Positions 1 to 64,000 of a stretch of 64,000 nt of DNA are shown piece by piece. The stretch spans positions 186,001 to 250,000 of the forward strand of contig JAUIAH010000004.1 in assembly GCA_030425385.1 (NCBI GenBank), written 5' to 3'. Every line of letters starts with the position of its first letter. The stretch's first letter is position 1. The stretch comes from Verrucomicrobiia bacterium. Its GTDB lineage: Bacteria > Verrucomicrobiota > Verrucomicrobiia > Verrucomicrobiales > DEV007. The position numbers and the translations under genes were made by a program. Under the pieces are notes generated by a model that was not told where the DNA came from, ran no database searches, and was given only the letters and a program-made list of their open reading frames with translations.

Positions 1-1491
1 AAGAGAGGCATCTGCTAGGTGCATGATCAGTCTCGTAGCAAGCTCGCGAGATGACGTATGCGTGAGCTTCTCTTTAAGATAGTGATAGACTTCTGTCGGG
101 TCGACACCATTCTGAATCATTGTCACTCCGAGATGAGCCAAGAAAGCATCCCGCCGCTGAGGTTCCACTCGCTCTAGCAGAGCGAAAGCGTGTTCCTGAT
201 CGACACGGATGAGAGCAGCGGCGGCTATTCGAATGAGGATAGACTTCCGGTTCATGGGTGAAGCACGTCCCCAGGTTTCAAGGGTGCCTTCCTTGTCCTG
301 TCCCTCTAGCCAATGTGCAGCCTGGACAGGATGCATTCTAAGCCACGACCGATAGGCTGTGATCAACCCCAGACCTCGATTGAGGGCCAAGTCACAGGCG
401 AATTCGGGATCTCGTTGGGCAAGGGCCTGTATTACGCTCCCTGGTGCGCCATTCTTGAGATTGATTGGAACGGGGGACGCATCGATTTCATCGAGTAGTG
501 CTAGTAGCCGATCGCGGCTTGACTGCGATAGGAGGGTCAGCAGCCATTCACGCCCTCCTTTGCCTGTCCACATGTCTTCGAGACCAATGCGAATCAGTGC
601 ATCCGCGGTCCATTCGTCAGGATGCCACTCTAGCAGAGAGAGAAGGTCCGACTCGTCACGGCGTGCTCGCGTTAATGGGAGTGACTGCTGAGGAGCGGCT
701 TGACTCGCCGCCATTTCGCGATGGACGTGTGGCCTGCTTTGCGCCGTGAAGGCGAATAGGGTGCAGCCCATGGCCGTGACACAAAGAGTGGATGCGAGGC
801 GTGCAGGTTCGGCGAGGACGCGTTCAAGAATTGGAAGACTGTCTCTGTCCGAGAGGCTCTCCATGATTGTGGAGGCCATGCTTGCAAAGGCGTCGGGAGC
901 GCACGCTTGAGCGAGGCCCGAGCCAACGACGGTCGCACTGACTTTGTAACCGCGATTCTGAAACCACCGTGATACTTTGCTCAAGGCGCGACTCGACTGG
1001 GTCCGGCACGCGGCCTCGGACTTCTCAAGGAGGTGAGCGATCTCTCGGAATGAGCGCCCTTCGACAAAGTGGAGCAGGAGCACTTGGCGATCCTGCGCCT
1101 TGAGGGCGGTAGCGAGGGCTTCGTCGAGTAGGGAACGGCTCTCGCATGTCCATTCGTTAGGGGATTGTTCTCGAATCTTCATGTCGTCGGCCAAAGCACG
1201 TGCCTTCAATGCCTGGCGACCCTCTGCCCGCTGTAGCCGACGTGTGAGGAAATGAGTGGTTTTGTGAAGCCAAGCGAGCGGTGCCGGATGGGACTGCAGC
1301 GTCTTGGCTTTCCGAGCCAGCAAGGAGAATGCTTGCTGACACACATCTTCGCTCCGTTGAACATCACCAAGTCGCCGATACGCAGATTGATAGATGAGTT
1401 GCAGATGCCGATCAACCAAAGTGCGAAAAGCCTTTTGGTCTACGGATTTGGCGTAGCGAGCGAGGAGTTCCTGGTCTGAAAGGTGTTCCAT
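1..1491 (-). CDS. ECF-type sigma-70 factor with membrane-spanning C-terminal extension (3' end beyond window)
   Basis: The frame starts at ATG 1491 and stays open to the window edge (497 codons, no stop), so the gene is partial. Residues 1-65 are a sigma region 2 (DQELLARYA, then LGDVQRSEDVCQQAF). Residues 120-178 are a sigma region 4 helix-turn-helix (LLLHFVEGRSFREIAHLL). A hydrophobic segment at about 231-249 probably crosses the membrane. It is followed by helical repeat-like sequence with DPE-A and W motifs (QRDPEFACDLAL). Normal ECF factors end near residue 190, so more than 300 residues are extra. Known of the family: sigma factors with such extensions occur in Verrucomicrobiota and Planctomycetota. 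Inferred: the extension senses a signal and tethers the factor to the membrane in place of a separate anti-sigma factor. The repeat style recalls the protein at 59010-60209. Confidence 0.85.
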   Translation of the reverse strand, partial: MEHLSDQELLARYAKSVDQKAFRTLVDRHLQLIYQSAYRRLGDVQRSEDVCQQAFSLLARKAKTLQSHPAPLAWLHKTTHFLTRRLQRAEGRQALKARALADDMKIREQSPNEWTCESRSLLDEALATALKAQDRQVLLLHFVEGRSFREIAHLLEKSEAACRTQSSRALSKVSRWFQNRGYKVSATVVGSGLAQACAPDAFASMASTIMESLSDRDSLPILERVLAEPARLASTLCVTAMGCTLFAFTAQSRPHVHREMAASQAAPQQSLPLTRARRDESDLLSLLEWHPDEWTADALIRIGLEDMWTGKGGREWLLTLLSQSSRDRLLALLDEIDASPVPINLKNGAPGSVIQALAQRDPEFACDLALNRGLGLITAYRSWLRMHPVQAAHWLEGQDKEGTLETWGRASPMNRKSILIRIAAAALIRVDQEHAFALLERVEPQRRDAFLAHLGVTMIQNGVDPTEVYHYLKEKLTHTSSRELATRLIMHLADASL

Positions 1492-1553
1492 GGCACAGTG
1501 CTTTCCCTTCTATCCCCGGTGCTGCTACCAATGTGACAGCATTCTTCGTTTCG

Positions 1554-4500
1554 CTAACGAAAGACGACCGCGACCCCTTCTTGTCCCTCGGCGACGGGGA
1601 TGGGTTCCGATTCCTTTCCATTGGGCCATCGGACGGTGACCGTACGGGCGATCTCGGAACCCAAACTGAGAACGGGAGTGCTGGAAGATTGCGAGAGATA
1701 CCCGCTGCCGAGATGGACCTCGTGAACGCGTTGCGCTCCTGAGGCAAGCGAGACCGTCACGCGAGCGCCTGCCTCAGGGCCGTCGAGATCGATGCGGAGT
1801 CGGTTCCCATGAGGGGCGGTGTTTTCGAAGGTGAGGAGCGGACCGTCATTCTGAGCGATGATGAGGTCCCACCGGCCATCACGATTGAGATCAGTGTAAG
1901 TCGCAGCGGTGGCGTCCCCAGGGATGAGAAGTCCGCTAGTATCAGGAAAGCACGGCTCGAAGCCGCCCTGGCCATCGCCAACTAACAGAAGGCCTAATCC
2001 ACTGGCGTAAGGCCCGGTTTCAAACTGCGGCTGATAGAAATTCTGAGCCAAGATGAGGTCGAGATGGCCATCTGCGTTCGCATCTACAAAGGCGGATCCG
2101 AAACTAGGTGATGCCTGCGCGAGGCGTGGAAATGGCAGGAAGGTGAACTGGCCTGTGCCGTCGTTGAGAAGGTATCCGGATTCGAGGGTGTTGGCCTGCA
2201 CTTGTAAGGCTTCATCCAGCCGGGCGGGCTCATAGATTTCTGTGAGGGTGGCGCTGGCAAATTGGCGAAAAGTCTCGAAGCGATTGCCTAAGGTGGGCAT
2301 GGCGTGGGTGGAACAGCTCTTGCCCCGTATGGGTAGGAGTCCATCCGACGAGATCTTGGCTTCCACAAGGGTCTTCTTGCCCGTGCCGGTGTGATCACCG
2401 TAGTAGAGAAGGGCCGGTTTCTTGGTGCTGGCATGATACTTGGTATTGAGGCCAAAGTTCGTCACCGCGTAGTCCATGTCTCCGTCGTGATCGATATCGG
2501 CCCCGGAGATTCCATTCCACCAACCAAGAATTTCGGCGAGCCCTGCTGATTCCGTTCGGTTTTCAAGGGTGCCTTGGTTGTTGTGATAGTAGGAAATGGG
2601 GCCCCATTCACAGGTGATGAAGAGGTCGAGCCAACCATCGTCGTCAGCATCCGACCAGAGAGCTCCCGTGACGAGACCGATGTCCTGGAGGCCTGGTGCC
2701 TGCGTTTCAGGGGCTTGAGTGAAACGGGCTCGGCCTGCTTGACTATCATTGAGCAAGAGGTGGGAACGAGCGGGCTCGGGATACTTCCCAGGCACGACTC
2801 GACCCCCGACAAAGAGATCGACATCTCCATCACGATCGAAATCGGCCCCGACGACGGTGCTGCTCGCGTCGTGCATCTGCGGGAGGGCGTTCGCTGCGGC
2901 CTGGAATCGCCCTTTCCCATCGTTGAGGTAAAGGCGGTCTTGGAGGAGGGGATCGTTCTCATCGTATTCGTAACTGCCATTGGCGACGTAGAGATCACGA
3001 TCGCCGTCGTTATCGGCATCAAAGAAGAGCGCGCCCATGTTCTCTTGCTGGGCGTCTCGGAGGAAGGCTTCGGTCGGCGCGAGACTGAATTGACAGACAC
3101 CTTGCGCATCTGGGCCTTCGTTGAGAAGGACGGCGCCGCCCATGCCACGAGCGGCACTGACATAGAGGTCATCATCGCCGTCATGATCCACGTCGCCCCA
3201 GGCGAGCCCTGGACCGAGCTGGGAAAGCTTGTTAGGGAGAAGGAGTTGTTTATCGAAATCTTCGAAGGGTTTCTCGCGATGGACGAGACCAGCAAGCGCC
3301 TTTGAGGGACGATAGAGGGGCGGGAGCGATTCATTCGAACGCTTTGCTTCTGTGTGAGGGGCCTCGTGAATGGTGAAGCGTTGGTTGGTGGCGAGATTGG
3401 CAAAGGTCTGGACGGTCCCAGAAGGCCAGATGACTTCGAGTTTCGCGATTTGAGTGTGGTCGCCGAGGCCGAAGTGAAGCTCAGGAATATTGCTAGAGGC
3501 AAATCCGGTGGTGGGCATCATCTGGCGCGTGTGACGCGTGCCTTCTTTCGTTTCCAATCGTACGATGGCACCGATGCCGAAGCGATTGTGGTCCTTTCCC
3601 CGGAGGTCGACAATGGCCGTTTGATTGCTGGTTTCGTGGTTCTGGTAGATGCTGACTGGCTCCTCCAAATTCACCACCACCAAGTCGAGGTCACCATCGC
3701 GATCCAGATCTCCATAGGCGGTGCCGTAGCTCATGCCTGTGTGATCCAGCCCCCAGGAAGCGGAGTGATCTGCGAAGGTGAGCCCATCGACATTGCGAAA
3801 GGCGAGATTCTGCTCGCGCATGGGAGGCGTGTTCTCGAAATGATCCCACTGGGTTTTTCCAATGAGATCGGCCTCGTTGAAAGCAATGTCAGAGTCATTG
3901 AAGTTTCGCGTCATGCCATTGGAGACAAAGAGATCCACACGCCCGTCATTATCGTAATCCGCAAGCTTGGCCGCCCAGGACCAGTCAGTGCTCGCGAGGC
4001 CAGCCATGGGGGCCGTTTCGATAAAGTGTGAGGTCCCCGTGTTCAGGTAGCAGACGTTCCGCATGAGTTGGCGTGGCTTGATGTTCTCGATCTGCCAACG
4101 CATGGATCCCATTTCACCCATGGCGATCTTGGCCTTGTAGTGCGTGGTCGCTGCCATGTCCAAGACGACAAGATCTAGCCGCCCGTCGTTGTTCAGGTCG
4201 TTGGCATCTGATCCCATGGAGAACCACGGCGTGATGTTCACGGTGTCTTCTATCACGTTGGTAAACGTGCCGTCGCCGTTGTTCTGATAGAGTTTGTCGG
4301 GGTCAAGGAAGTCGTTGCAGACATAGAGATCAGGATGGCCGTCCTCATTGTAATCCCACCAGGTGGCGGAAAGGCCGAAACCGTGGTCCGCTATTCCTGC
4401 CACGCTGGAGACGTCAGTGAAGCGATCGCCGTCATTGCGGAGGAGGTAGTTAGGCCGGCCGATGTCGTCCATGGTGAAACGGGACGCATCCGTTTGCACG

Positions 4501-5273
4501 AGCCCATAGTATTTCGTGAACGCTTCCTTCACGCGAGGCTTGCCGTTGGCATCCTTCTCTACCGGGGGCGTGGCCGGGCGTCCCTCTGGACGATAGAGAC
4601 GATTGGTAAGGATTAAGCAGTCGAGATCGCCGTCGCTATCGTAATCACAAAAGCTCGGCATGAGGGACGCATCTTGAATGTCGAGACCGTAATCTTTGGC
4701 CGCTTCGCGAAATTGGAAGGCTGACTCGTTCAGGTAGAGCGCATTGGGGCTGTCATAATGACAGACATAGAGGTCGAGGTCCCCATCCCCATCGATATCG
4801 ACCATGGCAGCACCGGCGGCCCAGGCATCGCCGCCGCCCACGCCGGCCGTGGCGGTCACGTCTTCAAATTGGAAGGGCGCTCGTTGCCGGTAGAGTCGGT
4901 TCTTTCCCGGGCCACTCGCTAAGAAGATTTCAGGAAGGCCATCGCCGTCGAGATCACCCAAGGCCACGCCCCCGCAGCCAAAGCCTGACTGATAGAGATA
5001 TTTGCGAGGGTGCGAGAGATCGATGGTGTTCTGAAAGGTGATACCCGTCTGCGCAGGGGGGAGCTTGGTGAAGAGTGTGGACGCATTTCCATCCGTGCGC
5101 GAAGGGAGAGCCGTGGTAAGGAGAAGGCTCTCAGGCTGAGGGGGAGACTGAGACTCAGGCCCAGGAGCTGCTTGAAGGACGTCGGCTCGAGGGGCAGGAT
5201 CCACGTCGTTTCCGCAGGAGCTCAGAGCGGCGAGCGCCAGGCCGAGGAGGAAGAATTGGAGAGGTGAACGCAT
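1554..5273 (-). CDS. Lipoprotein with two VCBS/FG-GAP propellers, each followed by an ASPIC/UnbV domain
   Basis: 1239 residues. A signal peptide ends in a lipobox with Cys20 (LSSC), so it is probably a lipoprotein. I count 14 Asp-rich calcium-type loops of the DxDxDG kind (DLDGDG, DIDGDG, DYDSDG and so on). Seven precede a first ASPIC/UnbV domain (about 570-635, ending in EVIWPSG) and seven precede a second at the C terminus (TVRWPNG). The layout implies two seven-bladed propellers, that is an internal duplication of a propeller-ASPIC unit. Known of the family: CRTAC1/ASPIC proteins are extracellular and bind calcium, but their ligand is generally unknown. A promoter (TTGGCA, 17 nt, TTATCG) lies just upstream of the ATG. 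The gene is divergent from rarA and followed by the sigma factor gene 62 nt downstream. Confidence 0.88.
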   Translation of the reverse strand: MRSPLQFFLLGLALAALSSCGNDVDPAPRADVLQAAPGPESQSPPQPESLLLTTALPSRTDGNASTLFTKLPPAQTGITFQNTIDLSHPRKYLYQSGFGCGGVALGDLDGDGLPEIFLASGPGKNRLYRQRAPFQFEDVTATAGVGGGDAWAAGAAMVDIDGDGDLDLYVCHYDSPNALYLNESAFQFREAAKDYGLDIQDASLMPSFCDYDSDGDLDCLILTNRLYRPEGRPATPPVEKDANGKPRVKEAFTKYYGLVQTDASRFTMDDIGRPNYLLRNDGDRFTDVSSVAGIADHGFGLSATWWDYNEDGHPDLYVCNDFLDPDKLYQNNGDGTFTNVIEDTVNITPWFSMGSDANDLNNDGRLDLVVLDMAATTHYKAKIAMGEMGSMRWQIENIKPRQLMRNVCYLNTGTSHFIETAPMAGLASTDWSWAAKLADYDNDGRVDLFVSNGMTRNFNDSDIAFNEADLIGKTQWDHFENTPPMREQNLAFRNVDGLTFADHSASWGLDHTGMSYGTAYGDLDRDGDLDLVVVNLEEPVSIYQNHETSNQTAIVDLRGKDHNRFGIGAIVRLETKEGTRHTRQMMPTTGFASSNIPELHFGLGDHTQIAKLEVIWPSGTVQTFANLATNQRFTIHEAPHTEAKRSNESLPPLYRPSKALAGLVHREKPFEDFDKQLLLPNKLSQLGPGLAWGDVDHDGDDDLYVSAARGMGGAVLLNEGPDAQGVCQFSLAPTEAFLRDAQQENMGALFFDADNDGDRDLYVANGSYEYDENDPLLQDRLYLNDGKGRFQAAANALPQMHDASSTVVGADFDRDGDVDLFVGGRVVPGKYPEPARSHLLLNDSQAGRARFTQAPETQAPGLQDIGLVTGALWSDADDDGWLDLFITCEWGPISYYHNNQGTLENRTESAGLAEILGWWNGISGADIDHDGDMDYAVTNFGLNTKYHASTKKPALLYYGDHTGTGKKTLVEAKISSDGLLPIRGKSCSTHAMPTLGNRFETFRQFASATLTEIYEPARLDEALQVQANTLESGYLLNDGTGQFTFLPFPRLAQASPSFGSAFVDANADGHLDLILAQNFYQPQFETGPYASGLGLLLVGDGQGGFEPCFPDTSGLLIPGDATAATYTDLNRDGRWDLIIAQNDGPLLTFENTAPHGNRLRIDLDGPEAGARVTVSLASGAQRVHEVHLGSGYLSQSSSTPVLSLGSEIARTVTVRWPNGKESEPIPVAEGQEGVAVVFR

Positions 5274-5282
5274 CGCGAGCCA

Positions 5283-5311
5283 CGATAATGGGGAAGGAGA
5301 GGTGCTGCCAA
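5283..5311 (-). promoter_or_regulatory. Candidate promoter of the VCBS/ASPIC gene
   Basis: On the minus strand TTGGCA (5306-5311) and TTATCG (5283-5288) are 17 nt apart. The ATG at 5273 begins 9 nt after the -10, so the predicted leader is only a few nucleotides. Confidence 0.4.
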
Positions 5312-5438
5312 GCCATCGATTTCATCGAAATGACGGTCGAAGCTGGGGAAGAATCTGCTTTCTTCGGAGCATGCGGTGCCGAGCCATGCCAACACCAACC
5401 ACGGGGTGCCCACCTAGCCGCTTTCTCTCAACGTGACG

Positions 5439-6809
5439 ATGCAGGATTCCCTCTTTGATGCCGCCTCAGGCGATGGCGATCCTTCGCAGGACCAAGAACC
5501 GCCTGCGGCGCCTAACATTCCGCTGGCTGCGCGCATGCGGCCGCGTTCGCTAGAGGACTATGTGGGGCAACGCAACATCCTTGCAGAGGGGAAATTGCTT
5601 CGGCGTGCCATTGAAGCTGATCGCTTCAGCTCAATCATCTTTTATGGGCCACCGGGCGTGGGGAAGACGAGCTTGGCTCAACTGGTGGCTGGCCACACCG
5701 CGGCCCGGTTCATCAACTTGAGCGGGGTCGAGAGCAATGTGGCGGAAATCCGGCAGAAAGTGGACGAAGCGCGCACGTATCAACGTCTCCACAAACGCGC
5801 GACGATCCTCTTTGTGGATGAAATTCACCGCTTCAACAAGGCGCAGCAGGACGTGCTCCTCCCGCACATTGAGAATGGCACGGTCCGCTTCATCGGTGCC
5901 ACCACGCACAATCCCTATTTCTATATCAATAGCCCCCTTGTCTCGCGTTCTCAGGTGTTTCAGTTAGAGCCTTTGGAAGTCGATGACCTTGTCGGCCTGA
6001 TCGCCATGGCGGTGGCCGATGACGAACGCGGCTTCGGGAAATGGGCACTCACCGTGACTTCAGAGGCTGCCCGTCACCTCGCTACCGTGGCTGATGGTGA
6101 CGCTCGTAAATGCCTCACCGCTTTGGAGCTCGCTGTTCTCACCACGCCGCCTGACGAGGACGGCGCGATCACCATTGACCTGGCCATCGCGGAGGAATCG
6201 ATCCAACAGAAGGCCATCGTCTACGATGGCGACGGTGATGAGCACTACGATACGATCAGCGCCTTCATCAAAAGCATGCGCGGCTCTGATCCAGACGCCG
6301 CCCTCTATTGGTTAGCCAAGATGCTCTATGCAGGTGAGGACATCCGATTCATCGCCAGGCGCATCGTCATCGCCGCGAGTGAGGACGTCGGGCTAGCCGA
6401 TTCCAATGCCCTTCGCGTAGCGGTGGCGGCCCAGCAAGCGGTCGAATTCATCGGCTTGCCCGAGGCTCAAATCCCACTGGCACATGCCACCGTCTACATC
6501 GCCACCGCTCCCAAGAGCAATCGGAGCCTCGCCGGACTCTCGGCGGCCATGAAAGATGTGAAGGAAGGACGGACCTTGGCGGTGCCGAAGCACCTTCGCG
6601 ACAGTCATTATCAAGGCGCGAAGGCCATGGGTCACGGAGAAGGCTATCTCTACGCCCATCGTTATGAAGGGGGCTATGTGCCTCAAGCCTATCTCCCAGA
6701 AGGGCGAACCTATTACGAGCCCACCCAGAATGGGATGGAGAAGCGTATCGCGGAAAGGCTAGCTCATTGGCGGGCCCAGTTCGACGCGCAGACGGGCGAC
6801 GCCGAGTGA
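5439..6809 (+). CDS. rarA: Replication-associated recombination protein A (RarA/MgsA), AAA+ ATPase
   Basis: 456 residues from ATG 5439; an in-frame GTG two codons earlier (5433) is an alternative start. The Walker A is GPPGVGKTS, the Walker B with linker is ILFVDEIHRFNKAQQD, and sensor 1 lies in IGATTHNPYF. The C-terminal half matches the RarA/WRNIP1 tetramerisation and helical region (RGSDPDAALYWLAKML, RRIVIAASEDVGLAD). Length and order are usual for the family. The protein works with the clamp loader and SSB at stalled replication forks. It stands alone on the plus strand, divergent from the VCBS/ASPIC gene. No clear Shine-Dalgarno sequence is seen. Confidence 0.95.
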   Translation: MQDSLFDAASGDGDPSQDQEPPAAPNIPLAARMRPRSLEDYVGQRNILAEGKLLRRAIEADRFSSIIFYGPPGVGKTSLAQLVAGHTAARFINLSGVESNVAEIRQKVDEARTYQRLHKRATILFVDEIHRFNKAQQDVLLPHIENGTVRFIGATTHNPYFYINSPLVSRSQVFQLEPLEVDDLVGLIAMAVADDERGFGKWALTVTSEAARHLATVADGDARKCLTALELAVLTTPPDEDGAITIDLAIAEESIQQKAIVYDGDGDEHYDTISAFIKSMRGSDPDAALYWLAKMLYAGEDIRFIARRIVIAASEDVGLADSNALRVAVAAQQAVEFIGLPEAQIPLAHATVYIATAPKSNRSLAGLSAAMKDVKEGRTLAVPKHLRDSHYQGAKAMGHGEGYLYAHRYEGGYVPQAYLPEGRTYYEPTQNGMEKRIAERLAHWRAQFDAQTGDAE

Positions 6810-6867
6810 AAGGACTGCCCTTTGGAGGGCGTAGGCATCGAAGACGCGACGCACAACGTAGGAAATC

Positions 6868-6978
6868 TTGAAATGTTTCAATAATTTTTAAAAATCATTA
6901 ATTTTCCGTTTACACGATCTTTCGTGCCAGCTATCTCAGGCATAGATTTCAGCTCTCCACATAATTCCCAAAGGAATT
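6868..6978. promoter_or_regulatory. AT-rich intergenic region with three short perfect inverted repeats
   Basis: The 187-bp gap after rarA holds TTGAAA-TG-TTTCAA (6868-6881), ATTTTTAAAAAT (6884-6895) and AATTCC-CAAA-GGAATT (6963-6978). A weak promoter pair TTTACA (6909-6914), 17 nt, TATCTC (6932-6937) could serve the gene at 6997. The repeats may be binding sites or weak hairpins; function is unknown. Confidence 0.3.
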
Positions 6979-6996
6979 GGTAATCCCCTCCGCCAG

Positions 6997-7554
6997 ATGT
7001 CCTCATTCGCTCCCTTCCATCCATCGTTTCACCTTCGCAAAGTCGAGACGGCTACGGCCAGTCCGCAGACGGAGGTGCTCTTCTTTGATCAGCGTCTCGC
7101 ATTCATTCCCAAAGGCACTCAGTTGCTGCTCGGTGTCTTTATAGACCCTTCTGGAGAAGGGCATCTGGATGCGTTGGAAGGTGTTTCTGTTCAACTAGAT
7201 ACAGATTCTGGCACCGTCCTGGATACCTTGCAGAAGGGCCAGCCTGCGGGGAAATTAGACTCGGCCTTGAGCGAGCGGACGGATGTGCGGTTGAGCATTC
7301 ATATTGAGCAACATGGGCGGGTCTTTCTCCCCCACCTCACGGTGTCTGATGGCCTCGGATTCATCGGGGGGGTGGATCTAGACGTCCCCTGGCCGGATCG
7401 CGAAGATGAGACGCTGATTCTACCGGCTTTCTATGCAGAGCCCGATGTCCAATTGTCGGCCTTCTGCGGGTATTATTCCGAGAACCTCTTTCGCCCTGAG
7501 TTTGGCGAAACCCAGATGTGCGTGTGGCCGGATGACGTCCTGAAACGGGCGTAA
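6997..7554 (+). CDS. Conserved-looking protein of unknown function
   Basis: 185 residues, no signal peptide, no membrane segment. I do not recognise a family. The sequence is beta-rich and acidic with regular hydrophobic alternation (VLFFDQRLAFIPKGTQLLLGVFID, cut to its core LAFIPKGTQLLLGVF) and a C-terminal aromatic stretch (AFCGYYSENLF). It lies between rarA and coaC on the same strand and ends 41 nt before coaC, which has its own promoter. It may be a small cytosolic beta-sandwich protein. The ATG at 6997 is the only good start in this frame. Confidence 0.7.
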   Translation: MSSFAPFHPSFHLRKVETATASPQTEVLFFDQRLAFIPKGTQLLLGVFIDPSGEGHLDALEGVSVQLDTDSGTVLDTLQKGQPAGKLDSALSERTDVRLSIHIEQHGRVFLPHLTVSDGLGFIGGVDLDVPWPDREDETLILPAFYAEPDVQLSAFCGYYSENLFRPEFGETQMCVWPDDVLKRA

Positions 7555-7561
7555 CCGCCGG

Positions 7562-7589
7562 TTGTGCCCGGGACTAGTCGCCGTATACT
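7562..7589 (+). promoter_or_regulatory. Promoter of coaC, predicted leaderless
   Basis: TTGTGC (7562-7567) and TATACT (7584-7589) are separated by 16 nt. Six bases separate the -10 from the GTG start at 7596, so transcription should begin at or next to the start codon. Confidence 0.55.
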
Positions 7590-7595
7590 CGCGCC

Positions 7596-8156
7596 GTGAA
7601 ACGCATCGTTCTCGGCGTGACGGGTTCCATCGCCGCCTTCAAGGCCGCGGACATCGCGAGCCGTTTGGTCAAGGCTGGACACCAGGTGAATGTCGTCATG
7701 ACGACGGATGCCCAAGCGTTCATCACGCCGCTCACGCTTCAGACGCTTTCCAAGCAGCCCGTCGTGACAGGCTTCTACGATGAGAAACAGGCCTGGTGTC
7801 CCGGCCATATCGAGTTGGCTGACGCCGCCGATCTTATGCTCATCGCGCCCGCCACCGCCCACTGCCTGGCACAACTCGCCCAGGGCTTGGCGCAAGACAC
7901 GCTGACCGCGGTGGCCTTGGCCACGCGCGCGTCCATGCTCATCGCCCCAGCCATGAACGGCAACATGTGGCTGCATCCGGCGACCCAACGTAACGTGGCA
8001 ACGTTGCAAGAATGGCAGGTGGATTTCGAGGGACCTGACCCGCATGGCATGCTCGCCTGTGGGTATGAAGGCGTGGGGCGTCTGGCTCCTGTGGAGGCGA
8101 TTGTAGCAAGGGTCGAGACCATCTTGAGTGAGAATCGGGGAAAGAGACGTCTGTGA
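7596..8156 (+). CDS. coaC: Phosphopantothenoylcysteine decarboxylase (CoaC), stand-alone
   Basis: 186 residues. This flavoprotein decarboxylates 4'-phosphopantothenoylcysteine to 4'-phosphopantetheine in coenzyme A synthesis. Visible family marks are the N-terminal GVTGSIAAFKAAD flavin-binding region, the HIELA motif with the catalytic His, and APAMNGNMW. The usual PASANT motif reads PATAHC, so the Asn that is functionally important in E. coli CoaC is His here. Most bacteria fuse this domain to CoaB; here it is separate. The gene starts with GTG and overlaps coaB by 4 nt (GTGA), implying translational coupling. Confidence 0.92.
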   Translation: MKRIVLGVTGSIAAFKAADIASRLVKAGHQVNVVMTTDAQAFITPLTLQTLSKQPVVTGFYDEKQAWCPGHIELADAADLMLIAPATAHCLAQLAQGLAQDTLTAVALATRASMLIAPAMNGNMWLHPATQRNVATLQEWQVDFEGPDPHGMLACGYEGVGRLAPVEAIVARVETILSENRGKRRL

Positions 8157-8797
8157 GAATCTTGATCACAGCCGGCCCCACCAGAGAGGCGATCGATCCC
8201 GTGCGCTTTCTTAGCAACCGCTCTTCTGGACGGATGGGATATGCCCTGGCGCGGGCAGCGGCCGTTCACGGACATGAGGTGATCTTGGTGTCTGGACCAG
8301 TCTCCTTGGAGGTTCCCAAAGGGGTGGAAAGAAAGGCAGTCGTGTCAGCGAAGGAGATGTACGAGGCCGTGGAGGCTCATGTGGATGGGCTGGAGATGGC
8401 CATTCACAGTGCGGCGGTGGCCGACTACCGACCGAAAGAAGTGCATGCTCAGAAATTCAAGAAATCGGCGTCCGAGTGGACGCTCACCCTTGAGCGGACA
8501 GCAGATATCCTCGGGAGCATGCGAGAGCCCTTCGGATTCAGAGGCTATCTTGTGGGCTTTGCCGCGGAGACTGAGAATTTGTTAGAGAATGCCCGGGGGA
8601 AATTGGAGCGCAAAGGGTGCGATCTCGTGATCGCCAATGATGTTAGTCGAGCCGATATTGGCTTTGATCAGAGGGAGAATGAAGTGAGTCTGCTTTTCAA
8701 AGATGGAAGGCAGCAATCGCTCCCAAAAGCGGGAAAGCAAGACCTGGCAGACGAGTTGTTAAGCATCATCGTCGCTGACAAGCAATTTCATGAGTGA
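8153..8797 (+). CDS. coaB: Phosphopantothenate--cysteine ligase (CoaB), stand-alone
   Basis: 214 residues. It ligates cysteine to 4'-phosphopantothenate, the step before CoaC. It begins directly with the domain's first strand (ILITAGPTREAIDPVRF) and shows SNRSSGRMG, HSAAVADY and the conserved loop near VIANDVSRADIGF. The GTG start overlaps the coaC stop and the 3' end overlaps the next gene by 8 nt, so the three genes form an operon. It is compact because the fused CoaC half is absent. Confidence 0.92.
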   Translation: MRILITAGPTREAIDPVRFLSNRSSGRMGYALARAAAVHGHEVILVSGPVSLEVPKGVERKAVVSAKEMYEAVEAHVDGLEMAIHSAAVADYRPKEVHAQKFKKSASEWTLTLERTADILGSMREPFGFRGYLVGFAAETENLLENARGKLERKGCDLVIANDVSRADIGFDQRENEVSLLFKDGRQQSLPKAGKQDLADELLSIIVADKQFHE

Positions 8798-9548
8798 ACC
8801 GTTAGACATAGCCATCCACGCCGCGAAGGAAGCCGGAGCGTTTCTTCGTGAGCACTTCGAGAATACGGAAGCCCTCGTGGTCAACGAAGCGAGTCAGCAT
8901 GATATCAAGCTGGAGCTCGATGTCCGCAGTCAGACATTGATCACGGAGTGCTTGTTAGGGAAGTTTCCCGATCATGCTCTGTATGGTGAAGAAGGCTTGG
9001 CCGGGAATCATGATAGTCCCTGGCAATGGATCGTGGATCCAATTGATGGGACGGTAAACTATTTCTATGGCATCCCGCACTATTGTGTTTCCATTGCTCT
9101 CCGTCATGAGGGAGTGACGCAACTCGGAGTGATCTACGATCCGTCTACGGATGAACTGTGGACGACCGCGTGTGGCAAAGGAGCCTTCTTGAATGGACGT
9201 CGCCTTCAGGTGAGTGATCGGGGTAACTTGAATGAAGCCGTGATCACGGTGGGATTCTCTAAGACCGCCGCCGCCATGGAGCAGGGAGTGGATCGCTTTC
9301 AGGACCTTTGCAAACAGGTCCGCAAGGTCCGCATCATGGGAAGCGCCGCGCTCGGACTTGCCTACATCGCCACCGGGCGTCTGGATGCCTATCTCGAGGG
9401 CTTCATCAGCCTGTGGGATATCGCTGCGGGAGTCCTCATGATCGAGGAGGCGGGTGGAGTGGTGGACGCGCGCAATCTTGACAACAGTCCTGACAAATTC
9501 AGCATCTGTGCCTCCAATGGCCATCTCACGCTTCCTGCGTGGGACTGA
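8790..9548 (+). CDS. Inositol monophosphatase family protein (SuhB-like)
   Basis: 252 residues, the usual length. Metal-binding motifs of the Li+-sensitive phosphatase family are visible: YGEEG, WIVDPIDGTVNYFYG and the C-terminal LWDIAAG. The substrate could be inositol 1-phosphate or another small sugar or nucleotide phosphate (3',5'-PAP phosphatases belong to the same superfamily), so no gene symbol is given. It overlaps the end of coaB by 8 nt and is the last gene of that operon. It converges on gdhA with a 30-bp gap. Confidence 0.9.
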   Translation: MSEPLDIAIHAAKEAGAFLREHFENTEALVVNEASQHDIKLELDVRSQTLITECLLGKFPDHALYGEEGLAGNHDSPWQWIVDPIDGTVNYFYGIPHYCVSIALRHEGVTQLGVIYDPSTDELWTTACGKGAFLNGRRLQVSDRGNLNEAVITVGFSKTAAAMEQGVDRFQDLCKQVRKVRIMGSAALGLAYIATGRLDAYLEGFISLWDIAAGVLMIEEAGGVVDARNLDNSPDKFSICASNGHLTLPAWD

Positions 9549-9578
9549 TCAGGAGGAGATCTTAGCTTAGTAAGATTG

Positions 9579-10931
9579 TTAGACCACGCCGTAGGCGAGC
9601 ATCGCGTCTGCCACTTTGATGAACCCGGCGACGTTGGATCCTTTCACATAATCCACATAACCATTGTCGCTGCCATGCTCCAAGCATTTGTGATGAATGT
9701 CATGCATGATCCCTTGCAGGCGCGCATCCACCTCTTGACGGCTCCAAGAAAGTCTCAGCGCATTCTGACTTTGTTCTAATCCTGAAACGGCCACGCCACC
9801 GGCATTCGCTGCTTTGCCAGGCCCGTAGAGAATCTTTGCCTCACGGAAGATAGTCACCGCCTCTGCTACCGACGGCATGTTGGCGCCTTCGGATACGGCC
9901 AGGACGCCATTCTGAACCAAAGCGTGCGCATCCTTTTCCGAAATTTCATTCTGCGTGGCGCAGGGTAGGGCAATGTCGACGGGAACATTCCAAGGCCGTT
10001 CTCCAGCATGGAACGTCGCCTCAGGATACTTCTCCGCGTATTCGTGAATCCGCCCACGGCGTTCTTCTTTCAAGTCCTTCAAATAAGCGAGCTTCTCCTG
10101 ATCGATCCCATTCGGATCGTGAATGAAGCCGGAGGAATCGGATGCCGTCACCACCTTGGCCCCCATGGTGAGTGATTTCTCGATCGCGTAGATCGCCACA
10201 TTGCCAGAGCCTGAAACCGCAACGGTCTTCCCCACCATCGAATCGCCCCGATGCTCGAACATGTTCTCGCAGAAGTAGACGCATCCATAGCCGGTCGCCT
10301 CTTTGCGCCCCGCGCTGCCACCAAATTCTAACCCTTTACCAGTCAACGTGCCGACGAAGCGATTGGCCAAACGCTTATATTGGCCAAACAAGAAACTGAT
10401 CTCGCGAGAGCCCACGCCGATATCGCCCGCTGGCACATCGGTGTCCTCCCCGATGTGGCGATGCAACTCAATCATCAGAGACTGACAGAAACGCATCACT
10501 TCGCTTCGGCTCTTGCCCCGAGGATTGAAGTTGGCGCCACCTTTGGCGCCCCCCATGGGGAGGCCGGTGAGGCTGTTCTTAAAGACTTGCTCAAACCCAA
10601 GAAACTTCAGAATGCTCTGAGTGACAGAGGGATGAAAGCGCAGTCCACCCTTATACGGACCGATGGCGTTGTTGAACTGCACCCGCCAAGCGCGGTTGGC
10701 GCGGACGGTGCCGTCGTCCGCTTCCCAGGTCACGCGAAAGATGACGATCCGATCCGGTTCGGTCATCCGTTCCAGGATCTGGGCGTCTTGATACTTCTGG
10801 TTGTCCAGAATGAGTGACATCACACTCTCAGTCACCTCCTGCACGGCCTGGTGAAATTCAGGTTCGTGAGGATTCCGTTTGATCAGTCCCTGCATGAACT
10901 GATCTACTTCTTTAGAACAGGCGTTAGACAT
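9579..10931 (-). CDS. gdhA: NADP-specific glutamate dehydrogenase
   Basis: 450 residues, typical of the hexameric assimilatory enzyme, which makes glutamate from 2-oxoglutarate and ammonium. Motifs are the substrate site PMGGAKGG, PAGDIGVGSREISFLFGQYK, the nucleotide-binding VSGSGNVAIYAIE and the C-terminal NAGGVAVSGLEQSQN. It lies 39 nt downstream of folE2 on the same strand and may be cotranscribed with it. No Shine-Dalgarno sequence is obvious before ATG 10931. Confidence 0.97.
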   Translation of the reverse strand: MSNACSKEVDQFMQGLIKRNPHEPEFHQAVQEVTESVMSLILDNQKYQDAQILERMTEPDRIVIFRVTWEADDGTVRANRAWRVQFNNAIGPYKGGLRFHPSVTQSILKFLGFEQVFKNSLTGLPMGGAKGGANFNPRGKSRSEVMRFCQSLMIELHRHIGEDTDVPAGDIGVGSREISFLFGQYKRLANRFVGTLTGKGLEFGGSAGRKEATGYGCVYFCENMFEHRGDSMVGKTVAVSGSGNVAIYAIEKSLTMGAKVVTASDSSGFIHDPNGIDQEKLAYLKDLKEERRGRIHEYAEKYPEATFHAGERPWNVPVDIALPCATQNEISEKDAHALVQNGVLAVSEGANMPSVAEAVTIFREAKILYGPGKAANAGGVAVSGLEQSQNALRLSWSRQEVDARLQGIMHDIHHKCLEHGSDNGYVDYVKGSNVAGFIKVADAMLAYGVV

Positions 10932-10970
10932 GGCTCGTGAAGATGTGGGGACTTTGGAAACGGAAATGAC

Positions 10971-11756
10971 TTACCCTTCCACCACGACCGCGAAGGCGTT
11001 GTGATTGTGAATCGACTCGAAGTTCTCGCCTTCGATTCGAAAGGTGTCGATCCCATTCATGGCTCGTAATTTCACCGCGACATTCCGCACGAGATCCTCG
11101 ACGAATACCGGATGATCGTAAGCACGCTCGGTGACCTGTTTCTCATCTGGCCGCTTGAGAACACTATAAAGTTCGGAACTTCCACTCGCCTCCACCGCTC
11201 GGATCAGGGTGGGAATGCTAGGCAAATCAGGCGCCTTACCCGTCACCGTGACGAGAACTTCTCCGCGCTGATTGTGCGCTCCACGCGCCGCGATGTTGCG
11301 CGAACAGGGGCAAAGCGTGGTCACCGGGACGCGGACGGATAACGCAATCGCTTCGCGACCTTCCGCTAGCCTTTCCGCTTTCAAGGTGACCTGATAGTCC
11401 AGTTTGCCACTGCTCTTCGTGATCGGAGCCGCCTTGGTGATAAAGTAAGGGAATTGAAGTTCGAAGGTTGCCTCGCTGGCCTCCAAACGCTCGAGCATGG
11501 TCTCCAAGATTGCCGGCAGTTGAGCCAGGGAGACGGATTCAGCCACCTCAGAAAGAATGGCTACGAAACGACTCATGTGCGTCCCGCGAAGTTCAGGAGA
11601 CAGGGCGACCGCCATGGCTGCAGTGGCCACTGTTGCCTGCTTGTCATTCTCGCAATCGAGAAAGATGATAGGGTGCCGCAGTTCGCGGATGCCAACACGT
11701 TGGATGGCCACGTCGCGCGAGTCCCGTTCGTTCTGAGTGTCTTCCAGCTTTTCCAT
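10971..11756 (-). CDS. folE2: GTP cyclohydrolase IB (FolE2)
   Basis: 261 residues from ATG 11756, with a TTG one codon upstream. It converts GTP to dihydroneopterin triphosphate for folate or queuosine precursors, using flexible metal choice. The family's active-site Cys region is VTTLCPCSRNIAARGAHNQRG. The C-terminal VRNVAVKLRAMNGID and FRIEGENFESIHNHNAFAVV are also typical. The gene begins just after the rpsR terminator and leads into gdhA. Known of the family: FolE2 often replaces or backs up zinc-dependent FolE; whether FolE exists here is not visible. Confidence 0.95.
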   Translation of the reverse strand: MEKLEDTQNERDSRDVAIQRVGIRELRHPIIFLDCENDKQATVATAAMAVALSPELRGTHMSRFVAILSEVAESVSLAQLPAILETMLERLEASEATFELQFPYFITKAAPITKSSGKLDYQVTLKAERLAEGREAIALSVRVPVTTLCPCSRNIAARGAHNQRGEVLVTVTGKAPDLPSIPTLIRAVEASGSSELYSVLKRPDEKQVTERAYDHPVFVEDLVRNVAVKLRAMNGIDTFRIEGENFESIHNHNAFAVVVEG

Positions 11757-11764
11757 CAATCGAT

Positions 11765-11796
11765 AAAAAAAGCCTGTCCGATCGGGGCAGGCTTCT
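11765..11796 (-). terminator. Rho-independent terminator of rpmG-rpsR
   Basis: On the minus strand a stem AAGCCTG/CAGGCTT is followed by a run of seven T residues. It sits 47 nt past the rpsR stop and just before folE2. Confidence 0.85.
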
Positions 11797-11842
11797 TCGT
11801 TCCACTTGTTGCCGCCAATAGAGAGGCGACAGTGAAAGGGAC

Positions 11843-12082
11843 TTATGGGAGGAGATTGACCGCGCGTGCGCGCTTGATCTCGCGAGTGATCTTGCGATGC
11901 AACTTGGCGGAAACTCCCGTGATACGCCGGGGCAGGATGCGCCCCGTCTCCGTGGTGAATTTCGAAAGCAACTCCGGGTCCTTGAAGGTCACCTTCTCAA
12001 CGGGGAGGTCGAGACGGCGGCGCGGCATCTTGCGATTGGCGCGGCGGAGATTGGCGAGTCGTTCACGGGTCTTCGGTTCCAT
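11843..12082 (-). CDS. rpsR: 30S ribosomal protein S18
   Basis: 79 residues, basic, with the S18 signature (FTTETGRILPRRITGVSAKLHRKITREIKRAR). It binds S6 on the platform of the small subunit. It lies 31 nt downstream of rpmG and is followed by a strong terminator. Length and sequence are ordinary. Confidence 0.97.
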   Translation of the reverse strand: MEPKTRERLANLRRANRKMPRRRLDLPVEKVTFKDPELLSKFTTETGRILPRRITGVSAKLHRKITREIKRARAVNLLP

Positions 12083-12113
12083 AGTCCTTACAAATAAAGT
12101 CTAAAAATTGCCG

Positions 12114-12287
12114 CTAGCGCTTTTCGCGGTGGAGGGTCCGGCGCTTGAGGAAGGGATTGAACTTCACCTTCTCAAGTCTTCCAGGAGTCCGAAGGCTCTT
12201 CTTGTTACGTGTCGTCACGTACTGAGAGGCCTGTTTGCCCTCAGCACGAGCTTCCGTGCACTCTAGAATGATGACGTCTCTTGCCAT
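12114..12287 (-). CDS. rpmG: 50S ribosomal protein L33
   Basis: 57 residues, starting MARDVIILECTEAR and ending with the basic tail LKRRTLHREKR; the middle YVTTRNK is typical. Only one Cys is present, so this is the zinc-independent form. I place the start at ATG 12287, because the frame is open further upstream but only this Met gives the family length. A possible promoter (TTGCAG 12320-12325, 16 nt, TAGTTT 12298-12303 on the minus strand) lies just upstream, giving a leader of a few nucleotides. Confidence 0.93.
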   Translation of the reverse strand: MARDVIILECTEARAEGKQASQYVTTRNKKSLRTPGRLEKVKFNPFLKRRTLHREKR

Positions 12288-12357
12288 AGCGGACCGGAAA
12301 CTAGGAGGAAACCCTTTCCCTGCAACTAAAAAGTCGGAGACTTGTCGGGTTCCCCAT

Positions 12358-12798
12358 TCAATGGGCAAACAATTGCCCTGGATCCCGGAAACTCTTGAAT
12401 TCCAGGGCGTTGCCGCTCGGGTCCGCCAGAAACATCGTCGCCTGTTCCCCAACCTCTCCTTCAAATCGTAGGTACGGTTCGATGATATACTGAATGGAAG
12501 GGATCCTTCGGAGCTTCTCCACCAGGGCGTGCCAAGCCTCCCACGGCAGGACCACCCCGTAATGCGGTACCGGTACTTCGTGCCCGTCCACCGGGTTGGC
12601 TCCCCCTGAATCAGCGCCTTCAATCTCGTGAATCACGAACTGGTGTCCGTAGACGTTGAAATCCACCCAGCGCTCGGCTGAGCGTCCTTCGGGAAAGCCC
12701 AGGGTCGTCCCATAAAAGGCGCGGGCCGCGGCCAGATCATTCACGGGCACGGCGACATGGAAAGGACACAAAGGAGAGACAGACACACGACCAACCAA
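12358..12798 (-). CDS. VOC (glyoxalase/bleomycin resistance fold) family protein
   Basis: 146 residues. Family marks are [27 protein letters not shown] at the start and [15 protein letters not shown] at the end, with the expected metal-binding His and Glu positions (FHVAV, ALEFK). The family includes dioxygenases, isomerases and lyases; the substrate cannot be told. Residue G[18 protein letters not shown] resembles the catechol-dioxygenase-like subgroup common in marine bacteria. It is divergent from the sulfatase gene and lies 70 nt upstream of rpmG. Confidence 0.9.
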
Positions 12799-12871
12799 GC
12801 CCAGTCTTCGCCACGATCAAGGACCGCTTCCCTTCCTTGATCCGTTGATCGCTATCTGAAACGATGGTGCC

Positions 12872-14278
12872 GTGAAACGACCTGTTCTTCTCCTGCTTGG
12901 TTGCTTGTTAGACCTGACGATTGTTCTTGGCCATGCTCAGGGGACTCGCCCTAACGTCATCACCGTCTTTATCGATGACATGGGATGGTCAGATTTATCG
13001 TGTTTCGGAGGAGTGACCAAGACTGCGGAGATCGATCGCTTGGCTGCCGAGGGCATTCGATTCACACAGTTCTACGTCAATGCGCCCATCTGCTCGCCCT
13101 CGCGCGTGGCCTTGACCACGGGCCAATATCCACAGCGCTGGCGCATCACGTCCTTTCTCAACAATCGCCGCAATAATCGAGAACGCGGCATGGCACAATG
13201 GTTAGATCCGAATGCGCCGACGCTGGCTCGAGCCCTTCAGCAAGCTGGCTACGCCACGGGTCACTTCGGGAAATGGCACATGGGAGGACAGCGTGATGTG
13301 GCAGAGGCACCGCCGATCAGTGCGTATGGCTTTGATCAGAGTCTCACCAATTTCGAAGGCATGGGGGCGAAGCTTCTGCCGCTCACTAGGAAGCCCGACG
13401 TGAATGGTGGTGATCCGATCCATGGTCGCCTCTGGGAACGTGCCGAGATTCTCGGTGGACCGGTCATTTGGATGCAGCGGTCACACATCACCGAGGGGTT
13501 TGTCAACAGTGCTCTAGCATTCATCAATCAAGCGCAGCGCGCTGAGAAACCATTCTACATGAACGTGTGGCCGGATGACGTGCACACGCCGCTTTATCCG
13601 CCGTTGGCGACGTGGAAAGACGGGAAACGAGGCCTCTACGCGGGAGTTCTCCAATCCATGGATCGCCAACTCGGTCCTCTCTTCGCAAGGATTCGTGATG
13701 ACGCGACCCTCTCTCAGAAGACGCTCATCATCCTTTGTTCGGACAATGGGCACGAAGAAGGCTATGGGCGCTCCCACCCTTTGCGGGGTGCCAAGACGTG
13801 GCTCTATGAAGGCGGGATTCGATCCCCCTTGATCGTGTGGGGACCCGGACTGATCGACAAGAGCCAGTGGGGCACGACGAATGAAGATTCCGTCCTCTGC
13901 GCGCTCGATTTGAATCGTTCTCTACATACACTTTGTGGTGTGAACGCCCCCGACGGGCTGGATGGGGAGGATCTCGCAACAACGTTGTTAGGCCAATCCC
14001 AAGCGAGTCGCCATGCTCCCATCATCTGGCGTCGCCCTCCCGACCGACCCGGTTTCGGGCATGGCTTTCAAGAGGATAATCCTGACATTGCCATTCGAGA
14101 AGGGCGCTGGAAATGCCTGGGTAACTTTGATGGCGCCGCGCCGCAATTATATGATTTGAAAGAGGATCCCTCAGAGCGTGACAATCTTCACGGGAAATAC
14201 CCTGACATTGCCACGCGGTTGCGAAGGCTGGCATTGGCTTGGAATGAAGCCATGCCCAAAGACGCAGGTGTGCCTTAA
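12872..14278 (+). CDS. Secreted formylglycine-dependent sulfatase
   Basis: 468 residues with a signal peptide (MKRPVLLLLGCLLDLTIVLG). The catalytic Cys74 lies in CSPSRVALTTG, the C-x-P-x-R motif converted to formylglycine. Metal-binding Asp35-Asp36 lie in IDDMGWSD, and the second metal site is in LCSDNGHEEG. Family S1 sulfatases remove sulfate from polysaccharides or small esters; such genes are numerous in Verrucomicrobiota that degrade algal or animal glycans. The GTG start lies 6 nt after a weak -10 (TTGATC 12837-12842, 17 nt, AACGAT 12860-12865). Its stop overlaps the stop of the convergent PDZ gene by 4 nt. Confidence 0.93.
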   Translation: MKRPVLLLLGCLLDLTIVLGHAQGTRPNVITVFIDDMGWSDLSCFGGVTKTAEIDRLAAEGIRFTQFYVNAPICSPSRVALTTGQYPQRWRITSFLNNRRNNRERGMAQWLDPNAPTLARALQQAGYATGHFGKWHMGGQRDVAEAPPISAYGFDQSLTNFEGMGAKLLPLTRKPDVNGGDPIHGRLWERAEILGGPVIWMQRSHITEGFVNSALAFINQAQRAEKPFYMNVWPDDVHTPLYPPLATWKDGKRGLYAGVLQSMDRQLGPLFARIRDDATLSQKTLIILCSDNGHEEGYGRSHPLRGAKTWLYEGGIRSPLIVWGPGLIDKSQWGTTNEDSVLCALDLNRSLHTLCGVNAPDGLDGEDLATTLLGQSQASRHAPIIWRRPPDRPGFGHGFQEDNPDIAIREGRWKCLGNFDGAAPQLYDLKEDPSERDNLHGKYPDIATRLRRLALAWNEAMPKDAGVP

Positions 14279-15117
14279 GGCTGTGCGGCTCCTTGCTCGG
14301 GCAATGTCGTCGACGCCTCCATCGCCTGGCGACGAATCCATTGGTCAAAGTAGCGCTCCTGTTTCTCCAATTCGATCGGCTCGGAAAGCTCCATAATGTC
14401 GCGTGTCCGTCGACCCAAGCGCACGTTCAAGTTGAGAATGCGGGCACCTTCAGCAATCCCACGCTGCACTTTCAGGTCCACGGGCGTGCCTCTCTTTCTG
14501 CCACTGATATACTCTTTGAACTTGGTGAGTGTCGGGGTAGTGGCTCCGAACAAACGGACCTGCTGCCCATTGCGCAGGGGAAGGGGATCAAATTTCAAGT
14601 CGTCGACCTGGAGGATGTGATCGCCCGGGCGCAGCCCCGCTCGCGAGGCCGCCGAGTGCGGCAAGACATCATCAACAAGGATGCACGGGAGCGATCTCTC
14701 CGCGCCCGGCTCGTCGACAAATCCTTGGCGCATGATGATCCCTAGAAAGCCGCTGTGGTCCATCGAGTCGACCACCGCCTCATACATGGCCTCGCCCAAC
14801 CGATGCTTGAGTTCGGGATCCACCGCCTGCACATAGTCGAGGGCGAGCGCCTCCCGAAGAGCTTGTGGATGTTCCTTGGAGTAGCGCTCCAGCGCCACGT
14901 GCGTGCGTTCGCGGATGTCGAAGCTGTCGGATGAGAGACCGCTCAGCAGTTCTCGCAGCGCAGCAGCCGTTGGCTTCGGCAGGGGCTCTATTTCCGGGGT
15001 CACTCCCTCGACCTGGTCAGCGGGATCTCCCGGCTCTGGCTCTGCCAACGGGATCGCCGGAGGGCCTTGGGCCACCGTGATCCCTGCGGATACAAACAAC
15101 AGAAACGCCTTCTTCAT
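14275..15117 (-). CDS. Secreted PDZ-domain protein of unknown function
   Basis: 280 residues from ATG 15117, which gives a clean signal peptide (MKKAFLLFVSAGITVAQG); the frame extends 11 codons further without need. After a proline-rich linker there is a helical region (about 50-115; FDIRERTHVALERYSKEHP). It is followed by a PDZ domain (about 125-230; GFLGIIM, VLPHSAASRAGLRPGDHIL). No protease domain is present, so it is not a DegP or CtpA enzyme. It probably binds peptides in the periplasm. The next gene, 73 nt upstream on the same strand, is also secreted, and the pair may be an operon. Confidence 0.85.
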   Translation of the reverse strand: MKKAFLLFVSAGITVAQGPPAIPLAEPEPGDPADQVEGVTPEIEPLPKPTAAALRELLSGLSSDSFDIRERTHVALERYSKEHPQALREALALDYVQAVDPELKHRLGEAMYEAVVDSMDHSGFLGIIMRQGFVDEPGAERSLPCILVDDVLPHSAASRAGLRPGDHILQVDDLKFDPLPLRNGQQVRLFGATTPTLTKFKEYISGRKRGTPVDLKVQRGIAEGARILNLNVRLGRRTRDIMELSEPIELEKQERYFDQWIRRQAMEASTTLPEQGAAQP

Positions 15118-15190
15118 ACGCCATTCTAGGACGCGTTTGCGAAGACGCAATCACGGCCATTTGCCAGAATTTCCATAAGATATGCCCGGC

Positions 15191-16048
15191 TCACGGCGCT
15201 TCCTTCTCGAAGCGGACGCTGGGATAAGTCTTCTGCTCCACTTGGTGTCGCCCCGACACCCTGCCTTGAAAGCGCAATTGATCGCCGTCGACCACCACAC
15301 CTTGGAGCGGGTGTCCCGTCACCCAGACCGATCCAAATAGATGCCCGCGATACTTGGGAACCGGCTTCCCTTTCTTGTCGTAGATCATCCCGCCAATGCG
15401 CTGGTAACCTTGGTTGGCGATGTCAGCAGGTTCTGGCACTTGCAGCACCACGCCTTCATCTCCCACTTGCTCCACTTTGCCCTCGATCACCACCACGGGC
15501 ATCTTCCGCATGGCTCGTCGTTCATCTTGAGCCTGTAGTCGAGCGGTCGCGACCGCCACTCGTTCGGTACGCTGCGAACGTTCCTCCTGCGCGGAGGCGA
15601 TGGGATCCATCTTGTAGGCATTGACAAAGTTCTCTGGAAGCTGGTGGGCCCAGACTTTCGCCGCTCCCGTGCTGTGAAAGATCGTCAATTGGGTCTTCGT
15701 CCACTGCTGAACCTGATACTGCTTCAATATCGTCCCGTCCTTCAGCATCAGGTCGTAGGGATCTGTGGGAGTGGCCGGTGTCGCGGTCGGAGAGGTCGCA
15801 GAAGCGGTGACGTCGCTAGGTTGATCGGGAGCCGTCGCCACCGCCGCCCCGGAAGCAGCAGGCAGCGCAGGGCCTTCTTCCTCCTCTTCGGCAGCTACCT
15901 CGGCCCCATCATCCTGAGTTTCCACCGGATCAATCTCGTCGAGCGGAGGAGGGGAGACGGGAACGGGAAGCGGCACGTCAGAATCCTGACACCATCCTAC
16001 TCGGACAAACAGGACCGATACAAGCAGCGCATGCAGCAGAATCTTCAT
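15191..16048 (-). CDS. Secreted protein of unknown function with acidic Pro/Ala-rich region
   Basis: 285 residues from ATG 16048, chosen for its signal peptide (MKILLHALLVSVLFVRVGWCQ). Residues 22-85 are low-complexity Pro/Ala/Glu-rich. A repeated pattern of beta-type stretches follows (YDLMLKDGTILKQYQVQQWT; VEGKVEQVGDEGVVLQVP), each reading like a KDG-x-V-L small beta-barrel module that is common in Verrucomicrobiota secreted proteins. I do not recognise a named family. It is transcribed toward the PDZ gene. tRNA-Arg begins 88 nt upstream on the other strand. Confidence 0.75.
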   Translation of the reverse strand: MKILLHALLVSVLFVRVGWCQDSDVPLPVPVSPPPLDEIDPVETQDDGAEVAAEEEEEGPALPAASGAAVATAPDQPSDVTASATSPTATPATPTDPYDLMLKDGTILKQYQVQQWTKTQLTIFHSTGAAKVWAHQLPENFVNAYKMDPIASAQEERSQRTERVAVATARLQAQDERRAMRKMPVVVIEGKVEQVGDEGVVLQVPEPADIANQGYQRIGGMIYDKKGKPVPKYRGHLFGSVWVTGHPLQGVVVDGDQLRFQGRVSGRHQVEQKTYPSVRFEKEAP

Positions 16049-16096
16049 GAGCGAGAGTGTAACGGAGGGATTCGCGCTGGGCAAGAGTAGGGCTGC

Positions 16097-16124
16097 TTGA
16101 CAACGGAAGGCGACCCATTACGAT
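16097..16124 (+). promoter_or_regulatory. Promoter of tRNA-Arg
   Basis: A perfect TTGACA (16097-16102) and TACGAT (16119-16124) are 16 nt apart. The tRNA begins 12 nt after the -10, which fits a very short 5' leader. Confidence 0.6.
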
Positions 16125-16135
16125 GGGCCCACTAA

Positions 16136-16207
16136 GCACCCGTAGTGTAATGGATAACACACTGGTTTCCGGAGCCAGGAATAGGGGTTCGACTCCCTTC
16201 GGGTGTA
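16136..16207 (+). tRNA. tRNA-Arg (CCG)
   Basis: The acceptor GCACCCG pairs with CGGGTGT with one G-U pair. D-stem GTGT/ACAC, anticodon stem CTGGT/GCCAG with loop TTCCGGA (anticodon CCG) and T-loop TTCGACT all fold. The CCA end is not encoded. Confidence 0.93.
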
Positions 16208-16258
16208 TGTTTTCCGAATGATCTTGCGGTTTGGCGGGGAAGGGGAAAGCCTTCCGGC

Positions 16259-17128
16259 ATGGAGTCAACCAGCGCAGCGATCGGTGTCATTGGTGGGAGC
16301 GGATTATATGAGCTAGAAGGATTCGAGAAATCGGAGGAGCATCAAATAGAGACTCCCTTCGGGCCACCTTCAGACGCGATCATTGGAGGCTCATTTCACG
16401 GGCGCCGCGTTTATTTCCTCCCGCGACATGGGCGAGGGCACCGTCTCCTTCCAACCGAACTCCCTCACCGAGCCAATATCTGGGCCCTGCGATCCCTCGG
16501 GGTGCGCTGGATCCTATCAGCCACCGCGGTTGGAAGTTTGAAGGAGATCTACGAGCCGAGGCATCTCGTGATTCCAGATCAGTTCGTTGATCGTACCAGT
16601 CAGCGTGCGCAACACACCTTCTTCGGCAATGGCATCGTTGCCCATATCGCCTTTGCAGATCCCACCAGCGCGACCCTCCGCAACGCCATCGTTGCTGCCG
16701 CTCGGAAACTTGGCGTGCCCCATCATCATGGAGGGACCTATGTGAACATGGATGGTCCTGCCTTCTCCACGCGCGCTGAGTCAAACGCCAACCGGCAGTT
16801 GGGGTTCGATGTCATCGGCATGACGAATCTTCCAGAAGCCAAACTTGCTCGCGAAGCGGAGATCGCTTTCGCCACCCTGGCTTTCATCACGGATTATGAT
16901 TGCTGGCGGGAAGAAGATGAACCAGTCACCGCAGAGACGGTCACCGGGCATCTCAAGGCAAACGCCGCCTCGGCGAAGCGCCTTCTGAGTGAAGTGATCC
17001 CCAAGATCCCGCAGGCCCTTGAGGAGCCTGAGCATCGCGCGCTCGATGCCGCGTTGTTCTCGTCACCTGACGATTGGCCAGTCGAAGCGTGTGAGCGCTT
17101 GCGTCCCATCCTTGGCCGCTTTCTATAA
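16259..17128 (+). CDS. mtnP: S-methyl-5'-thioadenosine phosphorylase (MTAP type)
   Basis: 289 residues. Phosphorolysis of methylthioadenosine from polyamine synthesis gives adenine and methylthioribose 1-phosphate. Motifs are IGVIGGSGLYELEG with the phosphate site, FLPRHGRGHRLLPTELPHRANI and the substrate loop YVNMDGPAFSTRAES. The related 6-oxopurine phosphorylases are similar, so specificity for MTA rather than inosine is likely but not proven. It follows tRNA-Arg by 51 nt and ends 38 nt before the first deacetylase. Confidence 0.92.
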   Translation: MESTSAAIGVIGGSGLYELEGFEKSEEHQIETPFGPPSDAIIGGSFHGRRVYFLPRHGRGHRLLPTELPHRANIWALRSLGVRWILSATAVGSLKEIYEPRHLVIPDQFVDRTSQRAQHTFFGNGIVAHIAFADPTSATLRNAIVAAARKLGVPHHHGGTYVNMDGPAFSTRAESNANRQLGFDVIGMTNLPEAKLAREAEIAFATLAFITDYDCWREEDEPVTAETVTGHLKANAASAKRLLSEVIPKIPQALEEPEHRALDAALFSSPDDWPVEACERLRPILGRFL

Positions 17129-17166
17129 GGGTCCCGTAAAAACTGTAATTGCCTAATCTGTCAGCC

Positions 17167-18090
17167 ATGTTGAAATGCCGCTTCCTCCTCGCTGGGATCA
17201 CTCTAAGCCTCCTGGCTACGTCCTGCCTCACCGCCTGCGTCAGCATGGGAAAGCGATTGCCTTGGGAAACGCCATCAGGGGACGAGACTGCCGAAGCAAA
17301 GCGCCGTGAGTGGGCGGAATCGACCTTGCGCCCGTTTCGGACGCCGACGCTGAAACCGCCCAAGAATCGCTATTTCAAAGTGCCAGGACACGGGCCGGTC
17401 GTCGCCATGACCTTTGATGACGGCCCCCGCCCGTGGACCATGGATCTCCTGGACTCGTTGAAGGAGCGAAATATCAAAGCCACATTCTTCGTGGTTGGCC
17501 GAGCCGTGGCCACGTATCCCGAAGTCACGAAACGAATCGTGGCCGAGGGACATGAAATCGCCAACCATACGTGGAATCATCCCAAGAACATGGCGAGGAT
17601 GCCCGAGCGAGTGGTGCGGAAAGAGCTGCAAGCCTGCCACGACATCATTGTTCAAACTACCGGAGCAGTTCCTCGGCTCTTTCGCCCCCCAGGCGGTAGC
17701 TTCACGGTTTCCCAAAGCCAGTGGATATACGATGAATGGGACTATGTGAATATCATGTGGTCGGTGGATCCCCTGGATTGGAAGCGGCCCGGGGCCGAAG
17801 TCATCAAGAATCGGATGGTTGAAGGGGCTCATGACGGTGCCATCCTCCTCGCCCACGATCTCCACCAGCCCACCGTGAAAGCCATGCCAGCGACGCTCGA
17901 TGCGCTGATGGCAGAGGGATATCATTTCCTCCGCGTGAGTGAACTCTTGGCCCTCGATCGACCCGAGGCCCAGCTCACCGTCTTCCCTGCGCGTGTGGTG
18001 AAGAAATCAGAAGCGCAGGATGTAGAAATTCAATCTCAGGGGGCGCCGCAAACGCCTGAGGTCATCAAGGCGCGAGTCGTCCAGCCGTGA
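17167..18090 (+). CDS. Polysaccharide deacetylase family lipoprotein (first of a pair)
   Basis: 307 residues from ATG 17167; a TTG at 17149 would add six residues. A lipoprotein-type signal (LLATSC) opens the protein. The NodB domain (about 80-265) shows motif 1 TFDDGPRPW, motif 2 HEIANHTWNHP and motif 3 RPPGG. The His and Asp expected for a metal-dependent deacetylase are all present. Family members remove acetyl groups from peptidoglycan, chitin or other glycans; the target is unknown. It overlaps the next gene by 4 nt and shares with it an N-terminal tract GK-x-LPWE and RY-x-x-VP, so the two arose by duplication. Confidence 0.9.
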   Translation: MLKCRFLLAGITLSLLATSCLTACVSMGKRLPWETPSGDETAEAKRREWAESTLRPFRTPTLKPPKNRYFKVPGHGPVVAMTFDDGPRPWTMDLLDSLKERNIKATFFVVGRAVATYPEVTKRIVAEGHEIANHTWNHPKNMARMPERVVRKELQACHDIIVQTTGAVPRLFRPPGGSFTVSQSQWIYDEWDYVNIMWSVDPLDWKRPGAEVIKNRMVEGAHDGAILLAHDLHQPTVKAMPATLDALMAEGYHFLRVSELLALDRPEAQLTVFPARVVKKSEAQDVEIQSQGAPQTPEVIKARVVQP

Positions 18091-18923
18091 GAATTGCCGT
18101 CCTTCTTGCCGCCACCACCCTTCTTCTGCCCGGAAACCTATTCGGGCAGGGTGCCATTGGGAAACATCTGCCATGGGAGGGGCCGAAGCACGCTGATTGG
18201 AGCCAGACCACGCTGAAGCGTTTTCCAACGCCGAGGAAGATGCCGCCCAAGCACCGCTATTACAGCGTGCCCACTAAGAAGAAGGTAGTCGCCTTCACGT
18301 TCGATGACGGCCCTCGTCCCTGGACCAATCAGGTCCTCGACGCCCTGAAGGAGCGTAATTTGAGGGGCACTTTCTACGTCATCGGCAAAGACGCGCTCCG
18401 CTATCCCAAGATCCTGAAAAGAATGGTCGCGGAAGGCCACGAAATTGGCAATCACACGATGACGCACGCCTGGCTCTTCCGGAATCCCCCCAACGAGGTT
18501 CCACACCGCGTCGTTGAACAGGAAATTAGGCTCGCCCACGAAGCCATACTCCAAACCACCGGGGTCGCCCCCAAAACTATCCGCCCCCCTGGAGGCCTGT
18601 TGACTGAAGAGCAATCGCGATGGGTCTATGAGGCCTTCGGCTATGTCGATGTGCACTGGAGCGTAAACCCAGGTGATGCCACCCCAGGGCGAGCAAAGCC
18701 ATCGACCGCTGTCTTCCGTCGACGAGTCCTCAGCCAGGTCGGGCCAGGAAAAATCATCCTCTCCCACGATTTGTGGAAATCCACCGTAGCCGCCATTCCG
18801 TCGACGCTCGACGCCCTCCTCGCGGAAGGATATGAATTTGTCACCGTCAGCGAACTGCTCGCGATCGATGACCCCTACGAAGCGGTTCAATGGACAGCTG
18901 AAGAAACCAAAGCTCTTCAATAG
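18087..18923 (+). CDS. Secreted polysaccharide deacetylase family protein (second of a pair)
   Basis: 278 residues from GTG 18087, coupled to the preceding stop (GTGA). It has a signal peptide (MRIAVLLAATTLLLPGNLFG) and a NodB domain with TFDDGPRPW, HEIGNHTMTH and RPPGG. It lacks the lipobox of its neighbour and has a short insertion near HAWLFRNPPNEVPHR. The tandem probably provides one membrane-anchored and one free enzyme for the same or related glycans in the envelope. Confidence 0.9.
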   Translation: MRIAVLLAATTLLLPGNLFGQGAIGKHLPWEGPKHADWSQTTLKRFPTPRKMPPKHRYYSVPTKKKVVAFTFDDGPRPWTNQVLDALKERNLRGTFYVIGKDALRYPKILKRMVAEGHEIGNHTMTHAWLFRNPPNEVPHRVVEQEIRLAHEAILQTTGVAPKTIRPPGGLLTEEQSRWVYEAFGYVDVHWSVNPGDATPGRAKPSTAVFRRRVLSQVGPGKIILSHDLWKSTVAAIPSTLDALLAEGYEFVTVSELLAIDDPYEAVQWTAEETKALQ

Positions 18924-18936
18924 CCCTCTAGCTCTC

Positions 18937-19332
18937 ATGGCCAAAGGATTTCAAGCACACCAAGAACGCCAACAGCAACTTGGGTTGCTAGGAAAACCGC
19001 TCGCTCGGCGCGCTCAGCGACGCTGTGAACTCTGTGAAGCGGCCGGGGTCGCTCTCCAGCCCTACGAAGTGCCTCCAGCGCCAGCAGAGCCCGCGTTGGA
19101 GACCACTCTGCTTCTCTGTGACACCTGCACCGAGCAGATCGAGGACTCACGCAAGCGTCAACCTGCCCGCTGGCGATGCCTCGAATCTGCCGTGTGGAGC
19201 ACCGAACCAGCCGTGCAAGTCGCCGCTGTGCGCCTTCTGCGGCAACTGTCTGATCACGATTGGGCCCGGGAAACGCTCCAAGGCATCGATCTCGAGCCCG
19301 AAATCGAAGCATGGGTCGTTAAGGAACCATAA
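18937..19332 (+). CDS. PhnA-like zinc-ribbon protein
   Basis: 131 residues from ATG 18937, where the family start (MAKGFQAHQERQQQ) is recognisable. Two Cys pairs (CELC and CDTC) about 35 residues apart form the N-terminal zinc ribbon seen in PhnA/YjdM-type proteins. The C-terminal half is helical (AAVRLLRQLSDHDWARETL). Known of the family: PhnA is not required for phosphonate use, and its role is unclear. It lies 13 nt after the deacetylase pair and just before the rrn promoter. Confidence 0.75.
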   Translation: MAKGFQAHQERQQQLGLLGKPLARRAQRRCELCEAAGVALQPYEVPPAPAEPALETTLLLCDTCTEQIEDSRKRQPARWRCLESAVWSTEPAVQVAAVRLLRQLSDHDWARETLQGIDLEPEIEAWVVKEP

Positions 19333-19401
19333 TTTCAGTGCCCAAAGACTAATGCAAAACGTGCTAAAACAATGGCGCAGCTTTGTTGAAGAAAGTGATG
19401 C

Positions 19402-19447
19402 GAAAAACAGAAAAAGCACTTGCGCATTTGTTCGGACCAACTACTGT
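19402..19447 (+). promoter_or_regulatory. Candidate rRNA promoter with A-rich upstream element
   Basis: TTGCGC (19420-19425) and TACTGT (19442-19447) are 16 nt apart. An A-rich tract at 19402-19415 precedes the -35, like an UP element. The -10 is followed by a GC-rich discriminator (CGCCGTCCCG), typical of stringently controlled rRNA promoters. The -35 and -10 matches themselves are moderate. Confidence 0.4.
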
Positions 19448-19532
19448 CGCCGTCCCGCCCAACGAGACGGGACTCCAGAAAGGAAAGGCCGAGTAACCCA
19501 AGGGTGAAACGGCCAGACCCACGAAGGAGAGT

Positions 19533-19542
19533 TGATCTTTGA
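19533..19542 (+). promoter_or_regulatory. BoxA-like antitermination site (leader)
   Basis: TGATCTTTGA resembles the NusB/S10-binding BoxA (TGCTCTTTA). Similar sites occur before the 23S and 5S genes. Confidence 0.4.
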
Positions 19543-19734
19543 GAGAGCAATCTGGTTAGGAAATAAAGACGAGAAGCGAAAGCTAAGAGGTGCTCTGTAT
19601 GGGCCTCACTTGTGAAAGTGAATGGAGATACAGCGGCGTCTCAGAGCTTTTAAATCGGAGCTTTGGGAAACCGAAACAATTTCAAAAGAGATCCTAAAGT
19701 GCTTATAGCTTTGGATCGAACTTACCGATTTTTT

Positions 19735-21285
<1,551 letters not shown>

Positions 21286-21332
21286 TGGAGTAATCGCTTA
21301 TAGATCGAGCTCACTCGATAGCGATAGGTCGA

Positions 21333-21354
21333 CGTCCTTGGCTTGCCAAGGACG
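21333..21354 (+). other. Stem-loop after 16S rRNA
   Basis: CGTCCTTGG-CTTG-CCAAGGACG forms a perfect 9-bp stem with a 4-nt loop in the spacer. No T-run follows, so it is more likely a processing structure than a terminator. Confidence 0.5.
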
Positions 21355-21483
21355 GTCCCACAGATCAACCGGGCAACCGGAAGTGAGGGACACAAACCTT
21401 TTACTGTATCGTTGAAGTTCGCCTTCACGAAGTTCATTCAGGGCACCTCTTAGTTTTCACTTCTCAATCAAATATCTGTTCGT

Positions 21484-21559
21484 GGGGGTATAGCTCAGTT
21501 GGTAGAGCGCCTGCTTTGCAAGCAGGATGTCATCGGTTCGAACCCGGTTACCTCCACCA
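21484..21559 (+). tRNA. tRNA-Ala (TGC)
   Basis: The acceptor GGGGGTA pairs with TACCTCC. The anticodon arm CCTGC-TTTGCAA-GCAGG carries TGC, the T-loop is TTCGAAC, and CCA is encoded (21557-21559). It is the first tRNA in the 16S-23S spacer. Confidence 0.97.
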
Positions 21560-21601
21560 TCTTGGAATGACGAACACTCGGATCTAGTCCTCAACTATTG
21601 A

Positions 21602-21678
21602 GGGTCTGTAGCTCAGTTGGTTAGAGCACCGCCTTGATAAGGCGGGGGTCACAGGTTCGAGCCCTGTCAGACCCACCA
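21602..21678 (+). tRNA. tRNA-Ile (GAT)
   Basis: The acceptor GGGTCTG pairs with CAGACCC. The anticodon arm CCGCC-TTGATAA-GGCGG carries GAT, the T-loop is TTCGAGC, and CCA is encoded. It is the second tRNA in the spacer, so the order is Ala then Ile. Confidence 0.97.
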
Positions 21679-21745
21679 ACGAGCAGTCTTAACAAATTTC
21701 TAATCCTACCAGACACGAAACATCGTGCGCTCTCTCAGAGTTCCC

Positions 21746-21755
21746 TGTTCTTTGA
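21746..21755 (+). promoter_or_regulatory. BoxA-like site before 23S
   Basis: TGTTCTTTGA lies in the spacer between tRNA-Ile and 23S, in the context CTTTGACAACTGCATA that is common in bacterial rrn spacers. Confidence 0.45.
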
Positions 21756-21796
21756 CAACTGCATATTAGGGTAAATACAACACAACAAAAGCTGAG

Positions 21797-21820
21797 TTTG
21801 CTTGCCGTCAGGCAAGCAAA
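21797..21820 (+). other. Stem-loop before 23S rRNA
   Basis: TTTGCTTGCC-GTCA-GGCAAGCAAA is a perfect 10-bp stem with a 4-nt loop. It lies about 100 nt before the 23S 5' end and is probably a processing or antitermination structure. Confidence 0.5.
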
Positions 21821-21921
21821 TCAAGTCTTAGTAATGTTCGAAAGAACGGCGAAAATAACCAAGCAAGCTTGGAAGCCAATCCTTACCCGAATCGTGCAAA
21901 CGAATTTCAAGTAAGGAGAAG

Positions 21922-24756
<2,835 letters not shown>

Positions 24757-24867
24757 CTTCTTCTAACTTGCTTGAAAAACCGTTCAAAAGCATGTGCTAA
24801 GACCGCTTTTAAAGTCGTTGTTCATCCTAAATATGCAGTTGTCAGAGAATCGCTCTCCTCTACGGAG

Positions 24868-24877
24868 TGTTCTTTGA
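24868..24877 (+). promoter_or_regulatory. BoxA-like site before 5S
   Basis: TGTTCTTTGA occurs again in the 23S-5S spacer, identical in ten bases to the site at 21746. Confidence 0.4.
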
Positions 24878-24930
24878 AATGTGGCCCGAAAGTGTCGCTA
24901 GAGTTCTGATTTCTGTCAGTGAAGTCAGCC

Positions 24931-25047
24931 CTCTGGTGATCATAGCAGCGTGGTACCACCCGATCCCATCCCGAACTCGGAAGTGAAACGCGCTCGCGCC
25001 GATGGTAGTGCGACGAAAGGTCGTGTGAGAGTAGGTCGTCGCCAGTT
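24931..25047 (+). rRNA. rrf: 5S ribosomal RNA
   Basis: Helix I is CTGGTGA near the start paired with TCGCCAG near the end. Conserved segments are CCCGATCCCATCCCGAACTCGG, seen as CCATCCCGAACTCGGAAGTG, and GCGCCGATGGTAGTGCGA with GTGAGAGTAGG. About 117 nt; ends estimated. Confidence 0.95.
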
Positions 25048-25052
25048 TCTAT

Positions 25053-25092
25053 GCCCGCACCGTTTCCGAAAGGGAAGGGTGCGGGCCTTTTT
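25053..25092 (+). terminator. Rho-independent terminator of the rrn operon
   Basis: GCCCGCACC pairs perfectly with GGTGCGGGC and is followed by a T-run (TTTTT). It separates the rrn operon from the convergent AAA+ cluster. Confidence 0.92.
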
Positions 25093-25133
25093 CGTATCGA
25101 CACAGTGGTTTCCGATTCCAGCAGGCTTTCTTT

Positions 25134-27419
25134 CTAACCCAATGGTACCCATTCCGCGTCCTGCTCGATACGCACGTGGCCATCTGACCAGCTGAGCCGA
25201 AGGGAGACCTGATGCAAACCTGTGTTTGCCAGGAGATAGTGCGCGAGCGCTGCCGTGACCACTTCTTCAATCGTACGCTGCAAGGGACGAGCTCCAAGCT
25301 TGGGATCGAATCCGGCCGCGCTGAGGGCATCAATTAGGGCCTCATCAGCGTGCAGGGTGATCTCTCGATCATGAAGGCCTTCTCGTTCGGCGAGTTCAGC
25401 GATCTCTTTGCGAGTGATTTCTCGGATAATCGTGTGTTCAAGAGGCGCGAAATAGAGAACCTCGTCCAACCGATTGAAGAATTCAGGCCGAAAGAATCGC
25501 TTGATGGCGTCGCGGTCGGTTCCGGCGGAGTCCGCTTCAAAACGGATGGTCTGACGCCCCTCGGCTCCCAAATTGGAGGTCATGACGATGAGCGCACTTT
25601 GAAAGGACGTCACTCGGCCCAAGGCGTCCGTGAGCCGCCCTTCCTCGAAGACGTTGAGTAGGACATCAAATACTTCCTCGGACGCTTTCTCAATCTCATC
25701 GAACAGAAGAACGGTGAATGGTTGTGCCCGCATCCGCCGAATGAGTTCGGAAGGCTTACCATAAGGATCTCCCAGGAGGCGCGCGCTGGCATCAAAGCTA
25801 GCATATTCACTCATGTCGAGCCGAACGATCCGTTCGCTCTCTGGCAGATTATCAAATAAGAGGTCGCCCATGGCACGAACAAGAGCCGTCTTACCCACAC
25901 CGGTAGGCCCCGCAAAGAGATAGACGCCTAACGGTCGGTTAGGATCATGGAGTCCTGCTTTGAAGCGGGTGAGGCAGGCGACCATGGAACGGATAGCTTC
26001 GGGCTGGCCAAGAATGCGACGGGAGAGCGATTCCGCATAAGTGTCAGCATCATAGGGGACCGCGTCGCTGAGAAATGCAGTAGGAAGCCCCGTTGCCCTG
26101 CCGAATTCTTCTTGGATCCACGCGGAGTCCAGCACATTTCGCCTCTGTTGCTTTGCGTGCTCCGCTGCCTTATTGAGAAAGTCGAGGGCTTTGCCAGGAA
26201 AGGCCGCATACGGCTGGAAACGTCGAAAGAGGCTGTGAGTGGATTGGCTCACACCAGCGTCGCATTCAAGTCGATGACGGTCGGCAAGGTGATCGCATCC
26301 CTTGGCAAGAAGGCGTCGTGCCGCGTCGTCATCTAGGGTTTCTACTTGGATCACGCGGAAAAGATCAACAAGACCAGGCAGCAGGCGGTCGCAGGCATCC
26401 ATTTCACTCGAAGTGGCCTCAACCACTAGTCGAATGCCACCCTCCTGGAGCAATGGAAGGATAAAAGCCCCGATGCTGGCTTCTGGACCAGATCCCCCCA
26501 CTTGCAGAAGCTCTAATAGATTGCTAAGACAAAGAATGCCTCGCAACTGAGCGAGTTCATGGAGCGCCGCCTCTAGCCGTTCCTCCCATTGGCCAAGATA
26601 AGCCATGCCTGCAATGATTCGCGCTCCATTGGAGTGCCAGAAGCGTGACGGCCGCATTCCCGTTTTGAAATCGCCAGGAACAGGTAGGCTGGCCTCCACT
26701 TGACGGGCAGCCTCTGCGAGAATGGCCGTCTTCCCACAGCCAGGTTCACCGACCAGGCAAAGATGACCATCATCCTGAGAGAGCCATTGTGCCAAGTCAC
26801 GGATCTCATCCTCACGTTCCCAAACCCGCGTGATCCGGGAGCGATCGCGTTGAACCAAAGGATCAGCAATCTTAGTCAAGGTTTCGATGTCTGCTTCATC
26901 GAAGAAGCTTCGCTTGGCCTCTCGCAGACTGACCACTATCTCGTCGAGAGCGATGACAGGAGGAGGAAGAAAGCGCGACAATTCCTGGGGCGTCTTGCCC
27001 TTGGCTCCGGCTCTCACATAGTGCGCGGCGAGCTTCGTGAGACTTCGCTGGTCATGATATTCAAAAGCGACGTCGATGGTGGGGAGCAGAGCCGTGAAAT
27101 GGCCGCTTTCCCGCTCTCCAGTCACACAGGGGAGTCGAAGCTCGACGGCATCTTTGCTAGCGTAGGTGGTCTCACCCTCTTGATACTCTGGGAAAAGCTT
27201 GAAAGTGAGCTTTCGTAACTTGGGCTTGAGAAAGTCAGGTGAGAACCAGTGTTTATCGTCCTCGTGAAGATGGGCAATGTAGCTGCTTAATTGACGAAGG
27301 ACATCCGAACGGGTTGCTCCCACAGCCACGCCGTCCTGATCTTCGTCTAACAAGCGTCCAGTGTAGAGACCAGCGTGGTCTTCCCATAGGATGACGGGGA
27401 ATCGGTAAGTGGTGGCCAT
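25134..27419 (-). CDS. ClpA/ClpC-like double AAA+ ATPase, short member of a three-gene cluster
   Basis: 761 residues from ATG 27419. D1 (about 200-440) has Walker A GEPGCGKTA and a pore-loop-like ARIIAGMAYLGQWEER with Tyr. Its Walker B place reads LCLSNLLEL instead of a D-E pair. D2 (about 465-740) has Walker A GPTGVGKTA (504-512), Walker B LLFDEIEKA, sensor 1 VMTSNLGA, an arginine finger in FFNRLDE and sensor 2 GARPLQR. The place of the ClpP-docking loop reads IRF. The GYVG pore loop of D2 is replaced by DPYGK. Residues 1-160 are not a Clp N-domain and look like two alpha-beta modules. Unlike its two neighbours it ends right after D2. It is last in the operon, 9 nt after the middle gene. It is more like an unfoldase or remodeller than a protease subunit with certain partner. 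Confidence 0.88.
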   Translation of the reverse strand: MATTYRFPVILWEDHAGLYTGRLLDEDQDGVAVGATRSDVLRQLSSYIAHLHEDDKHWFSPDFLKPKLRKLTFKLFPEYQEGETTYASKDAVELRLPCVTGERESGHFTALLPTIDVAFEYHDQRSLTKLAAHYVRAGAKGKTPQELSRFLPPPVIALDEIVVSLREAKRSFFDEADIETLTKIADPLVQRDRSRITRVWEREDEIRDLAQWLSQDDGHLCLVGEPGCGKTAILAEAARQVEASLPVPGDFKTGMRPSRFWHSNGARIIAGMAYLGQWEERLEAALHELAQLRGILCLSNLLELLQVGGSGPEASIGAFILPLLQEGGIRLVVEATSSEMDACDRLLPGLVDLFRVIQVETLDDDAARRLLAKGCDHLADRHRLECDAGVSQSTHSLFRRFQPYAAFPGKALDFLNKAAEHAKQQRRNVLDSAWIQEEFGRATGLPTAFLSDAVPYDADTYAESLSRRILGQPEAIRSMVACLTRFKAGLHDPNRPLGVYLFAGPTGVGKTALVRAMGDLLFDNLPESERIVRLDMSEYASFDASARLLGDPYGKPSELIRRMRAQPFTVLLFDEIEKASEEVFDVLLNVFEEGRLTDALGRVTSFQSALIVMTSNLGAEGRQTIRFEADSAGTDRDAIKRFFRPEFFNRLDEVLYFAPLEHTIIREITRKEIAELAEREGLHDREITLHADEALIDALSAAGFDPKLGARPLQRTIEEVVTAALAHYLLANTGLHQVSLRLSWSDGHVRIEQDAEWVPLG

Positions 27420-27428
27420 GTCCGTGCG

Positions 27429-30400
27429 CTATCCGAGTAGAAATTGAAATCTGCGAGAGACGGGAAGCGAAGCGTCGAGCAATGGCCACCATGAATGCTC
27501 AGGCTTTGTCAGGACCATCCCCGTGCGGAGATCTAGCGACCAGCCCATTTCATGATGCATTCGGATGATTGGAAGAGCCTGTTCAACCGAACGGTCGCAC
27601 GGACTCACCGTAATCGCGAAAAGGCGTCCATCATCGGCGTAGAAGAGGTGGGTACCTTCTTCCGAGGCTAACAACGAACGTGAAGCCAGACCAGGCATTA
27701 CGAGGTGCTTTCCCTCCAAGTGGGGGCGTTGACTCGGCTTAATAAGATTCTTCACAGGATCTTGGCGAGATGCGTCTTCGTGGAGAGATTTCCACGAACC
27801 GTCGAGAGGCGCGATCGTGGCCTCTGGAAAGAGCCGCAGGAGTTGCCGGACCCATTCCAACGCATTGAGGTAGAACGTGCTGGGTTCGCGAAGGAACTCG
27901 CGGGTAATCGCCTCGGCCGACAGGATCGGGTGATTTCCTCTCAAGAAGATCAATGATTGCTCGATGCATGGCCGAGCATCTCCGTAGATTTCGAAGCGAC
28001 TTACGCGGCGAATGAGTGCTTCTGTCAGAGTGTCAATAGGTTCGAGTGTCTCTGACTCTCGGGCAAAGGCCAAGAACGCATGGCGCGTGGTCGAGGCTTT
28101 GCTGATTTGTGTGAGGAGGTCTTCGCTGTTGGCGTCCTTCGGCAGCCGTGGAGGGAGGAGATCCTGGCTAGGGCGTCGTCCCCGGAGTGAGCGCTGTTGG
28201 CGTCGCCTTTCTTCAAACTCGACTTCCTGTTGGAGTCGATCACGAAGGACACGGATGTGTGCCAGGTCTTCTCGAAGCGCATAGAAAGGCAATTTCGACT
28301 GGAGGTCGTCCAGTCCCTCCATCCAGGAGTCAATCTTGGCGTCTGCCTCGTGGAGAAACGCATTTGTGATCTCGTGAAGGTGGCGTGCCTGCTCCAGACT
28401 CACCGGCTCCGGAAACAGGTTTGGTTCTCGAGAAACGGGAAGAAAGGCTTTCGTCGTGAGTTGGAGACGATCTTGCGAGGCCGTGAATCGAAGAATGGAG
28501 AGACCTGAGTAGGGGTGCTGGGTGAGAGACTGTGCAAGTGGCAAGACCAGCTCTGATTCGATGGCGCGTCGGAGAGCGCGGGCACCATACTCGGGCTCGA
28601 ACCCGCGGTCAGCTAAGTGTGGGTAGACAGTAGGATCGATCTCAAGCATGAGCTTTCGCGAGCGAATGCCGTGCCGCTGCATCGCGGACTCCGCCAATTG
28701 GCCGACCATCCGTTCAATGTGAGGGCGCGTCAGTTCGTGGAAAGCGATGACGCGGTCGATCCGGTTGAAGAGCTCAGGACGAAAGAAGGCTTCAGCTGCT
28801 TTCACATACACTGTGCTGCGATCATTGATCTCAGAGGCGAAACCAATGGGCACCTTGCTTTGCCGGGCACCGAGGTTCGACGTGAGGATTATCAACGTAT
28901 TCCCAAAGTCCGCCGTTCGTCCGCCGTGGTCGGTGAGGCGTGCATCTCCCAACACTTGCAGGAGCAGATCGAAGACATCGGGATGGGCCTTCTCAATTTC
29001 ATCGAGCAGCACCACGGCGTAGGGGCGTCGTCGGATGGCAGCGGTGAGCAGTCCGTGAGGCCGAAGGGCGTTTCCGGTGAGCCGATCAACCGCGTCAGGG
29101 CCTGCAAATTCATTCATATCGAAACGGATGAGGTGGTCGCTTGATCCGAAGACGAATTCAACTAACGCTTTGGCGCACTCGGTCTTGCCGACCCCAGTTG
29201 GCCCCAGAAAGAGGAGCGATGCCAGGGGCCGTCCGGGATCGGTGAGACGGGCCTTGGAGAGCATGATCGCATCCATCATGGCGTCCACAGCGGCTTCTTG
29301 TCCCACGATTCTGCCCTGAAAGAAGCGTTCCAACTCTGCCTTGGTGAGTCGGCTAGCTGGATCGAGAAAGCGCGTGTTGATCCCCGTCCGCTGTTGGAAA
29401 TGGGAGCGCACTTCATGCACAGTGATGGTTTTGTGAGAGCGACCGAGTTGCTTGAGAAAGTCGATCGCTTTCCCGGGAAAGGCGCGGGTCCGGACAAAGC
29501 GACGCTGTAGAGACATGATCAAGGGCAGGACTTCGGGTGCAATGCGAACGTTGCTTTCCGATTCCAGGTCTTGCATCACGCGGATGAGGATGCGAAGGGA
29601 CTCCGTTTCGGAAGGCTCCCGAATGGGAATCACTTGAAAGAGATCCGCGAACGCGCGATCCGATTCCCGAAGGCGACGCCAAGCTTCCGGGGTGGCTTCG
29701 GCGAGGACATCCATGGGGTGCTCTTGGAGTTCGACTTTGAGCAAGGCTCCAGCGGTAAGTTCACTTTGGGCTGATTTGCCTGCCTGGAAAAGCCCTAACA
29801 AATCTTCGAAGATCAAGAGGTGCCGCTTCTCGCGAACCTCTCGCATGATGGCGAAGAAGCGTTCCTCCCATTGTCCTACAAAACTCATCCCAGAAATGAG
29901 ACGCTGAGGATGGATCAACCACGCTTTCCTTTGGGAAGATGTTCCCTTGGCTGCAAAAGCCTTCATCCGAGCCTGGACAAATGCGTGAATGATGGCGGTC
30001 TTTCCCACTTGGCTTGGTCCGACGAGGATCACTGGGGCGCCTGACTTGGTGGTTCGAACAAAACGGTCTAGGAGCGCTGCGATCGTGGATTCTCGCCGAA
30101 GCGCCCGTGTGAGTCCGTGAGGGTAGAGCTGATCCAAACAGCGGCCCACGCGGGCGAGTTCTTCCGCCCCAGCCATGGCTTCGCCTCCTCCGAGTTGCGC
30201 GGCAGGGCGGAAGTCGTCATCCTCCGCGAGCCGCTGCTGAGCATTTGTGGAAAGAGTGATCTGGGTCAGCCGAACGGACTCCGGGCTCGTGGCATCCGAA
30301 AGGGAGAAGTCAGTGTCTTTCTGACGGATTCGCAAGGTCTCGGCGAGCGCTTCGGCAGCTCGGTCTTCCAATCGTTGCCCGGCAGGCCAGGTGAATGTGA

Positions 30401-30746
30401 GGTGTGCTTTGGGACAATGGATCAGCCGCTGATCGAGAGCATCGAATCCAACGAAGAGGAAGCGCCCTTCGAAAGTTTGTTTCTTGAGACGGATGGTCAG
30501 GGAGAGATGATGCCGCGTCATGGGAGGGTGAAATGACCAGGCCGCCACCGTGTCGTGGTCAGCGGAGGTCGCCTCACGGTTGAAGGCTTTGCGAAGGCGT
30601 TCTTCGAGCTGTGATAGGGCGCGGTCTTCGCGTTCGTGCGTGCCCTCGTACCCGGAGAAGAAGATGGGCTGCGCGTGGTAGTAGGGGCGCTCGTGCGCAG
30701 GTGTGCGCTTCTCAACGAAGACCGGTATGGAGATAGAAACAGCCAT
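27429..30746 (-). CDS. ClpA/ClpC-like double AAA+ ATPase with C-terminal extension, middle gene of cluster
   Basis: 1105 residues from ATG 30746, chosen because upstream codons overlap the previous gene and the only longer start is TTG. D1 has Walker A GPSQVGKTA (about 243-251), pore-loop-like LISGMSFVGQWEER and a Walker B of LLIFEDLL, with E-D rather than D-E. D2 has Walker A GPTGVGKTE (515-523), LLDEIEKAH, LTSNLGA, arginine finger FNRID and sensor 2 GARALRR. IGF (634-636) sits exactly where ClpA has IGL and ClpC VGF for ClpP docking. After D2 come about 110 residues of coiled coil (about 770-865). A last region (953-1053) resembles a degraded release-factor PCRF domain (LEWVRQLLRLF, SEEGTHLF). 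It is 7 nt after the first gene. Confidence 0.88.
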   Translation of the reverse strand: MAVSISIPVFVEKRTPAHERPYYHAQPIFFSGYEGTHEREDRALSQLEERLRKAFNREATSADHDTVAAWSFHPPMTRHHLSLTIRLKKQTFEGRFLFVGFDALDQRLIHCPKAHLTFTWPAGQRLEDRAAEALAETLRIRQKDTDFSLSDATSPESVRLTQITLSTNAQQRLAEDDDFRPAAQLGGGEAMAGAEELARVGRCLDQLYPHGLTRALRRESTIAALLDRFVRTTKSGAPVILVGPSQVGKTAIIHAFVQARMKAFAAKGTSSQRKAWLIHPQRLISGMSFVGQWEERFFAIMREVREKRHLLIFEDLLGLFQAGKSAQSELTAGALLKVELQEHPMDVLAEATPEAWRRLRESDRAFADLFQVIPIREPSETESLRILIRVMQDLESESNVRIAPEVLPLIMSLQRRFVRTRAFPGKAIDFLKQLGRSHKTITVHEVRSHFQQRTGINTRFLDPASRLTKAELERFFQGRIVGQEAAVDAMMDAIMLSKARLTDPGRPLASLLFLGPTGVGKTECAKALVEFVFGSSDHLIRFDMNEFAGPDAVDRLTGNALRPHGLLTAAIRRRPYAVVLLDEIEKAHPDVFDLLLQVLGDARLTDHGGRTADFGNTLIILTSNLGARQSKVPIGFASEINDRSTVYVKAAEAFFRPELFNRIDRVIAFHELTRPHIERMVGQLAESAMQRHGIRSRKLMLEIDPTVYPHLADRGFEPEYGARALRRAIESELVLPLAQSLTQHPYSGLSILRFTASQDRLQLTTKAFLPVSREPNLFPEPVSLEQARHLHEITNAFLHEADAKIDSWMEGLDDLQSKLPFYALREDLAHIRVLRDRLQQEVEFEERRRQQRSLRGRRPSQDLLPPRLPKDANSEDLLTQISKASTTRHAFLAFARESETLEPIDTLTEALIRRVSRFEIYGDARPCIEQSLIFLRGNHPILSAEAITREFLREPSTFYLNALEWVRQLLRLFPEATIAPLDGSWKSLHEDASRQDPVKNLIKPSQRPHLEGKHLVMPGLASRSLLASEEGTHLFYADDGRLFAITVSPCDRSVEQALPIIRMHHEMGWSLDLRTGMVLTKPEHSWWPLLDASLPVSRRFQFLLG

Positions 30747-30753
30747 GATGACG

Positions 30754-33700
30754 TCAGAGCGCGCGACGAGCCTCGTCGACAAGTTGGCGTTCGATCAAAG
30801 ACGCGAGCAGCTTGGAATCGAAGGCGCCCAGCTCGCGAGTGAGGCCTAGAACAGGATCGCGGTAGGAAGGGCGATCGCCCGATCTGAAAGCCCTGCGCAA
30901 CGGTTCGTGGACGAGATCGCGTCCGCGAGCTACTTCCGATAGAGAAAACGTTAGCAATTCTAACGGATCACTATAGACTTGCACGAATGCATGATGCTTG
31001 TTCGCCTTCGCATCTTCAAGAAGGTGGAGACCTGCTTCAGACCGCAAGCGCAAGACGGCCTGCTCTGAATGGATGCGGAGTCCGACCACGCCGTGGTCTT
31101 CGGTATGCGTGAGTGCTTGAAGAGCCGTCTGCGCGTCCTCGCCGGAGACGATCTCAGGTTTGGCCGCACGTTCACTCTCCGACTGGACCAGGAACTCTTT
31201 GGTCGGACGCTTGGCATAGAGCGCGACTTCGAGAGGGGCCGATGACCAGTGACTGGCAATATCAGCATAGGCCTGGCAGAGTTGCGAAAGCCATGAGTGG
31301 GCATCCGCTTGCAAGATCAAGGAGATGGCGGCGGGAGGCTCGGTGAAGAGTCGATACACGTCGATAAGGAGTTCCTGGCCTTGCGCGACAGGAGATTTCG
31401 GCAAGGAAGCACTCGTGCCATCTTCGGATTCCTGATAGAGTTGCAGAAGGCTGGCTTCTTCAAAGGATTGGCTTTCCGATAGGGCATTCTCCACATGAAG
31501 CAGCGCCTTCTGCAGTTCTTCAAGCCAGGTTTCCTGTTGCGGTGTCAGAGAGGGCGGGGTGCGTCGGCGTTTCTTGGGGGAGCGCCCCGTCGTGTGGGCG
31601 ATCGATTGGGCGCGGATCTTCAGGAGGCGGTCCGCTTGGCTCTGCAATTCCGTAACCATCGCACTGTGCGCAAGCTGATGAGCCCAGCGTCGTTGGACTG
31701 CGGCATTCTCGAGCCGTTCATGTGCACGGCGAAGTTCCTGCGTTGACTTGCTGAGAGATTCGCCGTCGGCGAGGTAGGTGACTTGGGTGTCTTGGCGAGG
31801 TGAGAGATCGAGGAGCAAGCGCCCGCGCTCCCTTGGTGTCTCGTTTAGAAAGTCGGCCGTGGGAAGGAGGAGGTGTCTCTCAATCGCCCGCTTGAGGGGT
31901 CGAGCGCCATAGCGGGGATCATATCCTATAGCGACCACTTGATCTAACAGAGGTGCGGAGACTTCCAGTTGCAAATGGCGATCGCGTAGTCCTTCGCGCT
32001 GGGTCGCGAGCTTGAGTTCACGTTGGGCAATGGCGGCCACGGAGGCTTGAGAAAGAGGCATGAACGGTACGAGGACGTCAATGCGATTGAAGAATTCCGG
32101 GCGAACGGCTTGGCGCAAGGCGCCAAGGAAGTGCTCCTTCACTGGCGTGATGTTGTCGTCGGACGGATGGCGAAACCCCAAGGTGCCTCGTTTGAAAGTG
32201 CTAGCGCCTAGGTTGGACGTCATGATGACCACCGCATTCGTAAAGTCGGCGTGGCGTCCGGCTCCATCAGTGAGGCGGCCCTCGCCTAACACTTGAAGAA
32301 AGAGATCGAAGATCTTGGGAGTGGCTTTCTCGAACTCATCTAGAAGAATCACCGAGAACGGTTGGTCCCTCACTGCGGCAGTGAGAAGGCCTTCATTTCC
32401 AGAGAAGCGATCACTGACAAGACGGCTCGCCGTGGACGGGCGGTGATATTCACTCATATCAAAGCGGACCAGGCGATCGCGGCTTTGATAGAGAAACAGA
32501 GCCAAAGTCTTGGCGAGCTCTGTCTTGCCGACACCCGTCGGTCCGAGAAAGAGAAAGGAACCTAACGGTTTGCCGGGACGGGCGAGACGCGTCTTGATTG
32601 TCGCCAGCATGCGCAAGACGGCGTCGACCGCTGGATCTTGAGCATGCACCCGCTCTTGGAACCAGGTCCGCACTGTCGCCACGTCAAACGGCTCGCCCTC
32701 ATCCAGGAGCCATCGCGGCAAACCCGTCTCCTCAGAAAAGGCCGTGAGGACGTCGGGAACCGTGCATGCGCGCGGTGGTGATTGAGTGCCAAGGAGGCGC
32801 TTTAAAAAGCGAACGGGACGCCCAGGATAGGCGGAGTAGGTCGCATAGCGCCGATGAAGCGCGTCGAGTTGAGCAAGCGCTTCGGGCGTCGTGGACGATC
32901 CAGAGGCGATGTGATCTAGAATGCGTCGACTGGCTTCAGGCGTTGGTTCTTCCATCTTAAGCACGCGAAAGGCATCCAGAATCTTGGGATCTTGCGCTTC
33001 GATCGCGCCTAACTGTTGCGTGGTGCATTCTGATAGGGCTAATAAGTCCCCACGCACCATCGCTGGACGGAGAAAGGAAGCAATGCTTTCCGACTGGGAC
33101 ACGCTTTGCCCCACCTGCATCAACTCGAAGAGGTTGCCGAGATAAAGAGCGAGACCACCCTCCTGCGCTTCTCGGATCAAGCGCTGACAGCGTTCCTGCC
33201 ACATACCGAATCCTGTTTGGCCTGCGACCAAGCGTCCGCCGCTGGTGTGCCAGACGGGGCGCTTGATCTTCCCTCGGCGAATGGCCTCCTTGATAATCGC
33301 GGTCTTGCCAATGCCGGGACGCCCAACCAGGAGAATGCTTCGGGCTTGGTCACCGGCGAACCACTGCGCGAGGCGATCCACCCATTCCTCGCGTTCAAAG
33401 GCGGGTGGCATGGCGTCAGGAGCGAGCTTGGTCGCAACCTTCTCTAACACCTTCTCGTGTGAATCGGAATCGCCGTAGATGGCCTCGTATCGCTCCGTCG
33501 TCGTCAGTGGCTGAGCATTCCACGGAAGGGATTCCACGACCAATTCCTGGCCACGTTGGATGCGCGCGAGACGAAGAAGACTCCGAGCAAGCCCGCGGCG
33601 TTTGATGGCAAAGAGTGCTTGTTCCTCAATCGCCGCCGGCAAGGCTTCATGATCGCGACACCAGACTTCGATCCCCAGGGCTGGGAGATACGCGAGCAGG

Positions 33701-34032
33701 GCTTCAGTCCCATGCGCCCATTCAATCATCGGAAACGTCAGCGTCACCGGCTCCTCCCACAGTCGCGACGGACGGACTGGGGAAACTTCCAACGACACAT
33801 TGCGCACGGTGTAGCTCTCTGGAGCCTGGCGGGTTCCGAGTTTGTCCAGTGATTGGAGCCTTGTCACGGCCTGCGCCAGTTTCTTGGAACGCACCGCGAG
33901 TCTGTCAGGGTCGTGACCCAGTGTCCGAAACTCCGGAAAGAAGAGGAGTTCATGCAACCACTGTTCCCTCCCTTCGGGTGTCGTTTCTAGCACTTGCGCA
34001 ATGGACAAAACCTGAAGATGCAAATCCGGCAT
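30754..34032 (-). CDS. ClpA/ClpC-like double AAA+ ATPase with C-terminal PCRF-like domain, first gene of cluster
   Basis: 1092 residues from ATG 34032; a TTG at 34074 is less likely. The N-terminal 195 residues are not a Clp N-domain. D1 has Walker A GRPGIGKTA (237-245) and RLVAGQTGFGMWQER. The Walker B place reads LYLGNLFEL, so acidic catalytic residues are missing. D2 is intact: Walker A GPTGVGKTE (497-505), VILLDEFEKA, MTSNLGA, FFNRID and GARPLKR. LGF (618-620) occupies the ClpP-docking position. Residues about 760-870 are helical. About 901-1021 align by eye with the PCRF domain of RF1/RF2 (ILQADAHSWLSQLCQAY, LRSEAGLHLL, HHAFVQV). No GGQ is present. It leads a minus-strand operon of three paralogues and is divergent from a secreted CotH protein. 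Confidence 0.9.
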   Translation of the reverse strand: MPDLHLQVLSIAQVLETTPEGREQWLHELLFFPEFRTLGHDPDRLAVRSKKLAQAVTRLQSLDKLGTRQAPESYTVRNVSLEVSPVRPSRLWEEPVTLTFPMIEWAHGTEALLAYLPALGIEVWCRDHEALPAAIEEQALFAIKRRGLARSLLRLARIQRGQELVVESLPWNAQPLTTTERYEAIYGDSDSHEKVLEKVATKLAPDAMPPAFEREEWVDRLAQWFAGDQARSILLVGRPGIGKTAIIKEAIRRGKIKRPVWHTSGGRLVAGQTGFGMWQERCQRLIREAQEGGLALYLGNLFELMQVGQSVSQSESIASFLRPAMVRGDLLALSECTTQQLGAIEAQDPKILDAFRVLKMEEPTPEASRRILDHIASGSSTTPEALAQLDALHRRYATYSAYPGRPVRFLKRLLGTQSPPRACTVPDVLTAFSEETGLPRWLLDEGEPFDVATVRTWFQERVHAQDPAVDAVLRMLATIKTRLARPGKPLGSFLFLGPTGVGKTELAKTLALFLYQSRDRLVRFDMSEYHRPSTASRLVSDRFSGNEGLLTAAVRDQPFSVILLDEFEKATPKIFDLFLQVLGEGRLTDGAGRHADFTNAVVIMTSNLGASTFKRGTLGFRHPSDDNITPVKEHFLGALRQAVRPEFFNRIDVLVPFMPLSQASVAAIAQRELKLATQREGLRDRHLQLEVSAPLLDQVVAIGYDPRYGARPLKRAIERHLLLPTADFLNETPRERGRLLLDLSPRQDTQVTYLADGESLSKSTQELRRAHERLENAAVQRRWAHQLAHSAMVTELQSQADRLLKIRAQSIAHTTGRSPKKRRRTPPSLTPQQETWLEELQKALLHVENALSESQSFEEASLLQLYQESEDGTSASLPKSPVAQGQELLIDVYRLFTEPPAAISLILQADAHSWLSQLCQAYADIASHWSSAPLEVALYAKRPTKEFLVQSESERAAKPEIVSGEDAQTALQALTHTEDHGVVGLRIHSEQAVLRLRSEAGLHLLEDAKANKHHAFVQVYSDPLELLTFSLSEVARGRDLVHEPLRRAFRSGDRPSYRDPVLGLTRELGAFDSKLLASLIERQLVDEARRAL

Positions 34033-34121
34033 GACGCGAGAGCGGGACGGTCCCTGCGATTGGCAATCGGTCAAGCGAAACGGGGCAAGAGTCGTTGGGA
34101 AAAGAGGAGACGGCCACTTGG

Positions 34122-34150
34122 TTGACGTATTCTCGCACCATGAGTAGACT
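34122..34150 (+). promoter_or_regulatory. Promoter of the 1574-residue LTD/CotH gene, predicted leaderless
   Basis: TTGACG (34122-34127) and TAGACT (34145-34150) are 17 nt apart. The ATG at 34157 begins 6 nt after the -10, at the expected transcription start. Confidence 0.6.
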
Positions 34151-34156
34151 TGCCGG

Positions 34157-37100
34157 ATGCGGTTGGGGAAATTGAAAGTCGTCGGGCCATGGCCCTGCTA
34201 TATGATCGTGATTCTGTTGGGGGCCATCGCTTGGACCCCAGTGCGAGCCGAGGGGCCCTTGGTCATCAATGAGATTCTCTATCACGTCAGGGAGTCCGAG
34301 GTGAAAGAGGATCGGGCGGCCGAATTTGTGGAACTCTATCACGCCGGAGACGCTGCCATTTCGTTAGAGGGATGGGCCTTCACCTCCGGGATTCGGTATC
34401 GCTTTCCTCGTGTCACTGTCGAGCCGGGATCCTTTCTTGTCGTGGCGGCGGATGTGGAGACCTTTCGGGAACGGCATCCCGAGGTCGCCATGGTCTTCGG
34501 TCCCTTCCAAGGGCGTCTGAGCAACTCGGGAGAGAGACTCAAGCTAGAAGATGCCGATGGAGACACGGCTGATGAATTGACCTATGCCGATAGTGGTCGC
34601 TGGGCGAGGCGTGTCAGTGTGAGGCCCAATGGTTATGATGATTGGATTTGGGAAGCACCCCACGATGGCGAAGGCGCATCCCTCTCCCTCATTTCCCCCT
34701 CGGCAAATAATGCCCACGGGGAATTCTGGAAACCGAGCGAGCAATCGGGTGGCACCCCTGGAGGGCCGAATGATACGCTGACAGATGTCCTGCCTCCCGT
34801 GGTGACGGAGTTGACTCATGATCCTATCATTCCTACTTCGAGACAGGAAGTGACCGTCAGGGCATCCGTAGAGCACGATCGCGCCGTGAGCATGCGTTTG
34901 CACTATCGGCGTGATGGGAGTGCGCGTTTCGAAGCCATTCCGATGCGCGACGGCAAGGGCTTGCTTCCCGCGATGCCTAACGGAACCGTCATCCAGTATG
35001 TGGTCGAGGTCACGGATGACCGTGGCGTGTCAACCACGTATCCTTTGGTGCAGCGGGACGACCAGAGCGGCGCATGGGCAAAGCGTCAGGCCACGTGCCT
35101 TTATCAAGTGGATGATGCGCATGATTTAAAGGTCGAGCAGGGACCAGGGAGAAAGCCGCTCTATCGCTTTATTAGCACGGCAGCAGAATTGGCGATGCTG
35201 CGCCAGTTGAATGGGATCTCTGGAAGAAACGCCACCTACAACAATCACCTGCACGGGGCGCTGATCATCGTGGATGGCGTGGAGCAAACGGTGAAGCAGC
35301 ACGTTTCCGCACGCATTCGGGGGCATGGTAGCCGTTCGGCCTTTCCGCCTGGCCTGCGCATCAACTTTCCGAGTGATGATCGTCTCGACGGGATTGCCGA
35401 TTTGAATCTGAATAGCCAGTACACGCATTCGCAATCGCTCGGGGCGGCTTTGCACCAAGTCCTGGGAGTGGCCTCGGCGGCACGCTCGACGCCGATACAT
35501 CTTCGCATGAATGGTGAGGATTGGACGCGTCGAGGCGCACCTCAATTCGGCTGCTACGTTCGCAATGAGGTACTGGATAGTGACTATGTGGACGCTCATT
35601 TCCCAGGCGAGGAGGATGGGAATCTCTATCGCTTGGTGGGGAATGCCTATCTCAACGAACAGCAGACAGATTCAAACTTCCGGTCTGAGTACAACAAGCG
35701 CAATCACGCAACTGAAGATGACTATTCGGATATAGTTAGGTTGATTGAGACCCTTCGGGAGACGGAGCCTGCAGAGACCTACTTTGACCGGGTGAATACG
35801 ATCATGGACATCGAGCAATGGGCGCGATACATTGCTGTAGACGCGCTGCTTTGCAATACGGAAGGGGGGATGCCAACGGGAAGGGGAGATGACGTCGCCC
35901 TGTTCTGTCCCAAGGGAGGACGCTTTCAACTCATCCCCTATGACCTTGATTCCATTCTCGGCATGGGCGATGCGGAGCAGGGGATTCAGAAGAGTGTCTT
36001 TGACTATGGGAACATGGCAGGATTGCGGGCCCTCTTTCAGAATCCTCAATTTCTCCAGCTCTTCACGGAGCAGATCGTCGACTTGACGGATACCGTCTAC
36101 AAACCGGAGATCCTCAACCGTGTGATCGATGATCTGTGGCAAGATTGGATTCCTGAGCAAGAGAAAGCGAAAGTGAAACGCTTTCTCGAGCGGCGCCGGG
36201 AAGTTGTTCTGAGCCAGATCAAGGGGAACACCATGATAGGATCGACTTTGGATCGGGAGAAAGGATTCTACCGCGCTTCCTCGACCACCTTTGCGCTCTA
36301 TGGACGCTTTGATCGGTCCTCGATAGCAGAGGTCACGGTTGGCGGCATGGCGCCGCAACTCTTTCAAGATACCGGGACGTGGATCATGGTGTCGGATCAG
36401 TTAGGCTCAGTCATCCGCCCGGGCATGAATCAGTTGCCGGTGGTCATGCGAGACACCCGCGGGAATGTCGTTCAGCAAGAGCTGATGCGTGTTTGGCTCG
36501 ACAATGGCGCGGTGAAGAAAGTCGCGGGCGAACTCGTGGCGAAGGGAGAGGAGCGGGTGTGGAAAGCGGACGAAGGGCCCTATCTCATCGAGGGGGGAGT
36601 GGCGATTCCCGCTGGCGGCACCTTGAGAATAGAGCCGGGAGTGACCGTTTATGGAAGAGATGATAGTGTGTTGTCAGTTTCTGGGACCTTGCGTGTTGAG
36701 GGGCGTGAAGGCGAGCGCGTGACCTTTGCCAGGGATCCCAGTGCAGAGGATGTGAAGGGATGGAATGGCCTGCGGATCCAGGGCGATGGACAGGTCCTCT
36801 TGCGGCATGGTGACTTTCTTGATCTCGCAGGACCGATCACCTTTTCGGGACGGCGATTGATCATCGATGGCTGCTCCTTGCATTGGCAGAAGGCGGAGGG
36901 TATCCGCTTAACAGAGGGCAACCTGATCGTGCGAGATTCTGCGTTGAATCAACGAGGAGCTGACGACCAACCCGTGATTGATCAAGCAGGTGGTGCACTA
37001 ACATTAATGCGTTCTAGCATCCATCGAGAGGGAAGGGGCGCGGCGGTGCGCTCGACGGGGGAGCCTTACCTCTTTGGTAACGTGTTCGAGCAACGCTTCG

Positions 37101-38881
37101 CGCCGGTGTTATCCTTGTATAAGGGTTACGTGGACGGCAATGATTTCCGTTTCACCGGGAAGGTGGCGCAACCTGCTGTGGAAAGCGGAGCGCAAGTGAT
37201 GCTCACACGGAATCGCCTCCAAGGAGCGGGACTCTTCATGCAACCCGATCCCCAGGGGGGAGGGAATGAACGTGTGTTAGGTGAGATGAAGGATCGATCC
37301 TTGGCGGTGGCGGATATTCGATTTGTCCAGCAGTCCCCACAGCGGACGGCAGCGTCGACGCACCGCTTTACCGTGGCGGGGCACGGGTTGGTTGGTTTCC
37401 GCTATCGTCTCGACGACCACGCTTGGAGCGAGTGGACGTCGATTTCCAAAGACCAAGAGACCTTCGAAGTGACGGCGGGGCCGGGCAAACACACGGTGAG
37501 CGTGCTAGGCAAACACGTGTCCGGTCGGCAGATGGAACCCGCGGAGGCAGTTCAGTCTCGCCCCTTCGAGGTGATTCCCGACCTGCCTCCGGTGGTGCTT
37601 AGTGAAGTGTTAGCGATCAATCGGACGGCTTATGAAAGCAAGCGGAATGCCTGGGATTACGTGGAGCTGAGAAATTTCAGCTCAAAGGCGGTGGAGCTCG
37701 CGGGCTATGCTTTGAGTGATGATCCTGAGGACTTGCGTGCTTTTGTGTTCTCGGAGAAAGCGGTCATCGGAGGGGACAGCTACTTTCTGCAATCGTTGAC
37801 TCCGGATACCAGTGGCTTTGCTTTGAATGGGGATGGTGATGAGATCATCTTCTCAGACCCCAATGGAAAGATCATTGATAGGGTGCGTTTCGGTCTGCAG
37901 TTGCCCGATCTTTCCATCAGTCAGTCTGACGAAGGAGAGTGGTCGCTTTCGGAGGCCACGCCGGGCTTTGAGAATCGGATGAAAGCTCTAGCGGAAGTGC
38001 CACAGCTTTCGATCTCTGAGTGGTATGCAGCACCTGGGCGTCATGTGGCCGAGGAGTTTATCGAACTTCACAATGCGTCACCTGGTGCCGTCGACATCGG
38101 CGGCTACACGCTTACGGATCGAGTCACCAATCCAAAGGTTTGGCGTTCTCTGCCGCCACTTAGTTACCTTGCGAAAGATGCCTACACTGTCTTCTACACG
38201 GATGGCGAGACCGACCGTGGGGCAAAGCATTTGGATTTCCGTCAGGCAAATGAAGGCGAAGTGATCGGCCTCATGGATCCCCAAGGGCGACTGGTGGATC
38301 ATGCCGTCTATGGGACGCAGGCTGCGGGCTATGCACAAAGGCGAGGCACCGATGGCCGCCTAACTTATGAGAGGCCGAGCCCTGGAGCAGCGGAACCGGC
38401 ATCCATGAATGATACCGCGCTCGCCGTGCTTGAGGGCATTCGGATCACTGAGATCCACTATCATCCTGCCGAAGATGAGGACGAAGAGTTCATTGAATTG
38501 ACGAATGTGAGTGCGCGTTCATTACCGTTGCAAGGGGTGGCATTCACCAATGGGATCGAGTTCGTGTTCGGCGACTTGACCTTGCATCGCGGAGAACGCG
38601 TGGTCGTTGTTCGTGATCGGAGTGCCTTTCAACAGCGATACGGTAGCGACGTCGCGATCGCGGGCGCCTACGAGGGAAAACTGAGTAACAAAGGCGAGAA
38701 GATCGAACTGGTGACGGCTACCGGAGAGAAGATGGTGGAGTTTGAGTACTCGGATGGATGGCACCGCAAGACTGATGGCGGTGGGTATTCACTAGCAATT
38801 GCGGATGTGGAGAATCCGCGCTTGGGTGCTCGCGGCGCTTGGCGGGAGAGTGCAGAAATCGGAGGGTCTCCAGGGCGTTGA
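34157..38881 (+). CDS. Giant secreted protein: lamin-tail, CotH kinase-like, beta-helix, three more lamin-tail domains
   Basis: 1574 residues with a signal peptide ending near WTPVRAEG. The order is a lamin-tail domain (about 35-165; INEILYH, FVELYHAG), a linker, then a CotH-like domain (about 345-680; RIRGHGSRS, and IPYDLDS at about 592). A right-handed beta-helix-like region follows (about 800-1000; GTLRIEPGVTVYG). Three further lamin-tail domains start near 1145, 1281 and 1427 (FIELHN and FIELTN). CotH domains are atypical kinases that can phosphorylate secreted proteins. Lamin-tail domains are Ig-like and often pair with extracellular enzymes. The molecule is probably exported and surface-bound; the substrate is unknown. 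Its ATG coincides with the predicted transcription start. Confidence 0.87.
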   Translation: MRLGKLKVVGPWPCYMIVILLGAIAWTPVRAEGPLVINEILYHVRESEVKEDRAAEFVELYHAGDAAISLEGWAFTSGIRYRFPRVTVEPGSFLVVAADVETFRERHPEVAMVFGPFQGRLSNSGERLKLEDADGDTADELTYADSGRWARRVSVRPNGYDDWIWEAPHDGEGASLSLISPSANNAHGEFWKPSEQSGGTPGGPNDTLTDVLPPVVTELTHDPIIPTSRQEVTVRASVEHDRAVSMRLHYRRDGSARFEAIPMRDGKGLLPAMPNGTVIQYVVEVTDDRGVSTTYPLVQRDDQSGAWAKRQATCLYQVDDAHDLKVEQGPGRKPLYRFISTAAELAMLRQLNGISGRNATYNNHLHGALIIVDGVEQTVKQHVSARIRGHGSRSAFPPGLRINFPSDDRLDGIADLNLNSQYTHSQSLGAALHQVLGVASAARSTPIHLRMNGEDWTRRGAPQFGCYVRNEVLDSDYVDAHFPGEEDGNLYRLVGNAYLNEQQTDSNFRSEYNKRNHATEDDYSDIVRLIETLRETEPAETYFDRVNTIMDIEQWARYIAVDALLCNTEGGMPTGRGDDVALFCPKGGRFQLIPYDLDSILGMGDAEQGIQKSVFDYGNMAGLRALFQNPQFLQLFTEQIVDLTDTVYKPEILNRVIDDLWQDWIPEQEKAKVKRFLERRREVVLSQIKGNTMIGSTLDREKGFYRASSTTFALYGRFDRSSIAEVTVGGMAPQLFQDTGTWIMVSDQLGSVIRPGMNQLPVVMRDTRGNVVQQELMRVWLDNGAVKKVAGELVAKGEERVWKADEGPYLIEGGVAIPAGGTLRIEPGVTVYGRDDSVLSVSGTLRVEGREGERVTFARDPSAEDVKGWNGLRIQGDGQVLLRHGDFLDLAGPITFSGRRLIIDGCSLHWQKAEGIRLTEGNLIVRDSALNQRGADDQPVIDQAGGALTLMRSSIHREGRGAAVRSTGEPYLFGNVFEQRFAPVLSLYKGYVDGNDFRFTGKVAQPAVESGAQVMLTRNRLQGAGLFMQPDPQGGGNERVLGEMKDRSLAVADIRFVQQSPQRTAASTHRFTVAGHGLVGFRYRLDDHAWSEWTSISKDQETFEVTAGPGKHTVSVLGKHVSGRQMEPAEAVQSRPFEVIPDLPPVVLSEVLAINRTAYESKRNAWDYVELRNFSSKAVELAGYALSDDPEDLRAFVFSEKAVIGGDSYFLQSLTPDTSGFALNGDGDEIIFSDPNGKIIDRVRFGLQLPDLSISQSDEGEWSLSEATPGFENRMKALAEVPQLSISEWYAAPGRHVAEEFIELHNASPGAVDIGGYTLTDRVTNPKVWRSLPPLSYLAKDAYTVFYTDGETDRGAKHLDFRQANEGEVIGLMDPQGRLVDHAVYGTQAAGYAQRRGTDGRLTYERPSPGAAEPASMNDTALAVLEGIRITEIHYHPAEDEDEEFIELTNVSARSLPLQGVAFTNGIEFVFGDLTLHRGERVVVVRDRSAFQQRYGSDVAIAGAYEGKLSNKGEKIELVTATGEKMVEFEYSDGWHRKTDGGGYSLAIADVENPRLGARGAWRESAEIGGSPGR

Positions 38882-38907
38882 TCACCAATCTAGATAGAAC
38901 CGTTGTC

Positions 38908-41900
38908 ATGAGATATCAGACTAGCAAATGCATGCACCTGTTCGCCGCGGTTTCGTGGTGTTGGGTGGCGGTGATCGCACCGGCGCAGGAATTCTTTACC
39001 CAACGTTTGGGTGGTAACTTCGTTCAGTTGGGGCACCCGCCCATGGTTGCTGGTGCGGTGGCGCCAAGTCCATCGGCAGAAGTCCTGCGGCGGCTTTTCG
39101 AAGGAGATGAGACCGACGCCTTGGATCACGCCATCGCGCATCTGCGAGGATTCATCGATGCCTTCTTGGCGATTTCTCCAGACGAGAGGCAAGCTTTCGA
39201 TCAACAACGATCGTTCGTGCAGTTTGTCAGGGCGTATGGGTTGCAGGACCGCTTGTTACAACGGTTGCAATCTCAAGCGCCCGCGGATCCTGAAGATCGG
39301 CTTGCTGCGGCCGCTCTGGCTGATATGTTAGGCGAAAGTGCGATTGCTCTGAGCCGCTACGCTGCGGTGCTTGAGGCAGATCCATCTTTGGATGGTGCTC
39401 GTGCTCGGCTCATTTGGTTGGCGATTGAGGAGGAAGGGGTTCCGGCAGCGGTAGCCGCGATGGATGGCTTGTCGACAAAGGCCTTGCTCCCGATGGGCGC
39501 GACCCTGCGGAGCCGCATCCAGATGACGCCTGAACAAGAATACGAGCGGCGTTTGGACTATTTCGAAGTGCTCGCCGCTTACTTCAATCGGCTTGATCCT
39601 GCCACTTATGTTGCCGCGGATTGGTTGGGGAGCTTGATCGATAACTATTTGGGTCAAGCAAACTGGAGTGAGACCCTCCGCTTTCCGGATCTCTACACGA
39701 CAGGAAACTATTCAATGGGCTACAACAGTCCGGCAATCGAGAAGCGTTCCCAGGAAGTGGAGGCGCGACGGGCGAAGGTTCACGCTGACCTCTGTCGAGC
39801 GCTCTTGCGAATGCCGCAGTTTGCGGAGGAAGGCTTTCGGCGCTTGTCAGGATTGGCCATGAGGCGAGAGGAAGGTCTGACAGAACTCGAATCGGAGGCG
39901 CGCCGGATCCTCCTTGAGATGCCTGCCGCACCCAAACGGCCTGAGTCGGAAACTGGATCGGTGCCTCCTGTGATGCCTTACCGTGAGGACTGGGTGCCAT
40001 TTCTTTCTCCAGCGGAGTTCCTTGTGCAACGCGCCATCGAGCGGGGCGAGGTGGAGGCGCTCGACGGGAAACTGCTTAAACCGCTGGTGGCTGCTGGCAA
40101 TGAGGATGCGGCGGCTTTGGTTCGGGAGATCATCTCGCTGTCATTGCTAGAAGGTGAAGCGTTTGTGACGCGGGTCGCAGCGCTGATGCGTCGCGGAATC
40201 GGCGGAATCACCCCTACGCAGTTGATGGTTCGTGCCTTGGCCATGCGCGGTGAAGAGCAGGAAGTGGATTTGGGGCCAGCCATTCTTGCGTATCTCGAGG
40301 CCACCCGGGATCATCCCTATCAGTCACCTTCCTTTGTCTACGAGTATGGGAATCACCAGTTAGCTGAGGGGCAAGAGCGTTTTCGTGCCTTTATCGAAGA
40401 CGCTGCTGTGGCGATGCTAGGGCCTAAGGAGGGACAGGCGGCGTTGGTGGCTGCCAACCCGAATCCCAACGCGTCTAGCACGTCCTCAGCGGCCAATCGA
40501 GTGCCTAATTTCACCGCTTTCCTTGGGCAAATGATGCAGTCCACCGCCTCCATCGCCGCGCCTTTGAAGAAGGCGTTTGCTCTGGGGCTCGTGCACCCGG
40601 CCAACTACCAGCTTCCCAACCGCGTGCAGAACAGCTTGCGTTACTATCGCTTTGCGAACGAATCGGAGGCGCTCATGCTATTTCTCACGGAGATGGGATT
40701 GCTGGGCGATCTGGAGACGATTGAGTTCTACCCCATGAACAACATTTCCAGAGGAACTCTCTTTGGACTCGTCTACTACAATCTCTGTCGCGTGGATAGC
40801 GACGAGAAAGAGCGCGTGATGGACGTGATCGCCGCCTATCCTGAGGATACCTTCGGTAAGGCGATGCTTCTCTCTGCCGCTGAGGCGAGTTCAAGCAGTT
40901 CATCTCAGCGAACCACCCTAACAAAAGCACTGGAACCGTTCGTGGAGAAGATCACGGCGTTGCCGGAGGCGAAGCAAGACGAGTTCCGCTATTGGTATAG
41001 TCAGGCAGTGAGCAACAACACGCTGCCATCGTCTCTGGAGAGAGAGGCGCCCAAGGTGGCCGCCTGGTACTCGCCCTGGCGCAACTCAGAGGCGGCTGGG
41101 AAACTGCGGGCCCGATTTCAAGGCAATGCCCATGGCATCACTTTGGAAGCGTTTCTCAACACGCCGCATCGAGCGACTTTTGATGTGCAGAACGGTCTGG
41201 ACTATGCCGCCCAGCAAGCGCTGCAAGGGATGCGACGCGATGGTAGCAATGCCGATTATGTTCGGATCGTAGACCATTATGTGGAACTAGCAAAGCAACC
41301 TATGCCGAGCCAAGGCATGCAGCCGTATGTCAATGCCACACCGTTGATCCAGCAGTGGCTGGCGAGTCACCGTGCCTTGGAGGCGCTCGGGGCGACGATG
41401 GCCTTGATGGATCGCCATGAGATTTCTTTGGATGCGCAGATCGCCATGTGGGTGACGAACGCATTGAATGGAGAATCATTCAGCGATCCTGCGGAGACCG
41501 CCAAGCGATTGCTGGCCGCGAGTGAGGGCGCCGCCGTCGAGGCATTCACCCCATTCTTCGCCGAACGCTTTGCCAATCTCACGCCTGCGGTCAGAGGGCG
41601 CGTGTTCGCGTGGGCAAAGGAGGCTTCGGGGTCGGCCCTGGGAGCATCATGGCAACACGCTGCGGGATTGGCTCAGGGGGAGACCACCGCCATTGCGTGG
41701 TGGAAAGCGTATTTCACCGATCCCGACAGGACATTTCCCGAGAGACTGCAGGCGGCGCAACGGGTGGCGCCGATGGCCAGCCGCGGGCAGGCGTGGGCCG
41801 TGGTGGAAGCCATCATTGTTTGTCTGGATGGGGCTTGGAAGGCTGAGGAACCCGTCGTCGTTCCTGGCGAAGTGCCCAGCGGTCTGCTCCAGCCGCTGCT

Positions 41901-44412
41901 GGCGGCAGGCGAAGGCGATAAGGAGGCTGTTCGATTGACAAGCCTTCTGTTAGAAAAGTGGGCGCCCCATTTCGGTCAGACACCCATTGGCCTGCCTCTG
42001 GTGCAGCAGGTGCTTGCGTTAGGGAAAGGCTATGAGATTGATGCAGGAGCGTGGGTGTCTGCGTTGCCGCAAACGGTCCAAAGGCAACCAGGATTCCTCG
42101 TGATGTTGCTGAAAGGAGGGCACGTGGAGCAAGCACGCGCAGCGGTGCCCTGGACTTTGGTGAGCATGCCTCCTGTGAATGACTCTAGCAATCGTCGGAG
42201 TCGCTCAACAAGACAGCCTGTGTCTGCGCCATCGTTAGGGACAGCTGCCATGGATGAGCCGCTCCATGCGGCATTGCAACGCTTCTTGCCGACGGTCGAG
42301 GATCCCGGGCAGCGCTATTTCGTGGAACTGTCTGTCCTGGCGTTGATGGATGGACCCAACCTAAGGGGCGTGGCAAAGCGGGAAGAGCGCCTGGCAGCGC
42401 TCAGAGATCGCTTCACACGAGATGCCTTCAGCAGCGCTTTCCTCGCAGAGCACACGGTGAGCTGGTTGTGTGCCCTGACAGAGATCAATGAGCAGGTGCG
42501 CCCGTCGGTCGCTCACTTTGGCGATCAGATCGATTTCCAAGCCTTGGCTAATTGGCAGGATCCCGTCCTAAAGAGCTCTCGCCAAGGTCTGTTGAATCAC
42601 TATCTCAACGACGCGGCTGAAAACTTTCCGGAAGCCTTCGCCCGCCTCTTGATGGGCATGCTCGCGACCGCAAATCGGCACAATGGTGAGGCCCAGCGTC
42701 TCTTGGATACCTACTGCCGTGAGTTTCCCTCCAATCTGCTCAAGACTGATGAGCTCCTGACTCCTGAGCAAGCCAAGCCCTACCTGCCACTTCTGCGCGA
42801 GCTGAGTAGCATGGCGCGCGAGCTTTATTGGAGTAGCCGCGATGATTGTGTGAGGGGCACATTGATCCTCCATGTCTTGGCAAACGAGGTCGATAGCTAC
42901 CGTGAATGGATGAAAGCATTGCCAATCAATGTGCGGCGACAACTGATCCAGGAGTCGAGCCTGGATAATGTCGCTTACACACTCCGCGACGGCTTAAAGA
43001 ACGATGACCTATCGCCCCAGCGGCGCTTGGAAGTGATCGATGGGCTCTTTGCGGCCAGTGCCCCTATCCCGGAGCCCGAGAATAGTGGCTACCGTCAGGG
43101 AACGGATTCAAATGCCTTCGAGCGGCTGGTCGATCTGAGCCTGGTGAAGAAGGAGGAACTGATGACACACGGACCGCGCTGGGCGCGTCTGAATCCGCGC
43201 AATGGAGCAGCTTTTGCAGAACTGGGGGGGCTGCAGGAGGAGGCGGGCGAGACGGATCAGGCCGTGGTGAACTACGTGCAAGCGGTGGCTCACGTGCCTC
43301 GCTATGATTCTTCAAGCTATTCGCGGTATCACTATCAGAATGCGCAATTGCTCGTTCGTCTTGGGCGTGTCGACGCCGCGCAATCGTGGATGGACTTCCT
43401 TGATCGTGGGCGCATCGATGGGGGCATGGCCGAAGCCTACGAGGTCTTGGAACGTGACATTGCCATTCAGTTTCTTACGGATCCTACCAGAGTTACTGAA
43501 ATGTTGCGTGAGATCCGTCTTGCGCTCGCGATGGACGAGCGTGACTTTGATCGCTGGCGACAATTGGCAGATCTGTTAGCTGCGGAAGGGCAGAAACGCG
43601 TGGGTGAATCTGACTATCTCGGTGGTCTAGCGTTTCTCCGTGTGAGCTTCTTTGTACTCCATCAGATCCGCGCTGCGGATCCGCGTTTTGACAAGGATCA
43701 GTATGATGAAGTGAAGCGGCGACTCGCTGAAGGCTTGAGAGCGCTCGGTCTTGGTGGGGAGGAGGAGCCTCTCATTGCCAAAGGATCTCGTTGGCTCTAT
43801 CACTATCGACATGGCGGCGTGAAGGGCAGCGCTTGGCGAGAGCTGGATTTCGCCGATGTGGACGAATGGGAGGAAGGTCCCGCTCCGCTCGGGTATGCGG
43901 AAGGCGATGAGCAAACGACCTTGTATTATGGTGAGGATCCAGACAATAAGCCGATCACGGGTTACTTCCGGACCACATTCGAGGTGGCGGATCCCTCGCG
44001 CTTCGATGAATTATCGCTCGGTGTGCGGCATGACGATGGCATGGTGGTGTATTTGAACGGACGCCAACTAGCCCGAAACAATCTGCCTCAGGGGGTCCCC
44101 ATCACGCCCACGACTCTGGCGCCCAATTCCCGGGGAGAGGAACGAGAGCGCAACTATTGGCGTTCCGTATTCAAGAGCGCTCGTTTGGTTCCAGGATTGA
44201 ATGTCATCGCGGTAGAAGTGCATCAGAATGCGCCCGACAGCTCGGACTTTGGATTCGATCTTGAGATCCTGGCGGCCCCCGTCAATGCGCGCGAGGTGGT
44301 GGCCGAGGTTTCGGCAGGGAAACCGCTCCGTTGGCTCCGAGATTGGACGAATCGGCTACCGGCTGGCTTTATCGAGACGCTGAACGGACTCGCTGGCGCT
44401 GAATTGCCATAA
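38908..44412 (+). CDS. Very large secreted helical-repeat protein with C-terminal jelly-roll module
   Basis: 1834 residues from ATG 38908, chosen to place the hydrophobic signal (CMHLFAAVSWCWVAVIAPAQ) near the start. Most of the length is helical with TPR-like stretches (for example SALARYAAVLEADP-like ALSRYAAVLEADPSLDGAR near 165, and NPRNGAAFAELGGLQEEAG near 1440). The last 200 residues (from about 1626) form a beta-sandwich module with DDGMVVYLNGRQLARNNLP, the same module that occurs twice in the protein at 47940-52010. I do not recognise an enzyme domain. It probably scaffolds protein complexes in the periplasm or at the surface. It begins 26 nt after the CotH gene and may be cotranscribed. 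Confidence 0.82.
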   Translation: MRYQTSKCMHLFAAVSWCWVAVIAPAQEFFTQRLGGNFVQLGHPPMVAGAVAPSPSAEVLRRLFEGDETDALDHAIAHLRGFIDAFLAISPDERQAFDQQRSFVQFVRAYGLQDRLLQRLQSQAPADPEDRLAAAALADMLGESAIALSRYAAVLEADPSLDGARARLIWLAIEEEGVPAAVAAMDGLSTKALLPMGATLRSRIQMTPEQEYERRLDYFEVLAAYFNRLDPATYVAADWLGSLIDNYLGQANWSETLRFPDLYTTGNYSMGYNSPAIEKRSQEVEARRAKVHADLCRALLRMPQFAEEGFRRLSGLAMRREEGLTELESEARRILLEMPAAPKRPESETGSVPPVMPYREDWVPFLSPAEFLVQRAIERGEVEALDGKLLKPLVAAGNEDAAALVREIISLSLLEGEAFVTRVAALMRRGIGGITPTQLMVRALAMRGEEQEVDLGPAILAYLEATRDHPYQSPSFVYEYGNHQLAEGQERFRAFIEDAAVAMLGPKEGQAALVAANPNPNASSTSSAANRVPNFTAFLGQMMQSTASIAAPLKKAFALGLVHPANYQLPNRVQNSLRYYRFANESEALMLFLTEMGLLGDLETIEFYPMNNISRGTLFGLVYYNLCRVDSDEKERVMDVIAAYPEDTFGKAMLLSAAEASSSSSSQRTTLTKALEPFVEKITALPEAKQDEFRYWYSQAVSNNTLPSSLEREAPKVAAWYSPWRNSEAAGKLRARFQGNAHGITLEAFLNTPHRATFDVQNGLDYAAQQALQGMRRDGSNADYVRIVDHYVELAKQPMPSQGMQPYVNATPLIQQWLASHRALEALGATMALMDRHEISLDAQIAMWVTNALNGESFSDPAETAKRLLAASEGAAVEAFTPFFAERFANLTPAVRGRVFAWAKEASGSALGASWQHAAGLAQGETTAIAWWKAYFTDPDRTFPERLQAAQRVAPMASRGQAWAVVEAIIVCLDGAWKAEEPVVVPGEVPSGLLQPLLAAGEGDKEAVRLTSLLLEKWAPHFGQTPIGLPLVQQVLALGKGYEIDAGAWVSALPQTVQRQPGFLVMLLKGGHVEQARAAVPWTLVSMPPVNDSSNRRSRSTRQPVSAPSLGTAAMDEPLHAALQRFLPTVEDPGQRYFVELSVLALMDGPNLRGVAKREERLAALRDRFTRDAFSSAFLAEHTVSWLCALTEINEQVRPSVAHFGDQIDFQALANWQDPVLKSSRQGLLNHYLNDAAENFPEAFARLLMGMLATANRHNGEAQRLLDTYCREFPSNLLKTDELLTPEQAKPYLPLLRELSSMARELYWSSRDDCVRGTLILHVLANEVDSYREWMKALPINVRRQLIQESSLDNVAYTLRDGLKNDDLSPQRRLEVIDGLFAASAPIPEPENSGYRQGTDSNAFERLVDLSLVKKEELMTHGPRWARLNPRNGAAFAELGGLQEEAGETDQAVVNYVQAVAHVPRYDSSSYSRYHYQNAQLLVRLGRVDAAQSWMDFLDRGRIDGGMAEAYEVLERDIAIQFLTDPTRVTEMLREIRLALAMDERDFDRWRQLADLLAAEGQKRVGESDYLGGLAFLRVSFFVLHQIRAADPRFDKDQYDEVKRRLAEGLRALGLGGEEEPLIAKGSRWLYHYRHGGVKGSAWRELDFADVDEWEEGPAPLGYAEGDEQTTLYYGEDPDNKPITGYFRTTFEVADPSRFDELSLGVRHDDGMVVYLNGRQLARNNLPQGVPITPTTLAPNSRGEERERNYWRSVFKSARLVPGLNVIAVEVHQNAPDSSDFGFDLEILAAPVNAREVVAEVSAGKPLRWLRDWTNRLPAGFIETLNGLAGAELP

Positions 44413-44452
44413 AGGTTGGAGAAATCCGAGACCGCGAGCGCCGATCCACACC

Positions 44453-44481
44453 TTGACGAAGGCCAAGGGCATTTGAAGAAT
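44453..44481 (+). promoter_or_regulatory. Promoter of the BamD-like gene, predicted leaderless
   Basis: TTGACG (44453-44458) and AAGAAT (44476-44481) are 17 nt apart. Five G residues separate the -10 from ATG 44487. Confidence 0.5.
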
Positions 44482-44486
44482 GGGGG

Positions 44487-45827
44487 ATGACAAGAACCAT
44501 TCGAAGCGCCTGGTGGGTGATCCTCTGCGCGCTGCTGCTTTCCATAGAGCCGAGTCCGGCCATCTTCGGGATCTTCCGAAAAGATAAAGATCGCCTACCC
44601 ACGAAGGGTGAGGTGGCGCGGCATGATCGTGAGGCGGCACGTCTCTTCGCCACGGGAGAGAAGGCACAGAATGAAGGGAAGAGCGCCAAGGCCTTGAAGG
44701 CGTATTCCGCCATCGTTCGCAAATGGCATTTCTCGAACTACACGGGAGAGGCAACCTTTCGTGTGGCGGAACTGCTGCACGCGCAGGGCGAACTGCTCGA
44801 TGCCTTTGATCACTATCAGGCGCTGGTCCAGCAACACCGCTCCAGTCCGCGCTTTCAGCGTGCTGTGGAGCAACAGTATAACATTGCGGTCAAGGCGCTG
44901 ACTGGGAAGCATAGCAACCTGTTTGGAGTGGTACCGCGCAAGACCTCGCGTGATCGCGTGATCGAGATGTTTACCGCCGTGATCCAGAACGCTCCTGCCT
45001 CAATCTACGCAGCAAACTCGCAGTATTACATTGGGCGGACGCATGAAGGGCGCGAGCACTGGGACAAGGCCATTGCCGCCTTTCAAAAGGTGGTAGACGA
45101 TTACCCGCGCAGTCCCAAGGCACCACAGGCACAGCTCAAGATCGGAGAGATCTACGAGAAGACTGCCAAGCGCCCTGACAATCCTACTAATCTGCGGGAG
45201 ACGCGTGAAGCGTACGAAGATTTCATTACCAAGTATCCGCAGCATCGTGATTCTGGCGATGCCTATGCGCAGCTCAATGCCATTTCCGAAAGGGAGGCCA
45301 AGAAGAGCCTGAAACTCGCGAAATACTATCAGAAACGCGGAAACATGAAGGCGGCAGCGATCTATTTCAAAGACGTCCTCCGGTCGTCGAATGCTGCCTT
45401 GAAACTGGAGGCACGGCAGGGCATTGCAGCGGTGGGCAAGGTGGATCCTGAGGCTTTGGAGCGTGCCAAGATCGATGAATCGGCGACTCAAGTGGACCCC
45501 GCGGATCGTCTCAAGAATCAACGCCAGTATCTGGGACCGCCCGCGCCCGATGTCGTGACGTCTCGTTCCAAACCGGCTTCGACTCCCACGACTGAAGCAG
45601 ACCGCGTGGCTTCCGAGTTGCCTCGTCTTCCCGCATCGCCGCCACCCTCCGTTTCCGAACCAGATCTTCCGGGCACACCCGAGTTGAATGTCGAACCCTT
45701 GGCGCCGGCACCGCCCCCCGTCAGTGAAGATGATATCCTCGGGGGAGGCAGTCCCGTGGTGGGTGAGGATACGGACCTGGAGTCCTTGCTGCCCCCGCCG
45801 CCAACCACGCCGGACTCTGGCCTCTAG
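44487..45827 (+). CDS. Secreted TPR protein, BamD/YbgF-like
   Basis: 446 residues with a signal peptide (WWVILCALLLSIEPSPA). TPR-like repeats occupy about 45-310 (FRVAELLHAQGELLDAFDHY; YYIGRTHEGREHWDKAIAAF; KIGEIYEK). A Pro/Ser-rich low-complexity tail follows (about 340-446). The repeat spacing and the ends-in-YP loops fit the BamD/tol-pal family of outer-membrane assembly proteins. No lipobox Cys is visible after the signal, unlike classical BamD, so the assignment stays at family level. It precedes LptE by 13 nt, which supports an outer-membrane role. Confidence 0.8.
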   Translation: MTRTIRSAWWVILCALLLSIEPSPAIFGIFRKDKDRLPTKGEVARHDREAARLFATGEKAQNEGKSAKALKAYSAIVRKWHFSNYTGEATFRVAELLHAQGELLDAFDHYQALVQQHRSSPRFQRAVEQQYNIAVKALTGKHSNLFGVVPRKTSRDRVIEMFTAVIQNAPASIYAANSQYYIGRTHEGREHWDKAIAAFQKVVDDYPRSPKAPQAQLKIGEIYEKTAKRPDNPTNLRETREAYEDFITKYPQHRDSGDAYAQLNAISEREAKKSLKLAKYYQKRGNMKAAAIYFKDVLRSSNAALKLEARQGIAAVGKVDPEALERAKIDESATQVDPADRLKNQRQYLGPPAPDVVTSRSKPASTPTTEADRVASELPRLPASPPPSVSEPDLPGTPELNVEPLAPAPPPVSEDDILGGGSPVVGEDTDLESLLPPPPTTPDSGL

Positions 45828-45840
45828 GAAAGCATCGCTC

Positions 45841-46359
45841 ATGGGTAGAACGGTTCTTTCGGCTTTCTTTCTCTCTCTAGCGTTATTGCTATCTGGGGTG
45901 GGGTGTGGGTATCGGCTAGGGTATGTGAAGCCGGCGAGCTTTGCGCGCGTGGAGCGCATCCACATCCCCACGTTTCGCAATGACACCCAGGAGCCGCGGA
46001 GCGCGGTTCTGGTGACAAACGCGGTCATTCAGCAATTACAGCGTGATGGAACCTATCAGATCAGCAATGCCGAGCGATCCGACGCCATCCTGGAAGCAAC
46101 CATTGTCCGGTTGGAACGTCGGCAAGCGCGTTCGGTTCGTTTCGATACTCTTCGAACGAGTGAGTTGGAGTTCACCTTGGTAGTAGACTATCGCTTTCGC
46201 GATGTGCGAACGGGCGAAGTCTTGGATCAGGGCACGGTGGAGGGAGAAACGAGTCGTTTCCTCGATCCCAATTTCCAACTGTCCGAGCGGCAAGCCCTTC
46301 CGCTAGCAGCCGAGCGCCTGGCAGAGAATCTCGTGAGCAAACTCGCGGAAGGGTGGTGA
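45841..46359 (+). CDS. lptE: LptE-like LPS assembly lipoprotein
   Basis: 172 residues from ATG 45841. A lipoprotein signal ends at GVGCGYRLG, where CGY-x-L-G is a hallmark of LptE. The core IHIPTFRNDTQEP and the later LEFTLVVDYRFRD match the family's alpha-beta pattern. LptE plugs the LptD barrel that inserts lipopolysaccharide, so the organism has an LPS-type outer membrane. Its stop overlaps the RsmI start by one base (TGATG). Confidence 0.85.
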   Translation: MGRTVLSAFFLSLALLLSGVGCGYRLGYVKPASFARVERIHIPTFRNDTQEPRSAVLVTNAVIQQLQRDGTYQISNAERSDAILEATIVRLERRQARSVRFDTLRTSELEFTLVVDYRFRDVRTGEVLDQGTVEGETSRFLDPNFQLSERQALPLAAERLAENLVSKLAEGW

Positions 46360-47081
46360 TGGATGCGCCCCGGTCCGGTCGTTTGATCTTGGTTCCCACA
46401 CCGATCGGCAATCTGGGAGACTTGACGCATCGGGCCGAGGAAACGCTACGGAGTGTGGACCTGATAGCTTGTGAAGACACGCGTCATTCGGGAAAACTCT
46501 TGGCCCACTATCAGATCGATACGCCGCGGATCAGTCTCCACGAACACAATGAGGCGCGTCGGAGCGAGGAGCTCATTGCGGCGATGCAAGCAGGCAAAGA
46601 TGTGGCGCTCATTTCTGATGCAGGCTGCCCGACCATCTCTGATCCGGGCCAGCGCTTTCTGCAGCGTTGTCTTAAATCGGGGGTGGTTTTTGATGTCTTG
46701 CCAGGGCCCTCAGCGGTCATCACGGCTCTGGCGGGCGCGGGATTGCCCACGGAGGCGTTCTATTACGGTGGTTTCCTGCCTAACAAGTCAGGGCAACGGC
46801 AGCGTATTCTGGAGGAAGCCCTTGCTCGTGATCTGACACATGTCTACTTTGAGTCACCGCACCGTCTCCAGCGTTCGCTAGTCGTGCTCGCCACGGCCGC
46901 TCCCGAGAGGCTAGTGTGTGTTGCTCGGGAACTCACCAAGCGCCATCAGGAATTTCGCCGAGGGCGTGCCGATGCTCTGGCGCAGCACTATCAAGATCAT
47001 CCTCCCAAAGGAGAGATCACCCTCGTCATCGGTCCTAGCAAAGTGCCAGCTTGGTTTGCCAGTGCGGATGCCACGTCGTGA
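46359..47081 (+). CDS. rsmI: 16S rRNA (cytidine(1402)-2'-O)-methyltransferase RsmI
   Basis: 240 residues from ATG 46359; GTG codons at 46353 and 46356 are alternatives. The tetrapyrrole-methylase fold shows LVPTPIGNLGDLTHRAEETL, CEDTRHSGKLL, SDAGCPTISDPG and FYESPHR-like YFESPHRL. It methylates C1402 in the decoding centre. It is coupled to lptE by a one-base overlap and to miaA by GTGA. Confidence 0.95.
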   Translation: MDAPRSGRLILVPTPIGNLGDLTHRAEETLRSVDLIACEDTRHSGKLLAHYQIDTPRISLHEHNEARRSEELIAAMQAGKDVALISDAGCPTISDPGQRFLQRCLKSGVVFDVLPGPSAVITALAGAGLPTEAFYYGGFLPNKSGQRQRILEEALARDLTHVYFESPHRLQRSLVVLATAAPERLVCVARELTKRHQEFRRGRADALAQHYQDHPPKGEITLVIGPSKVPAWFASADATS

Positions 47082-47950
47082 GCGAGGAGCCTTTCTACAT
47101 TGTTGGCCCCACGGGCAGTGGGAAATCAGCCGTCGCGCTCGCGCTCGCTGAGCGATGGAATGGTGAGATCGTCAATGCCGATGCCTTCCAGGTGTACAAA
47201 GAGATCCCCATCATCACGGCAGCTCCCACAGAAGCGGAGCGTGTCCGCGTGCCTCATCATCTGTATGGGTTTGTGTCCGTGTCTGAGGCGTATAATGTGG
47301 CTCGCTATGTGGACGATGCGACCCGCGTCCTCTCTGAGATCATGGAGCGAGGGCGCCGTCCACTGATCGTAGGTGGTAGTGGCCTCTATGTGAAGGCGCT
47401 TACCCATGGCTTGTCGGATTCGCCGCCAGCGGAGCCCGCCTTGCGTCAGTGCTTGCAGAGCATGGATGATGATGTGTTGGTGCGTTGGTTAGAGCATTTG
47501 GATCCGAGTGGCGCCGCCGCCATGAATTTGCAGAATCCTCGTTACGTCCAGCGTGCTGTGGAGATGACTCTTCTGTCAGGAATTCCGGCATCTGTATGGA
47601 AAGCGGCCTGGGATGATCAGGCCCCCACCGATGTGAAAGGCATTGTTCTCCAATGGGAGCGCGCTCAGCTCTATGAACGCATCAATGCGAGGGTAGAGGT
47701 GATGTTAGAAGATGGTGCGCTGCAAGAAATTGCGGCTTTGCCGAGTCATCTTTCAGCAACGGCGCAGAAAGCGATTGGGGTAAGTGATCTGCAACGCCAT
47801 CTGCGTGGCGAGCTTTCTCAAGAAGAAGCCATCGAGGCGATCCAACAAGCCTCCCGCCGCTATGCCAAACGTCAAGAGACGTGGTTTCGCCGAGAGACCA
47901 TCTTTCAAAGGCAAACGTGGGATGAGGCCATGCAGACCGTCAAAAGCTAA
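47078..47950 (+). CDS. miaA: tRNA dimethylallyltransferase MiaA
   Basis: 290 residues from GTG 47078, coupled to the rsmI stop. The P-loop is GPTGSGKSAVA. The next conserved block reads NADAFQVYKEIPI in place of the common S-x-DS-x-QVY. VGGSGLYVKALTHG and the C-terminal QASRRYAKRQETWFRRE are typical. It adds the isopentenyl group at A37 of tRNAs that read U-starting codons. Its end overlaps the convergent metallopeptidase by 11 nt. Confidence 0.95.
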   Translation: MSEEPFYIVGPTGSGKSAVALALAERWNGEIVNADAFQVYKEIPIITAAPTEAERVRVPHHLYGFVSVSEAYNVARYVDDATRVLSEIMERGRRPLIVGGSGLYVKALTHGLSDSPPAEPALRQCLQSMDDDVLVRWLEHLDPSGAAAMNLQNPRYVQRAVEMTLLSGIPASVWKAAWDDQAPTDVKGIVLQWERAQLYERINARVEVMLEDGALQEIAALPSHLSATAQKAIGVSDLQRHLRGELSQEEAIEAIQQASRRYAKRQETWFRRETIFQRQTWDEAMQTVKS

Positions 47951-50900
47951 CGCGTATTCGCACCCAGAGTGCCTCGCTGTCGTGACGGCCGATCATCCGA
48001 TGGTGCAGGGTGCGGTCGGGGAGGACCTCTCGCTGAGTCGTCTCGGGCAACCACCGGTGCCACGTTCGGAGATCTGAGGATACCTCGATGTCGAGTCTGC
48101 CTCCTACCGATTCCACATCAAGGAGGGTCCGGAAAGCGAGGGTGACCGTTTGCGAGGATGGATTCGGGGTGACGTCGATGGTGGGATGGTTCCCGAGCAC
48201 CACAGACAAGGGAGATGCCTGACCGCCGAGAGTCGCGGGCAATCGGTTCGGTTCACCCATTTGGGCGACGAGGGTGGGGTGGATGAGGAAATCGGAACTG
48301 GTCACGGTGTGATTCAATCCGTGGATGGCGAGAATGTTATAGCCGGGACGGAGATGACTTCGATACGCTTGGAGAGAGATGGGTTCTGGAGCTTCAAGCG
48401 TGCTTTCGTCAACAGCCCGGACGGCGGTGGAATTGGGACCGAGACCGTAAAGGGGGGCGTGTTGGCGATGAACTTCTTGCCCATTCAGGTAGACCACACA
48501 GCCGTCATCAGCGAGAAGGGTGAGATCCAGAGCGTGGATAGAGCGATGGTGCTCGATCCAGAAAGGGTAGCGAGCAAAGATGCTGGTATGTGCGAACTGG
48601 AAGCCAGTTTGAATATCGGTGTCAATGTGAGGCGAGAAGACCCCCGAAAGGTCGTAGCCAAGACCCTGCCCTCCCACGCGCCAATCAGCATCTTGAAAGT
48701 CTGCTAGACGCCATGAGGAATGGTAGAGATCTGGAGTGGGAAGCGTGTAGCGGGACGTGGATTCAGGACCAATCAGAGTGCGAGTGTTTGGGAAGACGTC
48801 GACAATCACGTCATCGTGTTGAATCAGGCTCGATCCCTCTAGCAGGTAGCGCATGACGTAGCGTCCCGATTGTGGGAATTGAATGGCTGTGTGAGGATCG
48901 TGAGGATCAAAGGTGGCGGCGCTGGGCCCTTCTAGCTGTTGCCAAGAAGCAGTTGGTGAGTCCCAAGGATTGAGGATCTCAACATCGGCACGCAGGGATG
49001 TTTCAAAGGCCGACAAGGTTTGATCGACGCCTGCTTCTAGCAGATGCCCCCTGAGATCGTACGCTTCCTGACTACCCACATGCACGGCGCAGCTATCCCA
49101 AGTCTGCGCGCCCACGGCGTCCGTGGCGAGGAGGCGAATCTGATAGGTGCCGGGAAGCTCGAACGTGACGTCGAAGTCTCCGCTATCCGTGACGCGCTGG
49201 GTCAGTTGAGAGCCTAGCGGACTCTCGGTGAGCTGCCATTGCCAGGTGACGGGAGGGGTGGACGTTTGCGATTCGTGGACCGTGGCTTGAAAGCGTAAGC
49301 CGGTTCCTACGGGGATACTCACGGACGGGGCCGAGGGGGAGGCGATCTCGGCGAGGCGTGGCATGACGAGACCGACGAGTTCAGGCATGACGAGGAAATC
49401 TGAGCTATCGATCTGGGCATTGAGGGCGTGGATGGCAAGCAAGTTCTCGCCGGCCTGCAGGACGCCTTGTGCTTCTGTAAGATCAAAGAGATCGAACAGA
49501 TTCGCTTCGCGCCCGGTAAGGGCAGGCGTGTCCCAGGACACGGGATCGGGAACATTGGCTCGAGCCACCTCGGAGCCATTCAGATACGCCACAAAGCCAT
49601 CATCGATTCGCATGCGCAGAAGGAGGGAAGAGAAATGGTTAGGGTCATCGACTTGAAAGGGGATGCGGACGTAGAGAGAGGGACTGGCATTCACCATCTG
49701 GGTGCCGACAGAAGTCGTGATCCACGATTCGTAGCCGCGTCCATCTTCGTAGCCGATCGGAAGAGCGCCCAGAGGCCAACTGCGGTCTGAATAGGAGCGC
49801 CGCATCCAGCTGTCTTGGTGGACGGTCGTGCGGGGAATGAAATAGCGTGCTACCGCATCCGTGGGAATGAGTGTGAGGCTATCGCCCGCCAACTGGATCG
49901 TGATGCGCTCCGTTTCCATCTGACCACTGGGATCACGGACTGTGTAGCGAAGGGACACTTGGCCGTCCGCTGTCGCATTGGCGGTGAAACGGACCTCACC
50001 TGTGGGACCGGAAGGACCCTCAATGATCTCCATGGTGCCTTTGTCAGGAGAGAAATTCTCGGCGTGCACCAGTTGGAAGGCCTGAGGGAAGGGGGCAAGA
50101 GCGCCGCCTTCTGGCCCTATCGATAGCGTTGGATTCCCCCGCATGCCGCCAAGCGAGCTGGGGATGTCATTGGTCATCGGCCACATTCGCAGAGGGCCTA
50201 GAGTGTGATGATGCCAGTAATGATCGGGCGTCGTCGCCAGAGAGCGTTGTTCATACTGGATCGCAAAGAATTGCGTGCCGACTCGGAACGAATCCGTTCC
50301 CTCCGCCGTCTCGCGGGCGCGGAGGAGGAGTTGATCAGGCGCATCGATGAGAAATTGGGCGTCTGCTTGTGAAGGGGGAATGAGCTTACCGGCTGCATCT
50401 GGCAGAAAGAGGGTCCGCGTTTCGCCGGGTGCAAGGGAAAGAGCCTGAGAAGGGCTTTCCGCACCGACTTGCACCGTGACCGATCCTTGGTGAAGCCAGC
50501 CGTGTCCTCCGTTGCCCACACTTCCACGAAGGGCGTAGCTGAACCACAACGGCCCCGAGTGACCGGTGTGAGGAGTGATGGTGATCATGGTGCCACTATG
50601 TGAGAGTCGCGCCGCTTGAGGTGGCCAAACGCTGCTTACCCCGTCGATACTGAGGGCCGCATTCCATTGCCCAAAGCGCACCTGATGAGCATCATTGGCG
50701 AGCACATCAATCGTGGTGGAAACGCCAACCGGGATCACGGCGAAATCGTTCTTGGCGAAGGGAATCTCTTCAGGATGACGCCAGGAGACACTCTCCTCTT
50801 CTAACACTGAGGCTGAGTGGTCGTAGATTTCGCGGGCGGAGGTTTGGCCACGGTTGAAATGGGATTCTGTGAAGAAATTGCGATCACCGCCCCCGTTGGC

Positions 50901-52010
50901 CTGGGCATTCATCAGGCCGCCCTGGGAATGATCAGCCCCGAGAGTGTGCCCGAGTTCGTGCGCCAAGGTAGCCCAACCGGTATGAGGAGCAATGACGCCT
51001 GCGCTATCGGAACGGCCAAGGGCACCCACATAGGCGAGCCCAAGGAGACTAGCAGGAAGGCCCTCTCCTACCTTGAAGGCCGCATCCCATTCGTAGGTAT
51101 TGCGAGGCCGATGCAGCGCCATCCAATCGACGAAATTGTCGAGCACATCGTCTGACGGGATCCGGGGAACGGCAGGATCATCTGGCATGAGGATGAGTTC
51201 TTGCAACCGGAGCTGAATGCCTAACTGATTCTCGTAGATGCTCGCGACATTGGCGACGCTGGCAAGCCACTGAGAAGCTTGAAGGCGGAGGGCTTCAGGG
51301 GCATTGGTTTCGGTCGTAGTGCGGTCGAGCACTAGCATTAAATGCAAAGGTCGCAATGAGAGGGCGTAGCGTTCGGTGGAGGGGACGGGATCTGTATAGC
51401 GTGAAGCCACGCCCGTCGCTGGTTCCAAGCCACCCTGAGCAGCAGTTCGCTGTGTGAGTGATAGGGAAAACGTCCTCACCAATGCGCGAGGAGCTCCGGA
51501 GAGCTCGCAGCGCCCATTGATGAGATCGCCGTTGGTGAACGTTGGCCGACTCCACTCCAGGCACTGCGCCTTCGCGTCCCCGAGACGCCATTGAGCCATG
51601 ATCTCTCCGCCGTTGTGAGATGGCCAGGAAGCGGTGTAGGCATCGCCAACGCGGGCGAGGTGCGCCGGGCGTGGACTGGTCCTGGTCGAAAGGGCCTCAA
51701 AGAGCCATCCACTGCAAATCTCGGCATCTTGAAGGCGTTGCGTTCCTAACTGAATGGCGAAACTTTCTGGTAGGGTCGCCGTGGGGCGGAGGATGAGTGT
51801 CTGCTCGGTCCCGTCTCCATTCGCGAAGACCATCGGCGCCTGCACCTGCGAGGAGGCAGTCGAAGCTCGCCGCGGGAGGATGGTGCTGGCGACAGAGGCA
51901 CTCTCGCCGAGCGTGGGGGGGGCGCTGCGTCGATCCATGGGAGATTGCACGACGAGGAGTCCGCCCAGGAGGAGGATGGGAAGGAGGCAACAGAGGCGGC
52001 GCCGCAGCAT
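47940..52010 (-). CDS. Secreted metzincin-type metallopeptidase with two jelly-roll modules
   Basis: 1356 residues from ATG 52010. I prefer this to ATG 52034 because a -35/-10 pair ends 6 nt before it and it gives a compact signal peptide (MLRRRLCCLLPILLLGG). The zinc motif HELGHTLGADH lies near residue 350, followed by the turn region GLMNAQ, as in M12B/reprolysin-like enzymes. A cadherin-like segment (about 435-545) and two jelly-roll modules with GFVAYLNGSEVARANVP and DGCVVYLNGQEVHR follow, with a PKD-like segment between them. The C-terminal region is beta-rich. The enzyme is probably exported and active outside the cell. It converges on miaA with an 11-nt overlap. Confidence 0.87.
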   Translation of the reverse strand: MLRRRLCCLLPILLLGGLLVVQSPMDRRSAPPTLGESASVASTILPRRASTASSQVQAPMVFANGDGTEQTLILRPTATLPESFAIQLGTQRLQDAEICSGWLFEALSTRTSPRPAHLARVGDAYTASWPSHNGGEIMAQWRLGDAKAQCLEWSRPTFTNGDLINGRCELSGAPRALVRTFSLSLTQRTAAQGGLEPATGVASRYTDPVPSTERYALSLRPLHLMLVLDRTTTETNAPEALRLQASQWLASVANVASIYENQLGIQLRLQELILMPDDPAVPRIPSDDVLDNFVDWMALHRPRNTYEWDAAFKVGEGLPASLLGLAYVGALGRSDSAGVIAPHTGWATLAHELGHTLGADHSQGGLMNAQANGGGDRNFFTESHFNRGQTSAREIYDHSASVLEEESVSWRHPEEIPFAKNDFAVIPVGVSTTIDVLANDAHQVRFGQWNAALSIDGVSSVWPPQAARLSHSGTMITITPHTGHSGPLWFSYALRGSVGNGGHGWLHQGSVTVQVGAESPSQALSLAPGETRTLFLPDAAGKLIPPSQADAQFLIDAPDQLLLRARETAEGTDSFRVGTQFFAIQYEQRSLATTPDHYWHHHTLGPLRMWPMTNDIPSSLGGMRGNPTLSIGPEGGALAPFPQAFQLVHAENFSPDKGTMEIIEGPSGPTGEVRFTANATADGQVSLRYTVRDPSGQMETERITIQLAGDSLTLIPTDAVARYFIPRTTVHQDSWMRRSYSDRSWPLGALPIGYEDGRGYESWITTSVGTQMVNASPSLYVRIPFQVDDPNHFSSLLLRMRIDDGFVAYLNGSEVARANVPDPVSWDTPALTGREANLFDLFDLTEAQGVLQAGENLLAIHALNAQIDSSDFLVMPELVGLVMPRLAEIASPSAPSVSIPVGTGLRFQATVHESQTSTPPVTWQWQLTESPLGSQLTQRVTDSGDFDVTFELPGTYQIRLLATDAVGAQTWDSCAVHVGSQEAYDLRGHLLEAGVDQTLSAFETSLRADVEILNPWDSPTASWQQLEGPSAATFDPHDPHTAIQFPQSGRYVMRYLLEGSSLIQHDDVIVDVFPNTRTLIGPESTSRYTLPTPDLYHSSWRLADFQDADWRVGGQGLGYDLSGVFSPHIDTDIQTGFQFAHTSIFARYPFWIEHHRSIHALDLTLLADDGCVVYLNGQEVHRQHAPLYGLGPNSTAVRAVDESTLEAPEPISLQAYRSHLRPGYNILAIHGLNHTVTSSDFLIHPTLVAQMGEPNRLPATLGGQASPLSVVLGNHPTIDVTPNPSSQTVTLAFRTLLDVESVGGRLDIEVSSDLRTWHRWLPETTQREVLPDRTLHHRMIGRHDSEALWVRIRVSF

Positions 52011-52016
52011 GCGATC

Positions 52017-52045
52017 ACTATGCCTGGCGGCCATTGAGAAGGCAA
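52017..52045 (-). promoter_or_regulatory. Promoter of the metzincin gene, predicted leaderless
   Basis: On the minus strand TTGCCT (52040-52045) and CATAGT (52017-52022) are 17 nt apart. Six bases separate the -10 from ATG 52010; the ATG at 52034 would lie inside the promoter. Confidence 0.55.
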
Positions 52046-52095
52046 TGCCGGGATCGTCTGGCGAACGTGGCGGCTATGCGAGAAAGGTGCGTCCT

Positions 52096-52123
52096 TTGAA
52101 TTGCCTCGCCAACGCGCTACCTT
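52096..52123 (+). promoter_or_regulatory. Candidate promoter of the second LTD/CotH gene
   Basis: TTGAAT (52096-52101) and TACCTT (52118-52123) are 16 nt apart. Transcription would start near 52130, after the ATG at 52125 but before the ATG at 52149. Confidence 0.45.
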
Positions 52124-52148
52124 CATGAATATACCCCTCCAACGCCCT

Positions 52149-55100
52149 ATGAAACTCTGCCCACCATTTCTCGCACTTCTGCTCGTTGCTCAGGCGACCA
52201 TGGCCCAGGTCGTCATCAATGAGATCCATTACGATCCCGCAGATAAAACGGAGCATTCAGAGTTCATTGAATTGGTGAATGTGGGAGAGAGCGCTGTTGA
52301 TTTGGCGGGGTGGTATTTCTCGGATGGATTCACCTACACGTTTCCTGAGGGGGCCACTCTTGAGCCAGGAGCATTCCTTATTCTAGCACAAAACGAATCC
52401 GGGTATCAGCGCAAGTTCGGGTCGATCTTCGCCGGTGGCTTACAAGCCTTCGGACAGTTTGAATCAGGGGCTCTTTCTAACGAAGGGGAGCGGATTCGAT
52501 TGCGAGATGCGGCAGGTACGGTGATCGATGCCGTCAATTATCAAGCTACCTTTCCGTGGCCGATCGCGCCCCAAGGGGAATCGGTCCAAGCGAATGGTGA
52601 TGGAGTCTCCATGGAATTGATCCATCCATCTTTGGACAATGATTTGGCGGGTAGTTGGCGAGCGGGCAGCGTGCCTACACCCGGAAAGCAGAATTCTATC
52701 TATCAAGAACTTGGAAAGGTGCCCCCACACATTCGCCAAGTGAAGCACGAACCCGAAGCGCCGACATCTTCCGATGAAGTGGTTATTTCAGTTAAAGTGA
52801 CTGATCCCGATGGCGTCGCGTCGGTGTCGTTGAGTTACCAACATGTGCCACCGGGAAGCTATATTCGCGTCACGGACGCCGAGTATGAAACTCAATGGGA
52901 GACGCTTGAGATGCACGATCATGGTGAGGCGCCCGATGCGATGGCTGAGGATGGGATCTATTCGGTCACCATGCCTGAGGCCCTGCGCCAGCATCGGCAT
53001 TTGATTCGTTATCGCATCCAGGCAAGCGATACTTTGGGAAATGCATTGCAAGTGCCCTATAGCGATGATCCTCAGCCCAACTTCGCCTATTTCGTCTACG
53101 ACGGCGTGCCTGGCTGGGAAGGAGCGGTTGAGCCAGGGGAAACTCCTACAATCAGCTTCAGTGCGGAAACCATGAATTCGATTGCGGTGTATCACCTCAT
53201 CGCCACGAATGCCGATATCGAAGCGCAGCAATGGGGCGGTGCCGACCGCGAGTGGTATGGAACCTTGGTTGTTGACGATACGGTGTATGATCACATGACC
53301 TTCTCAAAACGAGGCCGGGCTTCGCGTGGTCAGGTAGGCAAAGAGAAATGGGACTGGAACTTCAATCGAGGCCATCGATTTCAAGGCCGAGACAATTATG
53401 GGCGGCCCTATGACGTGAAGTGGCGGGAGATCAATGTCTTGCCGGGTACCAATCCTTGGTGGCGGAACGATGTGAGCACGGATGGAACCATCTTGAATGA
53501 GGCGGTGGGCTTCCGATTGCATGAGTTGATTGGCTCGTTGGCGGCGAATACGAACTACTTCATCATGCGCGTCATCGACGATGCGGCGGAAGCGCCCAGC
53601 AACCAGTACGAAGGCGATCTCTGGGGGCTCTATGTCGCGATCCAAGATCCTGATAGCCGCTTCATCCGCGAGCGTGGATTGCCTGATGGCAATGTCTACA
53701 ATTGGCACACGGGCGGTGACATTCATAAGAATCAGGGGGCAAATAGCGTGACGGATGGTTCGGATCAACGGGAGTTTAAGAATCAACTTCGCGCCAGCAC
53801 CTCCTTAGAATGGTGGCAGGCGAATTTGAATTTCGACGCTTATTTCGCCTTTAATTGCGGAAACCTAATGATCAATAACTCGGACATGCGTCCCGGCGAT
53901 AATATGATGTCCTATTATCATCCAGATGGGCAATGCTATCCGATTCCGTGGGACCTTGATCTGACCTTTGAGGATGCACCGCATTTGGGGCGGGGGGATA
54001 CCTCTGCCTGGGAGCGTCTCTATCATGTGCTGAATCACGAAGAGGTCGATGTGCTTTACCAGAATCGCATTCGCGAAATTCTTTCGCTACTCTTGAATCG
54101 CCAGCAATCGAGCATGTTGGTGGATGAATACGCGCGCTGGGTATGGGTTGATGTGCCGCAGAGTGATCGATTGGCGATCGTGTCGATTGGTAAGGACGGG
54201 AGCGATGCGGTGCTCACGACGGCGGAGCCTCATGGCTTCGCCACCGGCGATATCGTCAGTGTGGAAGGCGTTGATGCCGCCGTCTATAATGGGGATCACG
54301 TAATCACGGTCGTATCCGATACCGAGTTCAGTTATCGCTCAAACATCTTTGCGCCGACGCCGACCGGGGAGCAGATCGTCGCCTACAAATCGCCAGAGAC
54401 GAAGCCTCTGGTGCTCATGGATCAAGCGAAGTGGGATCATCATCCGCGTAAGCGGAAGAAAGGCATCTATTATGCGAACATGCCTGGGAACGACGCTGAG
54501 GATTTCAAGGGGTATCAGCGCATGATGAAAGACTTCATTGCTCCAGGAGGTTACGGCTATGAGTTGCTCGCCTCCCATTCAGATGATGCGGATGCTCCAG
54601 ACAAGCCTACCATCACGTATGTTGGAGACAGTGGCTATGCCGTGGATGCGCTCACGTTTGAAGTGAGTTCATTCTCAGGAGGAAGCCTCTTTAATCAGCA
54701 AAGCTTTGCCGCGGTGCAATGGCGCTTGGCCGAAACGACGAATCCCTCCTTGCCAGAGTTTGATCCGACAGAGCCGCGCGTCTACGAGATCGACGCCGAT
54801 TGGCAAAGTGATGAAATCGCGCCGTTTGAAAGTACTATGATCATACCTGCGGGCCTTTCTCGGCCCGGGAGGCACTACCGAGTGCGTGCGCGCATGAAGA
54901 ATACGGCAGGCCATTGGAGTCTATGGTCCGATCCCGTGGAGTTTGTGGCTGCTGCGCCTGACATTGCCCTCTACGAGGAACAATTGCAGATTAGTGAGAT
55001 CATGTATCATCCGCGTGAGGCAACCGCTGCCGAGCGCGCGTTGGGCTATGATGATGGAGATTTCGAGTTCATTGAATTGTGGAATTCAGGAGCCACGGCC

Positions 55101-55880
55101 CTTGATTTGACCCAGGTGCGATTCACCAAAGGCGTGGATTTCGACTTCGGGGGAAGTGCGATTGAGCAATTGGATGCCGACGCGCGTGTGCTTATTGTCA
55201 GTCATTTAGAGGCATTCACTTATCGCTATGGCGAAGGATTGCCGGTGGCGGGGGCCTATAGTGGGCAATTGAGCAATGGCGGCGAGCGATTGAAATTGGC
55301 TTATGGCGCTGGGACAGCGATTCGTGATTTCGATTATGATGATGGTGGCTCCTGGGCCGTGGACGCCGATGGCGCAGGGTATTCATTGGTGGGACCGCTA
55401 GGGCAAGGAGATAAGGATCTCGGTGACGGCACGTTGTGGACGATTAGTGCTCGGGTAGATGGATCGCCAGGGGGGGCGGAGCCAGAAGGTGGTGGTATAG
55501 CCCTGTACGCGCAATGGCGTTTGGCAACGTTTGGAGAGGACGCGCAGGACGCCACGGCGGCCGCGGAAGCGGATCCAGATGGCGACGGTCGAGTGAATTG
55601 GGTGGAATACGCATTTCATGGAGACCCACTGAAAGCTGATCCTGTGCTCGCAACGGTGCGTTCGGTGAACCAGGAAGTGATTTATCGGCACGCTACCGTT
55701 CGAGGAGATGACGTGACTTATGGTGTGCAGCGATCGGGAAACCTGGTGGATTGGGAGAGTGTGACTCCATTGGGTATTGAGACGGGAGCCGATTGGAGCG
55801 AGTGGCGATTGGAATCCTCGGATCAGGCCACGTTTCTGCGGTTGCACGTCACTTTCGATCCCGCTTTAATGGCTCCATGA
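52149..55880 (+). CDS. Secreted lamin-tail/CotH kinase-like protein
   Basis: 1243 residues from ATG 52149; ATG 52125 lies upstream of the predicted transcription start. Signal peptide MKLCPPFLALLLVAQATMAQ. A lamin-tail domain (about 21-160; INEIHYDP, FIELVNVG) and an Ig/Fn3-like linker precede the CotH-like domain (about 330-830; RGRASRGQ, IPWDLDLTFED near 600). This CotH region carries an insertion around 650-720. A second lamin-tail domain starts near 940 (ISEIMYHP, FIELWNSG). A Verrucomicrobiota-type tail with an EF-hand-like loop (DPDGDGRVNWVEYAF) closes the protein. The sialidase-like gene begins inside its stop codon (ATGA), so the two are translationally coupled. Confidence 0.88.
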   Translation: MKLCPPFLALLLVAQATMAQVVINEIHYDPADKTEHSEFIELVNVGESAVDLAGWYFSDGFTYTFPEGATLEPGAFLILAQNESGYQRKFGSIFAGGLQAFGQFESGALSNEGERIRLRDAAGTVIDAVNYQATFPWPIAPQGESVQANGDGVSMELIHPSLDNDLAGSWRAGSVPTPGKQNSIYQELGKVPPHIRQVKHEPEAPTSSDEVVISVKVTDPDGVASVSLSYQHVPPGSYIRVTDAEYETQWETLEMHDHGEAPDAMAEDGIYSVTMPEALRQHRHLIRYRIQASDTLGNALQVPYSDDPQPNFAYFVYDGVPGWEGAVEPGETPTISFSAETMNSIAVYHLIATNADIEAQQWGGADREWYGTLVVDDTVYDHMTFSKRGRASRGQVGKEKWDWNFNRGHRFQGRDNYGRPYDVKWREINVLPGTNPWWRNDVSTDGTILNEAVGFRLHELIGSLAANTNYFIMRVIDDAAEAPSNQYEGDLWGLYVAIQDPDSRFIRERGLPDGNVYNWHTGGDIHKNQGANSVTDGSDQREFKNQLRASTSLEWWQANLNFDAYFAFNCGNLMINNSDMRPGDNMMSYYHPDGQCYPIPWDLDLTFEDAPHLGRGDTSAWERLYHVLNHEEVDVLYQNRIREILSLLLNRQQSSMLVDEYARWVWVDVPQSDRLAIVSIGKDGSDAVLTTAEPHGFATGDIVSVEGVDAAVYNGDHVITVVSDTEFSYRSNIFAPTPTGEQIVAYKSPETKPLVLMDQAKWDHHPRKRKKGIYYANMPGNDAEDFKGYQRMMKDFIAPGGYGYELLASHSDDADAPDKPTITYVGDSGYAVDALTFEVSSFSGGSLFNQQSFAAVQWRLAETTNPSLPEFDPTEPRVYEIDADWQSDEIAPFESTMIIPAGLSRPGRHYRVRARMKNTAGHWSLWSDPVEFVAAAPDIALYEEQLQISEIMYHPREATAAERALGYDDGDFEFIELWNSGATALDLTQVRFTKGVDFDFGGSAIEQLDADARVLIVSHLEAFTYRYGEGLPVAGAYSGQLSNGGERLKLAYGAGTAIRDFDYDDGGSWAVDADGAGYSLVGPLGQGDKDLGDGTLWTISARVDGSPGGAEPEGGGIALYAQWRLATFGEDAQDATAAAEADPDGDGRVNWVEYAFHGDPLKADPVLATVRSVNQEVIYRHATVRGDDVTYGVQRSGNLVDWESVTPLGIETGADWSEWRLESSDQATFLRLHVTFDPALMAP

Positions 55881-56932
55881 AGTCATGCTGGTTTGCATTA
55901 TTCTGGTGCCTCCTGGTGACCAACGTTCCGGGAGAAATCACCATTTCCCGTGTCTTTGGCCCGGAAGTGAAGACGGGCGATTACAAGCATCCGTCCTGCC
56001 TCACCCAGTTGGCGAATGGTGATCTCTATCTGGCCTATTATGGAGGAGCGGGAGAATATGCCAATAGCACGCAAGTGTATGGGGCACGATTGGCGGTGGG
56101 CTCTGACACATGGACCACGCCGGAGGTCATTGCTAGCAACCCATTCAAGTCGTTGGGGAATCCCGTCGTGTGGCAGGCGCCGGATGAGGTGCTGTGGCTC
56201 TTCTACGTGACGCGATTTGGCGAAACCTGGTCAACCTCTCGGATCAAAGGTAAGATCTCGCGCGATGGCGGCAAGACGTGGTCAGACTCCTTTCTTGTCA
56301 CCTGGGAGGAAGGCACCATGGTGCGGAATCAGCCGATCGTCTTGAGTGATGGGGACTATCTCTTGCCTATTTATCACGAAACGGGAGCCGATACCGAGTT
56401 CACGGGATCGGATTCCACTTCACGTTTTCTCAGATACACGCCGGGCGATACCGTCTGGCGAGAGGCGGGTAAGATCGTTTCTCCCAAGGGGAACATTCAA
56501 CCGGGTGTCGTGGAGGTGTCTCCAGGACATTTGTTAGCCTTCTGCCGTCGTTGCGGAGACTATGAACCCACGGACGATGGCTGGACGGTCACGGCGCGTT
56601 CCGATGATGGGGGCAAGTCCTGGTCGGAAGGCACAGACTCGTCTTTTCCAAATCCTAACAGTGCGTTGGATTTCAAGAAACTTGCCAATGGGCATCTCAT
56701 CCTGATCTACAACGATCACATGTATGAGCGCTCGCCCTTGACGATCGCGCTCTCCACCGATGGTGGCAAGACCTTCCCCCACAAGCGCAATCTCGTGGAG
56801 GGTGAAGGATCCTACGCCTACCCAACGGCGATCCAGACCGAGGATGGCAAGATTCATGTTCTCTTCACTTCCGATGAGCGGACGGTGATCCGACACGCCG
56901 TCCTGGAGGAGCGCGATTTGCTGGAGAAATGA
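55877..56932 (+). CDS. Secreted sialidase-like (BNR/Asp-box) protein
   Basis: 351 residues from ATG 55877, coupled to the preceding stop. Signal peptide MKSCWFALFWCLLVTNVPGE. Asp boxes of a six-bladed propeller are visible: SRDGGKTWSD, SDDGGKSWSE and STDGGKTFPH. The first blade (KTGDYKHPSCLTQLANGDLYLAYYGG, core LANGDLYLAYYGG) is typical of the BNR_2 family found beside sulfatases and glycan-degrading genes. Activity on sialic acid is not shown; members include sialidases, glycosidases and lyases. Coupling to the CotH protein suggests joint export. Confidence 0.82.
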   Translation: MKSCWFALFWCLLVTNVPGEITISRVFGPEVKTGDYKHPSCLTQLANGDLYLAYYGGAGEYANSTQVYGARLAVGSDTWTTPEVIASNPFKSLGNPVVWQAPDEVLWLFYVTRFGETWSTSRIKGKISRDGGKTWSDSFLVTWEEGTMVRNQPIVLSDGDYLLPIYHETGADTEFTGSDSTSRFLRYTPGDTVWREAGKIVSPKGNIQPGVVEVSPGHLLAFCRRCGDYEPTDDGWTVTARSDDGGKSWSEGTDSSFPNPNSALDFKKLANGHLILIYNDHMYERSPLTIALSTDGGKTFPHKRNLVEGEGSYAYPTAIQTEDGKIHVLFTSDERTVIRHAVLEERDLLEK

Positions 56933-56964
56933 GGATGGCGGCCCGCCGCTTAGCGCCATTAAAC

Positions 56965-56992
56965 TTGCGGAAACGCTAAATTTCCTTACCTT
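56965..56992 (+). promoter_or_regulatory. Promoter of the coiled-coil/TPR gene, predicted leaderless
   Basis: TTGCGG (56965-56970) and TACCTT (56987-56992) are 16 nt apart. The ATG at 57001 lies 8 nt after the -10. Confidence 0.5.
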
Positions 56993-57000
56993 TCGTGAGC

Positions 57001-59013
57001 ATGTGGACCTCCTGTCGTCAGCTTCTTGTCATCGCTCTGCTTGCAGCGCTTGCCCCCTGGGCTCAGGCTCAGAGTGGCGATCTCAAGCCATCGGATGTCT
57101 TCATGCAGGCGTTCATGCTCTTGCGTGAAGTGCGGCGCCTGGAGAGCAAGCAGGACTTTCAGGCCGCAGCGGCCAAGTGCCGGGAAGCGAGTGAAATGTA
57201 TGACGCCATCACGCGTCGTTGGCCAGCCTGGGAGACGGACATGGTGGACACGCGACGGAAGAAGGTCCGGAGAGACTATGAGCGCCTTGCCAAGCGAGCG
57301 AAAGAGATGGCCCTCCCTGAAATGGCGACCAATGCGGATCCTACCTTGCCGCAGCGGAATGTGGGTTCCCCCAAGGTGAGCACGGCTCGAAGCCGACCCA
57401 ACGGGATCGCCTCCGTGCCGCGAGAGGCAACGGTGAATCAGCGCTTCCAACAATTAAAGACAGAGGTCGAACGCTTGCGGGCAGATCGCGCTCGGCTATT
57501 GCGACTGAGCCAAGATCAAGTGGACAACACGGCGGCAGCCAATCGCGCCTTGGGGAAAGAGCGCGAGAAGGTGAATCAGTTAGAAGCGAAACTGGCAGAA
57601 GCCCAAGATGAGTTGACGCGTTTGCAAGGGAAAGGCGTGGAGGCGCTCACTAATCAGGTAGATGAACTCAAGGCTCAATTGGAGCAAGCGACGAAGAGCC
57701 TAGAGGAACAGAATGGCCAAACGGATAAGATTCTCGCCGAGTACGAGGCCTCCAATCTGAAGATTCAGGAAATGAGCTTACAGATCGACGAATTGACTGC
57801 TCAGCGGGATGAAATGGCCGCCCTCATCAAGGGCTTGCAGACAGGCGAATCATCCCTGGAATTGGTCGTGGAGAACACACGGCTGCGGGAGCAGCTGAAC
57901 GCGACCCAGGCGCGTGTGGATGAGTTGGAGCTCGATAAACTGGAGAACGAAGCCGAGATCGAGAGACTGCGTGAGGAAGTGAGTGTGTTGCGGTTGGAGT
58001 TGGCTCAGGTGAAGCAGGAGAATGAAGCTTACAAACAGCAACTGTTAGAGTTGCAAGGATCGCTCGATGACACCGAACGCGAACTTACCTTCAATCCTCC
58101 TGCGGTCGACAACACGGCGGCTCAACGCGAGAATGAGGTATTGCGTGAAGTCATCCAGCGCCAGTTGCAACAGCAAGCCTTTCGCCAACAAAAGCGCGAA
58201 CTGATCATCGCAGAGCTTCAGAACATGGAATCAGGTTCGGATGATCTCGTCGCTCAGATCGATGCCCTCGCCGCGGAGATGCCTCTGTCAGAGGAGGAAC
58301 AAGCGGCTGTCCAGGGACAGGCCCCGGCCAGCAACGTCTCTTCCAAGGCGCAGGTCAGTGCTTCTGCGCCATCCGTAGGCCTGGAAAGTGTCGACCGGAA
58401 ACTGGTCCGTTTCGCAGAGGCCGCCGCCTACAACTTCGAGCAGGAGCGCTATGAAAGTGCAGCTACCTACTACGAAGACATCCTATCATTTGCCCCTCAG
58501 CACGTCGAAACTCTGTGCAACCTCGGCGTGACGCGGATCCGTCAGAACAAAGTGGAAGAGGCGTGTCAACTGTTTGAGCGCGCCATTCTCTCGGATAGCC
58601 AAAGTGGTAGAGCACACCTTCTTCATGGCGTCTCCGCCTATCACTTAGACGATGTCCCGCAGGCTATCGAATCGGTCCGCAAAGCCATGGAAATCGCGCC
58701 CACGGATCCCGAGCCCGCCACGTTCCTTGGAGCGGTCTACCTCTTGCGCGAGGATTGGGCCATGGCCATTCCGGCCCTGCAATCGGCCATCGATGCGCAA
58801 CCGCGTCATGCGCACGCCCATTACAATCTCGCCTGTGCCTACCTCTGGCAACCTCATCCCGACTATCGCAGTGCCTACACACACTATTCCGAAGCCCTCA
58901 AGCACGGTCTCCCCAAGAACGCGCAGATGGAAGCATTGCTAAGTAATCTGATAGAGTCGTCGGCAACTCCGGTGAACGTGAACGCTGCGCCGGAAGAAGC
59001 GCCAGCCTCGTGA
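57001..59013 (+). CDS. Secreted coiled-coil and TPR protein
   Basis: 670 residues from ATG 57001; an in-frame GTG at 56995 would fall within the expected transcription start. A signal peptide (LLVIALLAALAPWAQA) precedes a helical region. A long coiled coil follows (about 145-420; EVERLRADRARLLRLSQDQ, LEAKLAEAQDELTRLQ). Three or four TPRs lie at about 465-620 (ATYYEDILSFAPQHVETLCNLG; HAHYNLACAYLW). It probably organises envelope complexes. It overlaps the next gene by 4 nt (GTGA) and leads a four-gene run. Confidence 0.85.
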   Translation: MWTSCRQLLVIALLAALAPWAQAQSGDLKPSDVFMQAFMLLREVRRLESKQDFQAAAAKCREASEMYDAITRRWPAWETDMVDTRRKKVRRDYERLAKRAKEMALPEMATNADPTLPQRNVGSPKVSTARSRPNGIASVPREATVNQRFQQLKTEVERLRADRARLLRLSQDQVDNTAAANRALGKEREKVNQLEAKLAEAQDELTRLQGKGVEALTNQVDELKAQLEQATKSLEEQNGQTDKILAEYEASNLKIQEMSLQIDELTAQRDEMAALIKGLQTGESSLELVVENTRLREQLNATQARVDELELDKLENEAEIERLREEVSVLRLELAQVKQENEAYKQQLLELQGSLDDTERELTFNPPAVDNTAAQRENEVLREVIQRQLQQQAFRQQKRELIIAELQNMESGSDDLVAQIDALAAEMPLSEEEQAAVQGQAPASNVSSKAQVSASAPSVGLESVDRKLVRFAEAAAYNFEQERYESAATYYEDILSFAPQHVETLCNLGVTRIRQNKVEEACQLFERAILSDSQSGRAHLLHGVSAYHLDDVPQAIESVRKAMEIAPTDPEPATFLGAVYLLREDWAMAIPALQSAIDAQPRHAHAHYNLACAYLWQPHPDYRSAYTHYSEALKHGLPKNAQMEALLSNLIESSATPVNVNAAPEEAPAS

Positions 59014-60209
59014 ACGCTCGCTGGCGAGGGGGGTGTCTGATCTTGGCCGCGGCACTGATTACGGTCATTGGATTCCATCTGAAGCAACGTGCTGAATTGA
59101 TTGCCCTCAAGAAGCTCCTTTCCGAGAGCCCCATTCAAGATCGGTTGGCACCCCATTCCATTCTGTCGGGGACCCACGAAGAATCAGAAGGTACGAGGAA
59201 TGGAGCTCTAGCAGATTCCGATGATGACGTGAGAGGCTCTGAAAGGGAATCGCTCGATCAGGAACTGGAGAGGTTGCGACGCGAGCCGCCGCCCCTGAAT
59301 AGGACGCTGATCGAATTGCGATTGAGCCAACTCAGCAACGACGAAATGCTCGATGCTTTCGCCTTTCTTGAAAGGCATTCGGAGACTGGGCGGGCGACCG
59401 ATGAGATGTGGCACCTTTTCTGGAAACGGTGGGGACAATTAGACCCGGAAGGGGCTTTATCGAAAGCCGACGATGCGATTCCGATCTATCACGAGAGGGA
59501 TCGGGTGCGTAAACATATCTTTGAAGGGTTTGCGGAGATTGACCCAGAGAAGGCAGCCGCGCTTATCGTGGAGAGGCCGCAAATGACGGATCGGCATCGT
59601 GCGATTGAAGGGTTGTCAGTCAAGTGGGCGCATTCCGATCCAGAAGCGGCGACCGATTGGGCGTTGGATCACTTGGAAGGGAACGAATTATGGAATGCCG
59701 TTGGAGGCATTCCGTGGGGCATCAATGCCACTCAGGGTCATCAAGAAGCGCTCGCTTGGTGGAATCAATTGCCTAACCAAGAAGTGAAGGCGCATGCATT
59801 TCGCTCTCTATCAGAAATCTATTCGTCGGAACGCTACCAAGCGACCGCTGAGGACCGGCAGTCCCTCTGGAATGCGGGCGCGGACGCGAACGTCTATCGG
59901 ACGGATTTGACCGCTAGGGTTGCTCTCGATTTCATCGAGAATGATCCTGAAGCCGGGATTGCATTGTTTTCGCAGGAGGAGCCGTCGAATTCCGGATTTT
60001 ACGAAGGAGTCAGTCTCTTGATCCAGAATTGGACGCAGCGGGATCCTGAGTCGGCCGGAAATTGGTTGGCCACTCAACAGAACGAGCCTTGGTTGGATTC
60101 AGCCATTTGGTCATACGCGACGCAGATACGTTCCCTTGATGCGGAAGCCGCGGAGGCGTGGGTTTCCCGCATGAAAAGCGATGCCCTTCGCTCACGGTTG
60201 CAACCGTGA
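59010..60209 (+). CDS. Membrane-anchored helical-repeat protein of unknown function
   Basis: 399 residues from GTG 59010. One N-terminal membrane segment (CLILAAALITVIGFHL) is followed by an acidic linker and helical repeats with a DPE-A-A and W pattern (HSDPEAATDWALDHLEG; ENDPEAGIALF; QRDPESAGNWLA). The same style occurs in the extension of the sigma factor at 1-1491. I know no function. Its 3' end lies in a perfect 22-bp palindrome that also covers the -35 of the next gene. Confidence 0.75.
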   Translation: MNARWRGGCLILAAALITVIGFHLKQRAELIALKKLLSESPIQDRLAPHSILSGTHEESEGTRNGALADSDDDVRGSERESLDQELERLRREPPPLNRTLIELRLSQLSNDEMLDAFAFLERHSETGRATDEMWHLFWKRWGQLDPEGALSKADDAIPIYHERDRVRKHIFEGFAEIDPEKAAALIVERPQMTDRHRAIEGLSVKWAHSDPEAATDWALDHLEGNELWNAVGGIPWGINATQGHQEALAWWNQLPNQEVKAHAFRSLSEIYSSERYQATAEDRQSLWNAGADANVYRTDLTARVALDFIENDPEAGIALFSQEEPSNSGFYEGVSLLIQNWTQRDPESAGNWLATQQNEPWLDSAIWSYATQIRSLDAEAAEAWVSRMKSDALRSRLQP

Positions 60210-60211
60210 GC
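60190..60211. promoter_or_regulatory. Perfect 22-bp palindrome centred on a -35 element
   Basis: GCTCACGGTTG is followed at once by its exact reverse complement, with no spacer. It covers the last codons and stop of the upstream gene and the TTGCAA -35 (60198-60203) of the next promoter. No T-run follows. It looks like an operator for a dimeric regulator. Confidence 0.5.
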
Positions 60212-60225
60212 GGGATGAGTATATA
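60198..60225 (+). promoter_or_regulatory. Internal promoter of the gene at 60232, predicted leaderless
   Basis: TTGCAA (60198-60203) and TATATA (60220-60225) are 16 nt apart. Six bases separate the -10 from ATG 60232. A shift to TATATT (60222-60227) is also possible. Confidence 0.5.
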
Positions 60226-60231
60226 TTGCAG

Positions 60232-61062
60232 ATGGCGTTATCAAAGCGAACGACTCTGGGTGGAGTGAGTGTGGTGCTGAATGTCGCCTTAGGAGTGGCG
60301 CTTTGGTGGTATCCTGACGCATCATCAGAGGCGCCGCTGACGAAGATCACCCCAATGGAAACGATGGCGGGCATGCCGATTGATATTGCTGCCCGCCGTA
60401 GTCATCGAAGTAATGATAGGGACGATTTCTATTCAGAGATGGCGAAGCGATTAGGGTTTCGAAACAAAGAGGGATTAGAGACTCTGGTTTCCGAGGTCTT
60501 TCATCGCCCGTGGACGCGCTGGGTGTTGGATGGACAGAATCAGATTACCGAGAGCGCCGCGGCTCTATATGCGCTGACGCCTGGTGAGATCGCGGTCATT
60601 TATCCAGAGATCCGTCGCCATTTAGAGGAAAGAAGGGATGTGGTTCGAAGTACACTGAAATCTTCTGAGCCATTGGGTGATGAGGTTGTCAGTGTCACCT
60701 ATACGCCTTGGCATTGTCTTGAGAATCACACGGAACCCTTGCGTCGACAGATGGTCGAAACGCTAGGAACGCTCAGAGGCGAGCGATTCTATCAAGCGCT
60801 CATGAAGAATCACTTTCACAGCCGTTATGTTCCTTCAGAGATCGATAAAGTCAGAATGGCGCTTTCGCGAGATGCATCGGGATACCTAAAGTTCAGCATG
60901 GTTTCCGTGGATTCACAGGAAGAGCCTGATCTGCAAACGGAATTTCTCATCGATTCTCCCAATGCTTTCACCATGGCTCAAGGCAGGTCGGAAGGATGGT
61001 TGGACCTGAGTCTGGCGCGTCTGGCAATTGAAGAACAGTATGGAGCCCTGTATTTGAAATGA
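60232..61062 (+). CDS. Membrane-anchored protein of unknown function
   Basis: 276 residues from ATG 60232. One N-terminal membrane segment (GVSVVLNVALGVALWWY) is followed by a soluble domain that I do not recognise. Aromatic and charged stretches stand out (EVFHRPWTRWVLDGQ, YTPWHCLENH). It probably has its own promoter under the palindromic site, besides readthrough from 57001. It overlaps the next gene by 4 nt (ATGA). Confidence 0.72.
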   Translation: MALSKRTTLGGVSVVLNVALGVALWWYPDASSEAPLTKITPMETMAGMPIDIAARRSHRSNDRDDFYSEMAKRLGFRNKEGLETLVSEVFHRPWTRWVLDGQNQITESAAALYALTPGEIAVIYPEIRRHLEERRDVVRSTLKSSEPLGDEVVSVTYTPWHCLENHTEPLRRQMVETLGTLRGERFYQALMKNHFHSRYVPSEIDKVRMALSRDASGYLKFSMVSVDSQEEPDLQTEFLIDSPNAFTMAQGRSEGWLDLSLARLAIEEQYGALYLK

Positions 61063-61775
61063 GAAGGAGTAGTAGTTGGGTGCTTGTCCTCAGTCTCGCG
61101 TTCAATGCGATCCTTTCGGTGTGGCTGATCCGCAAGCACCAACAGCGGGAAGTGCATTCACAAGATCCATTAGCGCGTGCCTTGGACTCTCTCTTGGGCG
61201 AGCGGACTCGCGGAGGTCAACCGGAGCCGCCAGGGGATGGATCCTACGTGGATCTATTCGCAATCACTGACGCCATGGGAATAGCTGAGGATGTACTGGA
61301 AGATTATCTCCTGAGAGTGATGGAGGCCAGGGAGATTCCTCCACATTGGTTAGACCTAAGTGTGGGAGAGAAAGCGCTCTACGCCCAACAGATGGCTGCC
61401 TTGGAGGCCGAGGTGAAGGCATTAGAAAAGGACTCAGCAACGGTGGTGACTGTCGATGATGGCTCGGAGGTCCTTGAGGTACGCTTGGATACCGAAAGAT
61501 TGAATGCCTTGCTAGACCAATTCCAGCAAGCGCTGACTGGTCAGTTGGGGGATTGGCGGGCGGGGAGCCTTCGACGGTTTGCTAAGCATAAAGTGACCCA
61601 TCATGGAGGTTCCAGTCTGTTTAGAATCGCTTTCGTGGAGAAATCGAATGGTGAGATTGGACTTCACTGGGAGGGGGAGGGTAGACGGAGATTCTTTGGT
61701 CTGAGTCAGGTGGAGAATCGCCGTCAATGGGCTAGTCAGTTTGGACATCTATTGGACTTTGGTTCCTTGGAATGA
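61059..61775 (+). CDS. Membrane-anchored protein of unknown function
   Basis: 238 residues. One N-terminal membrane segment (SWVLVLSLAFNAILSVWLI) is followed by a helical part (AEVKALEKDSATV) and a C-terminal beta-rich part (LFRIAFVEKSNGEIGLHWEGE). It is coupled to the gene before it. The two share only the membrane-anchor layout. It is the last gene before a 743-bp gene-free repeat region. Confidence 0.72.
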   Translation: MRRSSSWVLVLSLAFNAILSVWLIRKHQQREVHSQDPLARALDSLLGERTRGGQPEPPGDGSYVDLFAITDAMGIAEDVLEDYLLRVMEAREIPPHWLDLSVGEKALYAQQMAALEAEVKALEKDSATVVTVDDGSEVLEVRLDTERLNALLDQFQQALTGQLGDWRAGSLRRFAKHKVTHHGGSSLFRIAFVEKSNGEIGLHWEGEGRRRFFGLSQVENRRQWASQFGHLLDFGSLE

Positions 61776-61873
61776 TGATCAGCGGTTTGATGGATTCACT
61801 CTCGTGAGAATGCCCCTGTTCCGTGCCAATTTGATGAGTTGGCCAAGCGGTTTGAAGGGGCGTCAGAGCTTAG

Positions 61874-61893
61874 CCCAAGGCTTTAGCCTTGGG
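61874..61893. repeat. REP-like palindrome, copy 1
   Basis: CCCAAGGCTTTAGCCTTGGG: 9-bp arms around two T residues. The same sequence recurs at 62250. Confidence 0.7.
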
Positions 61894-62009
61894 TGCGGGG
61901 GGAACGCAAAGGTTTTCCTGGTGTGGCGATGAACGGGCGTTCAACGGAGTCATTCTCCAATGGGAGGCTCTTGCGACCCTTCAGGCCGCAGTGAATGAGA
62001 TCATGCATA

Positions 62010-62029
62010 CCCAAGGCTGAAGCCTTGGG
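62010..62029. repeat. REP-like palindrome, copy 2 (variant loop)
   Basis: CCCAAGGCTGAAGCCTTGGG differs from the other copies only in the loop (TGA in place of TTT). Confidence 0.7.
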
Positions 62030-62249
62030 CTGGGCTCTTTGGGGCCTTCAGCCCCATGGCGTGAATTGTCCGGTTGCTCTAGCCGGATGGCCCTCAGGAA
62101 CGCTTCCACGGTTCGCTCATTTATGGGCGGTTGCACCCTCTCTGGCTCACGGGGGGCTTCTGCGAGCGTTCATTGGCCGTTCGTTTGGCCTCAACGGTCG
62201 TTGATTTAAATGGTCAGGACGGCGGCCTGAAGGGGCGCGAGAGCCATAG

Positions 62250-62269
62250 CCCAAGGCTTTAGCCTTGGG
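62250..62269. repeat. REP-like palindrome, copy 3
   Basis: Identical to copy 1; it lies inside the second copy of the 54-bp composite repeat. Confidence 0.7.
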
Positions 62270-62518
62270 TGCGGGGCGGTGCCCACGATGGGCGGCCTGA
62301 AGGGTCGCGAGAATGGGTGGTTGTTTATGCCTAAACTAAGGGGTTATCATCCTTCAGGCCGCGGCTCTTTAGTTTAGCCCCTTGGCGTCGAGCCTTCATT
62401 TGCGTCCGGTTTATTGCGCTGTGGGCCGGATGCTCCTCAGGGGCTCTTCCACGGTCCGTTCATTTATGGGTGGTTGCAGCCTCTCTGGCTCGCCGGGGCT
62501 TTCCGCCCACGATATTCG

Positions 62519-63532
62519 TTATTGCTTCTGTGAGGCAAGCGCATCTTCGAAACGTATGCGCGGGAGCACTTCCTCCGGCATGCGGCTTTTGTCAGAGAGG
62601 TTGTAGACTTGGAACTTGTCTTCGGTCTCCATGACTTGCTTGAGCACTTGGAAGGCTGGGAGAATGTAAGGTTCAAAGTCGCGGGCGATCTTCGTTGGGC
62701 GAGCCTGTGTGCCTTCATCGTAGGCGCGGGCTTGCGGACCTTGATAGTTGAGGTCCATGCCTAACACATACAGGCGTTTGTAGCCGAGGAAGGCTGCCGT
62801 TTGCAGGGCACGGTAGAGGATCGTGCGAGAGCAGAAGACGCCGAGACGGAGGTCGCGGCTCCAGCCGACACGGCTGTCGTCGTCGCGCGGCGGCGTGGGC
62901 AATACGAGGTTAGGCTCATTGCGTGCCCAAGAGAGGAAGTCTGCCTGAGTACGGCGCGGCTGACCGTAGGGACGATTGACGACCTCACTGAGATAAAGGT
63001 TAGGGCTTTCGAGCAGGCTGGGGTCCGTCTCGGCAATGACGCGGAAGCCGCCAAAGGAGAAGAAGCAGTCCGCGCCACTCAGGATGACTTCTCGAATCAT
63101 CTCAAAGCGATTCTGAAAGAAATCGATGTCGGTGACGGTGTAGTGTGAGGGGGAGAGGCCATGCGTTTGCATGACCTGGATGGCTCCGTTCACGCCGATG
63201 ACGGCTTGGCCGCGGAGACTGGTGAGATCGAGCTCCTTGATCGATGGGCCGGTGCCGAGGATGAAGCATGATTGGCCCTGACATTTCCCTTCAACCGCGG
63301 CCAATGACTGCGTGCGCCCCAAGACCTTGCCGTCCCAGAGGATGGAGCGATTGAGGTCGGGGTTGTTTCCCGAGAGGTGAAATCGCGGCCCGGCGTGGGT
63401 GAGGTGTTTGTAAGGACGGGGGAGGCTGGCGCGAAAGAGCTTCTCTACGACGGCGTCGGGGAGGCCGAGTCGAGCCATGATAGCGAGCAGCGCTCGGGCC
63501 CCGCGCGGCCTCGAGGGCGGGGGAGATGTCAT
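62519..63532 (-). CDS. MptE/DUF115- or GT42-like protein
   Basis: 337 residues. The core ILGTGPSIKELDLTSL followed by IGVNGAI and TDIDFF matches a Rossmann-like family that includes MptE-type 6-hydroxymethylpterin diphosphokinases and GT42 sialyltransferases. The later YVLGMDLNYQG is also typical. I cannot tell which activity applies. The start overlaps the end of the methyltransferase gene by 4 nt (ATGA), so the two are cotranscribed. Glycan synthesis at the cell surface is the likelier context. Confidence 0.78.
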   Translation of the reverse strand: MTSPPPSRPRGARALLAIMARLGLPDAVVEKLFRASLPRPYKHLTHAGPRFHLSGNNPDLNRSILWDGKVLGRTQSLAAVEGKCQGQSCFILGTGPSIKELDLTSLRGQAVIGVNGAIQVMQTHGLSPSHYTVTDIDFFQNRFEMIREVILSGADCFFSFGGFRVIAETDPSLLESPNLYLSEVVNRPYGQPRRTQADFLSWARNEPNLVLPTPPRDDDSRVGWSRDLRLGVFCSRTILYRALQTAAFLGYKRLYVLGMDLNYQGPQARAYDEGTQARPTKIARDFEPYILPAFQVLKQVMETEDKFQVYNLSDKSRMPEEVLPRIRFEDALASQKQ

Positions 63533-64000
63533 GAGGGGCTGGTCTTCTCGAAGATCAGGTTGCGCTGTTGCTCGACGATCGAAATGGTCGGGTGTTTGCA
63601 GACCAAGTGGAGGCCCGCGGCGGCGGCTTCCTCACAAAAGGTCGATAATTTCACGGCGTAGCCGGAGGGTGTCTTGCCACGAAGGCGTTTCCGCCAGTAA
63701 CGCCAAGTGGCGGTGTTGTAGAAGCTGAGGGCCACGTATTTCCGGCTCACGCGCGCAAGTTCAGAGAGAGCCCGTTGCCGTTTCTCCGGCTCGGAGATGT
63801 GATGGAAGAGGCGCATGCAGAAGGCGACGTCGACACAGCCATCTTCGAGGGGGATGTCCAGGATATCGCCCTGCCGAGGCTCCCACTTGGCGGCGTCGGG
63901 ATACTTCTCGACGAGGGCCTCCAACATCGTTGGGGCGTAGTCGATGAGATAGAGGCGCTTGGCTTTCTGAAAGTTGGGGTAGAAGCGGCCGTTTCCGCAG
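63529..64000 (-). CDS. Class I SAM-dependent methyltransferase (5' end beyond window)
   Basis: The frame is open to the right edge, so the start lies outside. The visible 157 codons begin with the SAM-binding motif I remnant CGNGRF, then YLIDYAPTMLEAL, the acidic motif GDILDIPLEDGCVDVAFCMRLFHH and a typical C-terminal half. The acceptor is unknown. It is coupled to the next gene (ATGA overlap). Confidence 0.85.
   Translation of the reverse strand, partial: CGNGRFYPNFQKAKRLYLIDYAPTMLEALVEKYPDAAKWEPRQGDILDIPLEDGCVDVAFCMRLFHHISEPEKRQRALSELARVSRKYVALSFYNTATWRYWRKRLRGKTPSGYAVKLSTFCEEAAAAGLHLVCKHPTISIVEQQRNLIFEKTSPS

Follow-up and report, generated by a model that had tools for sequence, protein, structure and literature searches.

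Organization of the three-gene cluster

The window, that is the whole analysed stretch of 64,000 nucleotides, contains three adjacent genes for Clp-type AAA+ proteins, here called A, B and C (Table 1). The first-pass annotation had listed them as three same-strand genes, and recomputing the open reading frames confirmed the strand, the protein lengths and the intergenic gaps of 7 nt between A and B and 9 nt between B and C. The start codons are those that agree with the homologues, and domains are called active or inactive in Table 1 from their residues. The D1-D2 layout annotated for all three genes also holds, as ClpA/ClpB models cover both D1 and D2 of every protein and the tandem D1-D2 plus ClpB_D2-small typical of the Clp/Hsp100 AAA+ superfamily is present; in A, Pfam AAA_2 matches residues 488–653 and ClpB_D2-small residues 660–729. 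The long C-terminal extensions noted on two of the three genes belong to A and B. The source genome has canonical ClpA/ClpB/ClpC-type copies of its own in addition to the cluster.

Table 1. Coordinates of the three genes and their domains in the window
Feature	Position	Strand	Residues	Description
Gene A	30754..34032	minus	1092 aa	N-domain, then inactive D1 and active D2, ending in a domain derived from a release factor (predicted)
A N-terminal domain	33418..34032	minus	1–205	Homologous to the B and C N-domains, not Clp_N
A D1	32743..33417	minus	~206–430 (boundary approximate)	Walker A present, GN-type in place of Walker B DE, arginine finger lost
A D2 and D2-small	31828..32742	minus	~431–735 (boundary approximate)	Catalytic residues intact, GYVG absent
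A C-terminal extension	30757..31815	minus	740–1092	Release-factor-2-derived (predicted), without GGQ domain
Gene B	27429..30746	minus	1105 aa	Same architecture as A
B N-terminal domain	30102..30746	minus	1–215	Homologous to the A and C N-domains
B D1-D2	28497..30101	minus	~216–750	D1: DD at the Walker B DE position, arginine finger absent; D2: catalytic residues kept, GYVG absent; loop IGF
B C-terminal extension	27432..28469	minus	760–1105	Release-factor-2-derived (predicted), without GGQ domain
Gene C	25134..27419	minus	761 aa	N-domain followed by inactive D1 and active D2 (predicted); no C-terminal extension
C N-terminal domain	26826..27419	minus	1–198	First 50 residues possibly HicB-like; homologous to the A and B N-domains

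Motifs of D1 and D2

Motifs were counted in 43 A, 41 B and 33 C rows, with 27 ClpB/ClpC rows as the reference. The position of the D1 Walker B glutamate is occupied by N, S, P, Q or A in the A rows, by D in the B rows and by N, S, R, G or D in the C rows, and the RR arginine finger of D1 is absent from all of these rows. The divergent D1 noticed in the window is thus a family-wide property of A, B and C. D1 is predicted to retain ATP binding, with the catalytic glutamate and the arginine finger lost.

The D2 of A, B and C keeps all examined hydrolysis residues, including the arginine finger. In contrast, the GYVG pore loop (pattern G[YFW][VILK]G) was found in D2 of 0/43 A, 0/41 B and 0/33 C rows versus 27/27 ClpB/ClpC rows. 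The earlier description of D2 as intact is correct for the catalytic residues, but not for the pore loop, which occurs in 0/117 rows of A, B and C.

A hydrophobic-G-hydrophobic loop of the ClpP type is present in 33/43 A, 40/41 B, 27/33 C and 11/11 ClpC-like rows, but in 0/12 ClpB-like rows, and its length equals that of ClpA in most rows. The window's own C has IRF at this site and no G-F loop. A ClpP-docking-like loop is kept for the most part, and ClpP docking is possible as judged from these residues.

A common N-terminal domain

Alignments of the N-terminal regions (39/42 A, 37/40 B and 30/32 C homologues, each with the window protein) were compared by hhalign, which gave E values of 3e-7 for A-B, 2.6e-9 for A-C and 1e-5 for B-C. 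When each N-terminal region was searched in isolation against Pfam at E up to 10, none of the three matched a Clp N-domain and that of A matched no Pfam model, which bears out the earlier observation that these regions are not Clp N-domains. Consistently, no Clp N-domain was found among the whole-protein Pfam matches, that is all 22 for B, the best 25 of 36 for A and the best 25 of 41 for C. By this profile homology, A, B and C have a new N-domain in common. The first 50 residues of C may also resemble HicB-type antitoxins, with an hhalign E of 2.4e-6 to six HicB-like proteins, against 0.0037 for A, 0.043 for B and at least 0.13 for the controls. The HicB alignment had 8 rows at first, some of them doubtful, and the match became stronger when it was repeated with the 6 filtered rows.

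Release-factor ancestry of the C-terminal extensions

No release-factor Pfam model matched the single A and B extension sequences. Alignments of the extensions (39/42 A and 38/40 B homologues plus the window protein) were used at profile level, and the top matches in PDB profile searches were RF2, with E values of 8.5e-4 for A and 1.5e-4 for B. In profile-profile comparison with RF1/RF2, extension A gave E 2.8e-8 and extension B 2.8e-5, versus 0.17 or worse for the N-domain controls. The release-factor alignment contained 29 rows at first, some doubtful; the match was stronger with 20 filtered rows, although the filter also dropped some probably genuine ones.

The same release-factor-derived domain exists in clearer form in a sister family whose Clp proteins are each encoded by a single gene and are mostly planctomycetal. 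Its C-terminal domain matched RF1/RF2 with E 2.3e-24 by profile-profile comparison, Pfam PCRF scored above its cut-off in 6/8 of these proteins, and the domain is without GGQ. The A and B extensions matched the C-terminal domain of this family with E 6.9e-10 and 4.1e-12, respectively. Among 11 planctomycetal single-gene candidates, ORF calling recovered 7 and missed the other 4 because of longer antisense frames; the sister proteins L267 and L270 were excluded from the extension alignment by the position cut-off.

The PCRF homology of A and B is one at profile level only, by the direct profile matches and by transitivity through the sister family. The alignments of the extensions to RF2 skip the GGQ domain, and a GGQ tripeptide occurs anywhere in the extension in just 1/40 A and 1/39 B rows. 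A GRxHTS-type stop-codon-loop string was found in 0/40 A, 0/39 B and 0/8 sister rows, although the same pattern caught just 6/20 true release factors. The extensions are poorly conserved, with a mean column identity of 22–23%. On these profile matches, the A and B extensions are derived from peptide chain release factor 2, minus its GGQ domain.

Distribution and phylogeny

A is present in 17/189 genomes of the window's order, and B and C accompany it in 17/17, even where C lies apart. Adjacent triad genes share a strand and invariably follow the order A>B>C, with a 4-base overlap at 16/39 A-B junctions (one genome entered this count twice, as L073 and L128). Because this order recurs in many genomes, chance can be ruled out. 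Outside the window's order, A, B and C are all present in G443 and G452, on three different contigs. Occurrence of the three genes independently of each other is thus mostly not seen, with two exceptions: in G446, A and B are present and C was not found; in G012, A and B were not found and the remaining C is decayed, with three in-frame stops.

In the trees, A, B and C each form one clade (SH-aLRT 100 each; 81, 100 and 100, respectively, with divergent members added), and they join in one clade with SH-aLRT 94, then 96 with the divergent members. The paralogy suspected before is borne out: by tree topology, the three are sister clades within a single family, and this family is a clade separate from ClpA, ClpB and ClpC. 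The genus g24 has two divergent triad versions that split alike in the tree of each gene, which indicates that whole triads were transferred together.

The distribution of the triad is patchy, and triads were horizontally transferred.

Genomic context

Correlates were surveyed in 14 triad-positive and 14 triad-negative genomes. ClpP was found in 27/28 genomes with or without the triad (G119 has a weak family match only) and showed no correlation with it. tmRNA scored above the cut-off in 24/28, being missing in G111 and G119 with the triad and in G001 and G008 without it, and all 28 genomes had at least 3 RF-1 matches. ClpP, tmRNA and release-factor genes thus do not track triad presence in these 28 genomes, and neither a dedicated ClpP nor a replacement of ribosome rescue is indicated by any difference between the two sets.

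No gene besides the triad is conserved across phyla in the neighbourhoods. A defence system was rejected, as the PADLOC matches (DolB, PDC-M37B and mad8) are weak, cover only the AAA+ domain and score well below the general match to ClpB, and the neighbours are not conserved. Phage origin was rejected, since 158 phage records match B and 0 cover 80%; so was plasmid origin, with 2284 plasmid records matching A and 0 covering 80%. The strong match to phrog_4871 is a general one and no phage sign, since the same PHROG gives 1020 bits for ClpA and 1106 bits for ClpB of E. coli.

A candidate hetero-oligomeric Clp machine

The best explanation, which we put just short of an even chance, is that A, B and C would assemble into a single Clp-type AAA+ machine, a hetero-oligomer with two tiers that is driven by D2, directed to ribosomes or to a translation factor by its release-factor-derived domains and possibly docking on ClpP. 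The D1 tier would be an ATP-bound scaffold, D2 would be the motor, and the three subunits would mix within one ring. The pseudo-release-factor domains would bring this ring to the ribosome or to a translation factor, where the motor would pull apart or remodel the client, perhaps a stalled nascent chain, and the hydrophobic-G-F loop may allow ClpP to dock. ClpA-style threading of the client is probably not used, because the D2 pore aromatic is missing. From its domains, this remodelling ring is probably targeted to ribosomes. The hetero-oligomer is supported by the constant presence of B and C in the A-positive genomes of the order (17/17), which favours the one shared machine suggested in the first-pass annotation but falls short of proof. 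Several results count against this explanation: single A and B extensions match no Pfam model of release factors, tmRNA and RF-1-domain genes are equally common in genomes with and without the triad, ClpP is nearly universal, the C of the window has IRF, no C was detected in G446, and conservation across phyla stops at the triad genes.

Clp ATPases known so far are homohexamers, and each D2 of the triad is catalytically complete with its own arginine finger, so each protein could work alone. We nevertheless consider it unlikely that each gene forms its own homohexamer, with the three acting separately or in sequence as a staged machine, because A, B and C share identical D1 and D2 feature losses, the A and B reading frames are coupled, the genes are transferred together and they co-occur even when dispersed; the decayed C of G012, although from one genome, points in the same direction. 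Somewhat less doubtful, but still not the reading that we favour, is a hetero-oligomer whose release-factor domain acts off the ribosome as a reused scaffold for a partner or client elsewhere, e.g. in a response to stress or conflict. Such reuse would fit several observations: the parts for decoding and catalysis are missing or no longer recognisable, the RF2 alignments skip the GGQ domain, the extensions are poorly conserved, the distribution is patchy, triads are transferred horizontally, and the canonical genes for termination and rescue are not affected. In contrast, the release-factor domain has been retained in A, in B and in all sampled members of the sister family, which argues that an interaction has been preserved, and a conflict response is disfavoured by the lack of a conserved conflict or defence neighbour and by PADLOC scores far below the ClpB match.

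That the three proteins are ordinary ClpB, ClpC or ClpA chaperones misread through divergence is hardly credible. ClpB and ClpA are indeed the best curated models, but the scores are 264–358 bits against cut-offs of 993–1232, and the motif counts contradict this reading. No Clp N-domain, hydrolysis-competent D1 or GYVG was found, the clade lies apart from ClpA, ClpB and ClpC, and canonical copies already exist in the genome. The possibility left in the first-pass annotation, that these are ClpB/ClpC with the usual N-domain, is hardly credible either.

If the favoured hetero-oligomer is true, the Clp-type ATPases would gain a heteromeric branch with one dead tier and one tier without pore loops, which would be a natural exception for testing the rule of client threading by D2 pore loops. 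A release-factor mimic on an AAA+ motor would also give Planctomycetota, Verrucomicrobiota and Acidobacteriota, in which such factors are little studied, a new way to rescue ribosomes or control translation. The release-factor domain in two sister subunits hints that protein unfolding and the ribosome are linked in a way not recognised so far. With only three genes in one operon, the finding can be tested directly.

Comparison with known systems

No Clp-release-factor fusion and no three-Clp operon is described in the literature covered, which includes PMC7159879 and the available part of PMC6514570 and does not extend to preprints and most subscription papers. The triad resembles ClpA/ClpC in having D1-D2 with no middle domain of the ClpB kind (the ClpA alignment is unbroken) and, in most rows, a ClpP-type loop of ClpA length. 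It differs in that D1 lacks the catalytic glutamate and arginine finger, D2 lacks GYVG, the Clp N-domain is missing, three paralogues exist instead of one and two of them carry a release-factor domain. With ClpB/Hsp104 it shares D2 and D2-small, but it has no middle domain, another N-domain and, in most rows, the ClpP-type loop. The A and B extensions are like RF2/RF1 in the helical PCRF domain, the E-G-H strand and the C-terminal R-Y...D motif, but they are fused to a Clp ATPase, very divergent and without the GGQ domain.

In eukaryotic ribosome quality control, the release-factor-like protein Vms1/ANKZF1 works with the AAA+ unfoldase Cdc48/p97, as described in the available part of PMC6514570. 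At its boldest, the triad might be a fused bacterial counterpart, in which catalytically dead RF2 mimics on a mixed Clp ring would enter the ribosomal A site or the factor-binding centre, the D2 motors would pull stalled or aberrant translation complexes, clients would pass to ClpP and the single-gene sister family would represent the homomeric ancestor type; we regard this version as improbable. Vms1/ANKZF1 has an unrelated archaeo-eukaryotic release-factor fold, and the eukaryotic pair are separate proteins, so the comparison is an analogy only. Paralogous AAA+ subunits in one ring are found in Rpt1-6 of the eukaryotic proteasome (PMC8134078, in its available part). Rpt1-6 belongs to another AAA+ clade and has one ATPase tier and a proteasome partner, whereas the mixed ring of A, B and C is a proposal.

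The A–B–C locus and its occurrence

The first-pass annotation had described a three-gene cluster on one strand, and the open reading frames bear this out, the genes being separated by 7 and 9 nt. A, B and C share the D1–D2 layout of Clp ATPases (two AAA+ modules), and their scores of 264–358 bits on the ClpA/ClpB models fall far short of the curated cut-offs (993 and 1232). The 5S gene of the neighbouring rRNA operon ends 87 nt from the stop end of gene C. Neither this operon nor the lamin-tail/CotH gene is conserved beside the triad at the loci of other genomes.

Features of the triad locus and its surroundings
Feature	Position	Strand	Length (residues)	Remarks
Gene A	30754-34032	minus	1092	
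Gene B	27429-30746	minus	1105	
Gene C	25134-27419	minus	761	
rRNA operon	19732-25047	plus		complete (16S, two tRNAs, 23S, 5S); convergent with triad
Lamin-tail/CotH protein	34157-38881	plus	1574	four lamin-tail domains plus a CotH kinase domain; oriented away from gene A
1832-residue protein	38914-44412	plus	1832	no Pfam match at E 1e-5

Gene A was found in 17 of the 189 genomes of the order (16 full matches at E 5e-175 or better, plus G024, in which A is split across two contigs). Independent occurrence of the genes had been put forward as evidence against a common system; B and C were also present in all 17 genomes, and the exceptions are G446, with A and B but no C found, and G012, with C alone carrying three in-frame stops. 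C lies on a separate contig in G020, G045, G185, G162 and G024, and that of G185 has two in-frame stops. The triad is absent from the other searched genomes of the window's genus (G001–G003). At E 1e-75 or better, matches were obtained in 3 of 288 genomes of a phylum-wide Verrucomicrobiota sample and in 49 of 294 Planctomycetota genomes, 21 of these at the A level (1e-120). Scanning named genome contigs revealed 56 loci. Of the first 30, which come from records titled Verrucomicrobia, Planctomycetes, Acidobacteria, Lentisphaerae and a few others, 29 had A as their best class; individual titles may be wrong, because the loci are mostly metagenome-assembled. When C was searched in 16 genomes where it does not adjoin A, it was present in 11 (one partial), and in four of the five remaining genomes A or B lies at or near a contig end, G446 being the other. 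B was present in 9 of 11 genomes searched, and in the other two the contigs are truncated. In G443 and G452 all three genes are present, spread over three contigs.

The gene order, which the first-pass annotation had proposed to compare across Verrucomicrobiota and beyond, proved invariant: A, B and C follow each other on one strand wherever neighbours are visible (39 A–B and 25 B–C junctions, counting both L073 and L128 of one genome), and 16 of the 39 A–B junctions are 4-base overlaps. Genus g24 has two divergent triad versions, which split alike in the A, B and C trees; therefore the triads were transferred as units. Joint occurrence, fixed order and co-transfer argue for one shared machine but do not prove that it is one ring, and we judge it likely that the three proteins hetero-oligomerise.

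One family with altered ATPase modules

Judged from their sequences, A, B and C are three members of a single family. In quick D1–D2 trees without bootstraps, each forms one clade (SH-aLRT 100 each and 94 for A+B+C with 61 sequences; 81, 100, 100 and 96 for A, B, C and A+B+C with 74, including divergent members and the sister family). Their N-terminal domains are homologous to each other by profile comparison (E 3e-7, 2.6e-9 and 1e-5), and a Pfam search of them gave no family except one chance-level match in C. The start of the C domain resembles HicB-type antitoxins (E 2.4e-6, against 0.0037 for A, 0.043 for B and 0.13 or worse for controls), which may serve as a lead.

Motifs were counted in 43 A, 41 B and 33 C rows. 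In D1, the Walker A lysine is kept in every row and the pore-loop aromatic mostly retained, and the Walker B catalytic glutamate is replaced in all 117 (Asn, Ser, Pro, Gln or Ala in A; Asp in B; mostly Asn or Ser in C) and the RR arginine finger is lost. In D2, both Walker motifs, sensor 2 and the NR arginine are retained throughout, and only two B rows lack the RPE arginine, whereas the GYVG pore loop occurs in none of the 117 rows. From these patterns, one of the tiers would probably serve as a nucleotide-bound scaffold, and the other would be a motor lacking the usual grip.

Probable release-factor ancestry of the extensions

The C-terminal extensions of A and B very probably derive from release factor 2. 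When profiles built from the extensions (40 A and 39 B rows) were run against the whole set of PDB sequences (E up to 10), release factors made up 22 of 28 matches for A (best E 8.5e-4) and 23 of 26 for B (1.5e-4). The extensions align colinearly with RF2 and pass over its catalytic GGQ domain. Against 20 filtered RF1/RF2 sequences, profile–profile comparison gave E 2.8e-8 for A and 2.8e-5 for B, with three N-domain profiles as controls at 0.17 or worse. Single-sequence Pfam searches of both extensions gave no release-factor match, and the evidence therefore comes from profiles and from a sister family of single-gene Clp ATPases with a release-factor C-terminus.

Ten sister members (L267, L268, L269, L254–L258, L260 and L270) were read, seven of 11 planctomycetal candidates and three from the window's order. 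They form one clade with A, B and C (support 100, 74-row tree) and likewise have an altered D1 and no GYVG. The Pfam release-factor domain PCRF matches all eight sister extensions examined, six over the cut-off; their profile matches RF1/RF2 at E 2.3e-24, and the A and B extension profiles match the sister family at E 6.9e-10 and 4.1e-12. By eye, the sister N-termini vary: some carry a membrane-helix-like segment, others repeat-like helices, and two start at D1. The simplest history would begin with the fusion of a Clp ATPase and a release factor, followed by triplication; A and B would then have lost the GGQ domain, and C the entire release-factor domain, this last step being argued from parsimony and not from a test.

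Possible function and relation to known Clp systems

The likeliest reading is that A, B and C would form a mixed ring with D2 as motor, which dead release-factor domains would bring to ribosomes or a translation factor, and which would perhaps deliver clients to ClpP. Targeting to ribosomes is close to an even call, tilted slightly against; docking to ClpP is rather more doubtful. Genomes with and without the triad (14 of each) do not differ in how often they carry tmRNA, release factors and ClpP, which speaks against a simple rescue role. The release-factor domain may instead be a reused scaffold acting elsewhere than the ribosome. Two strong ClpP genes occur in the window's genome (G000:C33 and G000:C73) and likewise in its relative G001, which has no triad. 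The window's genome also encodes four small proteins (L006, L007, L008 and G000:C27:125290-126072; open frames of 305–351 aa) whose similarity to Clp ATPases is confined to the D2 half; the genes next to L006 and those next to L007 are near-identical, as if duplicated.

Related papers treat known Clp systems, release-factor evolution and AAA+ conflict systems. No Clp–release-factor fusion appears in the portions of PMC6514570 and PMC7159879 covered, nor in the literature searched, an absence that may not hold for all print. Compared with ClpB and ClpC, which have the D2 GYVG loop in 27 of 27 rows, A, B and C differ in lacking it. The ClpP-type hydrophobic-G-hydrophobic loop, found in 11 of 11 ClpC-like and 0 of 12 ClpB-like rows, is mostly kept (33 of 43 A, 40 of 41 B and 27 of 33 C rows; the window's own C has IRF at this site).
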